Below are positions 1-64,000 of a stretch of 64,000 nt of DNA, piece by piece (position 1 is the stretch's first letter; each line of letters opens with the position of its first letter). The stretch lies in contig CM072335.1 of assembly GCA_036874045.1 (NCBI GenBank), positions 12,482,001-12,546,000 of the forward strand, read 5' to 3'. Both the position numbers and the translations under genes were made by a program. This DNA comes from Cymodocea nodosa. Taxonomy: Eukaryota > Streptophyta > Magnoliopsida > Alismatales > Cymodoceaceae. A model generated the notes under the pieces. That model worked only from the letters and a program-made list of their open reading frames with translations, did not search any database and was not told where the DNA came from.

Positions 1-844
1 TTCATTTATTTGAATTCCTTTTATTTTCACACCAACTACTTGACAATCACTATTAATTGTTTCATTTTCAATTTTTCATTCTTAGATTCTCCACTTTCAA
101 CATTAATAAGACTTAGTGGCATGGTGTTCCTATCATCCATTTCATTCTCGTTTGAAGCATTTGATATTTGACACCATGTGACATCTCCACATACAGCAAT
201 AATATCTCCTTTGATGCCTACCAATTTTTTTTATTCTTTTAATTGTGGCACCAGCAACTTGGTTGTGGTAATACATGTATGCCAACTTCCTTCTTATCAG
301 ATAATATGATCCCAAGCAATACCAGATTTCATTTTCTTAGAGAATGTGATTGATACCTTACCAGAAGATATCATTTAGAATATAAAGATTAACATTGCGA
401 GAAAAACAAATATTGTCGTATCAGCATATTATTATTTTTGAAATTTAAAAAATATTGATACTAGTAAAACACTACTGAACATCATAACCATATCAGAAAT
501 TAAAAAAGCAAACACATCTTTTGGAAACAAAATCATTGCTTAAATTTGTTTTCCTTCAATTTATTATGTTTTTTGGAAAATGGGAAAAACAATTTGGAAA
601 AATGGCCATTTCCCCTTTTTTTCTGAGAAAAATGGCTTTTTTCTTTTTCATTTTTGGCCATTTAAATGTTCTTTTTTTTTTTTGATTTCATCTTTTGGGT
701 TATTTTTATTTATATAATTTCACTATTTTGTTGTTTAACCGCACCCTTCAGTCTTCCTGTTGGCTGTTGGACTGGTCTGATCGGCCAGTTGAATGTGGTT
801 TTGGTAACATCGTCTGCGAGGACCTGACGTTATAAAATGCACAG
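1..844. other. AT-rich sequence upstream of the visible MED18 exons, probably intron
   Basis: No MED18 N-terminal exon or other supportable gene was found here. Because the exon at 845 begins inside a codon, this stretch is most simply an intron whose upstream exon lies left of the window. A CTGAC branch-point-like string sits about 20 bases before the acceptor AG at 843-844. A 62-codon minus-strand open frame (36-224) has no recognisable domain. Confidence 0.45.
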
Positions 845-1400
845 GACTGTCCGGCATGTTGGAGGTGCCATGAGAGGTGCAGGTGCGGATCAAATCTCTG
901 TTTTGGTCAGAACCATGGTAGAAAGCAAGGTCAGCAAGAATGCCTTACGTTTCTTTCATTCCATTGGTTACAAACTAGACCACGAGCTTCTGAAAGTAGG
1001 CTTCGCTTTCCATATTCAAAGAGGAGCACGGATCACCATTACAGTGACCTCAGCCAACAAAATTTTGAAGCTTTACGCCACAGATGAAGCTGAACCTGTT
1101 ACACCTGGCATACAGCTAGTTGAGGTAACAGCACCCGCCACTGCAGACACCTACACTGAAGTTGCTGCCTCCATTACATCTTTCTGTGAACATCTGGCCC
1201 CGTAAGTACTTCTACCACTAACATATTAAGCTGTTTTCGGCTCTTCAGCCCTACCAAAGTATGTTTCTACCGTATGGTCCATGACGTTCTTCTTCAGGCT
1301 TTTGCACCTTTCAAAACCGGGCATCTCGACTGGGATAGTTCCCACTGCTTCAGCTGCTGCTGCTTCCCTCATGTCAAGGAGTGGAGGAACATCACTCTAA
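845..1400 (+). CDS. MED18: Mediator subunit 18, C-terminal two exons (partial)
   Basis: This is the C-terminal part of plant Mediator subunit MED18, a head-module protein that links transcription factors to RNA polymerase II in the nucleus. Visible exons are 845-1201 and 1298-1400, with a GT-AG intron at 1202-1297; joined they give about 152 residues and a TAA at 1398-1400. Family-typical strings include TVRHVGGAMRGAG near the exon start, ISVLVRTMVESKVSKN, GYKLDHELLKVGFAFH, and the C-terminal SKPGISTGIVPTA with an alanine run. Plant MED18 is about 220 residues, so roughly 65 N-terminal residues are missing. The exon begins with the last base of an expected Trp codon after AG, so the ATG at 837 is intronic and not the start. 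No internal stop is seen, so the gene is probably intact and continues left of the window. It is convergent with the downstream DGAT2 gene. Confidence 0.87.
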
Positions 1401-2171
1401 CTACTGAGAGAAATGTAGACATGGGTTAAATTAATTTTTGTGAGTTCTTCGTGCATGTGTTAAATTAAGTCATGAACCCGTTTGCCAAATTACAAGCATT
1501 TATTCTATGGTTTGACCCAGTGGGGGGATCTTATCATGTCTGAAGATATGCATGTCTTGTTCCTTTTTTTCTGTGTTACTTGTGTTTGACCAAGATCGAA
1601 TATCATTCACACTCGACGGGTTCGGTGACCTGCGGGAGTTACGTTGGTGCATTTGTCCCTGTTTCGTTTTTCCATTATTGTTCAGTTTGGTTGAAGAGCT
1701 TTTGGTTTAAAATTTAAGTAGAAACACTAGTTATAGAGATGCTATTGGGGAACCCAAGAATGTGATGCGCTTCACTCGTTTTCACGTCCGAGCTCGAGAA
1801 CTCTTTATGAAACCAAATAGGACAAATTGGTTGTACAACTTTTTTTTTGACGTAGGTCAAGGACTTTATTGCCTATTAGTCTTCACAAATTTATTTCATA
1901 TTCATCTGATACATGTTCGAAGAGTTTGATAATCACTGGATAAGGTGGCAACAAAAACAAGAATGTTTTTCATCATAAAAAATTTGCATTTTCTAGGAGA
2001 TTATAAGTGTCACCATTTTTTATTAATTGAATCATTCAAAATAAGACTAAGAGAGCAATCGGCCATTCGTCTTATTTTGGGTTCTCAACATCGTGCTCGT
2101 ATGACACTAACCTTCAGTGTACCAACTAAAAATTTTAGCCTTGAAATTCATGTAAGATGCGTGATACTCCA
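1401..2171. other. Intergenic region and MED18 3' UTR
   Basis: Between the MED18 stop and the minisatellite there is no supportable gene. The first few hundred bases presumably hold the MED18 3' UTR. A somewhat more GC-rich patch lies near 1590-1660. The open frame at 1945-2190 has no recognisable protein features. Confidence 0.5.
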
Positions 2172-2326
2172 TCGGCGTGCTCGCTGTTGAAGTGCAGCAA
2201 CGGACCGTATATGCGGCGTGCTTGCCGGTTGAAGTGCAGCAACGGACCGTATATGCGGCGTGCTTGCCGGTTGAAGTGCAGCAACGGACCGTATATGCGG
2301 CGTGCTTGCCGGTTGAAGTGCAGCTT
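2172..2326. repeat. 42-bp minisatellite, about 3.5 copies
   Basis: Near-identical 42-bp units start at 2186, 2228 and 2270. A partial unit follows at 2312-2324 and a diverged partial unit lies before 2186. Each unit starts GTTGAAGTGCAGC and contains CGGACCGTATATGCGGCGTG. It is much richer in GC than its surroundings. Because 42 is a multiple of three, several frames on both strands stay open through it, so those frames are artefacts of the period. It lies about 50 bp beyond the DGAT2 stop codon, in the convergent intergenic space or the DGAT2 3' UTR. Confidence 0.95.
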
Positions 2327-2378
2327 TGGGTTATATATTATATTATACATACATTATATAAACAGCGCCATCTCCGCT

Positions 2379-4958
2379 TCAGATTATTCTCAGTTGGAGA
2401 TCAGGGTGCCCAGCTCTATCTTTGTATTTCTCAAACAGCTCTTGAAGGGCAACGACAAACCTATTATGAACTTCATCGATCTAACCAATAAGAAGAATGA
2501 CAATTAGATTAAGTGTATGGGAATAAAAATGTTCGTTTACATCTCACAGCATATACTGTCTGACATAACCAGCAAATACAAAACTAACATACGGTTTTAT
2601 ATTTATACCTCCTCTGTTGTAGGTACTGGGTTCTTTTCAAGCTGAATGGGCTTCCCCACAACAATATGCATAGGTTGCCGGTATGGTACGGGAGATCTTG
2701 ATCAGGAAAGAACACTAAAATCAGTTTACAATAAGATGGATCGATCTGTAATAGAGTATATATATAACTGGTCAACACAACTATAAGATATCAATAGAGG
2801 CTATGAACTTGGTTACCCATAAGTTCCCCAGAACACTATTGGAGTAAATTTGATGGCTCTGGCAAAGCTGTCAAACAATGCCCCTCCGGGCTTCCACCAC
2901 TTGTAGACATAACTCTGCACAAGAAAATGAGAAAAAACTATTGAATTTATAGTTTTGTCCAAGTAAATTCAAACGAGATTGAACAAAGATTAAACAATTT
3001 TATTCTTGCAGCAAACAATTGGAAAGGATATCGTGACTCAAATCAAAGATGAATGTGCTACGTGGGCAGCATCAACCATCGGTGGCCCTTAGCACAACTT
3101 AAAAAATTCATCATCATTTTTCCAGAATAGTTAAATCTGCTACCTGACCATAGCCAAAAGCTGGAACTAGAGGCCGTCCCATCTCAATAGCTATGCGCAC
3201 AAACCCCTTTCTTCTATTAAGATATGCAACCTGCGAAAGTGCATTGCACAACATAATACACGGTTGACATAGGTCAGAGGAATAACTAGTACAAAATGCC
3301 TACGACGAGACTAAAATCTAGAGTTCATAGGAGGTTTTGCAAGATAAAGGCACTAAAATCTACAATCCAACTCCAGATAACCTTTGCCTAATCTTATAGA
3401 GTTGCAACTTTACCAGTTGAGCTTTCATCTCATTAGAGTTATATTAAAAGAGGCGATGCAAAGTTGACCTCACTAGATAAAAAGACACAAGAGCAAAAAA
3501 TCCAAACAACAGGGCAATGCCCATTTTAAAGTTCCTACAACTAACATTCAGTACAATTGGCGTCCAAAAAGAACATCAAGTCAAATTCATCACCATGTAT
3601 GACCAAAAAACTATGTATAATGAATGAAGTTTCTTCAACTTCTGACCATGACTGAGAAGTTGCAGTCACCAAGGTGTGACTCCAGTGATACACATTATCT
3701 GTAAGCAACAAACAATATTCTATGCCCTGGATACTTCATCAGAATTTTCTGGCCAAAACTCGGTGATTGCCAATTTGCAATGTACAGCATCCAACTTAGA
3801 AGGAAGTACTAAGGTTCCTCTGCAGTTATCTCCAGGGCAACTTTGAGTCAAAGACTGTCAAAAGTTTACGAGGTAGGAAGTTTTACTAGAGAAGAGATAC
3901 CTCTGAGTTATGGTCCATATGCAGTATCTCCTGCACGCCACCAGGTACTATGATACAACTATAACCAGCAGCCAAGTAAGAATAGAAATTCTTCCTTGTT
4001 GCCGGTACGAGACCAAGCCACGTCCACAATTGCCTCAGAAATGGTGTATAGAACACCTGATCAGAGTGTCACCAACAAAGAATAAGACACACGATGGGCA
4101 TGAAAGACCAATTCATGCTGTTCCAACACATAATACGCAACACACTAGTTGATCAAGGAAGAGAACATACAGCACTGCTTGCAAGAACTTTGACCTTTGT
4201 CAGAGGCATAAAACCAGTATGATCAGCAAGAGCGCAGACTCCGATAGGCAGTACAGAATGGGGCTCGTATCCAAACACTACACGGCCACCACAATAACTT
4301 TAAAAATCTCAATTAATGGCAAGTTCTAAAAGGAACCCAATTGCACTTACGATAGACCAAGAAAGAAAATTCGAGCAGTGAAGCAGCAGCTCACCGTAAG
4401 CTTGGTTTGAATCAAACGCCTTGATGTCCTCCACATGAAGGGTCACTGGGAAATACCCACAAGCATATCTACATATATACCTACGCCCCACAAAAATCAA
4501 AATTAACCCCAAGAGCAACAAATATGCAATACATAGAAAATCTCGTCCTCTCTCCACCACCAAGAAAAATAGGAACCTTGAGAGCTTCCTCCCCCATCTA
4601 CTCTTGTCGTTGAGCGGAATAACCATGAAGAAGAGCATAATCGCAAAAACCCTGAGAAACCACCAAAAAGAACCAGAGTAAGTGATAAGCCAACACCAGG
4701 AAGGAAGTGAATATGTGATAGAGCGAGATTGGAAGTCCGAGGCATGATGGAGTACGTGATGGCAAAGCGGGAAGGGAAGAAGAGGATGGCGATGAGGGCG
4801 AGGGCAACGTTGAAGTGGATGGCTCCGAGCCAGAGAGAGAGAGCCAACACGGAGAGCACGGGGGAGTAGTCCGTTCCATGGAACACCGACGGCTCCACAC
4901 TCTCCCTGGGGCCGTCGTCGCGAGGGAGAAAGCCGCTGGATTCCGGAGCCACAGCCAT
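2379..4958 (-). CDS. DGAT2: Diacylglycerol O-acyltransferase 2, complete nine-exon gene
   Basis: DGAT2 catalyses the last step of triacylglycerol synthesis (diacylglycerol plus acyl-CoA) in the endoplasmic reticulum membrane. Exons in transcription order are 4756-4958, 4577-4651, 4395-4480, 4171-4277, 3901-4056, 3144-3230, 2817-2914, 2609-2696 and 2379-2480. Every intron is GT-AG, and the joined frame of 1002 nt encodes 333 residues, normal for plant DGAT2. Seen in order: hydrophobic segments at about residues 34-57 and 68-80; EPHS (about 126-129), the plant form of the family's HPHG block; FYTPFLR (159-165); VPGGVQE (194-200); and the [17 protein letters not shown] block (about 216-232). The C-terminus is DLQLRII. 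The ATG at 4958 is preferred: the frame extends upstream to 5003 but only with a TTG there. No disruption is seen, so the gene looks functional. It is convergent with MED18. Confidence 0.95.
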
Positions 4959-5142
4959 CGGACGAAGATCTAATTCAAGTCCAACCGGATGCGCCGGTGG
5001 CAACCCCGACTCGCCGCCGCTACACGTGGCGAGAACGTTGGACGGTGCTCAACGCCGGCTGAGGGAAGGGGAGGAGAGATCGAGAAGGTGAGCTCGTGAC
5101 TTCGGTTCGTTAAGAAGTAAGAGCACGGCTCTAGATTGCTTG

Positions 5143-5151
5143 CTTATTTAT
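5143..5151 (-). promoter_or_regulatory. Possible TATA element of DGAT2
   Basis: On the minus strand ATAAATAAG lies about 185 bp before the DGAT2 ATG. It sits exactly where sequence changes from GC-rich 5' UTR-like DNA to AT-rich DNA. In such AT-rich flanks similar strings occur by chance, so this is a positional guess. Confidence 0.3.
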
Positions 5152-8074
5152 GTTAGAATTTTAATTTTATCGAAGGTAAAATCGGTATTTTAAATAAAGG
5201 TTTATTTCGTTCAAAAAGTTTCAGAAAAAAGAAAGTAAATAAAAATATTTATATAAGATGAAAAGTTTGAAAAATAATTTTATAAATACTTGATTTCTCC
5301 TTTTTCTCATATCCTTTGTTATATATATATATATATTGTCTCTTCTCTTTCTATTTATTTCATTTCTTTTGTTCTTCGGTTACGTTTGTTTTGACTTTTT
5401 ACTGTTCTAACAATAGAAGAAGTGGTACTGTATTTATATTTTAAGAGAGGTGTGTCAGTAAAGTAGTAATTTGAGAAGTTATGTTTGTTCTGCAGAGTAG
5501 TAATAAATGTATCTTTTTAAATTTGTCTTTCTTTTGTTTTGCCTTTTTGTGATGTAATATGATTATATTTGAAGAATTTTTTTAGTGCTTATGGGAATAT
5601 GTTGAAATAGTAAATGATTTCTTAAAAGTAATATTTTCAATAAATATGTAGAAATTAATTTTCAATAATTTATTCAGATAATCTTTGGATTAAATAAGCA
5701 ATGTTTTAAATTACATAATAAAATATATTACATTAGAATATAATATGTTTACATTAGAAATTATTACGTTAGAAAAAAATATGTTTTAATAATTTTCGTA
5801 ACGTTTTAAATTACATAATATGTTGTAGAAATTATTACCTTGGAACATAATAAAATAACTACGTAATTTTAGTTGTATAGGACTTTCCAATAGTCTTTTA
5901 CAAAAAAAATAATAATTTTGATGGTGATTTTGTCTTTTTATCTTTGAAGATCAGTTAAAAGTTCAAGAAGTGGCCTTAAAACTACTCTTCAGGTTCTCAC
6001 ATTTTTAACTACGGTTGGAGTAGTTTGGAGGAACAAAGAATAGATGGAGCATATGTATTTATTGGATTTTCAACTGTTCTCCATTTGAAACACGAATAAA
6101 ATAGGTTGGAACATTTAACAGATATATTCTTTGTACTAGAAAATAATATTTTTAATTTTCCTTTTTTTAACCTTTGTTGAAAAGGAAAATTAAATTAAAT
6201 CATTAATAAGGAATTTAAGTATATTGATTAAGCATATTAAACAAAATTTAATATATAAGATTTTTAACAAATAAAAAATTTAATATTTATAGTTTATACA
6301 TTTTATTAATATTAAATTTTATTGATATTAATATTTAATACTTTATTTTAAAAATTTTATTTTAAATTTTTAACTTTTTGAATTTTCTCTATCGTACACA
6401 AACAATTTTTTTTTAAACTTTCTGTATTTTTCATTTTCTAATTTTACTATCTTTCTTTTTTTTACCTTACTTACTTTATGTCATGCTAAGAACCTTCAAT
6501 CAGACTCTACCAACTCCAAACCAACAACGAAGAACGATGGACGTCATGACTACAATACCACATCTGCGCACCTTAATTAATATTCACATCATAATAACAA
6601 CAAGAGGGCATTTTTTAATCATCATTACATGCACAATCTACGGTAACGCTATTTTATTTCACGAGTTATTGTCACGCCAAGATTATTCACATTCCAATTG
6701 TTACCCACGATCACCTATTTTAATGCAACTATTCACAATCGGTATTGTCGTAATATATGGAGAAAGCAGATATAAAACCAAAACAGAAAAAACCCACAAA
6801 TGTGTATGTTGAATCAGGTGGTTGAACCACCGAATTCATGGGAAAGTATTTAATGTTTGCTGCAATAATAAAAAATTAGCCCTACTTTTAGATGATAATT
6901 TCTTCCTAAGCTTATTTCGTAAAATATATTTATTTTAAAAATATCGCAAAAATGGCTCTTACATATTTATAAGGGCCTGATGTAAATTTTGTAGAAAATA
7001 GAGGGTATTTTGGTCTTTTTACACTATGATTATGAAAAAAGGGAAAGTAATTCGATTCTTTTCATCTCCACCTTCGATCCCTTTCCCCAACAGCCTCTCG
7101 ACAAACTCCCTATCAGGCGACAATAAGAGTTCAACGATCGGACGAGTGGCATGCGAGTTCAATTGGTGGTGGTGCGTGAGTGACGGGAGCTTTCGATGGT
7201 CTCAACAGGTGTGCGTGCGAGAGTGCGTTCGAGCGCCTCCGTGAGTGCGAGCAATGGTTGAAAGTGAGTGTGTACCTGCGCGCATATGGTGTCTCCCACG
7301 AGTGCGTGGGGAAACGACATGTGTCTTCCTTAGAGATCAATAGGTAGAATCAGTGAGAAAAGAAAAAAGAAAGAAAAAGCAGAAAAGGGAAAAAGGGTAA
7401 TTTAGAGATTTTCATTCTCACTGTGTTAAGTGATCATTCCTTCCTATTTAATCAACAAAAGAGGTATTTATGCATGCATTTGTTGATTTCCGTATAATGC
7501 GATTAGATTTTTGGTTATTGAGGTTAGTATCGAGGTTTTGTGCATATTATTCTAATGAATGTTTAGATGCTTTGGAGAACTAAAAAAAAAAAAAAAAAAA
7601 AAATTGTGACCTAGGGGAGTTTAATCATAACCGGTAAGCTTACTGCTTATTATGGGTTACTGCACATGTTAATCATTTATTGTTAATACTATTCTTTCTA
7701 CATGTTTGTGTTGATTATTGTAGATCATCTTGATTTTGTTGTTAATGCATAGCGTAGTTGGTTTATGCATTATATGCCATGTTGACTTCTATATATTATA
7801 GTTGAAGTCTATGAATGGAGATTATTGTGAAATAGTGTTGATTGAGAATTTTCTTGACTAATGGCTAACTTTTTATGCATGTTTAAGTTAATTTAATTAT
7901 AAGTTGAATCAATTGGATTAGCTATGAAATCTGACTATAAAGACATGGTACTATGATATTATGTACATAATTTGAGATAAGATATATTTGGCCCATTTCA
8001 AGATAATTCAAGATATCTGAGGTTTGGTCACAATATGACATGTGACTACCTGATCCTACTACAAAGGAAAATAT
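5152..8074. other. AT-rich intergenic spacer
   Basis: No gene could be supported. It contains a TA microsatellite at about 5320-5336, a GC-rich island at about 7060-7330 that stands out against its surroundings, and a 22-base A tract at 7582-7603. Open frames at 6483-6812 and 7026-7340 show no domain or codon pattern. The A tract has no recognisable gene body on its 5' side and no obvious flanking duplication, so it is not called a retroposon. Confidence 0.55.
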
Positions 8075-9041
8075 TGTTAAGAATTTTGTTTTGATGATAT
8101 GTGTAAAATGTTAAGTAATTATATTTAAATCAATTAATTATGTTATATAAGAAGATTAATTAAAGACATCAATTTATATAAAATATATTTTAAGGTTATA
8201 TATTTGTCTATATTGGATTTGGAAATATGCTAAGTTATACTAACTTTTTGTATAACTTGTTATTAAGTTAACGTGTGTTTTTATTGTTCAACATGATATA
8301 CATTTTAATTTATATATGTGTATCATGTATTATGCATGTAGACAACTCATTAAGTTAATATAATGTTACATTACAAGTCATGTGAGAAACTCATTGAGTT
8401 AAAGATTTATATGTTAAAAAGTCACATGAGTAACTCGTTCAGGTAGCGAACGAAACATTAAGTTGTATAAAATAACTCGTTAAGTTAGTATTTTGCACGT
8501 GTTGAATTTTAAGTTTACAAATGTTACATTGTATCATGTGAGTTGCACATGTTTAACTTGTTAAGTTAATATAACTACATACGTTGAGTTGTATATTTGA
8601 ATACTAAGGCAATGTGTTTGGTTAGCGTTATAAATTTAAAAAGTTAATTTTTGCTTGTGATAAATTATTACTGTTTAAGCATTCGATACATGTCATGTGT
8701 ATGTTACATGCTAAACTCGTTGAGTTACAATTCTATTCTATTTTACGTGTTTAGTTAGTACTAATATAACGTCTTTATTATACTTGATGAAAAATTTTAG
8801 ACGAGAAAGTTTATTTTATAAGAATTTTTCAAAGTATTCAGAATCGATGATTTAAGAAAATTTGAGAGGAAAATGTGGAAGAGAATGTGTGTATTTTAAA
8901 TTTTGAATTTGAAATTAAAATAAAAGACATGAAGAGTGGATGTTGATCAAGTCATGAATGTAGAAGATATGCATAAAATGGAAATTGATTATATAAGACA
9001 TATAATTCTCGTTGATCAACACACCCTTACACCTTACACAC
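8075..9041 (+). mobile_element. Diverged, truncated LTR of the Copia A family
   Basis: It begins TGTTAAGAATTTTG and follows, in order, the Copia A LTR at 14529: the TTTTGTTTTGATGAT start, a TGTCTATATTGGAT block, GTTAACGTGTGTTTTTATTG, and near 8936-9030 the GATATGCATAAAATG and ATTCTCGTTGATCAA blocks. It breaks off at about 9041, before the LTR end, where Gypsy C sequence begins. Substitutions are much denser than between the other two Copia A LTRs, so this is the oldest copy seen. Confidence 0.75.
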
Positions 9042-10559
9042 TATATGGTTGTGAAAAGTTAAATCAGAACATGTTTATTCAGAAAATTTGTTTGATTTGT
9101 TTTTATATATATATTAATAAATTCTTTTAAGGTAAACAAATAATTTTTCACACAAATTAGATATTAAGTCTAATTTGTATTTTTAATTGCAAGTGCATAG
9201 TATATATTATATTTGTGTGCAAGTACTGGTTGATCTCATAGAGATTGAGTAAGAATTATGTACTATTTTGATTTTTTATACTAGAGTTTATATACATTCC
9301 ATTAAGCTCTTCTTTGTTGATTTACAATTAACTCAACAAACTATCCTCATAGACTTAAGTTAACTCCATGAGCTTACCTAGTAACTTCCAATTAAATACG
9401 GCTATTCACAAAGGAATTCGACCATCCATTGGGTAGTTCCATAGAATGTAAATAACACCAATTAAGCTTTTTAATGTTAGTTAATTTGAGATTTATCATT
9501 ATCAACACTAACATTCAGATATTTCGAATAGTAACCAATAAGATTTTTTTAGTATTCTGTACGAATCAATTTTAGTAATCTATAAAACTGTTTTCTATTT
9601 TCTGAATCAACTAAACATAAAACATTTACAATACTAACAATGATAACATTAATCACGATACAAAATAAACAATACAACACATAAATACTAAATGTAAACA
9701 CAGATAATTAGTTTTTTTAGTATTTTTGTTTTGATATGTTTCTGAAGTTGAATGAAAGGTGAAATGTAAAAATTCTTTATCGACAACAAAAACTTCTATC
9801 ACTATATGCGACGCGATTACACTATTGGAAACTTAATCACTTACAATCTTGCCTCCTCTCCCTATAGAATCGCGAACCAAGACTTGTAAGTTGATCTCCT
9901 CTTCAATATATTGGCATCAACTTAAAACTAAGGCTAGAAGCTTTACGATCTCCTGAGCTATGAATCGATACTTGGTGAAAATAACTTTCCTTCTTGCGAT
10001 GCGATCACTCCTCACAATAGTTGTCAGTCACCGTATTTGACTAAGAATCGACCTGACATCTAGAAAGTATCCTTATAGACCTCTGATGGTTGGTGATTTT
10101 GGTGGTGTTGTAGAGCTTCAGGGAACTTCCGACACTTCCTGCAGTTAGTGTAGTCCTCCACCTTCACACACACACTTTTCTTCGTCTTTCTCCTCTTCTT
10201 TTCTATTTTTTTCAATAATAATTGCTTCTACCTAAATGATCAGTTGGATTTCCCTCATTCATATTAACGATGGTGATATCTTCTTCATTCCACGAGTTAA
10301 TTCTTGTGTGATACATGCAATCATGGTTTTCCTTTGAATTTCATGTTTCTGCAACTGCTAGAGTGACATGTTAGAAAATAACTAGTCCATGGAGTTAGTG
10401 TAACTCAACAGACTTTCTTCGTTGGCTTAACTATAAAAACACGTACAATAAAAAAATAACTTATAAGCTTATAATACTAACACAACACATTACCTTAGTG
10501 TATATTCAAGTAACTCAAAGCGTATAGTTATGCTAACTTAATGAGTTAAACATGTGCAT
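9042..10559 (-). mobile_element. Gypsy C 3' LTR, left portion
   Basis: This is the reverse complement of the distal part of the gypsy LTR seen intact at 36204-38282. The remaining part resumes at 38283 after the Gypsy A/B insertion; sequence across the two edges joins smoothly and then matches uninterrupted LTR copies. The left end near 9042 is set by weak similarity to the LTR terminus and is uncertain by tens of bases. The copy is clearly older than the LTRs of Gypsy A/B or D. Confidence 0.8.
10555..10559. other. Target-site duplication TGCAT, left
   Basis: TGCAT directly precedes the TGTTTAG start of the Gypsy A LTR and is repeated at 38283-38287 directly after its AAACA end. Removing the element restores the LTR sequence of Gypsy C. 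Confidence 0.93.
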
Positions 10560-12688
10560 TGTTTAGAATGAAAAAGTGCATATTATTAACGGTTAAATGA
10601 TGGTTAATTGCATAATATTTAGCTTATCATATGAGAATTAAGCCATTATGTTATAAATGCACTGTTATATGCTTTAATTGAAGAATCTGCTTAATTTTGG
10701 GGAATTAATGTTAATTTAGTACATTTATGAACTGTTGGTAAGTTGTAGGCTGTGAAATTCTTAAGTATCCGAATTTTCTGATATTTCGGACAGTTATGTT
10801 TAACATACCGAACAAATTCGGACAGTTATGTTTAACAGACCGAATATATATCGGATAGTTATGTTTAAATTGCCGAACAGTTATGTTTAGAGAGAATATT
10901 TTATTATTTCCAGATGTACACGTGTCGAAACCGAAATGAATGTCTTAAGTGAATTTTCGGTGAGTTAGCTGTAACTATCCGAAAATGCATCTAAGCATCG
11001 GATAATTATACCTGTAACTCTCCGAAATGTTATTTTATGTTTAAACTACTACTGACATGTGTCGAGAGCTGGTAGATTTACTTAAGTTATAATTCGTTAA
11101 GTTAGCATAACTGTACGCGTTGAGTTACATGAATATACACTAAGGTAACATGTTATGTTAGCGGCTTATTTCTTTATTGCATGTATTTTATGCACGTGTT
11201 GAATTTAAATGCTTTAGAATATCACGTGAGATGCACATGTTTAACTCGTTAAGTTAGCATAACTGCACGCGTTGAGTTACATGAATATACACTAAGGTAA
11301 CGCGTTAGGTTAGCGGCTTATTTCTTTATTACATGTATTTTATAGTTATTTTCTAAAATGCCACTATAGCGGTTGCAGGAACAGACAGTTGGAAGGAAAA
11401 ACCACGTTTGCACGTATCACGCAGGAATTCAATCGCACATGGAGAAGGAAGCATCGTCGTTGATCTGAAGGAAGGAAATCCAACCGATCATTCAAGCAGA
11501 AGCAGTTACTACTGAAGAAATATAAAAGAAAAGAAGAAAAAAAGAAGAAGGTGTGATCGATGGACGACCAGTGTATATAGAGGAGGAGCACCGAGCTTTT
11601 TGCAGACAGTATCGGCGATTCTCTGAAGTATCACACCAACCATCGTTATCACCACCATAATCACCAATCATCGGAGGTCTGTGAGGATACTTGCCTGATG
11701 TCGGGTTGATTCCGAGCCAAACATAGTGCCTGACAACCACTGTGAGGAGTGATCGCGTCGCAGGAAGGGAAGACATTTTCACCAAGCACCGACTCATATT
11801 TCAAGAGATCGTGAAGCTTTTAGCCTTGGCTTCGGGTTGATGCCTGTATGCTGAAGAGGAGATCATCTTGCAATTCTGGACTCGTGATTCTATAGGGAGA
11901 GGAGACAGAATTGTAAGTGGTTTAATTTTCAGTGGTGTAATCGCACTGCAAGTAGTGTCGGGAGTATTTACTATCAACTGAGATTACCTTACATTTCACC
12001 TTTCGCCCATTTCCATGTTCACATCAAAACAAAAATACCAAAAACAATTTATCTTTGTTTGTATGTTGTATTTGAGTGTTATATTGTTTGTGTTGTATCG
12101 TGATTAATGTTATCTGTATCAATTTTATGATTGTATGTTAGTTTTAATTTTACAGTTTACTGAAATTGGTTCGTACAAAATACTTAAAAATTTTAATGGT
12201 GATTGTTTGAATCATCTGAATGTTAGTATTGCTTAATGATAAATCCAATGTTAACTAGCATTAAAAAGCTTAATTGATGTTATTTACAATCTATGGAATC
12301 GCCCAATGGTTGGTCGAATTCCTCTGTAATTAGCAGTATTATAAAGAAGAGATAGGCTCGTGGAGTTAACTTAAGTCCATGAGGATAGTCTGTTGAGTTA
12401 GCCATAACTCAACAGAGTGCTTATTGAATATAAATTTGAATTGTTTACAATCAAACATTTCTTAAATTCGTCAGTAATTCCCTATGGGATCGACTTGTAC
12501 TTGCACACTAATACAATAGACACTGTGCACTTGCAGTTAAAGTACAAATTGGAATTAATATCTAAATTGTATTAAAGGTTGTTTGTTTACTTCTAAAAGA
12601 AAGAATAGACATAAAGATAAATTAACTAAGTAAAAATAGAAGTAACAAATCCAAGTTTTTCTAGTGTAGTGCTGGGAAAACCCAAACA
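10560..12688 (+). repeat. Gypsy A 5' LTR
   Basis: It starts TGTTTAGAATG and ends CCCAAACA, giving the usual TG...CA termini, with length 2129 bp. It matches the 3' LTR with scattered substitutions. It contains many copies of the ATCCGA/AGTTA/TAACT palindrome grammar and several CACGTG-type boxes. The U3 part near 11220-11325 also resembles the Copia A LTR. Confidence 0.93.
11091..11343 (+). repeat. Tandem duplication inside the gypsy LTR
   Basis: Two about 101-bp units, 11091-11191 and 11243-11343, lie 152 bp apart. Both run from TTCGTTAAGTTAG or CTCGTTAAGTTAG to TGTATTTTAT. The 3' LTR carries the same doubled arrangement near 36737-36988, so the duplication predates this insertion. Confidence 0.8.
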
Positions 12689-12695
12689 AGTTTTA

Positions 12696-12710
12696 TGGCG
12701 CCGTTGCTGG
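12696..12710 (+). other. Primer-binding site, tRNA-Asp
   Basis: TGGCGCCGTTGCTGG begins eight bases after the LTR end. It complements the 3' end of plant tRNA-Asp(GTC) with about one mismatch, as is typical for Athila-type elements. Confidence 0.85.
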
Positions 12711-12759
12711 AGAATTGAATTGAATTGAGTCGAAGTGAATTGAATTGAATTGAGTTAAA

Positions 12760-13255
12760 CATTAAAAATATATATAAAACATAAAAATAGTTGTAGTTCA
12801 ACCGACTAGATCCATCGGTATGACCAGAACATTAAAAAAATTGTTTATTAATTTTCAGAAAAAAATATTGGTTTTACTGAAACATAGTATCGGTCCAACC
12901 GAAAGAAAAATAAAAAACTAAAAAATATTTAGGTCTGACTGAAGCATAGTATCGGTTAAACCGGCAAAAAAATTGTATATTAATTTTCAGAAAAAAATAT
13001 TGGTTTTACCGAAACATAGTATCGGTTCAACCGAAAGAAAAAAATAATAATAATAAATATTTAGGTTTGACTAAAGCATAGTATCGGTTAAACCGGTAAA
13101 AAAATAGAAAAACTATTCTCTGTAATATTATTATTATTATATTTGCTTGTATGGGGAGTCCGTTGAGTTACGCTTAATTCAACGAGCATACTCCGTTAAG
13201 TCTTGAGTTAGTCAACAAGCTTATTCCGTTGAGTTAACTGTAACTCAACGAAGTA
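12760..13255 (+). repeat. Spacer X of Gypsy A (ATCGGTT hairpin array)
   Basis: Repeats of the form GGTTTGACCGA-9 nt-TCGGTTAAACC and close variants alternate with A-rich filler. They are followed by CGTTGAGTTA palindromes at 13161 and 13227. The stretch matches 28050-28500, which lies after pol in Gypsy B. Here it lies directly after the PBS, so the gag-C/pol block is missing between them. No coding sequence is visible. Confidence 0.75.
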
Positions 13256-13274
13256 CTGTAGCTAAGACCTAAAA

Positions 13275-13322
13275 TTAGAAAAACTCCAGAAGGAAGTAGA
13301 TGAATTTAGGCATAGAGATTAA
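13275..13322 (+). pseudogene. Last codons of the env-position ORF (Gypsy A)
   Basis: These bases match the end of the Gypsy B env-position ORF (KLQKEVDELRHRD-stop). The remaining about 2.2 kb of that ORF is absent, so a deletion joined spacer X directly to its tail. Confidence 0.8.
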
Positions 13323-14032
13323 ATTATATTGTTCGTCTACTTGTGTAAAATTGTATGAAATTGTATGGTGTACTTGTAATGTAATTGATTCATATTAATG
13401 AATATAATTTTTCAGATGCAATTTTCATACGTATTTGGATGTGAAATGAATGAAATTTATTGAATATTATGGAACTTTATGAATATGTAACAGATTTACA
13501 ATTTGCTGAATGACAAGATAACTGCTTAAAAATTTCTACATGTTATAAGGTAAATTGTAAATTCTGCATAACATAAAATGACCTACAAGTTAAATCTTTA
13601 TATATTGTTCAGATTTAAATGTATTTTAATCAAAATGAGGCATTAATGACATAAATTTAACTTTATTACAATTAGCAGAATGAAAAACAAAGAAAAAAAA
13701 AACAGAATAGAAAACTTACGAGAGTGAAACTTAGATGTTGCCAAGTGTTAACTCAACGAAGTAAGTCCGTTGAGTTAACCGTAACTCCACGAGGTCAGTA
13801 ATATAATATAAGGTCACTCCGTTGAGTTATCTGTAACTCAACGAAGTTAGTCCATGGAGTTAGCAACAGTAACTGACTGTGTTCTGTTGAGTAATCTGTA
13901 ACTCAACAAGGTTAGTTCGTGGATTAAACAAAACGGTTATTCTTTTAACCACAAACGAAACTTCATCGGTTTAGCGGTTACCAAAATTTGAAATTAGTAG
14001 TGGTACACGTACCCATAAAAATAGGAACCACG
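13323..14032 (+). repeat. Inter-ORF spacer with palindromes (Gypsy A)
   Basis: Noncoding spacer between the env-position ORF and capsid gag, matching 30825-31541. It contains CGTTGAGTTA-N4-TAACTCAACG-type palindromes at 13768-13791 and 13820-13843, plus degenerate copies. No ORF is supportable. Confidence 0.7.
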
Positions 14033-14528
14033 ATGCACATTGCAAGCCACGTTCTTGCAACGAGATTTATTCACTTTATGGATGCGTAGTATATATATGA
14101 AATAGAATGTTATTTACGAGTTACCAACACTTTTAAAAGAAAGGAGAAAGCGTTGGAGGAACTAGAAGGAAAAGCAGCTGATTCAACCTTCATCCGACAA
14201 CAAATATTTATAGAATGGAAAGCTTCAGACTGGTATGTAATTAATCTTTTGCTATTTATTTATGAGCACATGGACTCGTTCTCTAAGCACTAAACGATTA
14301 GTAAGAACACCTACCTAGAAATTTTCATTGCAGAGGAGTATTGAAAAATTTTCTGAACTGAACTTTAACGAAATTCTTTGGGGTGTAGCTAACCTTTCTT
14401 TAAAAGAGAACGTAGAGATGACTGCTCCAGTAGAAAAACCATTAGGAGAGATTCTGTATCCTGAATTAATTGATGAACCTTCATGTATTCGATTGCCAAA
14501 CTTTGAGGGAGATAGGTTTGAACTGAAA
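14033..14528 (+). pseudogene. gag: Capsid gag, 5' part, cut by Copia A
   Basis: Exon 1 runs from ATG 14033 to 14232 and exon 2 starts at 14336, with a 103-bp GT-AG intron matching the other two gypsy copies. Exon 1 carries an in-frame TAG where Gypsy B has CAG (FMDAQ). Exon 2 encodes SELNFNEILWGVANLSLKEN and LPNFEGDRFELK, then is interrupted by the Copia A LTR at 14529. The continuation of this copy is not found in the window. Confidence 0.75.
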
Positions 14529-16141
14529 TGTTGAGTATTTTTGTTTTGATGATGTGTGCTGAATGAAAATAATCATATTTGCTCAATTACTATTGCTTGT
14601 GAAAAGAAATTAAAATCATCAATTAATACAGAAAAAGCTTACTGATATAAATACTTGTCTGTATTGGATCTGAAGTTAATAACTAGTCGTTTCGTTGCAT
14701 TAATTTCTCATTTAGCTAAACGTTAAGTTAACGTGTATTTTTATTGAAAAGCATGATATGTTTTAATGTTATATCTTCTGTATCATGAACAGTGCATGTT
14801 TAGACAACTCGTTAAGTTTGAGTTTTGTTTGTATAGAGGTCACGTGAGAACTCATTAAGTTAGAGGCTTAAAGGTTAAAATAGGTCACGTGATAACTCGT
14901 TAAGTTAGTGAGTAAAAGAAGAGACGAACTCGTTAAGTTAGTGTTATACACGTGGTGAAATTATAAGTTATGAATGTCGTATTGTATCACGTGAGGTGCA
15001 CATGTTTAACTCGTTAAGTTAACATAACTAAACGCGTTGAGTTGCTATATTGAACACCAAGGCAACGCGTTAGGTTAGCGTTATAAACTTAAGTTGTTAT
15101 TTTTGCACGTGGTAAAATTCTTATTATAAAAACATTTGTTTATTACTGGTTCGTTGAGTTATCATAACACAACGGAAATGGTTCGTTGAGTTATTATAAC
15201 ACAACAGAGATGGTTTGTTGAGATAGCATAACACCATAGACTTAGTTCGTTGAGTTAGCTACAGTACTTGTCACGTGAAATAGCACATGAGGAACTCGTT
15301 AAGTTAGAAACGTTAAGTTATATATTTACTTGTGTTACTCGTTTAGTTAACATTAAAGTAACGACTTCTTATTACACTGATGAAAAACTTTTGGACGAGA
15401 AAGTTTATTTTGCAGGAAATTTTTTAGAGATTCAGGATTGATGATTAAAGGAAATTCGAAATATAAACGTGGGTTAGAACGTGTGTGTTTCGATGAAGGA
15501 AAAAGGAAAGATGTGGAGAAGTGGAAAACTGGTAGTGGTTAAACGTGAAGGATATGCATGAAATGAAGATACAGTATAAAAGGCATAGAATTCTCGTTGA
15601 TCAATTTATCCTTGCACACAAAATGAAAAATCTTTTCAAGGATCAAACCATCCTTGCACACCAAAAGAAAAATCTTTTTCAAGGATCAAAAACACCTTCT
15701 CGGGGAAAATCTCTCAAGTGGAAGAAAGTTCAGTGAAGCATAAAAAGGTAAGATTTTCGTCACTGAAGATTTGAAGTATCAAAAGAAAGCAAATTCGGTG
15801 AAGCATAAAAAGACAAGATATTCGTCACTGAAGAATTGCTGAAGAAGAAAAAGAAGAAGAAGAAAGATCTCAAACAGGGAGAAAAGTTTTAAATTCCGCA
15901 AATTAATTTTCTCTGTTTATAGTTATGAAATTGTTTAGATGATACATGGTATCAAAATATTATTGCTTCTACAATTTCTAAGGAGAATTGAATTGTATAT
16001 TGTAATTGAAACCTTGAATAAAAATGATTTTATGAAAACAATGTCTCGACTTGTTTTTGAGTTTTAAAGTTTCAATTATATTTCAGAAAATATTAAAAAT
16101 ACACGATTCATCCCCCTCTTGTGTAGCCATACGATCCTACA
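14529..16141 (+). repeat. Copia A 5' LTR
   Basis: It starts TGTTGAGTATTTTTG and ends CGATCCTACA; length 1613 bp. It is closely matched by the solo LTR at 40350-42097. Inside are repeated AACTCGTTAAGTTAG, CACGTG and GTTCGTTGAGTTA strings, and at about 14980-15085 a block similar to gypsy U3. A T/A-rich run and CCCCCTCTTGTGTAGCC lie near the 3' end. Confidence 0.92.
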
Positions 16142-16143
16142 AG

Positions 16144-16155
16144 TGGTATCAGAGC
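16144..16155 (+). other. Primer-binding site, initiator tRNA-Met
   Basis: TGGTATCAGAGC lies two bases after the LTR end and complements the 3' end of plant initiator tRNA-Met, the standard Ty1/copia primer. Confidence 0.95.
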
Positions 16156-16341
16156 TTTGTGAATAATCTTTGATATAAAATCGATACCAACTTATTTAAT
16201 ATCATTGCTTATTCTACCTTCCTTGTTTTTAAACGGAAATTAATATCTGAGCATACGTTTAACTCTATTGATTTAAGGCTCAAGTTGTTTTAAAGTTTTT
16301 AGACTATTTAAAATCAAATAGGTTGAAAAATCTAAGGTAAA

Positions 16342-18591
16342 ATGGCTATTGGAAATGGTAATTTTTCTTTATATGAAGGCCAAAATCTTAATCATCCTCC
16401 TTTATTTGATGGAATACATTTTGAATATTGGAAATATAGGATGACTGTTTTTCTTCAAAGTATAGATCATAAGTTGTGGTTCATGATTTCTAAACCATAT
16501 ACTCTGTTAACTACTCCTTATAATACTTGGACAATTACTGAAAAAGAAAATGAAACTCTGAATGCTAAGGGCTTAAATATTTTATTTTGTGCATTGAGTT
16601 ATGAATAGTTTAGTAAAGTGTCGGCATATAAATCTGCTTATGAGGTGTGGCATGCATTAGAAGTTTCACATGAAGGTACTTCTCAAGTTAAAGAGACAAA
16701 AATAAACATGTTGATTCATAAGTATGAACTCTTTAAGATGTATGAAGACGAAAATATTTCTGAGATGTTTTCCAGATTTCTTGATATCATAAATTCTTTA
16801 AAATGTTTAGGAAAGAATTTTGAACAGAAGGATTTGGTGAGAAAAATTCTCAGATCCCTAAGTTCTAAATGGTCTCAGAAAGTAACATCAATTGAGGAAT
16901 CACGAGATTCAAATGTTTATACTATGAATGAACTTATAGGAAATTTAACAGCTTATGAAGTTCAATTAAATGAATCACTAAGTCACAACAAACTAAAAAT
17001 GAAGAAAGAAATAGCCTACGAAATTAATTCAGATTCTGATATATCTACTGATTCTAACAAGGATTTGATTTTGCTGACTAGGAAATTCAAGAAAGCATGG
17101 AAAGCTAGGAAACAGCAAAGGAACAAAAATGATAAACCCTCAACGTCAAAATCATTGAATGACAAGAATTCTTCATCTAGAAAGTATGTATGTTACAACT
17201 GTAAGAAACCTGGACATCTTTCTCCAGATTGTCCTATGAGGAAAAATGAAAAGCAAAGTAGGACAAATCAGAAGAAGACGGCTCAGAAAACTCAAAAAAA
17301 GTTTTACAAGAAAAAAGCTTTGAAGGTCACTTGGGATGACACGTCTGAAGAGTCTGAATCTGAGGAATTAGCATCAAAATCTTCACATTCAGAAGGAGAA
17401 CAAGAGTTAGAAGACGTTGCTCATGTGTGCTTCATGGCAGATGAGTCTGAGGTAACATCTAATCCTGAAAGTCATTCAGATTTCAACTTTGATGAATTAT
17501 TATGTGCTTATCATGCATTATTACAAAAACTTAAAGTATGTAAACTGGAAAATAAGAATATTATAAAATCTTCATCCATTATGGAAGAAGAAAATTGTTT
17601 CTTGTCTACTACTTTAGAAAAGTTTAAATGTGATAATGAAAATCATGCTAGAGATTTGCAAAAATTTAGATTTAATGAATGTATCTTGCATGAACAAATA
17701 CAGAATATAAATGCTGAAAAATTAAAGATAGAATCTGAAAATGAAATGTTGAGAAACAATATAAATGAACTTGAATTAGAGATAGATAAATTAAAACTGA
17801 GAGAGCAAGATTTAAATTCTACCTTTGAGAAATGGAATTTAAGTCAAACTAAGTTAGACAAACTAACTAGTACCCCTGCGGTGTCTTATAAATTTGGCTT
17901 AGGATTTGATTATCCTGAATCTCAAGCAAATAAAGGATTTATTAGTTGCAGTTCAAGTAAATCTAAGACTAAAATTCCTTTTATTATGAAACAAGGTAAT
18001 AAATATGTAGAAGTAGGTACTTCAAGGGATGAATCATGTAGTAATAATATAAATCAATGTGATTTGTCAAACTGTACTTCTAACATGACTATAAATGTTT
18101 CTAAAAATCTTGTTTCTTGTTTTGAAAATTCAGTTTCTAATGTTTCTAAAATTTCAGACAATTGTAGTAAACTGAAAATTCAGAAACCTGAGCATGTAAT
18201 TCAATACACTAGTATTAGACCAATTACTCATTCTGCATGTGATAAAACAAAAAATTCTTGTGTAGAAAAAGATTTTGTATGTACGGAAAATTTTAATACA
18301 AGTACAAAATCTTGGTATGAACTTATAGAAATGTATAAGCATGACCAAAATAAATTAACATCTGATAAAAATAAGTTTGGTCTTGATTATACTACATCTG
18401 AAAACAAAAAGTATGATTGCAAAAGCAATAATGCTATATGTGAGTATGAAGCTAATGATAAATCAATAGTACTTACAACTAATAAGAATATAAATGATAA
18501 TGTTAAACTATTTTTAAACAAAAAGAAGAAATATGCGTTTAATGAACTTGGTCCTCAACAACATTGGGTACCAAGAAAAAGTTTTTCTTAA
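16342..18591 (+). pseudogene. gag: Copia A gag
   Basis: This encodes the nucleocapsid polyprotein that packages element RNA. The ATG at 16342 opens a frame of 749 codons with one in-frame TAG at 16606-16608 (after ALSYE). In order: the GAG pre-domain (FDGIHFEYWKYRM, EVWHALEVSHEGTSQVKETK), a UBN2-like body, a CCHC zinc knuckle CYNCKKPGHLSPDC at 17191-17232, a KVTWDD acidic stretch, coiled-coil-rich sequence (about 17560-17830), and a C-terminal WVPRKSFS before TAA. The region after the knuckle is unusually long, giving a large gag. Protease lies in the +1 frame straight after this stop. Except for the single TAG the frame is intact, so decay is modest. Confidence 0.85.
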
Positions 18592-21500
18592 TTTTTTGCA
18601 AGAGGAAACAACATCAAAATGGATCTTGGACAGTGGAGCGTCAAGTCACATGACCGGACAAAAAAGTCTATTACAAAATTTTACAAATTCCATGAAAGGA
18701 AGTGTAACATTTGGAAACAAAAGCAAAGATAAAATCATAGGTATGGGCAATGTTCAAATAACTCCTACTTGTGTTATTTCAAATGTACTATATATAGAAA
18801 ACCTAGGATTTAATTTGCTAAGTGTCATAAAACTAACTGAAAATGGATATTATGTAGTGTTCGAAGATAATGTATGCAAAATAATTGATAAAAATACATA
18901 TGAAATTAAGTTTATTGCTAAAAGAAAAGGTTCTATATGTATTTTATCTTTACCTTCTGGTGTAGTTGATTTAAATTCATGTTTGCTAGCTAAAACTAGT
19001 GATGCATATCTATGGCATAGAAGGTTTGGGCATATAAATATGAGACTATTACATAAACTATCTAGAAAACATTTAGTGAGAGGTTTACCAAAGATTAAAT
19101 ACTCAAAGAACTTTATGTGTGATGCATGTGAGTTAGGTAAACTTCACAAAAACTCTTTTAAATCCATAACTGATATTTCAAGCAAGAGAGTCTTAGAACT
19201 TATACATATGGATCTATTTGGACCAACAAGAATCATGAGTCTTGGTGGTAAAAGGTATGTATTTGTTTTAGTAGATGACTTCTATAGATACACTTGGGTA
19301 TATTTTCTAGCATCTAAGACAGAAGTTTTTGAAAAATTTAAAATGTTTTGCGATTCAAAAACTTAGGAGTGATCATGGAACTGAATTTGATAATGATCAA
19401 ATGGATAACTATTATAATGAGCATGGCATTGATCACAGATTTTCTTTTCCAAGAGCACCGTGTCAAAATGGTGTTGTTGAGAGAAAGAATAGATCACTTC
19501 AAGAAATGACCAGAACTATGTTGAATGAACATAAGTTACCTCAAAATCTTTGGGCTGAAGTAGTAAATACAACTTGTTATGTTATTAACAGAAGTCATTT
19601 AAGACCTCATGTTAATAAAACTCCTTTTGAAATTATGTTTAATAGGGTTCTAAAAATTTCCTATATGAAACCATTTGGCTGCAAGTGTTTTATTCTTAAT
19701 ACTAAGGATAAAATGGATAAATTTCAAGCCAAATCGGATGAAGGAATTTTTGTAGGTTACTCTACTAGAAGTAAAGCCTATAGTATATATAACAAGACTT
19801 CTAGCACTATTGAAGAAACCCTCCATGTAAGCTTCAATGAAAATTCTCTTAGAGAATCTCAATCTAAAGCTGATAATGATGATATGATCAATTTTCCAAA
19901 TGAGTTAGAGATCAATAGAGAGATTGATGATTTATCTGAGAAAATCAAAAATATGAACTTAAATGATCAAACTAATGATGAAAGTGATGGACTTTTAGAT
20001 GTTGATGAGAATATTGAGGAAAATCAGAGAAATTGGCGTTATTCTTCATCACATCCCATTACTCAAGTCATTGGTAATATTAATGAGGGAGTTAAAACTA
20101 GAGCTTCAGTAAATTTAAATAGTATGTGTATGTTTGTTTCTATGGTGGAACCAAGGAATATACAAGAAGCATTATCTGATGAAAATTGGATAGTGGCAAT
20201 GCAAGAAGAACTAAATCAATTCATCAGAAATGATGTATGGGAATTAGTTTCTCCACCAGAAAATCAGTCCATAATAGGTACAAAGTGGATCTTTAGAAAC
20301 AAAACTAACAAAACTAACAAAACTAGTCAAATTATAAGGAATAAAGCTAGATTAGTTGCACAAGGGTATACACAGGAAGAAGGATTAGATTATGATGAAA
20401 CATTTGTTCCTGTGGCTAGGTTAGAAAGTATTAGAATATTATTGGCCTATGCTTGTTATATGGATTTTAAATTATATCAAATGGATGTAAATAGTGCATT
20501 TCTAAATGGTTTAATTAATGAAGAAGTCTATGTAAAACAACCACCTGGATTTGAAGATATTAAAAATCCTGACTTTGTGTATAAATTGAAGAAAGCCTTA
20601 TATGGTTTGAAGCAAGCACCTAGATCATGGTATGAAAAATTGTCTACTTTTTTAATAGAAAAAGGCTATATCATGGGAAAAGTGGATCATACTCTATTTA
20701 TTAAGAGAGATGGTAAAGATCAGATTGTTGTTCAAATATATGTGGATGATATAATCTTTGGAGCAACCTCTGATAAGTTGATAGAAATATTCTCTGAAGA
20801 GATGACTAATCAGTTTAAAATGACTATGATAGGAGAACTTTCATATTTTCTAGGACTTCAAATTAAGCAAATGGATAAAGGTATATTTTTAAATCAGGAA
20901 AAATATGCAGATGAAATGCTTAAGAAATTTAATTTTAATGATACAAGGATTCGAGGAACTCCTATGAGTACTACTTTAAAGTTAGATATTGATGACATAG
21001 GAAAATCTATAGATCAAAGAAAATACAGAAGTATGATTGGTTCTTTACTTTATTTGACTGCTAGTAGACCTGATATTATGTTTGCTGTGTGTGTTTGTGC
21101 TAGATTTCAATCTAATCCTAAAGAATCACACTTAATTGCAGTTAAAAGAATATTTAGATATATACAAGGAACTAAAAATTTCAGACTGTATTATTCTAAG
21201 GATAGTTCAATAGATCTTATAGGATATACTGATGCTGATTATGCAGGATCTAAATCTGATAGAAAGAGTACCAGTGGCACATGTCAATTATTGGAAAATA
21301 ATTTGGTGTCATGGTTTAGTAAAAAACAAAACTGTGTAGCACTTTCTACTACAGAAGCTGAATATGTTGCTGCTGCACTGTATTGCACTCAGATTCTGTG
21401 GATAAGGCAAACTTTAGAAGATTTTGGATTATCTTATGATACAACTGAGATTTATTGTGATAGTAGTTCTGCAATAAATCTTTCTAAAAATCCTGTATTA

Positions 21501-21689
21501 CATTCAAGAGCAAAGCATATAGAGGTTAGACATCATTTTCTAAGAGATAACGTAATTAAAGTAAAAATTAAATTAGAATTTGTGTCTAGTAAAAATCAAT
21601 TAGCTGATATATTTACAAAACCTCTAGACGAAAATACATTATGCAACATTAGATTAAATTTAGGTATTTGTAGGCTATGTGATGTGTAA
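18592..21689 (+). pseudogene. pol: Copia A pol: protease, integrase, RT, RNase H
   Basis: This encodes the element's replication and integration enzymes. Protease is marked by WILDSGASSHMTG (DSG codons 18629-18637). Integrase has HRRFGHI and CDACELG zinc-binding strings, MDLFGP with the first catalytic Asp, RSDHGTEF with the second, and NGVVERKN with the Glu. At about 19366 some 12-15 expected residues between the first and second Asp are missing and the frame changes, which inactivates integrase. RT shows QMDVNSAFLNG and the catalytic YVDD at 20739-20750. RNase H shows SKSDRKSTSG, TEAEYVA and CDSSSAI, and the end is LADIFTKPLD. A short AACAAAACT tandem repeat (20296-20330) expands a loop to KTNKTNKTS. 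Downstream of 19366 the frame stays open to TAA at 21687. Confidence 0.92.
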
Positions 21690-22765
21690 AATGCTTAAAC
21701 TCCACATAAAAAGATAAATATTATTGATGATGTTGTTCACCTCATAGATATTATATACTTATTATAAATATCTAAAGTAATATCTAAACTGCTGCTTAAG
21801 ATACAATGTATTTATTGTAAAATCATAGTAGTATCTTATTGATTTTAAGTAGTTTATCAATTTTAATAGTTTTTACGATTTTAAGTGGAAGTGTAAATGA
21901 AAAACATTAAATACTTCTAACATTCTGAAATTTTGATTAAATGTTTTCTTTGAATCAAGGAAAATGCATATGATCATGCATAAATTTGACTTAATTGATT
22001 AAACTTGTAGAATAAGTTATATGTAACTCATCTTAAATTGTTAATCAAAAGTATAAGTTTATTGAAACTGATTCGTATTCTCAATACAATCATAGAAGTA
22101 AAAATTGTATAAGATTTGTGTTATATTGCATCTGTATTAATGGAATACATATATACTGTGCTTAAAATGAAAGGTGCTTACAAAGTGAAAATCTTTGAGA
22201 GTTTATTGATCAGTTTGATCACGAGCCTTTTGTACTTGAGCAGATAGGTATGTAAGGATTGTTGTCCTGAAAAAGGATTCGTTAAATCTGGCAACCTAAG
22301 GTCCTGATCAGATTTGGGATTGTTGACTGAAAGCTCATTACACGGGTACATTAGAAAGCTCTTGTATGATTCAAGCTTTTCAAACTAACTTTTAAAGAAA
22401 ATTATCAATATTTATTGTTTTGAAAAGAAAAAGTTGTTTCATTAATTACAGATATCTTTGAATCGCATATAGTTTATACCAATATGACTACTGATTTATT
22501 GAATCAACATTAGTACTTTTGAAAACATTTATTTGAGATACATTCTTTTATTCTCCTTGAATTAATCGAATTGAGTTCAAAGTTGTGTTTTGTTTCATAT
22601 ACAGTAGGAATTGATTCTAGAAATCATTTTTGATGATGTCAGGATAACAGAAGTCTCTGAAAAGAAAATGTAAAAGTATAGTTATACTTAACATCTATTG
22701 TCACTACAAGTATATTTTGTATTTTGATTGACTATATTTGAAGTATATTTGTAGGGGGAGGATTG
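21690..22765 (+). repeat. 3' module shared with the gypsy family (Copia A copy)
   Basis: This noncoding region follows the pol stop and matches, in the same order, the sequence after the F-box gene of the gypsy elements (about 35040-36065). Shared blocks include GCATCTGTATTAATG, the roughly 205-bp conserved core at 22193-22397, TACAGATATCTT and TTCTAGAAA. It ends near AGGGGGAGGATTGAC, where the gypsy copy has TTTGCAGGTTGATTAC. No convincing ORF is present. Confidence 0.8.
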
Positions 22766-23275
22766 ACAATGTCGAAAACAGATTAATATAATTTAGAATA
22801 CAAATCTTAGTTAATCTGAATTAATGTCCTCTTAAAATCTTGATGAAATAATTTAAAAAGACATAAACTATTTTAGATTCAAAGGACAAAATGTTCAAAT
22901 AGTTTACTATGTTCTCAAGATAATGTTATGTTTTAGCATGTGTATTGTTTTCGGAACGTTTTAGTTGGAAGCATTCGAAACTTGTTTAAGTGTACTAACT
23001 AGACGTTATATTAGATAAGGTAACGTGTAAAACTGCCTTTAGACAGCATTTTACTCGTTAGGTTAGTTAACTCAACGAGTTATACTTGAATATTTCGGGT
23101 ACTTTGATTGAATAAGCTTTATTCAATATTTATTTTATTTCTAAACCCGACTTCTCTTCACGTTGAGTTATACGCCTAAAATCTCTATTTAAACACTTAT
23201 TACACGGGCACTTAGGTTATTTGTAAAATTTGTTAAGAAAATCTTTCCCACTTGTTGCCGTTACAACCTACGACG
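22766..23275 (+). other. Spacer before the second Copia A ORF
   Basis: Noncoding sequence that does not match the Copia A 5' LTR, so it is not a 3' LTR despite the purine run just before it. It includes CGTTAGGTTAGTTAACTCAACG (an imperfect palindrome) near 23050, and TATTTAAA at 23186-23193, about 85 bp before the next ATG, which could be a core promoter. Confidence 0.45.
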
Positions 23276-23495
23276 ATGGTCTCCAAGTTCTACAAAGGTC
23301 GTGGCAGAGGAAAAGGCAAAAGCAGAAGAGATGCAAAAGGAAAAGAAATAGAGAATGATGAAGTTCCAAGTACTTGGTTCAAGAAAATATTTCGAGTGGA
23401 CAAAAGGTTAGAAGAACTTTATAGAGATTACTTCTTTTCTCAAGATATATTAGATGAAGTTAGACAAGAACTTCAACATACTGATGCAAGTAATA
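23276..23495 (+). CDS. Unknown ORF after Copia A pol, N-terminal fragment
   Basis: From ATG 23276 the frame encodes about 73 residues before the inserted gypsy LTR. The protein starts MVSKFYKGRGRGKGKSRR, a strongly basic tail, and continues with an acidic-amphipathic part including WFKKIFRVDKRLEELYRDY and a helix-like DILDEVRQELQ. I do not recognise it. Its place after pol is that of the extra ORF in some Sireviruses, but a captured host gene fragment is equally possible. The basic Gly/Arg/Lys start would suit RNA or DNA binding, which is inference only. Confidence 0.45.
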
Positions 23496-23889
23496 TGTTT
23501 AGAATGAAAAAGTGCATATTATTAACGGTTCAATGATGGTTAATTGCATAATATTTAGCTTATCATATGAGAATTAAGCTATTATGTTATAATTGCACTG
23601 TTATATGCTTTAATTGAAGAATCTGCTTAATTTTGGGGAATTAATGTTAATTTAGTACATTTATGAACTGTCGGTAAATTGCAGGCTGTGAAATTCTTAA
23701 GTATCCGAAAATGCATCTAAGTATCGGATAGTTATACCTATAACTCTCCGGAATGTTATTTTATGTTTAAACTACTGCTGACACGTGTTAAGAGCTGGTA
23801 GATTTACTTATGTTATAACTTGTTAAGTTAGTATAACTGCACGCGTTTAGTTACATGAAAATACACTAAGGCAACGTGTTAGGTTAGCG
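23496..23889 (+). repeat. Gypsy B 5' LTR fragment with internal deletion
   Basis: It starts TGTTTAGAATGAAAAAGTGC, exactly as the full LTRs do. It follows them to about 23708, loses about 230 bp at an ATCCGA repeat, resumes, and stops at GGTTAGCG. There it joins gag-C sequence that lies well inside an intact element. The LTR tail, PBS and zinc-knuckle segment are therefore deleted. Confidence 0.88.
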
Positions 23890-26800
23890 AATTGCAAAAT
23901 ATACAACAAACAGAAAACACAAATGTAAGAGAATTTAAAGAATGCACTTTAAAACTAAAAACAATGGAAGATCATAATCACGAAAATGATATACAAAAAC
24001 ATCATGAAAGTAACAAAAATCTGGAAGATGTATGTGTAACATTAAGATCTGGAACTGATATACCACCAAGAACTCAAAATGAAAATGATATGAAAGTGGA
24101 CAAGAGTAAAAATCAAAATGATAATGAAAATGTAATAGCTGAAAATCTAGAAATCACCAAAGAACAATTTGAATCTGCAATTGAAGCTAAAAATGATCAA
24201 ACAAATCAACTAAAAGAAAAAAAGTCTTTGAAATCAAAATCTTTAGCACCCTATCCTGAAAGATTACAACAAACAATTCCTGAAAGACAAGAAAAAATAA
24301 GAGAAATTTTTGAAAAAGTACAAGTTAACATTCCTTTGTTAGATCTATTGCAGAATATGCCACCTTGTGCTAAATTTCTGAAGGATTGGTGTACTAAGAA
24401 AAGAGAGCGAAAAGTTCTTAGAAAGGTCTCTTTAGCTGAGCAAAGTAGTTACCTATTTCTGCCACAAATTCCTAAAAAGTTATCTGATCTTGGAATCCCT
24501 GTTATATCATGCATCATAAGAAATACCATTCTAGAAAGAACCTTAATAGACTTAGGTGCAGGTATAAATGTTATGTCAAGTGATATATTTGCATCCTTAG
24601 GATTAGAAGGCTTAACTCGTACTAGTACGGTTATTCAATTGGCTGATAGAAGTATAAGATACCCTAGAGGAAAAATAGAGGATGTCTTAATTAAAATCAA
24701 GAATTTTATATATCCTATTGATATTGTAATTTTGGATTCCCAACAAATTAAGCATAAAAATAGTGATACATCTTTACTTTTGGGAAGGCCATTTTTAGCA
24801 ACATCAGGGGCTGTTATAAATTGTAAAACTGGAGTAATGAAGTTAGCATATGGTAATGATGATACTCAATTAAATATTTTCAAACCAGAAAGGTTTTAGG
24901 AGTTAGAAATGTCCTTACATACCATAGACTTTTTAGAGGATGAAGGAGATATGTTAGATGATGTGATTCAAGAAGAATTAAATAGGCAAATCAATTCTGA
25001 AACTTTAGAAGAAAGTGAAAGCATAAATATAAAAGGAGATCAGGAGAAATTAATTTAAAAAATGATGATGTTCAATTAGGAGCTCTAGCTTCTGATGGGC
25101 AGCATTTAGAATTAAAACATTTACCTCCTGAATTAACCTATATATTTCTGGAAGATAAACGGACCTGTCCAATCATTATTGCTTCATATTTGAAAGAGGA
25201 TCAAATAGCTAAATTAAAAGAGGTAATAAAAAGTTATAAAGAAGCAATAGGATGGACTATGACTGATATAAAAGGGTTAAGTTCAACTTTATGCTGTCAC
25301 CACATATATTTAGAAGAGAATGCTAAACCTGTTAGAATTCCTTAGAGGAGATTAAATCCAAACCTTAAGGAAGTAGTCAGGAAGGAAATAGTTAAATGGT
25401 TAAATAATGATATAATATATCCGATTTCTGATAGCTCGTGGGTTAGTCCAATCCATGTAGTTCCCAAGAAATCAAGATTAACAGTTATTAGGAATGAAAG
25501 TCAAGACTTGATACCTACTAGAATTCAATCAGGCTGGAGAGTATGTATAGACTATAGAAAGATGAATGTTGTGACTAGGAAAGATCATTTTCCCTTACCT
25601 TTTATAGATCAAATGTTGGAAAGATTAGCAGGGCAAGAATATTTTTGTTTCCTAGACGGGTATTCAGGGTATAATCAAATTCCAGTAGCATTAGAAGATC
25701 AAGAGAAAACAACTTTCACCTATCCTAATGGAACTTATGCTTTTAAAAGAATGCCATTCGGATTATGCAATGCACTAGCTACCTTTCAAAGGTGTGTGCA
25801 GGGCATATTTACTGGAATGACTGATGAATTTTTAGAAATATTTATGGATGCTTTTACTGTATATGGAAACTCATATGAAGTGTGTTTAAGCAATTTAGAC
25901 CAAATATTAAAACGCTGTGTGGAAAAAAATCTGGTTTTAAATTGGGAAAAATGTCACTTCATAGTTAAACAAGGAATAGTCTTAGGGCATGTTATTTTTA
26001 AAAAAGGGTTGGAAGTAGATAAAGCTAAAATAGAAGTAATTTCTAATCTACCAGAACCTAAATCAGTAAAAGATATTAGATCATTTCTAGGACATGCTGG
26101 TTTTTATAGAAGATTTATTAAAGACTCTAGCAAGATAGCTAGACCTTTAACTAATCTATTAAAAGATGTTTTATTTAACTTTGATAAAAATTGCAAGGAA
26201 GCATTTTTTAGACTTAAGACTAGCTTAATTTCAACTCCTATAATTCAAGCACCTAATTGGAACCATCCATTTGAATTAATGTGCGATGCTTCTGATTTTG
26301 CTGTAGGAGCAGTGTTAGGATAGAAAATAGAAAAATCTCATAGAGTGATTCATTATGCAAGCAAAACCTTAAATGATGCTCAAGTTAATTACACAACTAC
26401 TGAAAAAGAATTATTAGTTGTTGTGTTTGCTTTAGAAAAGTTTAGATCATATTTGATTGGAGCTAAAGTAATAGTATACACGGATCATTCAACTCTAAAA
26501 CATCTAATAAAGAAAAAAGAAACTAAACCTAGATTGATCCGATGGATATTATTATTGCAAGAATTCGATCTAGAAATTAAAGATAAAAAGGTTGTGAGAA
26601 TGTAGTAGCAGATCATTTACCAAGATTACAAATAGAAAAATCAAATATTGAAATTAAGGATAATTTTCCTGATGAACAATTAATGACCATCAACACAATG
26701 CCTTGGTATGCAGACATAGTTAATTACTTAGTTACTGGTTTAAGACCTAAGGATTGGAATAGACATGATAAGAAATTGTTTTTCTCAAGAGTAAAATATT

Positions 26801-28005
26801 ACTATTGGGAAGACCCTTACTTATTTAAGAAATGTCCTGATCTGGTTTTAAGGAGGTGTGTTCCAGAAACTGAATATTCGAGCATATTGTCTTTTTGTCA
26901 TGACCAAGCTTGTGGAGGACATTTTGGTTCAGGGAAAACTGCTACAAAAATTCTGCAATGTGGGTTTTATTGGCCAACACTATTCAAAGATGCTCATAAA
27001 TATTGCTTAAGTTGTTTAAGAAGTCAACAAATAGGAAGAATATCAAAGAGGAATATGATGCCTCTTAATCCTATTGTTGAGGTTGAAATCTTTGATGTGT
27101 GGGGAATAGATTTTATGGGTCCATTTCCTATATCTAATCAATTTAATTACATATTGTTGTGAGTGGATTATGTATCTAAATAGATAGAAGCTATTCCGAC
27201 AAAAACTAACGATAACAAAGTGGTAATACAATTTATAAGAACAAATATATATGCCAGATTTGGAATACCTAAAGCTATTATCAGTGATAGAGGAACTCAT
27301 TTCTGTAATAGAAGTTTTGAAGCCTTAATGATGAAATATGGAGTAAACCACAAAATTGCAACATCATATCATTCGCAAACAAGTGGACAAGTAGAAAGTG
27401 CAAACAAACAAATTAAATTAATCTTGAAAAAAGTAGTAAATCCTACTAGAACATATTGGGCTAATAGATTGATTGATGCACTTTTGGCTTATAGAACTGC
27501 TTATAAAACGAGCTTAGGTATGTCACCTTTTAGGCTAGTATATGGAAAAAGTTGTCATTTTCCTGCTGAAATAGAACATAAAGCTTATTGGGCATTAAAA
27601 ACTCTGAACACTAATTTAAATCAAGCTATTGAAAATAGGAAAATGCAACTAATTGAATTAGAAGAATTTAGAAATGAAGCTTATTCAAAGACTATAAGAG
27701 AAAAAGAGAAAATGAAATTCTAGCATGATAGAAAAATTATTCCTAAAAACTTTGAAATAGGACAAGAAGTACATCTTTATATGGCTAGACTCCATAACCA
27801 TCCAGGAAAATTAAGATCTAGATGGGCAGGACCTTACATAGTTCGAAATGTTTATCCTTATGGAACTATTGAAATTGAAAATCCTAAAAATCAAAGTATA
27901 TTTAAAGTAAATGGACAAAGACTTAAACCTATTCTGAAAACACCAAAAAGCTCCTTTGGAATTATAGAAGAAATCAGAGTAGAGGACTACTCGAGTTTTA
28001 CTTAG
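23890..28005 (+). pseudogene. pol: Gypsy B gag-C/pol: protease, RT, RNase H, integrase
   Basis: A Ty3/gypsy-order polyprotein. The gag C-terminus shows VTLRSGTD, LAPYPERL and KFLKDWCTKKRER. Protease has LIDLGAGINVMSSD, with DLGAG for the usual D-S/T-G-A. RT shows WRVCIDYRKMN and YSGYNQIP, but the catalytic block reads FMDAFT: the second Asp is Ala at 25850-25852, so this RT should be dead. RNase H includes [18 protein letters not shown] and VYTDHS. Integrase has a damaged zinc motif (CLSCLRSQQ, with Ser for Cys), [26 protein letters not shown] and a C-terminal RWAGPYIVRN chromodomain-less GPY module. Stops include TAG for CAG at about 26321 and TAG for TGG at about 27181. A one-base loss in an A run near 26588 shifts the frame. 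The upstream start is missing. Confidence 0.9.
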
Positions 28006-28500
28006 CAATAAATCAGTTTTTATGTTTATATATATATATATATATATATAAACATTAAAAATATATATAAAACATAAAAATAGTTATGGTTCAGCCGACT
28101 AGATCCATCTGTATGGCCGGAAAATTAAAAAGTATTTAGGTTTGACCGAAGCGTAGCATCGGTATGACCAGAACATTAAAAAAATATTGGTTTTACCGAA
28201 GCATAGTATCGGTTAAATCGGAAAAAAATTGTATATTAATTTTCAGAAAAAAATTTTGTTTTACCGAAACATAGTATCTGTTCAACCGAAAGAAAGATAA
28301 AAAAATAAAAAATATTTAGGTTTGATCGAAGCATAGTATCGGTTAAACCTGTAAAAAAAAAAAAAAAAAAAAGAAACAGAAAAACTACTCTCTGTAATAT
28401 TTTTATTATTATATTTGCTTGTACGGGGAGTCCGTTGAGTTACGCTTAACTCAACGAGCTTACTCCGTTAAGTCTTGAGTTAGTCAACGAGCTTAGTGCT
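28006..28500 (+). repeat. Spacer X of Gypsy B
   Basis: A TA run is followed by AAACATTAAAAATATATA and repeated ATCGGTT/ACCGA hairpins (CATAGTATCGGTTAAA-type units), an A20-like run near 28349, and a perfect palindrome CGTTGAGTTA-CGCT-TAACTCAACG at 28433-28456. It separates pol from the env-position ORF. Confidence 0.75.
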
Positions 28501-28600
28501 TATTTAAACTAAAACCTAGGGTTTTGGGGGCATTATACGACAAATCATTTAGAATCTAGAACAGTATAAATCAGAGCGATTACGTGCTGTTGTGTAACTC
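28500..28600 (+). promoter_or_regulatory. Possible internal promoter of the env-position ORF
   Basis: CTTATTTAAAC and CCTAGGGTTTTGG (containing TAGGGTTT, the reverse of the plant telo-box AAACCCTA) precede AGTATAAATC at about 28564, some 40 bp before the ATG. The Gypsy D copy also has TGGGCTTA, a site-II-like element. Telo-box plus site-II is typical of host growth-related promoters. Function here is inferred. Confidence 0.4.
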
Positions 28601-28604
28601 TACG

Positions 28605-30824
28605 ATGATGAAGATGACGCCTGAATTCTGGGAAGATGTTGATACATCAGAATTTCTGAAGGAATCAGAAGAGTGGCACACGCGGTAGAAGATTAGAAAT
28701 ACGACAAGAGAGAGAGAGCTACAGAAGGTAGAATCAGAACTTTTCAAGTTGAGAAGAGATTTAGTAGATATGGATATACGAATACCTCAAATAATGGAAA
28801 CACGAATCAGAATAGCAACATAAATAGCTGTAAGTAAGGAAAGACAAATAAGGCCAAGTAATGAAGTTGCCCTAGAATTAATCCAGCGTAAGTCCCGACT
28901 CTGGTTCAAAAGACGAATCTGTAGACAAGCTAAACGGGTGATCTGGGAGCAAGAAAGGAAAGCAAATGAAGAGGCAACTGAAGAACGGGAGGAACCAACT
29001 GCTGAAAGACCTGTTCCTGAGGAGCAGCAGTCTGGACCTTCAGTTCCACCATTTAAGCCATTGACACAAGCAGAAATGATGGGGCCTTCGACTGAAGAAG
29101 AAATAAGAGAATTTGTAGAACTGGTTCAAGTTGGAAAAAACCAAGGAGAATCAGAAGATTTGGCAGTGGCTAAAGCACATCTGGTGTTTGATGCATTGTA
29201 CAAAAAGAGGGCTGCAGAAAAGTTGAAAGCCCAATATAAAATTAAAGTGGAACAACATCAAGAAGCTACTGCCAGAACTGCTGTTAGAGATGCTGCAAAA
29301 GAAGCTGAAGCTGGTCCTTCGAGACCAGCAATTATTGGAAGAATTAAACAGGAAGAGCCAGTACCTGTGGTTCGAAAGCCTGCAGAGCCTATTTTTGTAG
29401 ATTTAATTTTAGAAGATGAAGAGGAAGAACACGCACAACTAATCAGAAAAAAGAAAGAAAAAGAAAAAGTGCCTGATTATAGAGAAATTAAATCTGAAGT
29501 ACCAATTTTTACAGGACCTGTGGAGCAGATTTTTATTAACCTTCTATCTGAATCTAAGGAGGAGCAGGAGGAGCAAAGAAAAGAAAAAAATCAGGCTGAA
29601 ATTAGTTTGCAGCCTGTACAAGAAGAAACAGAAATTAGGGCAGAAACTGAATTGCTTGTGACTCCATCCCAATCTGTTACAGAATCAGAAAGAACAGTAA
29701 CAGAACAGATTGGTAGTCAGGAGGAAGAAGAAAGAGTAGAAAATGAAGAGGCTGAAAGAAGCCATTTGGACAAAAATAATTTCACAGATTCCATTGAAGA
29801 GCAAGAAACTCTTCAGCAAATTATGGAAAGAATTCAAGACAGAGTGGAGAGTTCTACCGGCTCACCACCATAGACAGAAGCAAAAGCAAAAATTCAGGAA
29901 TCTGAAGAGAACGTCCAAATGCAGCCTATGCTTGAGGAAGAGCAAGAGCAAACCCCTCCGGAGCAACAAAGTCACCTTCCTGACCCGACTGAAACAACAA
30001 TTTTGAATGAAGTACATTTTTGTAGTCAGGAAGCTTATATCAAATACCAAGAAATAAGGGGTTACGATATTATTTACAGTAGACCAGTAAATTGGGATGG
30101 AATGCAAGAAATCAAAGATCTATTTGAATTCCAAGGTCTACTGCAATTTATATCTCAAGATAGAGGGCATGCAGTATATGAGAATTTAGTGCCCTGTTTC
30201 TATGCAAATTTAAGAGAAGGAGAATTAATTTCAAACGTGGAGGAAGCTGATGTACAGATAACACCAGAGCTTCTCTACAACATATTTGGTTTAAAGAATG
30301 AAGGAACAAAAATTTTGGAGGATACAACTGCAGTTGAATGGACTGAGCAACAAATTAAGGATTGTTTAGCTATCAATCCTAGTATGCCATTATTAAATAG
30401 ATTGAAGCATTTAAATGGTAAAGCACACATGATAGCTAACATTCTGATTAAGAATGTCTATCAACGACAGGGCCATGACATAGAATTAAGTCAATTTGTC
30501 AAATGGGCCACGTATGCAGTTGTAAATAAGATCCAAATAAATTGGTCTGCAGTTTTTATCTCCAAGCTGAAAACAGTAAAAAAGAAATTATTTTATGGAG
30601 ATTTGATTCCACTACTGATGGTGGATAGTATTGATTTCACTAAATGGACATCAAAAAGGATAAGATCTAGAACCATTTCAATGAAAGAATACAGAAATTT
30701 TGTAGCTACAGAATTAGTTGTACCTTCTGGAGAAATTGCAGGAGCAGTAGAGAGGATAAATCAATTAGAGCAGCAATTAGAAAAACTCCAGAAGGAAGTA
30801 GATGAACTTAGGCATAGAGATTAA
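28605..30824 (+). pseudogene. Large acidic env-position ORF (Gypsy B)
   Basis: One frame of 740 codons from ATG 28605 to TAA, interrupted by TAG (28686), TAA (28821) and TAG (29871). Gypsy D still has sense codons at the first two. The N-terminal half is Glu/Lys-rich, low-complexity and coiled-coil-prone. Two hydrophobic strings followed by acids, PIFVDLILEDEEE (about residue 261) and QIFINLLSESKEE (about 307), look like SUMO-interacting motifs. The C-terminal part (about residues 470-660: NLVPCFYANLREGE, ITPELLYNIFGLK) resembles the plant retrotransposon 'putative plant transposon/ATHILA ORF' type domain. A terminal helix RINQLEQQLEKLQKEVDEL may be a coiled coil. There is no signal peptide or convincing membrane segment, so an envelope role is not supported. 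Confidence 0.7.
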
Positions 30825-31541
30825 TTTGTATTGTTCGTCTACTTATGTAAAATTGTATGAAATTGTATGATGTACTTGTAATGTAATTGATTCATATTAA
30901 TGAATATAATTTTTCAGATGCAATTTTTATACTTATTTGAATGTGAAATGAATAGAATTTATTGAATATTATGTAATTTATGGATTTTATGAATATGTAA
31001 CAGATTTACAATTTGCTGAATGATATGATAACTACTTAAAAATTTCTGCATGTTATAAGGTAAAATGTAAATTCTGCATAACATAAAATGACCTGCAATT
31101 TAAATCTTTATATAATGTTCAGATTTAAATGTATTTTAATCAAAATGAGGCATTAATGACATAGATTTAACTTTATTACAGTTAGCAGAATGACAAAGAA
31201 AAATAAAAAAGAAAATAGAAAACTTACGAGAGTGAAACTTAGAAGTTGCCAAGTGTTAATTCAACGAAGTAATTCCGTTGAGTTAACCGTAACTCCACGA
31301 GGTCAGTAATATAATATAAGGTCACTCCGTTGAGTTATCTGTAACTCAACGAAGTTAGTCCGTGGAGTTAGCAACAGTAACCGACTATGTTCTGTTGAGT
31401 AATCTATAACTCAACGAGGTTAGTTCGTGGATTAAGCAGAACAGTTATTCTTTTAACCACAAACGAAACTTCGTCGGTTTAGCGGTTACCAAAAATTTGA
31501 AATTAGTAGTGGTACACGTACCCATTAAAACAGTAACCACA
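30825..31541 (+). repeat. Inter-ORF spacer with palindromes (Gypsy B)
   Basis: Noncoding, matching the Gypsy A and D spacers. It contains palindromes at 31276-31299 and 31328-31351 with variable 4-nt centres (ACCG, TCTG), and degenerate copies near 31390-31420. The palindromes cluster in the last 300 bp before the capsid ATG, a position that would suit a subgenomic promoter or RNA signal. Confidence 0.7.
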
Positions 31542-33114
31542 ATGCACGTTGCAAGAACGTGTCTTGCAATGAGATTTATTCACTTTATGGATGCGCAGTA
31601 TATATATGAAACAGAATGTTATTTACGAGTTACCAGCAATTTTAAGAGAAAGGAGAAAGCATTGGAGGAACTGGAAGGAGAAGCAGCTAATTCAACCTTC
31701 ATCCGACAACAAATATTTATAGAATGGAAAGCTTCAGACTGGTATGTAATTAATCTTTTGTTATTTATTTATGAGCACATGGACTCGTTCTCTAAGCACT
31801 AAACGATTAGTAAGAATAGCTATCCAGGAATTTTCATTGCAGAGGGGTACTGAAAAAATTTCTGAACTGAACTTTAACGAAATTCTTTGGGGTGTAGCTA
31901 ACCTTTCTTTAAAAGAGAACGTAGAGATGGCTGCTCCAATAGAAAAACCATTAGGAGAGATTCTGTATCCTGAATTAATTGATGAACATTCATGTATTCG
32001 ATTGCCAAACTTTGAGGGAGATAGGTTTGAACTGAGATCTAATTATATTAGTCAATTGCCACATTTTCATGGATTAGAAAGAGAGGATGCCTATTATTTC
32101 CTTAGAGAATTTAACAAAGTTTGTCAAATGATAAGAATGCCGAACATGAGTATAGATGCTATTAAACTTAGATATATCCCTTTTGCTTTAAAAGATACAG
32201 CTAAGAGATGGTTATATACTCTGTCACCTGATTCAATTTCTACATGGACTAAATTTTACTCTGTTTTTCTGGAAAAATACTATCCAACACATCAAACGAT
32301 TAAAAAGAAGAAAGAAATATTAATGTGTAGCCAAAAACAGGGTGAATCATTTTGGAAATATTTTGAAAGATTTAAAGATTTACTAACTCAATGTCCACAT
32401 CATGTAATGAGTAAAGCACAATTAATAGGCATAATTTATGAAGGCATAGATGTTTCAACGAAATCTTTATTAGAATCTACTTGTCAAAATGGATTTTTAA
32501 AATTATGTAGTGAAGAAGCATGGGCATATTTAGAAAATTTTGCAAAAAGAACTGCATAGTGGGAAAATTCGGCTGAAGCTATTGCAGATAAAAGATTATT
32601 GCCAAGAGGAATGCATGAAATAGATTCCAATACTATGCTTGAGGTGAAATTAAATGAATTAACAAAGAAAATAGAAGAGTTATCATTAAATCAAAAGCTA
32701 GCAAAAAAGAATACAAACATAAATGACTTAGATGTTATTTATGCTAGAAACCAGAGAGATAACTTGGGAAATTCTTATAATCCTAATTGGAGAAATCACC
32801 CGAATTTATCTTGGAGAAACAACAATTTCCAGGGAGGAGAAAATATAAATGAGAAGAACATAAGTTATGAAGTATTAATTGAACAAGGAGCTAGAATAGA
32901 GAAATTAGAAAAGATAATCCAACAAGTAAACAATCGTCTAGAATTTATATTTGGAAATACTGCAAATCAAAATCAGAATAGAAATATATCACTTAGATAG
33001 AAGGAACCAATGGAAGTTAGACCTACTAGAGGATTGCCAATACAAGCTATACCTAATCCTGTCAATAGAACGGTTAATGAAATTGAAACCTCTTTTGGGA
33101 GGGTAGCTGAATGA
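31542..33114 (+). pseudogene. gag: Capsid gag ORF with intron, downstream of pol (Gypsy B)
   Basis: This is the capsid half of an Athila-type gag. Exon 1 is 31542-31741 (starts MHVARTCLAMRFIHF, rich in basic residues and KEKALEELEGEAA). A GT-AG intron of 103 bp (31742-31844) joins in frame at a Trp codon to exon 2, 31845-33114. Exon 2 carries family strings FELRSNYISQLPHFHGLERE, AKRWLYTLSPDSISTW and GESFWKYFERFKDLL, then YNPNWRNHPNLSWRNN. It lacks the CCHC knuckle, which sits at the start of the pol block instead. TAG codons at 32557 and 32998 replace CAG seen in Gypsy D. Finding capsid after pol and after the env-position ORF is contrary to the usual gag-pol order. Confidence 0.8.
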
Positions 33115-33300
33115 AGCAGCATATCTGAAGCAACTATCTGTATGTATATATGTTTTATTTTAAGTTAATGGTATCGTAGAGTTAATTTTTAACTCAATGA
33201 ACTTAGTCTGTTGAGTTATGCCTTAACTCCACGAGGATGTAGTAGTTATATTAGTTTTTGTCTCTGCTAAATTTTTGTTTTTATTTTACAGAATCGACAA

Positions 33301-34438
33301 ATGGAATTAATGCAATTACCGTTGGATGCACTAAGGGAAATACTAAGTAACTTGTCAGCTAAAGATCTGTGCAGGCTGTGTTGTGTATCAAAGGAAATTA
33401 GACTATATTGAAGAAAAATATTTTCAGGGATTACAAGCTGCAAAAATGACTAAGATTAGAGATGGATTCATACGGAGGTCATTTAATCGTAGTTTAAATA
33501 CCCATGAATATCTGGCTATGGAAGAAACTACTGGAATTCCACCCAATGCATTAGAAGGAATGAATCATATTATGGGGATAGATGAAGGATTAATCATATA
33601 CAAGACGAGACCAAGGTATGCAAGTTTATCATTACCTGATATTTTGATAAGAAATCCTATAACAAGAGAATAATGGAATATAGGAAGACTTAATAGATTT
33701 GAAGCACCAACTATAAATTGTGGGTCAGCTTTAATATTTTCTGATAAAAATTCTGTAATTTCTGAAAAATTATATTATTGGAGACCTACAGGAAATTGGG
33801 GTGAAGATTTACGCTTAAGTGTGTATAATTTTCTGAACAGATCTTGGAATGAAAACATTATAATATATCTAGGACAGAAATCATTAATTAACCAAACACA
33901 TGTCATACTTGATGGATATATCTATTTAGTCACAGAGATATCATTAGCATATGGATCTGATTTATACATAGTGAGCATAAACAATTATGATGATTATATA
34001 GAAATTTTACCTGTACCGAGTGAAATAGCTAAACCACCATTTGCAGAATTTAATGAAATTCAAATAGGAATGTGGTATAATGAAGAAGATGATCCTACTT
34101 TATGTCTGATAAGATCGTGGGATGAACTGATGAAATTTCAAATATGGATTATGGAAGACATGAAGGAATGGAAGTGGGAAGAGGTGTATATTGAAATAGA
34201 TGTAGAAATAGAAACTGCTACATTACCCTGGAACCAAAAAGGATCCCTTTATGCATTACATATCATTAATGGTAATACACTCGTATTTGGAATTTATAAT
34301 ATATTACATGTTTACAAATTAAAAAGGAACATGAACTGCATTAAAACAGAATTAATAGCAAGAAGAACTATGCCTAAAAAGTTTGCTTGGACTAATACAT
34401 TTATTTCATTTGTTTCTACTTTTCAATCATGTTCTTAA
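33301..34438 (+). pseudogene. Captured F-box/FBA gene (Gypsy B)
   Basis: From ATG 33301 the protein starts MELMQLPLDALREILSNLSA, followed by KDLCRLCCVSKEI: an N-terminal F-box, the SKP1-binding module of SCF ubiquitin ligases. An F-box-associated (FBA-type) region follows, with IRNPITRE, INCGSALIFSDKN and NGNTLVFGIYNILHVYKL. A 2-bp loss near 33398 shifts frame and a TAA at 33671 replaces GAA; otherwise the frame runs to TAA 34436-34438 (about 378 residues expected). A likely 5' UTR intron, 33140-33291, has GTATGT and TTTTATTTTACAG ends and separates it from the capsid stop. The gene sits in the same place in Gypsy D, so it was replicated by the element. Confidence 0.85.
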
Positions 34439-34884
34439 GCTGTGATTTTGTGTGTTTAACGTGTGTATTCTGCATTTATTTTTAGAAAAAAAGAAGAAGG
34501 AATTTTGAAGTTTTTCATGTTCATTTTATAATAAAAAAAAAACAAACAAACAAAACAAAATATCAATCCAGTTTGTTGGTATTTGTTCTGGGAAACCAAT
34601 TGGCTTGCTTGTGAGCCACCAAAGGCATAGGAGTCTGGGTTCCACACAAGACACTGATTTATTAATATCTGTTAAATGTTATTTTGTTTTATATTCTGTA
34701 TTTATCTGGGAATGAAAAGTTTTTCAGAATCAAAAATCGGAATATGCAGAAAGAGATACAAATGGAACAAGGTATGTAACCAATTACTTATCCTGAATTT
34801 TAAATCAAACAAAACTTTATTCATGCTTGCTACAATTACTGTACTTATTGTCAAATCTTTTACATTGAAGACAATGCAAAATGT

Positions 34885-34900
34885 AGGTATGGGGGGGAGG
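34885..34900 (+). other. Internal polypurine tract
   Basis: AGGTATGGGGGGGAGG follows GACAATGCAAAATGT, a context common near the 3' end of plant Athila/Tat elements. The same tract is present in Gypsy C (about 40206-40224) and D (50296-50312), 1.3 kb before the terminal tract. Confidence 0.6.
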
Positions 34901-36188
34901 TAATTAAAGTAACAACCATGTAAGTTTGTTAATTAAAGGAATTAAAATGGTACTGCAAAGTTTTGAGGAAATTGAAAATTTTTATGAACTTGCTGTAACT
35001 ATTCGATAATTGAGACTGTAAAATTTTTATAAACTGCTTGAATGTTATATTTAGAAGGCTATAGAAGATACTATAGAATTTATTATTTATGTAAATCTAG
35101 ATATAGTATCTTATGATTTTTCTGAATTTCATGAGTTTAACAGTTTCACGATTTTAAAATGAAATCATAATATTTAATGCTTAATCAAAAAATTATTTGA
35201 AGTCTTGAAGGAACTGAGATGTGAATTCTAGATTAAATGAAACACATATGATGAAAGATACATTTACTTTGACTGATTGAACTTGTAGAATGATTTATGT
35301 GTAGATCTTATTAAACTACAGATAAAGTATGAGCTTATTGTTATGGATTCATATTTTTAGTAAATGATAGAAGTAGGATTATATGATATTGGTGTTTTAC
35401 TGCATCTGTATTAATGAAATACGTGCATATACAGTATGTGATTAATGCTTTGTTTTGTGTGTGCATTTATTTTTAGAAAAAAAGAAAAAAAACTTTGAGA
35501 GTTTATTGACTTGTTTGATCACGAGCCTTTTGTACTTGAGCAGATAGGTATGTAAGGATTGTTGACCTGAAAAAGGACTCTGAAAATCAGGCAACCTAAG
35601 ATCCTGATCAGATCTGGGATTGTTGACTGAAAGCTTGTTACATGGGTACATTAGAAAGCTCTTGTATGATTCAAGCTTGTCAAATTAACTTTTAAAGTAC
35701 AAAAAAAAAAAAAAAAAAAACATATACTATTCTGAAAAGATACAAGTGTTTTGTGAAATACAGATATCTTATGAATCGAGTATATTTTTTGTTATCTAGA
35801 ATTGCTGAAATATGAATCTGGAATTGACTTTTGAAGTTGTTTAATGGAAATACAATTCTTTATTCTACTTGTCTTAATTAGATTGAATTGGATTGTACTT
35901 TGATTCGTATGTTGTTGAAATTTCTTCTAGAAAACTTATTGGAAAATTCAGGATTACAGATGATGAAAAGAAGAACAAACGATAATATAATTAACACCTA
36001 TATGAAGATGATATACTTTGTATGTAATTTACATATATTCTAAATATCTTTGCAGGTTGATTACTGAAACGTACAGAATATATGTTTATGCTAAACAGAA
36101 GAAAAAAACAAAAGGGGAAGAATTAATTCTAGCACTTTTTGAAAGACCAATTAATTAGATCTTAGTTTGCTAAGGAACTAGCAAAATT

Positions 36189-36203
36189 TAGGTATGGGGG
36201 AAG
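36189..36203 (+). other. Terminal polypurine tract
   Basis: TAGGTATGGGGGAAG directly precedes the TGTTTAG start of the 3' LTR, the position of the plus-strand primer. Confidence 0.88.
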
Positions 36204-38282
36204 TGTTTAGAATGAAAAAGTGCATATTATTAACGGTTAAATGATGGTTAATCGCATAATATTTAGCTTATCATATGAGAATTAAGCCATTATGTTATAA
36301 TTGCAATGTTATATGCTTTAATTGAAGAATCTACTTAATTTTGGGGAATTAATGTTAATTTAGTACATTTATGAACTGTCGATAAGTTGCAGGCTATGAA
36401 ATTCTTAAGTATCCGAATTTTCTGTTATTTCGGACAGTTATGTTTAACATACCGAACAAATTCGGACAGTTATGTTTAACAGACCAAATATGTATCAGAT
36501 AGTTATGTTTAAATTGCCAAACAGTTATGTTTAGAGAGAATATTTTATTATTTCCATATGTACACGTGTCGAAACCAGAATGAATGTCTTAAGTGAATTT
36601 TCTGTGAGTTAGCTGTAACTATCTGAAAATGCATCTAAGCATCGGATAGTTATACTTGTAACTCTCCGAAATGTTATTTTATGTTTAAACTGCTGCTGAC
36701 ACGTGTCGAGAGCTGATAGATTTACTTAAGTTATAACTCGTTAAGTTAGCATAACTATACGCGTTGAGTTACATGAATATACACTAAGGTAACGCGTTAT
36801 GTTAGCGGCTTATTTTTTTATTGCATGTATTTTATGCACGTGTTGAATTTAAATGCTTTAGAATATCACGTGAGATGCACATGTTTAACTCGTTAAGTTA
36901 GCATAACTGCACGCATTGAGTTACATGAATATACACTAAGGTAACGCGTTAGGTTAGCGGCTTATTTCTTTATTGCATGTATTTTATAGTTATTTTCTAA
37001 AATGCCACTGTAGCGGTTGCAGGGACAGACAGTTGGAAGGAAAAACCACATTTGCACGTATCACGTAGGAATTCATTCGCACACGGAGAAGGAAGGAAAT
37101 CCAACCGATCATTCAAGTAGAAGCAGTTACTACTGAAGAAATATAAAAGAAAAGAAGAAAAAAAGGTGTGATTGATGGACGGCCAGTGTATACAAAGGAG
37201 GAGCACCAAGCTTTCTGCAGACAGTATCGGCGATTCTCCGAAGTATCACACCAACCATCATTATCACCACTATAATCACCAATCATCGGAGGTCTGTGAG
37301 GATACTTGCCTGATGTCGGGTCGATTCTTAGCCAAACACAGTGTCTGACAACCACTGTGAGGAGTGATCACGTCGCGGGAAGGGAAGACATTTTCACCAA
37401 GCACCGACTCATATTTTAGGAGATCGTAAAGCTTTTAGCCTTGGCTTCGGGTTGATGCCTGTATGCTGAAGAGGTGATCATCTTGCAATTCTAGACTCGT
37501 GATTCTATAGGGAGAGGAGACAGAATTGTAAGTGGTTTAATTTTCAGTGGTGTAATCGCGTTGCAAGTAGTGTCGGAAGTATTTACTATCAAGTTAGATT
37601 ACTTTACATTTCACCTTTCACCCATTTCCATGTTCACATCGAAACAAAAATACCAAAAACAATTTATCTTTGTTTGTATGTTGTATTGTTTGTGTTGTAT
37701 CGTGATTAATGTTATCTGTATCAGTTTTATGATTGTTTTATGTTAGTTTTAATATACAGTTTACTGAAATTGGTTTGTACAAAAAACTTAAAGATTTTAA
37801 TGGTGACTATTTGAATCATCTGAATGTTAGTATTGCTTAATGATAAATCCAATGTTAACTAGCATTAAAAAGCTTAATTGATGTTATTTACAATCTGTGG
37901 AATCGCCCAATGGTTGGCCGAATTCCTTTGTAAATAGCAATATTATAAAGAAGAGACAAGCTCGTGGAGTTAACTTAAGTCCACGAGGATAGTCCGTTGA
38001 GTTAGCCATAACTCAACGAACTAATAAATTTGAATTGTTCATAATCAAACATTTCTTAAATTCGTCAGCAATTCCCTATGGGATCGACCTGTACTTGCAC
38101 ACTGATACAATAGACACTGTGCACTTGTAGTTAAAGTACAAATTGGAATTAATATCTAAATTGTATTAAAGGTTGTTTGTTTACTTCTAAAAGAAAGAAT
38201 AGGCATAAAGATAAATTAACTAAGTAAAAATAGAAGTAACAAATCCAAGTTTTTCTAGTGTAGTGCTGGGAAAACCCAAACA
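36204..38282 (+). repeat. Gypsy A/B 3' LTR
   Basis: TG...CA termini, 2079 bp, followed by TGCAT. By the shared target duplication it is the right LTR of Gypsy A. It differs from the 5' LTR at scattered sites and small indels, including a loss near 37097 and one near 38025. A palindrome CGTTGAGTTA-GCCA-TAACTCAACG lies at 37995-38018. Confidence 0.92.
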
Positions 38283-38287
38283 TGCAT
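38283..38287. other. Target-site duplication TGCAT, right
   Basis: Partner of 10555-10559. The following CTCACGTGAT continues the Gypsy C LTR sequence interrupted at 10559. Confidence 0.93.
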
Positions 38288-40349
38288 CTCACGTGATATA
38301 ATACAACATTTAAATTCACACGTGCGTAATTCTAACTTATGAATAAAAAAATATTTCAGATAGTTACAAACTATAAGTATCCGATGCTTATATGCAGTTT
38401 GAATAGTTAGCACTTAACTTTCTGAAAGATAACTTAAGTCAAGTTTCCAGATCACAACACGTGTCCTTAGTAATTCTTATGATAAAAAAAGGTATTTCGG
38501 ATACTTGCAAACCTAACTATCCGATGCTCAAACACATTTCAGATAGTTATCATCTAACTTACCGAAAATCTACTTAAGTCATGTATTAAGGTTACAACAC
38601 ATGCCCTTCATGAAATAATAAAGTATTTTTTAAGTGTTCAAAATATAACTGTTTGATACATGAAATATAACTTTCTAAAATAATAGACATTTCGGATACT
38701 TAGGAATTACAAAGCCTATAACTCACCAACAGTTCAAAAATATACTTAATTAACACTAATTCCTTGAAATTATGTAGATTCTTTCATTAAGGCATATAAT
38801 AGTATAATTATAACATAATGGCTTAATTCTCATATGATAAGCTAAATATTATGCAATTAACCATTATTTAACCATTAATATTATGCACTTTTTCATTCTA
38901 AACACTTCCCCCATACTTAACTTTTGCTAGTCCCTTAGCAAACTCATATGATCTAGTTAACAAGTCTTTCTAAAGTGCTAAAACTATTTCTTTCTTTCAT
39001 ACATTAGTATTCCTTATGAAAAATATTTCTTCATTTTATATCTTCAGAATACTAAAATTAGATTAATATAAAGATATTCTATATATCTAATTTAACATTG
39101 TTTTTCTAGTAGTTATATTATCAAAAAATTTTCTTTTCAAACATCTGTTATCTTGAATTTTCCAATATGATTTCTAGAATAAATTTCAACTACATACAAA
39201 TCAAAATACAATTCAACTCAATATGATTAAAACAAGAAGAATAATGAATTATATCTCAAATAAACAACTTCAAAAGTCTAATTCTAGATTCATACTTTAG
39301 TAATCATAAATAACAAAGAATATACTTGATTCAAAAGATATCTGTATCTTCACAAAACACTTTTATCTTTTCAGAACAGTATATGCATATTTTTACTTTA
39401 AAAGTTAACTTGAAAAGCTTGAATCATACAAGAGCTTTCTCATGTACCCATGTATCGAGCTTTTAGTTAACAATCCTAGATTTGATCAGAATCTTAGGTT
39501 GCCAGATTTAAAAAGTCCTTTTTCAGGTCAACAATCCTTACATACCTATCTACTCAAGTACAAAATGCTGATGATCAAAAAAATTAATAAACTCTCAAAG
39601 TTTTTCTCTTTTTTTCCTCTTTTTTTTCTTTTCAACATAGTATATATATGTATTTCATTAATACAAATGCAATAAAACACAAATCTCATATAATCTTGCT
39701 TCTATAATCTACTGAAAATTATGAATCTATATCAATAAACTCATACTTTTTCTGTAGTTTAATAAGATTTACACATAAATCATTCTACAAGTTTAATCAA
39801 TCAAATTAAATGTATCCTTGATCATGTGTGTTTCATTTAATCCAAAAATCAACATTTTAGCTCTTTTAGGATTTCAAATAATTTCCTAAGTTTCAATTAA
39901 GCATTTGTATTTCTTTTTAAAATTGTGAAACTGTTAAACTCATAAAATTCAATAAAAACATAAGATATTATATCTAGATTTGTATTAATAGTAAAATTTT
40001 GTAGCATCTTATATAAGATTCTAAATATAACATTCTCAAAAAAAAATTTTCAGTTTCAGTTATTGAAAGATTTCAGATAATTGTCAAATAGTTATAGGAA
40101 ATTTCAAAGAGTTACAACAAAATTCATAAAAGATTTTCAGTTTCTACAAAAATTTGCAACACAATCCTAATTCCTCTAATTAACAAGATTACTTGGATTT
40201 TAATCTAATTACCTCCCCCCATACCTATATTTTGCATTGTCCTCAATGTAAAAGATTTATAGTAAATGTTAGCTGGTATGAATAATGTTTCGTTGACTTA
40301 GCACCTAACTCAATGAACTGTGCTTGAATATAAATTCAAGATAAGTAAT

Positions 40350-42097
40350 TGTTGAGTATTTTGTTTTGATGATGTATGATGAATGAAAGTAATCATATTT
40401 GCTCAATTACTATTGCTTGTGAAAAGAAATTAAAAACATCAATTAATACAGAAAAAGCTTACTGATATAAATACTTGTCTGTATTGGATCTGAAATTATA
40501 CTAAGTTAAATAACTAGTCATTTCATTGCATTAATTTCTCATTTAACTAAACGTTAAGTTAATGTGTGTTTTTATTGAAAAGCATGATATGTTTTAAAGT
40601 TATATCTTCTGTATCATGAATAGTGCACGTTTAGACAACTCGTTAAATTAGAGTATTATTTGTATAGAGATTACGTGAGAACTCATTAAACTAGAGGCTT
40701 AAATGTTAAAATAGGTCACGTGAGAACTCATTAAGTTAGTGAGTAAAAGAAGAGACGAACTCGTTAAGTTAGTATTTTCCATGTGCGTGTAGTAATGAAA
40801 ATCGAAAAGTTAAATAACTGTTCGAGTTTTTATACACATGGATAGATAATTGTTCGAGTCTTAATACGCATGGATAGATAACTGTTCGAGTTTTATAAAA
40901 TGACTAATAGACACGTGGTGAAATTAAAGGTTACGAATGTTATATTGTATCACGTGAGGTGCACATGCTTAACTCGCTAAGTTAACATAACTAAACGCAT
41001 TGAGTTGCTATATTGAATACTAAGGCAACACGTTAGGTTAGCGTTATAAAACTTAAGTTGTTATTTTTGCACGTGGTAAAATTCTTACTATAAAAATATT
41101 TGTTTATTATTGGTTCGTTGAGTTATCTGTAACACAATGGAGATGGTTCGTTGAGTTAGCGTAACACCATAGACTTAGTTCGTTGAGTTAGTTACAGTAC
41201 TTGTCATGTGAGTTGGTGGTATATGAGGAACTCGTTAAGTTAGAAACGTTAAGTTATATATCTACTTGTATTACTCATTTAGTTAACATTAAAGTAGTGA
41301 CTTCTTATTACACTTGATGAAAGATTTTGGACGAGAAAGTTTATCTTGTAGGAAATTTTTTAGAGATCCAAGATTGGTGATTAAAGAAAATTTGAAATGT
41401 AAACGTGGATTAGAACGTGTATATTTCGATGAAAGAAAAAGAAAAGACGTGAAGAAGTGGAAGATTGATAGTGACTAAACGTGGAGGATATGCATGAAAT
41501 GAAGATACAGTATAAAATGCATAGAATTCTCGTTGATTAGTTATCCTTGCACACCAAATGAAAAATCTTTTTAGGGATCAAAAACACTTCTTTGGGGAAT
41601 AGCTCTCAGGTGGAAGAAAATTCAGTGACGTAGAAAAAGGTGAGATATATGTCATTTAAGATTTGAAGTATTAGATGGAAGAAAATTCAATGAAGTAGAA
41701 AAGGTCAGATTTATGTCACTGAAGATTTAAAGTATCAGAAGAAAGCAAATTCGGTGAAGTAGAGAAAGACTAGATATTTATCACTGAAGAATTGCTGAAG
41801 AAGAAAGAAAAGAAGAAGAAAAAAGATCTCAAATAGGGAGAAATGTTTTAAATTCCGCAAATTAGTTTTCTTTGTTTGTAGTTATGAAATTGTATAGATG
41901 AAATATGGTATTGATATATAATTGTATCTACAATTTTTGAGGAGAATTGAATTATATATTGTAATTGAAACCTTAAATAAAAATGATTTTATGAAAATAG
42001 TGTCTCGACTTGTTTTTGAGTTTTAAAGTTTCAATTATAATCGAAAATGTTGAAAAACACAATTCACCCCCCTCTTGTGTAGCCATACGATCCTACA
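40350..42097 (+). mobile_element. Solo LTR of Copia A with target duplication
   Basis: A complete LTR (TGTTGAGTATTTTG to CGATCCTACA, 1748 bp) is flanked by GTAAT at 40345-40349 and 42098-42102, with no PBS or internal sequence. It interrupts Gypsy C where Gypsy B and D are continuous (AGGATAAGTAATCAG in D). It arose by recombination between the two LTRs of a full insertion. It carries an extra segment with GTTCGAGT repeats near 40800-40890 absent from the 14529 copy. Confidence 0.93.
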
Positions 42098-42489
42098 GTA
42101 ATCAATCACATACTTTTTTTTTTGTATCTCCATTAATATCTTCTGACTTTTGATTTTGAAAAACTTTTCATTCACAAATAAAAGTAAAATATATAACAAA
42201 ATAACAACTAATAAAACATAAATTGTTAAATAAGTGCCTTGTGTGGAACCTAGACTCTTATGCCTTTAGTGACTCAAAAGTAAGCTAGTTGGTTTCTCAA
42301 AATAGATACCAACAAACTAGATTGATATTTTGTTTTTCCTTTTTCTTGTAAGATAAATAAAATAGAAACTAAAAGTTTTTTTTTTTAAATGTAGAATACA
42401 CACAACATTAAGAATACAAAATCACAATTTAAGAACATGATTGAAAAGTAGTGACAAATGGAATAAACGTGTTAGTCCAAGCAAAACCT

Positions 42490-43193
42490 TTAAGCTTATA
42501 ACACCGACACAATGTGTTACCTTAGTGTATATTCAAGTAACTCAATGCATATAGTTAACAAGTTAAACATGTGTAGCTCACGTGACATAATAAAACATTT
42601 AAATTCAACATGTGCATAATTCTAACTTAACGAATAAAAAGATATTTCTGATAGTTAAAAACTATAAGTATCTGATGCTTATATACATTTTGGATAGTTA
42701 TCACCTAACCTTCCGAAAGATAACTTAAGTCAAGTTTCTAAATCGCGACACGTGTCCTTAGTAATTTTTATTATAAAAAAGGTATTTCGAATACTTGCAA
42801 CCCTAACTATTCGATGCTTAGACACATTTCGGATAGTTATCATCTAACTTACCGAAAATCCATTTAAGTCATGCATTAAGGTTACAACACGTGTCCTTCA
42901 TGAAATAATAAAGTATTCTTTAAGCGTTCAAATATAACTGTCTGGTACATGAAATGTAACTCTCCAAAATAAGAAACATTTTGGATACTTAGGAATTACA
43001 AAGCTTATAACTCACCAACAGTTCAAAAATATACTTAATTAACACTAATTCCTTGAAATTATGCAGATTCTTTCATTAAGGCATATAATAGTGCAATTAT
43101 AACATAATGGTTTAATTCTCATATGATAAGCTAAATATTATATAATTAACCATTATTTACCTATTAATATTATGCACTTTTTCATTATAAACA
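42490..43193 (-). repeat. Gypsy LTR fragment (U3 half)
   Basis: It matches the first about 700 bp of the gypsy LTR on the minus strand, ending at AAACA at 43193. The left edge near 42490 is a direct junction with F-box 3' sequence at an AAGCTTA/AGGCATA microhomology. It may be what remains of the Gypsy C 5' LTR. The base after it is not a clear polypurine tract and no target duplication was found. Confidence 0.75.
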
Positions 43194-45087
43194 CATTCCA
43201 ATCTAAATCTCAAATACCAAATTTGAGTATTCAAATCTAGAAAAATTGTCTAACATTAGAAAAAGTTCAGAATTTCAAGCAATTTCAAAAAAGGAGCTGC
43301 AATGCAAGAAGTTTGGAAATTCGACAACTAGAGAAGAAGAGATATAATGAAAGGACCTCTAGATTTTGATAATGCAAAAATCAATGTAAGGTTTTGAATT
43401 GTATTTATCAGGATTAGTTTGTATAGCAAAAAGATCAGAAGACAGACAAATCGAAGCAGCAAACAGGTTGTAGTAAATCTCAAAATGTGCTACTACAGAT
43501 AATCGGACAGTTAAGAATGATTGAATGATCGGATAGTTAAGGAGTTAACTAGTTAAGGAGTTAACTATCTGGAAGCTTAAAAGACTTTTCGGAGAGTTAC
43601 AAGTATAACTATCTGAAAGTTAAGTCATTCAATTAATCACGTGTAGAAATACAGAACGGAAGATTAAAGGACGTTTCGGAGAGTTATAGGTATAACTATC
43701 CGAAAGTTAAGTCATTCAATTAATCACGTGCAGAAATATAGAACGGAAGCTTAAAGGACTTGTCGGAGAGTTAGATAACTATCTGAGTTTTCTTTTCGGA
43801 GAGTTAGATAACTATTCGAGTTTTTCAGTGAGTTACAGGTATAACTTTCTAGAACTTAAGTCATCCTATTACGCACGTGCAGAATGGAGAAGCTGGTAGT
43901 CAAAAGTTTAAAGGAAAAATCGGAGAGTTAGATAACTATTCGAAATCTCAAAGAGAGTTTCGGTGAGTTACAATTTAACTATCCGAAACTTAAGTCACTG
44001 AATTTCCCACGTGCAGAATTTCAGAGAGAAGCTCAAATAAGTTTTCGGAGAGTTAAAAAGATAACTATCTGAACATTCAAGAAAGTTTCGGTGAGTTACA
44101 GTTTAACTATCTGAAACTTAAGTCATTGAATTTCCCACGTGCAGAATTTCAGATAGAAGCTCAAATAAGTTTTCAGAGAGTTAGAAAGATAACTATCCGA
44201 AATCTTGAAGTGTTTCGGTGAGTTACAGGGATAACCATCTTAAACTTAAGTCAGTCTTTTATGCACGTGCTGAATTAAAGAAATCAGAAATTTAATGGAG
44301 GGTTACTATAGCCAACTATCCGATAGTTACATAACTGTTCGGTAAGTCACAGTTATAAGTATCCAATTGAATGATAGTTCGTAGTATATATTCTAGAATC
44401 CTACATGGTAGAAAGGTTTAAGTGATCTTTCGGTGAGTTACAAATATTCTTCGAAGAGTTACACAGCTAACTATCCGAAAGGTTAAGAAAATTGAAAGGA
44501 CATCTTGAAATAACTTTCTGAACGGTAACTTACCGTATTTGGGATTGAAGTCTAATCAAGTACAGTAGAATACATTCGTTGGAAGAAAATATGATCGTTA
44601 CATATGCTTGGTATATATACAAGATATAGACAACAGATTTAGATAGCTTTTTGCTCATATATATACTTACACCAAGCTCAACAGAAGAAAAGCTTTAGAG
44701 ATCAAATCATCTTCAATAGTTATAGACTAAATTTCAGAAGCTCATCACGCACTCAACTCTGTTGCTCACAAGCTAGTGTTTACTGAAGTACACAGATCAA
44801 AACTTCAGAGAAAGGATTGATTGAAGCTTCGGCAAGGAAGCTCAAGTGAATGGTTGGTTGGTTCTTGCTTAAACCTTAAAGCAAGTGATTGTAAGTTTGC
44901 AAGAGTTTAGTGAACCCCAAGTATCCCTTGGGGGTGGACTAGCCGTTAGTGGTGAACCACCTAAAATCTCCGTGTGAATTCTTTTATTGTGTGATTGCTA
45001 TCTCTTTACATTAAACTACTTCTAAAAGGTTAAGAAACGAATTATTACCATTCACCCCCCCCTTTGGTAAGCCTTAAGGTCCTAACA
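43194..45087 (+). repeat. Copia B 5' LTR (left end uncertain)
   Basis: The right end is CCTTAAGGTCCTAACA just before the PBS. The left end could not be fixed: no second LTR is in the window, and several TG starts are possible after the gypsy fragment. From about 43590 to 44480 it is an array of TTTCGGAGAGTTA...TAACTATCCGAAA inverted pairs, often followed by ACTTAAGTCA and a CACGTG-like box. GGTATATATACAAG near 44610 could be the TATA region. Confidence 0.75.
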
Positions 45088-45089
45088 AT

Positions 45090-45101
45090 TGGTATCAGAG
45101 C
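45090..45101 (+). other. Primer-binding site, initiator tRNA-Met (Copia B)
   Basis: TGGTATCAGAGC two bases after the LTR end, as in Copia A. Confidence 0.94.
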
Positions 45102-45139
45102 AAGATTGATCTCGTTAATAGATTTAACTATCTTAAATC

Positions 45140-46684
45140 ATGGCTTTCCACACTGCAGAGGGTCAAAATATCCATCGACCTCCCCTCTATGATGGTAGTA
45201 ATTATAGCTACTGGAAAAATAGGATGGAGTGCTTTCTCAGGAGTACAGATGTGAAACTTTGGAAAATGGTTGTACATGGTACACCAACTCCAATCAGTCA
45301 TGAAAGTGACTAGATTGAGGAGGATGAAAGAATCATCCAGATGGATGCTCGTGGGCTTAACTCCATTTACTGTGCACTAACTAGTGAATAGTATAATAAA
45401 ATATCTGCTTGTAAATTTTCCCATGAAGCTTGGAAGATCCTTCAAATTACATATGAAGGAACCAGCCAAGTTAAAGATACTAAAATCAACATTTTGTTAA
45501 GAAAATATGAATTACTCAAAATGCTTGAAAAAGAAAGTATCACTGAAATGTTTTCTAGATTCACAGAAATTATGAATGAACTAAGAGGCCTTGGGAGGAG
45601 TTTTTCTAATCGTGAACAGGTACAAAAGATCCTAAGGAGCTTGACAGTCGAATGGAAGTAGAAGTTTACTTCCATACAGGATTTAAAGGATCTGAATAAC
45701 TATTCAGTTGAAGATTTGTTGGGAAACCTTCTAGCCTATGAAATCCAAATGAAGGAATGGAAAGAAGAAGAAGGAGTCACTAAAAGAAAAGCAGAGAAAA
45801 AGAAAGAACTAGTTTTTCCCTCAACAGAAGATCAACTAAGCTCGGATGAGGATGAAGTGTTACTACTAGCCAAGAACTTCAGAAGGATGATGAGACAAGG
45901 AGGCAAAGCCAGCTCCTCAAAACCAAAAGTCCCTACATGCTACAAGTGCAAGAAACTGGGACACATTCAACTTTACTGTCCTTTTCAACAAGAGGACAAA
46001 CAGAAATGGAAAAGGAAGAATAAGAAGAAAATGACCTTGAAAGCCACTTGGGATGACAACAGTTCATCCAGCAGCTCATCAGACTCAGATGAGGAGGCAT
46101 CTACAAACGTGTGCTTTGTTGCACAAGAGTATGCTCTACATCTCCCTATTACTCAAAAAAAGAAAATGATGAAGTAGATATAGATAGTCTTCTCTGTATA
46201 GTAGATAACTTATATGTAAAATGTAAGAAGTACAAGAAAGAATTAAAGAGTTTAAATTCCTATCTAGAAGATGTTTTTGCTGAACTAGAAAAAGCCCAAG
46301 TTGATAATAGGGAATTAAAAACTAAAATGGATAGCTATAGTTGTAAAAATTTTGATTTAAAAGAAGAAAATAAAAATCTGTTTTCAGAAGTTACTGATTT
46401 ACAGAAAACTATATGTAAATTTACTAAGGGTGAAAATAGTTTAAACAAAATCATAGGATCTCAAAGAATAGGAAGAAGTAAATTTGGCCTAGGGTATGTT
46501 GTACCACAGGAAACCCCTTACTGTGGTGGAAAAATTAGATCTTACAAAGATGGCACAACTATGTTTGTCATTAAGAAGAGATCTACGTCTGTATGGCTAC
46601 CAAAAGGTAATAGATTTAGTATACAAAGGACTAACAGTGATGGACCCAAGAAGATATGGGTACCAAAAGTCTTAATTTCAACAT
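45140..46684 (+). pseudogene. gag: Copia B gag
   Basis: The ATG at 45140 starts MAFHTAEGQNIHRPPLYDG, the gag N-terminus, with YWKNRM and EGTSQVKDTKINILL shared with Copia A. A CCHC knuckle CYKCKKLGHIQLYC lies at about 45938-45980, followed by KATWDD and a serine run. In-frame TAG codons stand at 45311, 45389 and 45659. At about 46153 the frame moves by -1 within an A7 run (A AAA AAG) and continues to a TGA near 46684 after IWVPKVLIST. The next codons, in the +1 frame, lead to SKWIIDSG of protease. Overall length fits copia gag. Confidence 0.83.
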
Positions 46685-46747
46685 GACTTGCAAGATTGCA
46701 TGGACAAGAAAGCTCAAAATTCCAAGTGGATTATTGATAGTGGTTGC
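46685..46747 (+). pseudogene. pol: Copia B protease start, cut by Gypsy D
   Basis: About 20 codons ending KWIIDSGC are left. Gypsy D interrupts the element within or right after the catalytic Asp-Ser-Gly codons, so no pol function remains on this side. Confidence 0.8.
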
Positions 46748-48982
46748 TGTTTGGTTTTACCCAGCACGACACTAGAAAACCTGATTGGATCTCCAACAAC
46801 ATACCAAAAAAACTTGGATTTGTTAACTTCTGTTTTTACTTAGTTAATTTATCTTTATGCCTATTCTTTTTCTTTAGAAGTAAACAAACAACCTTTAATA
46901 CAAATTAGATATTAATTCTAATTTGTACTTTAACTGCAAGTGCACAGTGTCTATTGTATTAGCGTGCAAATACAGGTCAATCCCATAGGGAATTGCTTAA
47001 GAATTGAGAAATGTTTCATTTGTTAACAATTAAATTTATATCTTCAATAAGCCCTCCATTGAGTTACAGTTAACTTAACGGACAAAGTTTGTTGAGTTAT
47101 GGTTAACTCAACGGACTAACCTCGTGGACTTAAGTTAACTCCACGAGCCTGTCTTTTCCTTTTAATACTGCTATTTACAGAGGAATTTGGCCAACCATTG
47201 GACGGTTCCACAGATTGTAAATAACATCAATTAAGCTCTTTAATGTTAGTAAACACTGGATTTATCATTAGGCAATACTAACATTCAAATAATTCAAACA
47301 GTAACCATTAAAATCTTTAAGTCTTTTGAACGAACCAATTTCAGTAAACTGTAAAACTAAAACAAACATAAATCAATCACAACACCGACAAAGATAACAT
47401 TAATCACGATACAACACAAACAATACAACACTCAAATACAAAATACAAACACAGATAAGTTATTTTTGGTATTTTTGTTTTAATATGAACATGGAAATGG
47501 GCGAAAGGTGAAATGTAAAGTAATCTCAATCGATAGTAAATACTTCTATCACTACATACGACGCGATTACACCATTGAAAATTAAACCACTTACAATTTT
47601 GTCTCCTTTCCCTATAGAATCGCGAGTCCAGAATTGCAAGATGATCTCCTCTTCAGCATATAGGCATCAACCTGAAGCCAAGGCTAGAAGCTTTACGATC
47701 TCCTGAAATATGAGTCGGCACTTGGTGAAAATGGCTTTCCTTCCCGCGACGCGATCACTCCTTACAGTGGTTGTCAGGCACTGTGTTTGGCTTGGAATCG
47801 ACCCGACATCAGGAAAGTATCCTCATAGACCTTTGATGGTTGGTGATTATGGTGGTTATAGTGGTGGTAATGATGGTTGGTGTGGTACTTCAAGGAATTG
47901 CCAATACTATCTGTAGAAAGCTCGGTGCTCCTCCTTTGTACACATAGGCCATACTCATTGATCACACACCCTTTACTTCTTTTTCTTCTTTTCTTTTATA
48001 TTTCTTTAGTGGTAACTGCTTCTACTTGAATGGTCAGTTGGCTTTCCTTCATTCATATCAACGACGATGATTTCTTCTCCCTTCGACAAGTGAATTCCTG
48101 TGTGATATGTGCGATCGTGGTTTTTCTTTCCAACTGTCCTGCTTCTACAACTGCTACAGTGGCATATTAGAAAATAAATAGTCCGTGGAGTTACAGATAA
48201 CTCAACGGACTTGCTTCGTTGATTTAACTATAAAACACGTGCATAAATTTAACTATCCGATGCTCAGGTGCATTTTGGATACTTACAAACTTAACTATCT
48301 GATGCCTAGATGCATTTCAGATAGTTACAAATAACTCACCGATATATAACTTAAGTAAATCTACCAAATCTCAACACGTGTCAACAATAGTTTAATAATA
48401 AAAGAAACATTTCGGAGAGTTACAAGTCTAACTATCCGATGCTCAGATGAATTTCAGATAGTTATAGATAACTCACCGAAAATCCACTTAAGTCACTTTC
48501 CTAGAACATGACACGTGTCCACAGCTATTTTATAAATAAAAGGATATTTCGGAGAGTTACACATATAACTATCCGATACCCAACTGCAATTTCGGATAGT
48601 TATAGATAACTCACCGAAAGTTCACTTAAGTCATACGTTATGGTTTTGACACATGTACTTCAGGAAATAATAAAATATTCTTTTAAAACATAACTGTTCG
48701 ACAGTTTAAACATAACTATCCGATACATGTTTAGTATGTTAAACATAACTGTCTGAAATATCAGAAAATTTAGATACTTAAGAATTTCACAACCTGCAAC
48801 TTTTTGACAGTTCAGAAATGTACTAAATTAACATTAATTCCCCAAAATTAAGTAAATTCTTTACTTAAAGCTTATAATAGTGCAATTATAACATAATGGC
48901 TTAATTCTCAAATGATAAGCTAAATATTATGCAATTAACCATCATTTAGCCGTTAATAATATGCACTTTTTTATTCTAAACA
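46748..48982 (-). repeat. Gypsy D 3' LTR
   Basis: 2235 bp with TG...CA termini; the polypurine tract follows at 48983-48996 (read on the minus strand). It is closely similar to the other LTR from 61917. Compared with Gypsy A it carries an extra segment near the terminus with CTGATTGGATCTCC. Palindromes lie at 47058-47081, 47090-47113 and 48184-48207. Confidence 0.92.
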
Positions 48983-50776
48983 CTTCCCCCATACCTAAAT
49001 TTTGCTAGTCCCTTAGCAAACTAAGATCTCATTAATTGGTCTTTCTAAAAGTGCTAGAACTAATTCTTTTCTTTTTTTTTCTTCTGTTCAGCATAAGAAC
49101 TAGTATTATCATATAGATATTCTGTATGTTTCAATAATATTGTTTTCTCTTTTCAACCTGCAAATATACTTAGAATATATGCAAATTACATACAAAGTAT
49201 ATCATCATCACATAGGTGTTAATTATATTATCATTTGTTCTTCTTTTCATCATTTGTCATCTTGAATTTTCTAATAAGATTTCTAGAAGAAATTTCAACA
49301 ACATACGAATCAAAGTACAATCCAATTCAATATGATTAAGACAAGTAGAATAAAGAATTGTATCTCCATTAAACAACTTCAAAAGTCAATTCTCGATTCA
49401 TATTTCAGCAATTCTAGATAACAGAAAATATACTCGATTCATAAGATATCTATATTTCACAAAACACTTGTATCTTTTCAGAACAGTATATATATATATA
49501 TTTTTATACTTTAAAAGTTAATTTGACAAGCTTGAATCATACAGGAGCTTTCTAATGTACCCATGTAACGAGCTTTCAGTCAACAATCCCAGATCTGATT
49601 AGGATCTTAGGTTGCCAGATTTCAAGAGTCCTTTTTCAAGTCAACAATCCTTGCATACCTATCTACTCAAGTACAAAAGGCTTGTGATCAAACAAGTCAA
49701 TAAACTCTCAAAGTTTTTTTTTTTTTCAAAATACAAAAACAAAACAAAACATTAATCACATACTATATATGTATGTATTTCATTAATACAGATGTAGTAA
49801 AACACCAATCTCATATAGTCCTTCTTCTATCATTTACTGAAAATATGAATCCATAACAATAGGCTCATACTTTTTCTGTAGTTTAATAAGATCTACACAT
49901 AAATCATTCTACAAGTTCAATCAGTCAAATTAAATGTATCTTTAATTATATGTGTTTCATTTAATCTAGAATTCACATCTCAGCACCTTCAGGACTTCAG
50001 ATAATTTTTTTCATTAAGCATTCTGATTTCATTTTAAAATCGTGAAACTGTTAAACTTAAGAAATTTAGAAAAAACATAAGATACTATATCTAGATTTAC
50101 ATAAATAGTAAATTCTATAGCATCTTATATAGCCTTCTAAATATAACATTCAAGCAGTTACAGTTTATAAAAATTTTATAGTTTCAATTATCGAATAGTT
50201 ACAACAAGTTCATAAAAATTTTCAATTTCCACAAAACTTTGCAGTACCATTTTAATCCCTTTAATTAACAAACTTACATGGATGTTACTTTAATTACCTC
50301 CCCCCCATACCTACATTTTGCATTGTCCTCAATGTAAAAGATTTGACAATAAATATAGTAATTGTAGCAAGCATGAATACAGTTTCATTAATTTAGCACT
50401 TAACTCAACGAATGAGTTTAAATCTAAATTTAGGATAAGTAATCAGTTACATACCTTATTTCGTTTGTATCTCCTTCTGCATATTCTGATTTTTGATTCT
50501 GAAAAACTTTTCATTCACAGATAAAAGCAGAATATAAAACAAAATAACATTTAACAGATATTAATAAATTAGTGTCTTGTGTGGAACCTAGGCTTCTATG
50601 CTTCTAGTGGCTCACAAGCAAGTCAGTTGGTTTCCCAAGACAGATACCAACAAATTGGATTGATATTTTGTTTTTTTTTCTTTTATAAAATAAAATGAAA
50701 ACTATATTTTTTTTCTCTTTTTTTTTTTTTTAAAATAAATGCAGAATACACACAACATTAAACACACAAAATCAGA
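48983..50776 (-). repeat. 3' module of Gypsy D
   Basis: Noncoding counterpart of 34439-36203, with the conserved core at 49515-49708 and the internal polypurine tract at 50296-50312. No gene is supported. Confidence 0.8.
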
Positions 50777-51913
50777 TTAAGAACATGATTGAAAAGTAGA
50801 AACAAATGGAATAAATGTGTCAATCCAAGCAAACTTTTTAGGCATAATTCTTCTTGCTATTAATTCTATTTTAATGCAGTTCTTGTTCCTTCTTAATTTG
50901 TAAACATGTAATATATTATAAATTCCAAATACAAGTGTATTACCATTAATGATATGAAATGCAGAAAGGGATCCTTTTCGATTCCAAGGTAATGTAACAG
51001 TTTCTATTTCTACATCTATTTCAATATATTCCTCTTCTCACTTCCATTCATTTATGTCTTTCATAATCTATATTTGAAATTTCATCAGTTCATCCCACCA
51101 TCTTATCAGACATAAAGTAGGATCATCATATTCATTATACCACATTCCTATTTGAATCTTATCAAATTTTGTAAATGGTGGTTTAGCTATTTCTCTCGAT
51201 ATAAGTAAAATTTCTATATATTCATCATAACTGTCTATGCTCACTATGTATAAATCAGATCCAAATGCTATTGATATATCTGTGACTAGATATACATATC
51301 CATCAAGTATGACATGCATGTTGTTAATTAATGATTTATGTCCTAGGTATATCATAATATTTTCAGTCTAAGATCTATTCAGAAAATTATACACATTTAA
51401 ACGTAAATCTTCACCCCAATTTCCTATAGGTCTCCAATAATATAATTTTTCAGGAATTGTAGAATTTTTATCAGAAAATATTAAAGCTAATCCACAATTT
51501 ATAGTTGGTACTTCATATCTATTAGGTCTTCCTATATACCATTCTTCTCTTGTTATAAGATTTATTATCAAAATATTAGGTAATAAACTTGCATACCTTG
51601 GTCTAGTCTTGTATAAGATCAATCCTTTATCTATCCCCATAATATGATCTATTCCTTGTAATGTATTGGGTGGAATTCCAATAGTTTCTTCCATAGTCAG
51701 ATATTCATGGTTAATTGAACTACGATTAAATGACCTCCATATGAATCCACCTCTAATCTTAGTCATTTTTATAGCTTGTAGTCTCTGAAAATATTTTTCT
51801 TCAATACAGTCTTTAATTTCCTTTGATACACAACACAGCCTGCATAGATCTTTAGCTGACAAGTTACTCAGTATTTCACTTAGTGCATCCAACGGTAATT
51901 GCATCAATTCCAT
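50777..51913 (-). pseudogene. Captured F-box/FBA gene (Gypsy D)
   Basis: A single 378-codon frame from ATG 51913 to TAA 50777-50779. F-box at residues about 4-40 (LPLDALSEILSNLSAKDLCR, CCVSKEIKDC), then FBA-type blocks ITREEWYIGRPNRYE, INCGLALIFSDKN and LVFGIYNILHVYKLRRN. F-box proteins recruit substrates to SCF E3 ligases through SKP1; FBA regions usually bind the substrate. Only three stops break it, all at Trp codons (NRSW to TAG at about 51370, FQIW to TAG at about 51070, EWKW to TGA near 51030), and all are G-to-A changes. There is no frameshift, so it was probably intact at insertion. The acceptor TATACAG just before the ATG region is conserved with Gypsy B. Confidence 0.87.
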
Positions 51914-52100
51914 TTGTCGATTCTGTATAACACAAACAAAAATTTAGTAGAGACAAAAATTAACATAACTACTGCACACCCTCGTGGAATTAAGGCATAA
52001 CTCAACGAACTTAGTTCGTTGAGTTAAGGACTAACTCTATGATACTATTAACTATAAATAAAAACATATATATACAGATAGTTGCTTCAGATATGCTGCT

Positions 52101-53673
52101 TCATTCAACTACCCTCTCAGAAGAGGTATCAATTTCATTAACAATTCTATTAATAGGGTTAGGTATTGCTTGTATTGGCAATCCTCCAGTAGGTCTAACT
52201 TTCATTGGTTCCTTCTGTCTTAGTGGTATATTTCTATTTTGATTTTGAATTGCAGCATTTCCAAATACAAAATCTAGACGATTGTTTAATTATTGGATTA
52301 TCTTTTCTAATTTCTCTATTCTAGATCCTTGTTCAATTAATAATTCATAACTTATATTCTTCTCATTTACATTTTCTCCTCCCTGGAAATTGTTGTTTCT
52401 CCAAGATAAATTCGGGTGATTTCTCTAATTAGGATTATAAGAATTTCCTAAGTTATCTCTCTGGTTTCTAGCATAAATAATATCTAAATCATTTATGTTT
52501 GCATTCTTTTCTGCTAGTTTTTGATTTAATGATAACTCTTCTATTTTCTTTGTTAATTCAGTTAATTTCACTTCAAGCATAGTACTTGAATCTATTTCAT
52601 GCATTCCTCTTGGCAATATTTTTTTATCTACAATAGCTTCAGCTGAGTTTTCCCACTGTGCAGTTCTTTTTGCAATGTTTTCTAAATATGCCCATGCTTC
52701 TTCACTACAAAGTTTCAGAAATCCATTTTGACAAGTAGATTCTAATAAAGATTTCATTAAAACATCTATGCCTTCATAAATTATACCTATTAATTGTGCT
52801 TTACTCATTGCATGGTGTGGACATTGAGTCAGTAAATTTTTAAATCTTTCAAAATATTTCTAGAATGATTCACCCTGTTTTTGGCTACACATTAATATTT
52901 CTTTTTTCTTTTTAATCGTTTGATGTGTTGGATAATATTTTTTCAAAAAAATAGAGCAAAATTCAGTCCATGTAGAAATTTAATCAAGCGATAGAGTATA
53001 TAACCATCTCTTAGCTGTGTCTTTTAAAGAAAAAAGGGATATATCTAAGTTTAATAGCATCTATACTCATGTTTGGCATTTTCATCATTTGACAAACTTT
53101 GTTAAATTCTCTAAGAAAATAATAGGTATCCTCTCTTTCTAATCCATGAAAATGTGGCAATTGACTTATATAATTAGATTTCAATTCAAACCTATCTCCC
53201 TCAAAGTTTGGCAATCGAATACATGAAGGTTCATCAACTAATTCAGGATACAGAATTTCTCCTAATGGTTTTTCTACTAGAGCAGCCATTTCTACATTCT
53301 CTTTTAAAGAAAGGTTAGCTACACCCCAAAGAATTTCGTTAAAGTCCAATTCAGAAAATGTTTCAGTACTCCTCTACGATGAAAATTCCTAGGTAGGTGT
53401 TCTTACTAATCGTTTAGTGCTTAGAAAACGAGTCCATGTGCTCATAAATAAATAACAAATGATTAATTACATACCAGTCTGAAGCTTTCCATTCAATAAA
53501 TATTTGTTGACAGACGAAGTCAAATCAGCTGCTTCTCCTTCGAGTTCCTCCAATGCATTCTCCTTTCTTTTAAAAGTGCTAGTAACTCGTAAATAACATT
53601 CTATTTTATATATATAATGAACATCCATAAAGTGAATAAATCTCGTTGCAAGACACGTTCTTACAACGTGCAT
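52101..53673 (-). pseudogene. gag: Capsid gag ORF (Gypsy D)
   Basis: Counterpart of 31542-33114. Exon 1 starts at ATG 53673 (MHVVRTCLATRFIHF) and has a one-base loss before the donor. The 103-bp-type intron keeps its GTATGT donor and AG acceptor. Exon 2 has FELKSNYISQLPHFHGLERE, then damage in the AKRWLY region, then an open stretch (52808-52425) with AKRTAQWENSAEA and YNPN. It retains CAG where Gypsy B has TAG at two sites. There is no CCHC knuckle in this ORF. Confidence 0.78.
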
Positions 53674-54392
53674 CGTGGTTTCTGTTTTTATGGGTACGTG
53701 TACCACTATTAATTTCAAATTTTGGTAACCGCTAAACCGACGAAGTTTCGTTCGTGGTTAAAAGAATAACTGTTCTGCTTAATCTACGAACTAATCTCGT
53801 TGAATTACAGATAACTCAACGGAACATAGTCAGTTACTGTTGCTAACTCCACAGATTAACTTCGTTGAGTTACAGATAACTCAACGGAGTGACCTTATAT
53901 TATATTACTGACCTTGTGGAGTTACATTTAACTCAACAAACTTACTTCGTTGAGTTAACACTTAGCAACCTCTAAGTTTACTTCTCGTAAGTACCTCTCT
54001 GCTTTTTTTTCTTTTCATTCTGGTAACTGAAATAAAGTTAAATCTATGTCATTAATGCATCATTCTAATCAAAATTTGTTTAAATCTGAACATTATATAA
54101 TTATTTAACTTGCAGGTCATTTTATGTTATGCAGAATTTACATTTTACCTTGCAACATGCAGAAATTTTCAAGCATCTATCCTGTCATTCAGTAAATTGT
54201 AAATCTGTTAAACATTCATTCATAAAGTTCCACAAATTATATAGCATTCAATAAATTCCATTCATTTTACATTCAAAACACATATGAAAAGTACATCTGA
54301 AAAATTTATATTCATTAATAAGAATCAATTTACATTACAAGTACATCATACAATTTTCATACAATTCTATACAAGTAGACGAACAATACAAT
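53674..54392 (-). repeat. Inter-ORF spacer with palindromes (Gypsy D)
   Basis: Noncoding; palindromes at 53798-53821 and 53863-53886 with CAGA centres (TCTG on the element strand). It matches 30825-31541. Confidence 0.7.
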
Positions 54393-56585
54393 TTAGTCTC
54401 TATTCCTAAGTTCATCTACTTCCTTCTGGAGTTTTTCTAATTGAAGTTCTAATTGATTAATTCTCTCTACAGCTCCTGTAATTCCTCCAAAAGGTACAAC
54501 TATCTCTACAGCTACAAAATTTTTGTATTCTTTCACTGAAATGGTTCTTGATCTAATCTTTTTTTATGCCCATTTCGTGAAATCAATACAATCCACCATC
54601 AGTAGTGGAATCAAATCTCCATAAAATAATTTCTTCTTCACTGTTCTCAGCTTGGAGATAAAAACTGTAGTCCAATTGATTTGAATTCTATTTACAACTG
54701 CAAACGTGGCCTATTTGACAAATTGACTCAATTCTATGTCATGGCCTTATCGTTGATAGACATTGTTAATCAAAATGTTGGCTACCATGTGTGTTTTACC
54801 ATTTAAATGCTTCAGTCTGTTTAATAAAGGCACACCAAGATTGATAGCCAAACTGTCCTTGATTTCTTGTTCTGTCCATCCAACAGTAGTTGTACTTTCC
54901 AAAATTTCCTACCATTCATTCTTTAATCCAAAAATGTTGTAGAGAAGCTCTAGTGTTATCTGTACATCAGCTTCCTCCACGTTGGAAATTAATTTTCCTT
55001 CTTCTTCTCTCAAATTTGCATAAAAACAGGGCACTAGATTCTCATATACTGCATGCCCTCCTTCTTGAGAAATAAAATTCAGTAGACCTTGGAATTCAAA
55101 TAATTCTTTGATTTCTTGCATTCCATCCCAATTTACTGGTCTACTGTAAATAATATCATAACCCCTAATCTCTTGATATTTATTATAAGCTTCCTAACTC
55201 CAAAAATGTACTTCATTCAGAACTATTGCTTCAGTCGGGTCAGGAATGTTACTTTGTTGTTCCAGAGGGGTTTGTTCTTGATCTTCCTCTACCATAGGCT
55301 GCACTTGAACATTCTCTACAGATTCCTGAATTTTTGCTTCGACTTCTGTCTGTGGTAGTGAGCTAGCAGAACTCTCCACTCTGTCTTGAATTCTTTCCAT
55401 AAATTGCTAAAGAGTTTCTTGCTCTTCAGTGGAATCTGCAAAGTCATTTTTGTCCAAATGGCTTCTTTCAGCTTCTTCTTCATTTTCTTCTTCCTCCTAA
55501 CTACCAATCTGCTCTGTCACTGTTCTTTCTGATTCTATGGCAGATTGGGATGGAGTCACGGGCAATTCAGTTTCTGCCCTAATTTCTATTCTTTCTTCTT
55601 GTACAGGCTGTAGACTAATTTCAGCCTATTTTTCTTCTTCTCTTTGCTCCTACTCCTCCTCAGAATCAGATAGCATATTTATAAAAATTGGCTCCACAAG
55701 CCCTGTTGAAATTGGTACCTCAGATTTAATCTCTTTTTGATAGTCAGGCACTATCTCTTTTCCTTTCCTTTTTCTGATTAATTGTGCTTGTTCTTCCTCT
55801 TCATCATCTAAGATTAAATCTAAAAAAATAGGCTTTGCAAGCCTTCAAGCCACAAGTACTGGCTCTTCCTATTTAATTCTCTCTATAATTATTGGTCTTG
55901 AAGGACTAGCCTCAACTTCTCTTGCAACACTTGATTTAGTTGCTACCTGATGCTGTTCAACCTTAATTTTGTATTAGGCCCTCAACTTTTCTTCGGCCCT
56001 TCTTTTCTTAATAGCATCATATAAAATGTGCCTTAGTTGTAGCTATTTCTTCGTTATCACCTTGGTCTCTTGCTGCTTTGACCAAGCTAGTAAACTCTTT
56101 CTCTTCTTCATCAGTTCTCGGCTAAGCAAATGCTACTCGTGGCAATGGCTCTATTGGCTGAACTGGAGGTCCTAACTGTTGTTCCTCAGGAACAGGTCTT
56201 TCAGCAGTTGGTTCTTCCTGTTCTCCTGCTTGTTGCTGCTGCCATATTTCCCAACTTCCACGACCAATAATGCGCCTTTTAACCATAATCTGGCCTTGCG
56301 TTGGATTAGCTCTAAGGCTACTTCATTGTTCGGCCTGATTTTTCTTTCTTTACTAACTACAATTTCTATTGCTACTCTAATTCGTGTCTCCATTATCTAG
56401 GGTATTTGTATACCACAATCTACTAACATTCTTCTTAATCTAAAAAGTTCAGATTCTACCTTTTGTAACTCTTTTTCTCTTGTCGTATTCCGAATCTTTT
56501 GCCGCATATGCCATTCTTCTGATTCCTTCAGAAACTGTGCTGTGTCAACTGCATCTTCCCAGAATTCAAGTGTCATCTTCCTCAT
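54393..56585 (-). pseudogene. Large acidic env-position ORF (Gypsy D)
   Basis: Counterpart of 28605-30824: ATG at 56585 (MRKMTLEFWEDAVDTAQFL), coiled-coil-prone start, Glu-rich middle with both SUMO-interacting-like strings retained (PIFLDLILDDEEE and PIFINMLSDSEEE in broken frames), the NLVPCFYANLREEE and ITLELLYNIFGLK domain, and a C-terminus near ELRNRD. Several frameshifts and stops break it. Retention of the same strings in two damaged copies suggests they were under selection before decay. Confidence 0.68.
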
Positions 56586-56659
56586 CGTGGAGTTACACAA
56601 CAGCACGAAATCGCTCTGATTTCTACTATTCTAGATTCTAAATGATTTGCTGGATAATC

Positions 56660-56705
56660 CCCCTAAAACCCTAGGTTTTAGTTTAAATAAGCCCAAAGTT
56701 TAGGC
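56660..56705 (-). promoter_or_regulatory. Telo-box/site-II-like promoter of the env-position ORF (Gypsy D)
   Basis: On the minus strand TGGGCTTATTTAAAC is followed by AAAACCTAGGGTTTTAGGG. These contain a site-II-like TGGGCT, a TATA-like TTATTTAAA and a telo-box (AAACCCTA on the other strand), about 75-120 bp before the ATG. Activity is inferred from motif content only. Confidence 0.42.
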
Positions 56706-56719
56706 GGGTAATTGGGTCA

Positions 56720-57143
56720 TTTCCCAAACCAACTATTGCTCTCTCATCCGTAGTCTTAGCTACAGTACTCCATTGAGTTACAGTTAACTCATCGGAATAA
56801 GCTCGTTGACTAACTCAAGACTCAACGGAGTAAGCTCATTGAGTTAAGCGTAACTCAACGGACTTCCCGTACAAGCAAATATAATAATAAAAATACTTAA
56901 GATAATAGTTTTTCTGTTTTTTTACCAATTTAAACGATACTATGTTTCGGTCAAACCTAATTTTTTTTCCAATTGAACTGATACTATGTTTCAGTAAAAC
57001 CAATATTTTTTTTTTTCTGAAAATTAATATACATATTTTTTATGTTCCGATCATACCGATGAATCCAATCGGTTGAACCTCAACGATTTTTATATTTTAT
57101 ATATATATATTTTTTTTTTATAAACATAAAAACTGATTTCTTA
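56720..57143 (-). repeat. Spacer X of Gypsy D
   Basis: Counterpart of 28006-28500, with ATACTATG/GGTTTTAC hairpin repeats in reverse and palindromes at 56771-56794 and near 56838-56861. Noncoding. Confidence 0.72.
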
Positions 57144-60100
57144 CTAAGTAAAGCTCGAGTAGTCCTCTACTCTGACTTCTTCTATAATTCCAAAGGAGCT
57201 TTTTGGTGTTTTCAGAATAGGTTTAAGTCTTTGTCCATTTACTTTAAATATATTCTGATTTTTAGGATTTTCTATTTCAATAGCTCCATAAGGGTAAATA
57301 TTTCGAACTATGTAAGGTCCTGCCCATCTAGATCTTAATTTTCCTGGATGGTTATGGAGTCTAGCCATATAGAGATATACTTCTTGTCCTATTTCAAAGC
57401 TTTTTGAAATAATTTTTCTATTATGCTAGAATTTCATTTTCTCTTACAGTCTTCGAATAAGCTTCATTTCTAAATTCTTCTAATTCAATTAATTGCATTT
57501 TTCTATTTTTAGTAGCTTGATTTAAATTAGTGTTCAGAGTTTTTAATGCCCAATAAGCTTTACGTTCTATTTCAACTGGTAAATGACAATTTTTTCCATA
57601 TACTAGCCTAAAAGGTGTCATACTTAAGCTTATTTTATAAGCAGTTTTATAAGCCCAAAGTGCATCTATCAATCTATTAGCCCAATCTGTTCTAGTAGGA
57701 TTTACTACATTTTCTAAGATTAATTTAATTTGTTTGTTTGCACTTTCTACTTGTCCACTTGTTTGCGGATGATATGATGTTGCAATTTTGTGGTTTACTT
57801 CATATTTCTTCATTAAGGCTTCAAAACTTCTATTACAGAAATGAGTTCCATTATCACTGATAATAGCTTTAGGTATTCCAAATCTGGCAAATATATTGGT
57901 TCTTATAAATTGTATTACCACTTTGTTGTCATTGGTTTTTGTAGGAATAACTTCTATCCACTTAGATACATAATCCACCCCCAACAATATGTAATTAAAT
58001 TGATTAGACATAGGAAATTGACCCATAAAATCTATTCCCCACACATCAAATATTTCAAACTCAACAATAAGATTAAGAGGCATCATATTCCTCTTTGATA
58101 TTCATCCTATTTGTTGACATCTTAAACAACTTAAGCAATATTTATGAGCATCTTTGAATAGTGTTGGCCAATAAAATCCACATTGCAGAATTTTTACAGT
58201 AGTTTTCCCTGAACCAAAATGCCCTCTACAAGTTTGGTCATGACAGAAAGACAATATGCTCGGATATTCAGTTTCTGGAACACACCTCCTTAAAACCAGA
58301 TCAAGACATTTCTTAAATAAGTATGGGTCTTCCCAATAGTAATATTTTACTCTAGAGAAAAATAATTTCTTATCCTGTTTATTCCAATCATTAGGTGTTA
58401 AACCAGTAACTAAATAATTAACTATGTCTGCATACCAAGGTATTGTGTTGATGGTCATTAATTGTTCATCAGGAAAATTATCCTTAATTTCAATATTTGA
58501 TTTTTCTATTTGTAATCTTGATAAATGATCTGTTACTACATTCTCACAACCTTTTTTATCTTTAATTTCTAGATCAAAGTCTTGTAATAATAATATCCAT
58601 CGGATCAATCTAGGCTTAGTTTCTTTTTTCTTTATTAAATGTTTTAGAGCTAAATGATCCGTGTATACTATTACTTTAGCTCCAATCATATATGATCTAA
58701 ACTTTTCTAAGGCAAACATAATAGCTAATAATTCTTTTTCAGTAGTTGTGTAATTAACTTGAGTATCATTTAAGGTTTTGCTTGCATAATGAATCACTCT
58801 AGGCGATTTTTCTATCTTCTGTCCCAACACTGCTCCTATAGCAAAATCAGATGCATCACACATTAATTCAAATGGATGGCTCCAATCAGGTGCTTGAATT
58901 ATAGGAGTTGAAATTAAGCTAGTTTTAAGTCTAAAAAATGCTTCCTTGCAATTTTTATCAAAGTTAAATGAAACATCTTTTAATAGATTAGTTAAAGGTC
59001 TAGCTATCTTGCTAAAATCATTAATAAATCTTCTATAAAAACCAGCATGTCCTAGAAATGATCTAATATCTTTTACTGATTTAGGTTCTAGTAGATTAGA
59101 AATTACTTCTATTTTAGCTTTATCTACTTCCAACCATTTCTTAGAAACAACATGCCCTAAGACTATTCCTTGTTTAACCATGAAGTGACATTTTTCCCAA
59201 TTTAAAACCAGATTTTTTTCCACACAGCGTTTTAATATTTAGTCTAAATTTTTTAAACAGACTTCATATGAGTTGCCAGATAAAGTAAAATCATCCATAA
59301 ATATTTCTAAAAAATCTTCAGTCATTCTAGTAAATATGCCTTGCATACACCTTTGAAAGGTAGCTGGTGCATTGCATAATCTGAATGACATTCTCTTAAA
59401 AGCATAAGTTCCATTAGGACAGGTGAAAGTTGTTTTCTCTTGATCCTCTAATGCTACTGGAATTTGATTATAACCTGAATACTCATCTAGGAAATGAAAA
59501 TATTCTTTCCCTGCTAATCTTTCCAACATCTGATCTATAAAAGGTAAGTGAAAATGATATTTCCTAGTCACAACATTCAGCTTTCTATAGTCTATACATA
59601 CTCTCTAGCCTGATTGAATTCTAGTAGGTATCAAGTCTTGACTTTCATTCCTAATAACTGTTAATCCTGATTTCTTGGGAACTACATGGATTGGGCTAAC
59701 CCACGAGCTATCAGAAATCGGATAAATTATGTCATTATCTAACCATTTCACTATTTCCTTCCTGACTACTTCTTTAAGATTTGGATTTAATCTCCTCTCA
59801 GGAATTCTAACAGGTTTAGCATTCTCTTCTAAATATATGTGGTGACAGCATAAAGTTGAACTTAACCCTTTTATATCAGTTATAGTCCATCCTATTGCTT
59901 CTTTATAACTTTTTACTACATCTTTTAATTTAGCTATTTGATCCTCTTTTAAATCTGAAGCAATAATGATTGGACAGGTTTGTTTCTCTTCCAGAAATAT
60001 ATAGGCTAATTCAGGAGGTAAAGGTTTTAATTCTAAATGTTGCCCATCAGAAGTTAGAGCTCCTAATTGAACATCATCATTTTCTAAATTAATTTCTTCC

Positions 60101-61760
60101 TAATCTCCTTCTATATTTATGCTTTCAATTTCCTCTAAAGTTTCAGAATTGATTTGCTTATTTAATTCTTCTTAAATCACATCATCTAACATATCTCTTT
60201 TATCCTCTAAAAAGTCTATGGTATGTAAAGACATTTCTAACTCCTCAAACCTTTCTGGTTTGAAAATATTTAATTGAGTATCCTCATTACCATATGATAA
60301 CTTCATTACTCCAGTTTTACAATTTATAACATCCCGTGATGTTGCTAAAAATGGCATTCTCAAAATTAAAGATGTATCATTATTTTTATGCTTAATTTGT
60401 TGGGAATCCAAAATTACAATATCAATAGGATATATAAAGTTTTTGATTTTAATTAAAACATCCTCTATTTTTCCTCTAGGATATCTTATACTTCTATTAG
60501 CTAATTGAATAACCGTACTAGTAAGAGTTAAGCCTTCTAATCCTAAGGATGTAGATATATCACTTGGCATAACATTTATACCTGTACCTAAGTCTATTAA
60601 GGTTCTTTCTAGAATGGTATTTCCTATGGTGCATGATATAACAGGGATTCCAATATTAGATAACTTTTTAGGAATTTGTGGCAGAAATAGGGAACTACTT
60701 TGCTTAGCTAAAAAGACCTTTTTAAGAACTTTTCGCTCTCTTTTCTTAGTACACCAATCCTTCAGAAATTTAGCACAATGTGGCATTTTCTGCAATAGAT
60801 CTAACAAAGGAATGTTAACTTGTACTTTTTCAAAAAAATTTCTGATTTTTTCTTATTTTTTAGGTATTGTTTGTTATAATCTTTCAGGATAAGGTGCTAA
60901 AGATTGTGATTTAAAAGATTCTTTTTCTTTCAGTTGATTTGTTTGATCATTTTTAGCTTCATTAGTAGATTTAGATTGTTCTTCAGTGATTTCTAGATTT
61001 TCAGCTATTACATTTTCATTATCATTTTGATTTTTACTCTTATCCACCTTCATATTATTTTCATTTTGAGTTATTGGTGGTATATCAATTCCAGATCTTA
61101 ATGTTACACATACATCTTCCAGATTTTCGTTACTCTCATGATGTTTTTGTATATCATTTTCGTGATTATGATCTTCAATTATTTTTAGTTTTAAAGTGCA
61201 TTCTTTAAATTCTCTTACACTAATATTTTCTGTTTGTTGTATATTTTGCAAATTATGCAGGTCTATAACATTATAATTTTCATTGTCGTGTTGTATAACT
61301 TGTATTTTCATTGTATATTCGTCCAATGCTTTTAGTTTTCTTTCCAAATCATCTAATCTCATTGCATTCAATTTTTGATCAATTTTCATTATGGTTTTTT
61401 CAGTTTCATAAATTATATCCTTTTTAGGTTTTGAATATGCTTCCTTATAATTTAATTGGTTGACTTCTTGTTGCTGACACATAAAGTATTCTAGTTTATC
61501 TAGGTTTTGCTCTATACTACGCTCTAGTTTGTCATACCTATCCCAAACTTCAGTGTCTCTCAACATATTACACATTCTATACTAACCATCAGTTGGGTAA
61601 ACAATAGGATTCTCATACTCGACTCTATTATACTAAGGATAATTCATTTGTTGTTCATGGTATCTAACCATCTGCAAACGTCTCAATTTCAATCAGTCAG
61701 AAATGTCGTGTCCTTCAGAATTGCAGAATTCACATATGCTAATTACAGGTTTCAGAAATC
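57144..61760 (-). pseudogene. pol: Gypsy D zinc knuckle/pol polyprotein
   Basis: In element order: a CCHC knuckle CEFCNSEGHDISD at about 61690-61734, whose last Cys codon is a TGA; coiled-coil-like DKLERSIEQNLDKLE; VTLRSGID, LAPYPERL and KFLKDWCTKKRER; protease LIDLGTGINVMPSD; RT YSGYNQIP and an intact catalytic FMDDFT; RNase [23 protein letters not shown] and TDHLSR; and integrase with intact [35 protein letters not shown] and RWAGPYIVRN. From 61575 to 57421 it stays in one frame, interrupted by stops such as CAA to TAA after PERL, TGG to TAG in the WRVCIDYRK block and CAA to TAA after KNLD. One frameshift near 57421 separates the GPY module. It is the best-preserved gypsy pol here. Confidence 0.9.
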
Positions 61761-61864
61761 TTTAAGTATAAGCATATGCCATATTCTCAATTACAGAAGA
61801 AAACACACTCTGGCTATTAAAACGAAACAGCTCTAACAGTTGCTTATATTAATTCAATTCCCTA

Positions 61865-61925
61865 GCAACGGCGCCATAAAACTTGTTTGGCTCCCCGGCA
61901 ATGGCACCATAAAACTTGTTTGGTT
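61865..61925 (-). other. Duplicated primer-binding site and LTR edge
   Basis: GCAACGGCGCCATAAAAC and GCAATGGCACCATAAAAC, each followed by TTGTTTGG, lie 33 bp apart. The copy next to the LTR (PBS 61892-61909 on the minus strand) complements tRNA-Asp with about two mismatches. The inner copy (61861-61876) is the better match over its shorter length. Confidence 0.8.
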
Positions 61926-64000
61926 TTACCCAGCACGACACCAGAAAACCTGATTGGATCTCCAACAACGTACCAGAAAAACTTGAATTTGTTAACTTCT
62001 GTTTTTACTTAGTTAATTTATCTTTATGCCTATTCTTTTTCTTTAGAAGTAAACAAACAACTTTTAATACAAATTAGATATTAATTCCAATTTGTACTTT
62101 AACTGGAAGTGCACAGTGTCTATTGTATTAGCGTGCAAGTACAGGTCGATCCCATAGGAAATTGCTTAAGAATTGAGAACTGTTCTGTTTGTTAACAATC
62201 AAATTTATATCTTCAATAAGCCCTCCGTTGAGTTACAGTTAACTTAACGGACAAAGTTCATTGAGTTATGGTTAACTCAACGGATTAACCTCGTGGACTT
62301 AAGTTAACTTCACGAGCCTGTCTTTTCTTTTTAATACTGCTATTTACAAAAGAATTCGGCCAACCATTGGGCGGTTCCATAGATTGTAAATAACATCAAT
62401 TAAGCTCTTTAATGTTAGTAAACACTAGATTTATCATTAGGCAATACTAACATTCAGATAATTCAAACAGTAACCATTAAAATCTTTAAGTCTTTTGAAC
62501 GAACCAATTTCAGTAAACTGTAAAACTAAAACAAACATAAATCAATCACAACACCGACAAAGATAACATTAATCACGATACAACACAAACAATACAACAC
62601 TCAAATACAAGATACAAACACAGATAAGTTGTTTTTGGTATTTTTGTTTTAATATGAACATGGAAATGGGTGAAAGGTGAAATGTAAAGTAATCTCAATC
62701 GACAGTAAATACTTATGTCACTACATACGATGAGATTACACCACTGAAAATTAAACCACTTACAATTTTGTCTCCTCTCCCTATAGAATCGCGAGTCCAG
62801 AATTGCAAGATGATCTCCTCTTCAGCATATAGGCATCAACTCGAAGCTAAGGCTAGAAGCTTTGTGATCTCTTGAAATATGAGTCGACGCTTGGTGAAAA
62901 TGGCTTCCCTTCCCGCAACGGATCACTCCTCACAATGGTTGTCAGGCATTATGTTTGGCTCGAAATCGACCCGACATCAGGAAAGTAACCTCACAGACCT
63001 CTGATGGCTGGTGATTATGGTGGTGGTAATGATGGTTGGTGTGGTACTTCAGAGAATTGCTGATACTGTCTATAGAAAGCTTGGTGCTCCTCCTCTGTAC
63101 ACACTAGCCATACCCATCGATCACACACCCTTTACTTCTTTTTCTTCTTTTCTTTTATATTTCTTCAATGGTAACTGCTTCTGCTTGAATGGTCGGTTGG
63201 ATTTCCTTCATTCATATCAACAACGATGATTTCTTCTCCCTTCGACAAGTGAATTCCTACATGATACGTGCGATCGTGGTTTTTCCATTCATCTGTCCTG
63301 TTTCTACAACCACTAAGTGGCATATTAGAAAATAAATAGTCCGTGGAGTTACAGATAACTCAACGGACTTGCTTCATTGATTTAACTATAAAACACGTGC
63401 ATAAATTTAACTATCCGATGCTCAGGTGCATTTCGGATATTTACAAACTTAACTATCCGATGCCTAGATGCATTTCAGATAGTTACAAATAACTCACCGA
63501 AATATAACTTAAGTAAATCTACCAAATCTCGACACATGTCAATAAAAGTTTAATAATAAAAGAAACATTTCGGAGAGTTACAAGTCTAACTATCCGATGC
63601 TCAGATGCATTTCAGATAGTTATAGATAACTCACCGAAAATCCACTTAAGTCACTTTCTCAGAACATGACACATGTCCACAGCTATTTTATAAATAAAAG
63701 GATATTTCAGAGAGTTACACATATAACTATCCGATGCCTAGCTGCAATTTCGGATAGTTATAGATAACTCACCGAAAGTTCACTTAAGTCATGCGTTATG
63801 GTTTTAACACGTGTACTTCAGGAAATAATAAAATATTCTTTTAAAACATAACTGTTCGACAGTTTAAACATAACTATCTGATACATGTTCAGTCTATTAA
63901 ACATAACTATCTAAAATATCAGAAAATTCGGATACTTAAGAATTTCACAACCTGCAACTTACTGACAGTTCAGAAATGTACTAAATTAAGATTAATTCCC
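61917..64000 (-). repeat. Gypsy D 5' LTR (incomplete, cut by window end)
   Basis: Matches 46748-48982 from the CA terminus inward and stops at the window edge. By comparison about 150 bp are missing. Palindromes lie at 62226-62249 and 62259-62282. Confidence 0.9.

What the first reader, a model, noticed from the sequence alone, without database searches (positions are those of the whole stretch)
33301..34438. A host-type F-box gene carried as cargo by a gypsy retrotransposon
Two independent insertions (here and 50777-51913) hold the same F-box/FBA gene between capsid gag and the 3' LTR, and Gypsy C keeps its last codons. It is therefore replicated with the element and not a chance neighbour. 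F-box proteins direct SCF ubiquitination, so a functional ancestor could have altered host silencing or protein turnover in favour of the element. The capture is well supported; the function is speculation.
Basis: partly seen in the sequence, partly recalled or inferred. Interest (0 to 1): 0.86.

Follow-up and report, generated by a model that had tools for sequence, protein, structure and literature searches.

The report
Retrotransposon F-box gene reached by splicing
A plant-type retrotransposon family carries an F-box gene as cargo, and a set of its genomic copies lacks exactly the intron that holds the capsid gene in front of it, which suggests that the element makes a separate spliced message for this cargo.

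Summary
In detail: window 33301-34438 is a broken F-box ORF between a capsid gag and the 3' LTR of a Ty3/gypsy-type element, with a second copy at 50777-51913. Three capped genome searches place 94 distinct near-full-length copies. Of 43 distinct copies read, 6 have an unbroken 379-codon frame. The F-box domain passes Pfam's cut-off; an F-box-associated domain is significant but below NCBIfam's cut-off.

New here: the whole gag ORF lies in a GT-AG intron (31742-33291). 11 of 43 copies lack exactly that intron and 1 lacks a shorter one with a second donor; an exon-junction probe finds at least 40 spliced copies. So the F-box follows a spliced RNA that also gets reverse-transcribed, and splicing puts an exon-1 start codon in frame with it. 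The capsid gag lies downstream of pol, while a zinc knuckle stays in front of pol.

Against a function: in the one between-subfamily comparison the F-box shows no purifying selection (relative N/S 1.06), gag does (0.41), and some stops are shared by several copies. No RNA, parent gene or target was seen. An SCF effector remains a hypothesis.

The parts
33301..34438 (+). F-box ORF of element 1 (the finding), broken by a 2-base loss and one stop
   Evidence: PF00646 35.2 and 41.7 bits in two unbroken copies; TIGR01640 F_box_assoc_1 E 7.2e-6, below cut-off, for the open part 33674-34435
31742..33291 (+). GT-AG intron that contains the whole gag ORF; absent to the base from 11 of 43 distinct copies
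33140..33291 (+). alternative shorter intron (second GTATGT donor, same acceptor), absent to the base from one copy (L054)
31724..31741 (+). end of exon 1 with an ATG that splicing puts in frame with the F-box (adds 9 residues); ATG in 33 of 34 aligned rows
31599..31606 (+). TATATATA, possible internal TATA box about 120 bases before the exon-1 ATG; present in 32 of 34 aligned rows; role inferred only
31771..33114 (+). capsid gag ORF (2 in-frame stops here); no zinc knuckle seen in it
   Evidence: Retrotrans_gag PF03732 E 1.5e-20
28605..30824 (+). ORF X between integrase and gag (stops inside; start approximate)
   Evidence: weak PF20167 'Putative plant transposon protein', E 3.9e-4, below cut-off
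23892..28062 (+). pol of element 1: protease, RT, RNase H, integrase, with stops
   Evidence: 94% match to the pol of element 2
36190..36203 (+). polypurine tract before the 3' LTR
   Evidence: sequence
36204..38282 (+). 3' LTR of element 1 (begins TG, ends CA)
23496..23889 (+). remnant of the 5' LTR of element 1 with internal deletion
50777..51913 (-). F-box ORF of element 2 (3 stops, 3 bases shorter)
52101..53445 (-). gag ORF of element 2 (frame broken; borders approximate, from the repeat register), inside the same intron with donor and acceptor kept
57086..61782 (-). zinc knuckle, protease, RT, RNase H and integrase region of element 2, after the primer binding site
61893..61909 (-). primer-binding-site-like stretch next to the 5' LTR (tRNA-Asp type by recall and by analogy with PMC1142308)
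   Evidence: sequence; passage
46748..48982 (-). 3' LTR of element 2
   Evidence: K2P 0.060 to the other LTR over 2084 sites
61917..64000 (-). 5' LTR of element 2, runs off the window
42429..42485 (-). last codons of the F-box ORF kept in 'Gypsy C' (low border approximate)

Best explanation
An F-box/FBA-type gene has become a fixed part of a Ty3/gypsy-type retrotransposon family and is expressed from a spliced subgenomic RNA, in the way retroviruses express env. Shown by genomic evidence: the order is LTR, primer site, zinc knuckle plus pol, ORF X, capsid gag, F-box, LTR; gag lies inside a GT-AG intron; removal of the intron joins a short coding exon to the F-box; RNA so spliced has been reverse-transcribed and inserted. 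Inferred: unspliced RNA gives gag; the gene came from a plant host; the protein binds host SKP1 through its F-box, forms an SCF ubiquitin ligase and marks some host factor, perhaps one of silencing, to the benefit of the element. The confidence given is for cargo plus spliced expression; the effector step alone I put at about 0.4.
For: 94 distinct places. Unbroken 379-codon frame in 6 of 43 distinct copies. F-box domain above Pfam cut-off in 2 of 2 unbroken copies tested; TIGR01640 E 4.8e-7 over residues 114-334 in one of them and 1.6e-5 in the other. Exact intron loss in 11 of 43 copies and use of a second donor in 1 more. Donor GTATGT in 21 of 21 rows where it could be read, acceptor AG in 28 of 30 rows that keep the intron end. 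None of 17 other deletion junctions of the family, as placed by BLAST, has both GT and AG. 40 of 40 scored matches to a 200-base exon-junction probe, its own source included, cross the junction with equal length at 96-100%. In 10 of 11 spliced copies the exon-1 ATG reads across the junction into the F-box; 1 of these 10 is open to the end (388 codons). Order: a 5'-LTR/zinc-knuckle probe lies 8.2-8.8 kb upstream of a listed F-box on the same strand in 4 further copies (8.8 kb in element 2) and 5.8 kb upstream of a listed gag in 1 further copy (5.8 kb in element 2); no opposite-strand pairs within 25 kb.
Against: No purifying selection on the F-box between the two subfamilies (56 element-2-specific sites, relative N/S 1.06), while gag has 0.41 (42 sites, P 0.0016); only one member of the second subfamily could be read. 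Shared stops: 10 stop alleles were shared by 2-3 copies and 4 by four or more of 43, and 3 of 11 spliced copies end at the same codon 51; recurrent C-to-T change or inheritance can both explain this. Changes private to single copies are neutral (0.98), as expected of dead copies. 37 of 43 copies are broken. One clade of spliced copies is not rejected on the upstream flank. No RNA data, no parent gene, no SKP1 test, no usable fold (pLDDT 33). TIGR01640 scores are below its curated cut-off and Pfam shows no FBA domain.
Confidence: 0.7

Rival explanations
1. Passenger: the F-box is carried along and even spliced, but its protein does nothing for the element. (This shares the cargo and splicing part of the best explanation and denies only the effector step.)
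For: Relative N/S 1.06 for the F-box against 0.41 for gag in the same comparison; Fisher test of the stricter F-box site set against gag, 28:7 versus 22:20, P 0.016; stops shared by several copies.
Against: The frame was kept in the lineages behind both subfamilies, which differ by an in-frame 3-base change; splice sites and an in-frame exon-1 start are conserved; short derivatives that lost pol or gag still hold the F-box, though all were found by F-box search. A fast-evolving effector would also give N/S near 1.
Confidence: 0.4
2. The 'spliced' copies descend from one deletion in a single master, spread by copying and recombination, and not from splicing.
For: 8 of 11 spliced copies share an ORF-X-deleted background; on the upstream flank one clade is not rejected (P 0.099).
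Against: The borders are exactly GT...AG with a T-rich tract; a second donor joins the same acceptor in one copy; one clade is rejected on the downstream flank (AU P 0.0002; 9 changes on a poorly resolved tree); one spliced copy keeps the end of ORF X (L004).
Confidence: 0.1
3. The gag-after-pol order is an artefact of nested insertions.
For: The window is full of nested and deleted elements; two gag pairs and one F-box pair have another spacing.
Against: Two elements in the window share the order over about 12 kb; similar spacing is found in 5 further copies; 38 of 40 scored candidates match a 2.6-kb ORF-X-to-gag probe over 97% or more.
Confidence: 0.04
4. A host F-box pseudogene lies by chance beside the element.
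For: None found.
Against: 94 distinct places, and the same element surroundings in nearly all of the loci read.
Confidence: 0.01

Closest known systems
Sense extra ORFs (env-like) between pol and 3' LTR of plant LTR retrotransposons, e.g. Athila, Bagy2 (PMC7264820, first of three parts and passages)
   Same: position, sense strand, presence in many copies, spliced message reported for Bagy2
   Different: here an F-box protein, and the intron removed contains gag
F-box domain protein inside a flax Ty1-copia element (PMC5142383, passage)
   Same: F-box domain protein between two LTRs of a retrotransposon
   Different: one element there; here a gypsy-type family, 94 places, with splice junctions
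SpIREs, spliced reinserted human L1 (PMC5860796, abstract and outline)
   Same: copies with a splice junction inserted in the genome
   Different: LINE, splicing in 5'UTR/ORF1; here an LTR element whose splice serves a downstream cargo ORF
BARE spliced Gag subgenomic RNA (PMC3735527, abstract and outline)
   Same: a spliced subgenomic RNA for one element protein
   Different: BARE splicing favours Gag; here splicing removes gag
Polerovirus P0 and other viral F-box proteins (PMC6593998, PMC3588083, search listing only)
   Same: parasite-encoded F-box that can engage SKP1
   Different: no binding or target tested here

Membership tests
Ty3/gypsy LTR retrotransposon | two LTRs, PBS, PPT, RT before integrase | tested here: met
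Ty3/gypsy LTR retrotransposon | gag upstream of pol | tested here: not met
   capsid gag downstream of pol and ORF X; only a zinc knuckle precedes protease
Athila lineage | RT/RH/INT phylogeny | not tested
   gag look (recall) and a PBS like that of Diaspora and Calypso (PMC1142308, passage) suggest it
F-box protein | N-terminal F-box domain | tested here: met
   PF00646 35.2 and 41.7 bits, cut-off 20.5
F-box protein | F-box-associated substrate domain | tested here: inconclusive
   TIGR01640 E 4.8e-7, 29.3 bits against cut-off 37.9; no Pfam FBA match
F-box protein | binds SKP1, forms SCF | not testable with these tools
   needs a bench test
Spliced 3' extra ORF (env-like) | expressed from a spliced RNA | tested here: met
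   genomic exon junctions; no RNA was seen
Spliced 3' extra ORF (env-like) | transmembrane ENV-like protein | not tested
   the domains found are F-box and FBA-type
Viral F-box silencing suppressor | degrades a silencing factor | not testable with these tools
   hypothesis only

The most novel reading that the evidence does not exclude
A retrotransposon lineage turned a host F-box gene into an SCF effector. It has its capsid gene behind pol and inside an intron, so that one splice decision switches between making particles (gag) and making a protein that disarms host defence (F-box); the fast F-box evolution is an arms race and not decay.
Probability: 0.25. Interest if true: 0.9.

Novelty: new variant of a known kind. 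Interest (0 to 1): 0.68.

Why it matters
[quoted passage not shown] Here a regulatory type of gene is kept through a large amplification, with its own splice logic recorded in the genome. It makes the question 'do plant retrotransposons carry effectors against their host?' testable. The layout, capsid behind pol and inside an intron, is itself unusual, and the spliced copies show how a subgenomic RNA can found a new element type in one step, as was speculated for env loss in PMC1142308 (passage).

Tried and rejected
Structure: the open 254-aa part of the window copy was folded without an alignment and gave pLDDT 33, so no fold search was made. Protein relatives: one unbroken copy at E 1e-3 and a six-row alignment at E 10 gave none; that database may hold few plants. 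Solved structures gave only chance-level matches, phages one chance-level match. The parent gene could not be sought, because a genome search scores only 40 candidates. Splice origin was considered for the pol, ORF X and pre-gag deletions and rejected, because none of the 17 borders laid out has both GT and AG; two begin with GT and one ends with AG. The second subfamily could be placed but not read, so the selection test rests on one member of it. Copies were chosen by similarity to the window copy, so counts of unbroken or spliced copies are not genome-wide rates.

Full report
What is there. The window lies in an unnamed 375-Mb genome of 28 contigs. 'Plant' is inferred from the element types and the F-box family; the species is not known. 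Window 33301-34438 holds an F-box ORF that, aligned to an unbroken copy, lacks 2 bases and has one stop. It follows a capsid gag (Retrotrans_gag, E 1.5e-20) and precedes a polypurine tract and an LTR. The second copy at 50777-51913 lies in an element on the minus strand whose LTRs are at 46748-48982 and at 61917-64000 and beyond. The Kimura distance of this LTR pair is 0.060 over 2084 sites. 'Gypsy C' keeps the last 57 bases of the ORF.

It belongs to the family. Genome searches with the window copy, with L003 and with the second copy gave 40 scored matches each, out of 3575, 3913 and 4585 first-look candidates; 94 places are distinct, and the lists for the two window copies share none. Of 56 F-box rows in hand 43 are distinct. 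Of these 43, 6 have an unbroken 379-codon frame, one further has no internal stop but has lost the final one, and the rest are broken. Two unbroken copies were tested: Pfam F-box 35.2 and 41.7 bits (cut-off 20.5) and NCBIfam TIGR01640, F-box-associated, E 1.6e-5 and 4.8e-7; the open part of the window copy has 7.2e-6. All three TIGR01640 scores are below the curated cut-off. Pfam shows no FBA domain.

A gag inside an intron. Mapping the fetched pieces on the window showed that several copies jump from 31741 to 33292. The missing piece starts GTATGT, ends in a T-rich tract and ACAG, and contains the whole gag ORF 31771-33114. Of 43 rows, 11 have the exact junction; 1 (L054) joins a second GTATGT donor at 33140 to the same acceptor; 1 (L018) has other sequence upstream; 30 keep the intron end, with AG in 28. 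The donor could be read in 21 rows and was GTATGT in all. As a control, 17 other deletion or variant junctions of the family were laid out in the same way; none had both GT and AG, two began with GT and one ended with AG (placed by BLAST, not slid). A 200-base probe across the junction, from L009, gave 40 scored matches of 2956 candidates; 39 cover all 200 bases and one 198, with equal length in the genome, at 96-100%. So at least 40 spliced copies exist, the source included.

How often it happened. On a tree of the downstream flank (42 rows) the spliced state needs 9 changes, and holding the 11 spliced copies together is rejected (AU P 0.0002). On the upstream flank (31 rows, 10 spliced) it also takes 9 changes, but one clade is not rejected (P 0.099). 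Both trees are poorly resolved (2 of 39 and 1 of 28 inner branches starred), and the changes were not compared with shuffled labels. The two donors mean at least two splicing events. Recurrent splicing is likely, but recombination between copies cannot be excluded; 8 of the 11 share an ORF-X-deleted background.

What splicing does. In the unspliced window copy the ATG at 31724 opens a 9-codon frame that ends before gag. After splicing it reads into the F-box with nine extra residues; this holds in 10 of 11 spliced copies, and in the other it stops at the junction. One of the 10 is open to the end (388 codons); the rest stop inside, three at the same codon 51. The ATG is present in 33 of 34 aligned rows and TATATATA about 120 bases upstream in 32 of 34; one row that lacks both is a piece of another subfamily. 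Whether that TATA box works is not known.

An unusual gene order. In both window elements protease, RT, RNase H and integrase come first, then ORF X (weak PF20167), then gag, then the F-box. Soon after the primer binding site lies a zinc knuckle, CX2CX4HX4C: complete in L013, its last cysteine a stop in element 2, its second cysteine changed in L021. So the nucleocapsid part stays with pol and the capsid part stands alone downstream. A probe from the 5' LTR end into pol gave 40 scored matches, 34 of them over the full query. Of the 39 that are not the window's own, 4 lie 8.2-8.8 kb upstream of a listed F-box on the same strand (element 2: 8.8 kb) and 1 lies 5.8 kb upstream of a listed gag (element 2: 5.8 kb). 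One more F-box pair and two gag pairs within 25 kb have the F-box or gag upstream and do not fit; there were no opposite-strand pairs. Of 40 scored candidates for an ORF-X-to-gag probe, 38 match over 97% or more. I could not do this for the integrase-to-ORF-X joint.

Selection. Changes private to single copies are near neutral in both genes (relative N/S 0.98 in the F-box, 42 copies; 0.79 in gag, 11 copies, P 0.13). Sites where element 2 differs from the same 11 copies: F-box 56 sites, relative N/S 1.06; gag 42 sites, 0.41, P 0.0016. With all 42 copies the F-box figure is 1.10 over 35 sites. The 45 F-box-domain residues hold 3 of the 56 changes; too few to judge. In one search, 10 stop alleles were shared by 2-3 copies and 4 by four or more. 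Much of the element 2 difference must be decay after insertion, and only one member of its subfamily was read, so this is weak evidence; still, it goes against a strongly constrained protein.

Function. Inferred from family knowledge: F-box proteins bind SKP1 and FBA domains bind targets. Some plant virus proteins with F-box motifs suppress silencing (PMC6593998, PMC3588083; search listing only). I hold a working or formerly working SCF effector and a passenger about equally likely.

Literature. [quoted passage not shown] PMC7264820 (first of three parts, plus a term look-up) describes extra ORFs and the splicing of Bagy2, and does not mention F-box. Term look-ups in PMC11963269, PMC6317226, PMC13317346 and PMC5408684 found no F-box. 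In PMC13359793 the passages concern host SFB genes. PMC1142308 (passages) says that reverse transcription of a spliced RNA could remake an element in one step. PMC5860796 and PMC3735527 were seen as abstract and outline. Six papers and PMC6035169, which hold the word F-box, were seen only in the listing. In these searches of this open-access library I found no family-wide F-box in an LTR element and no gag in an intron; other literature was not searched.

Noticed in passing
window, e.g. 12392, 13228, 28434, 31277, 31329, 37996, 47091, 53864, 62260: A palindromic 22-mer (nine bases, four free, nine complementary) occurs 24 times with up to 3 mismatches against 0.03 expected; 8 of 24 lie in the LTRs of the gypsy elements and 0 of 24 in the ORFs as I placed them. 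Role unknown.
   Followed up: partly
L016; L017; L019; L034; window 10560-14529: Short derivatives: in L016 an LTR end and leader run straight to a spliced F-box, without pol, ORF X or gag; L034 joins a piece of LTR to the spliced F-box; L017 and L019 lack pol and ORF X; the first window element lacks pol. The loci were found by F-box search, so this is biased.
   Followed up: partly
G000 C1:9109812-9125991 and C1:9632660-9648842: Two gag/5'-end pairs 523 kb apart have almost the same odd spacing (16179 and 16182), which suggests a large duplication.
   Followed up: no
window 16609-21689: A copia element with long open frames (660, 282 and 792 codons) lies inside the first gypsy element.
   Followed up: no
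L022:16-1638: A second gag family, 84% identical, is joined to the start of an F-box element, which suggests recombination between subfamilies.
   Followed up: no
window 34885-34900: A second polypurine-like stretch lies about 1.3 kb before the one at 36190-36203 and might be a relic of an older 3' end.
   Followed up: no
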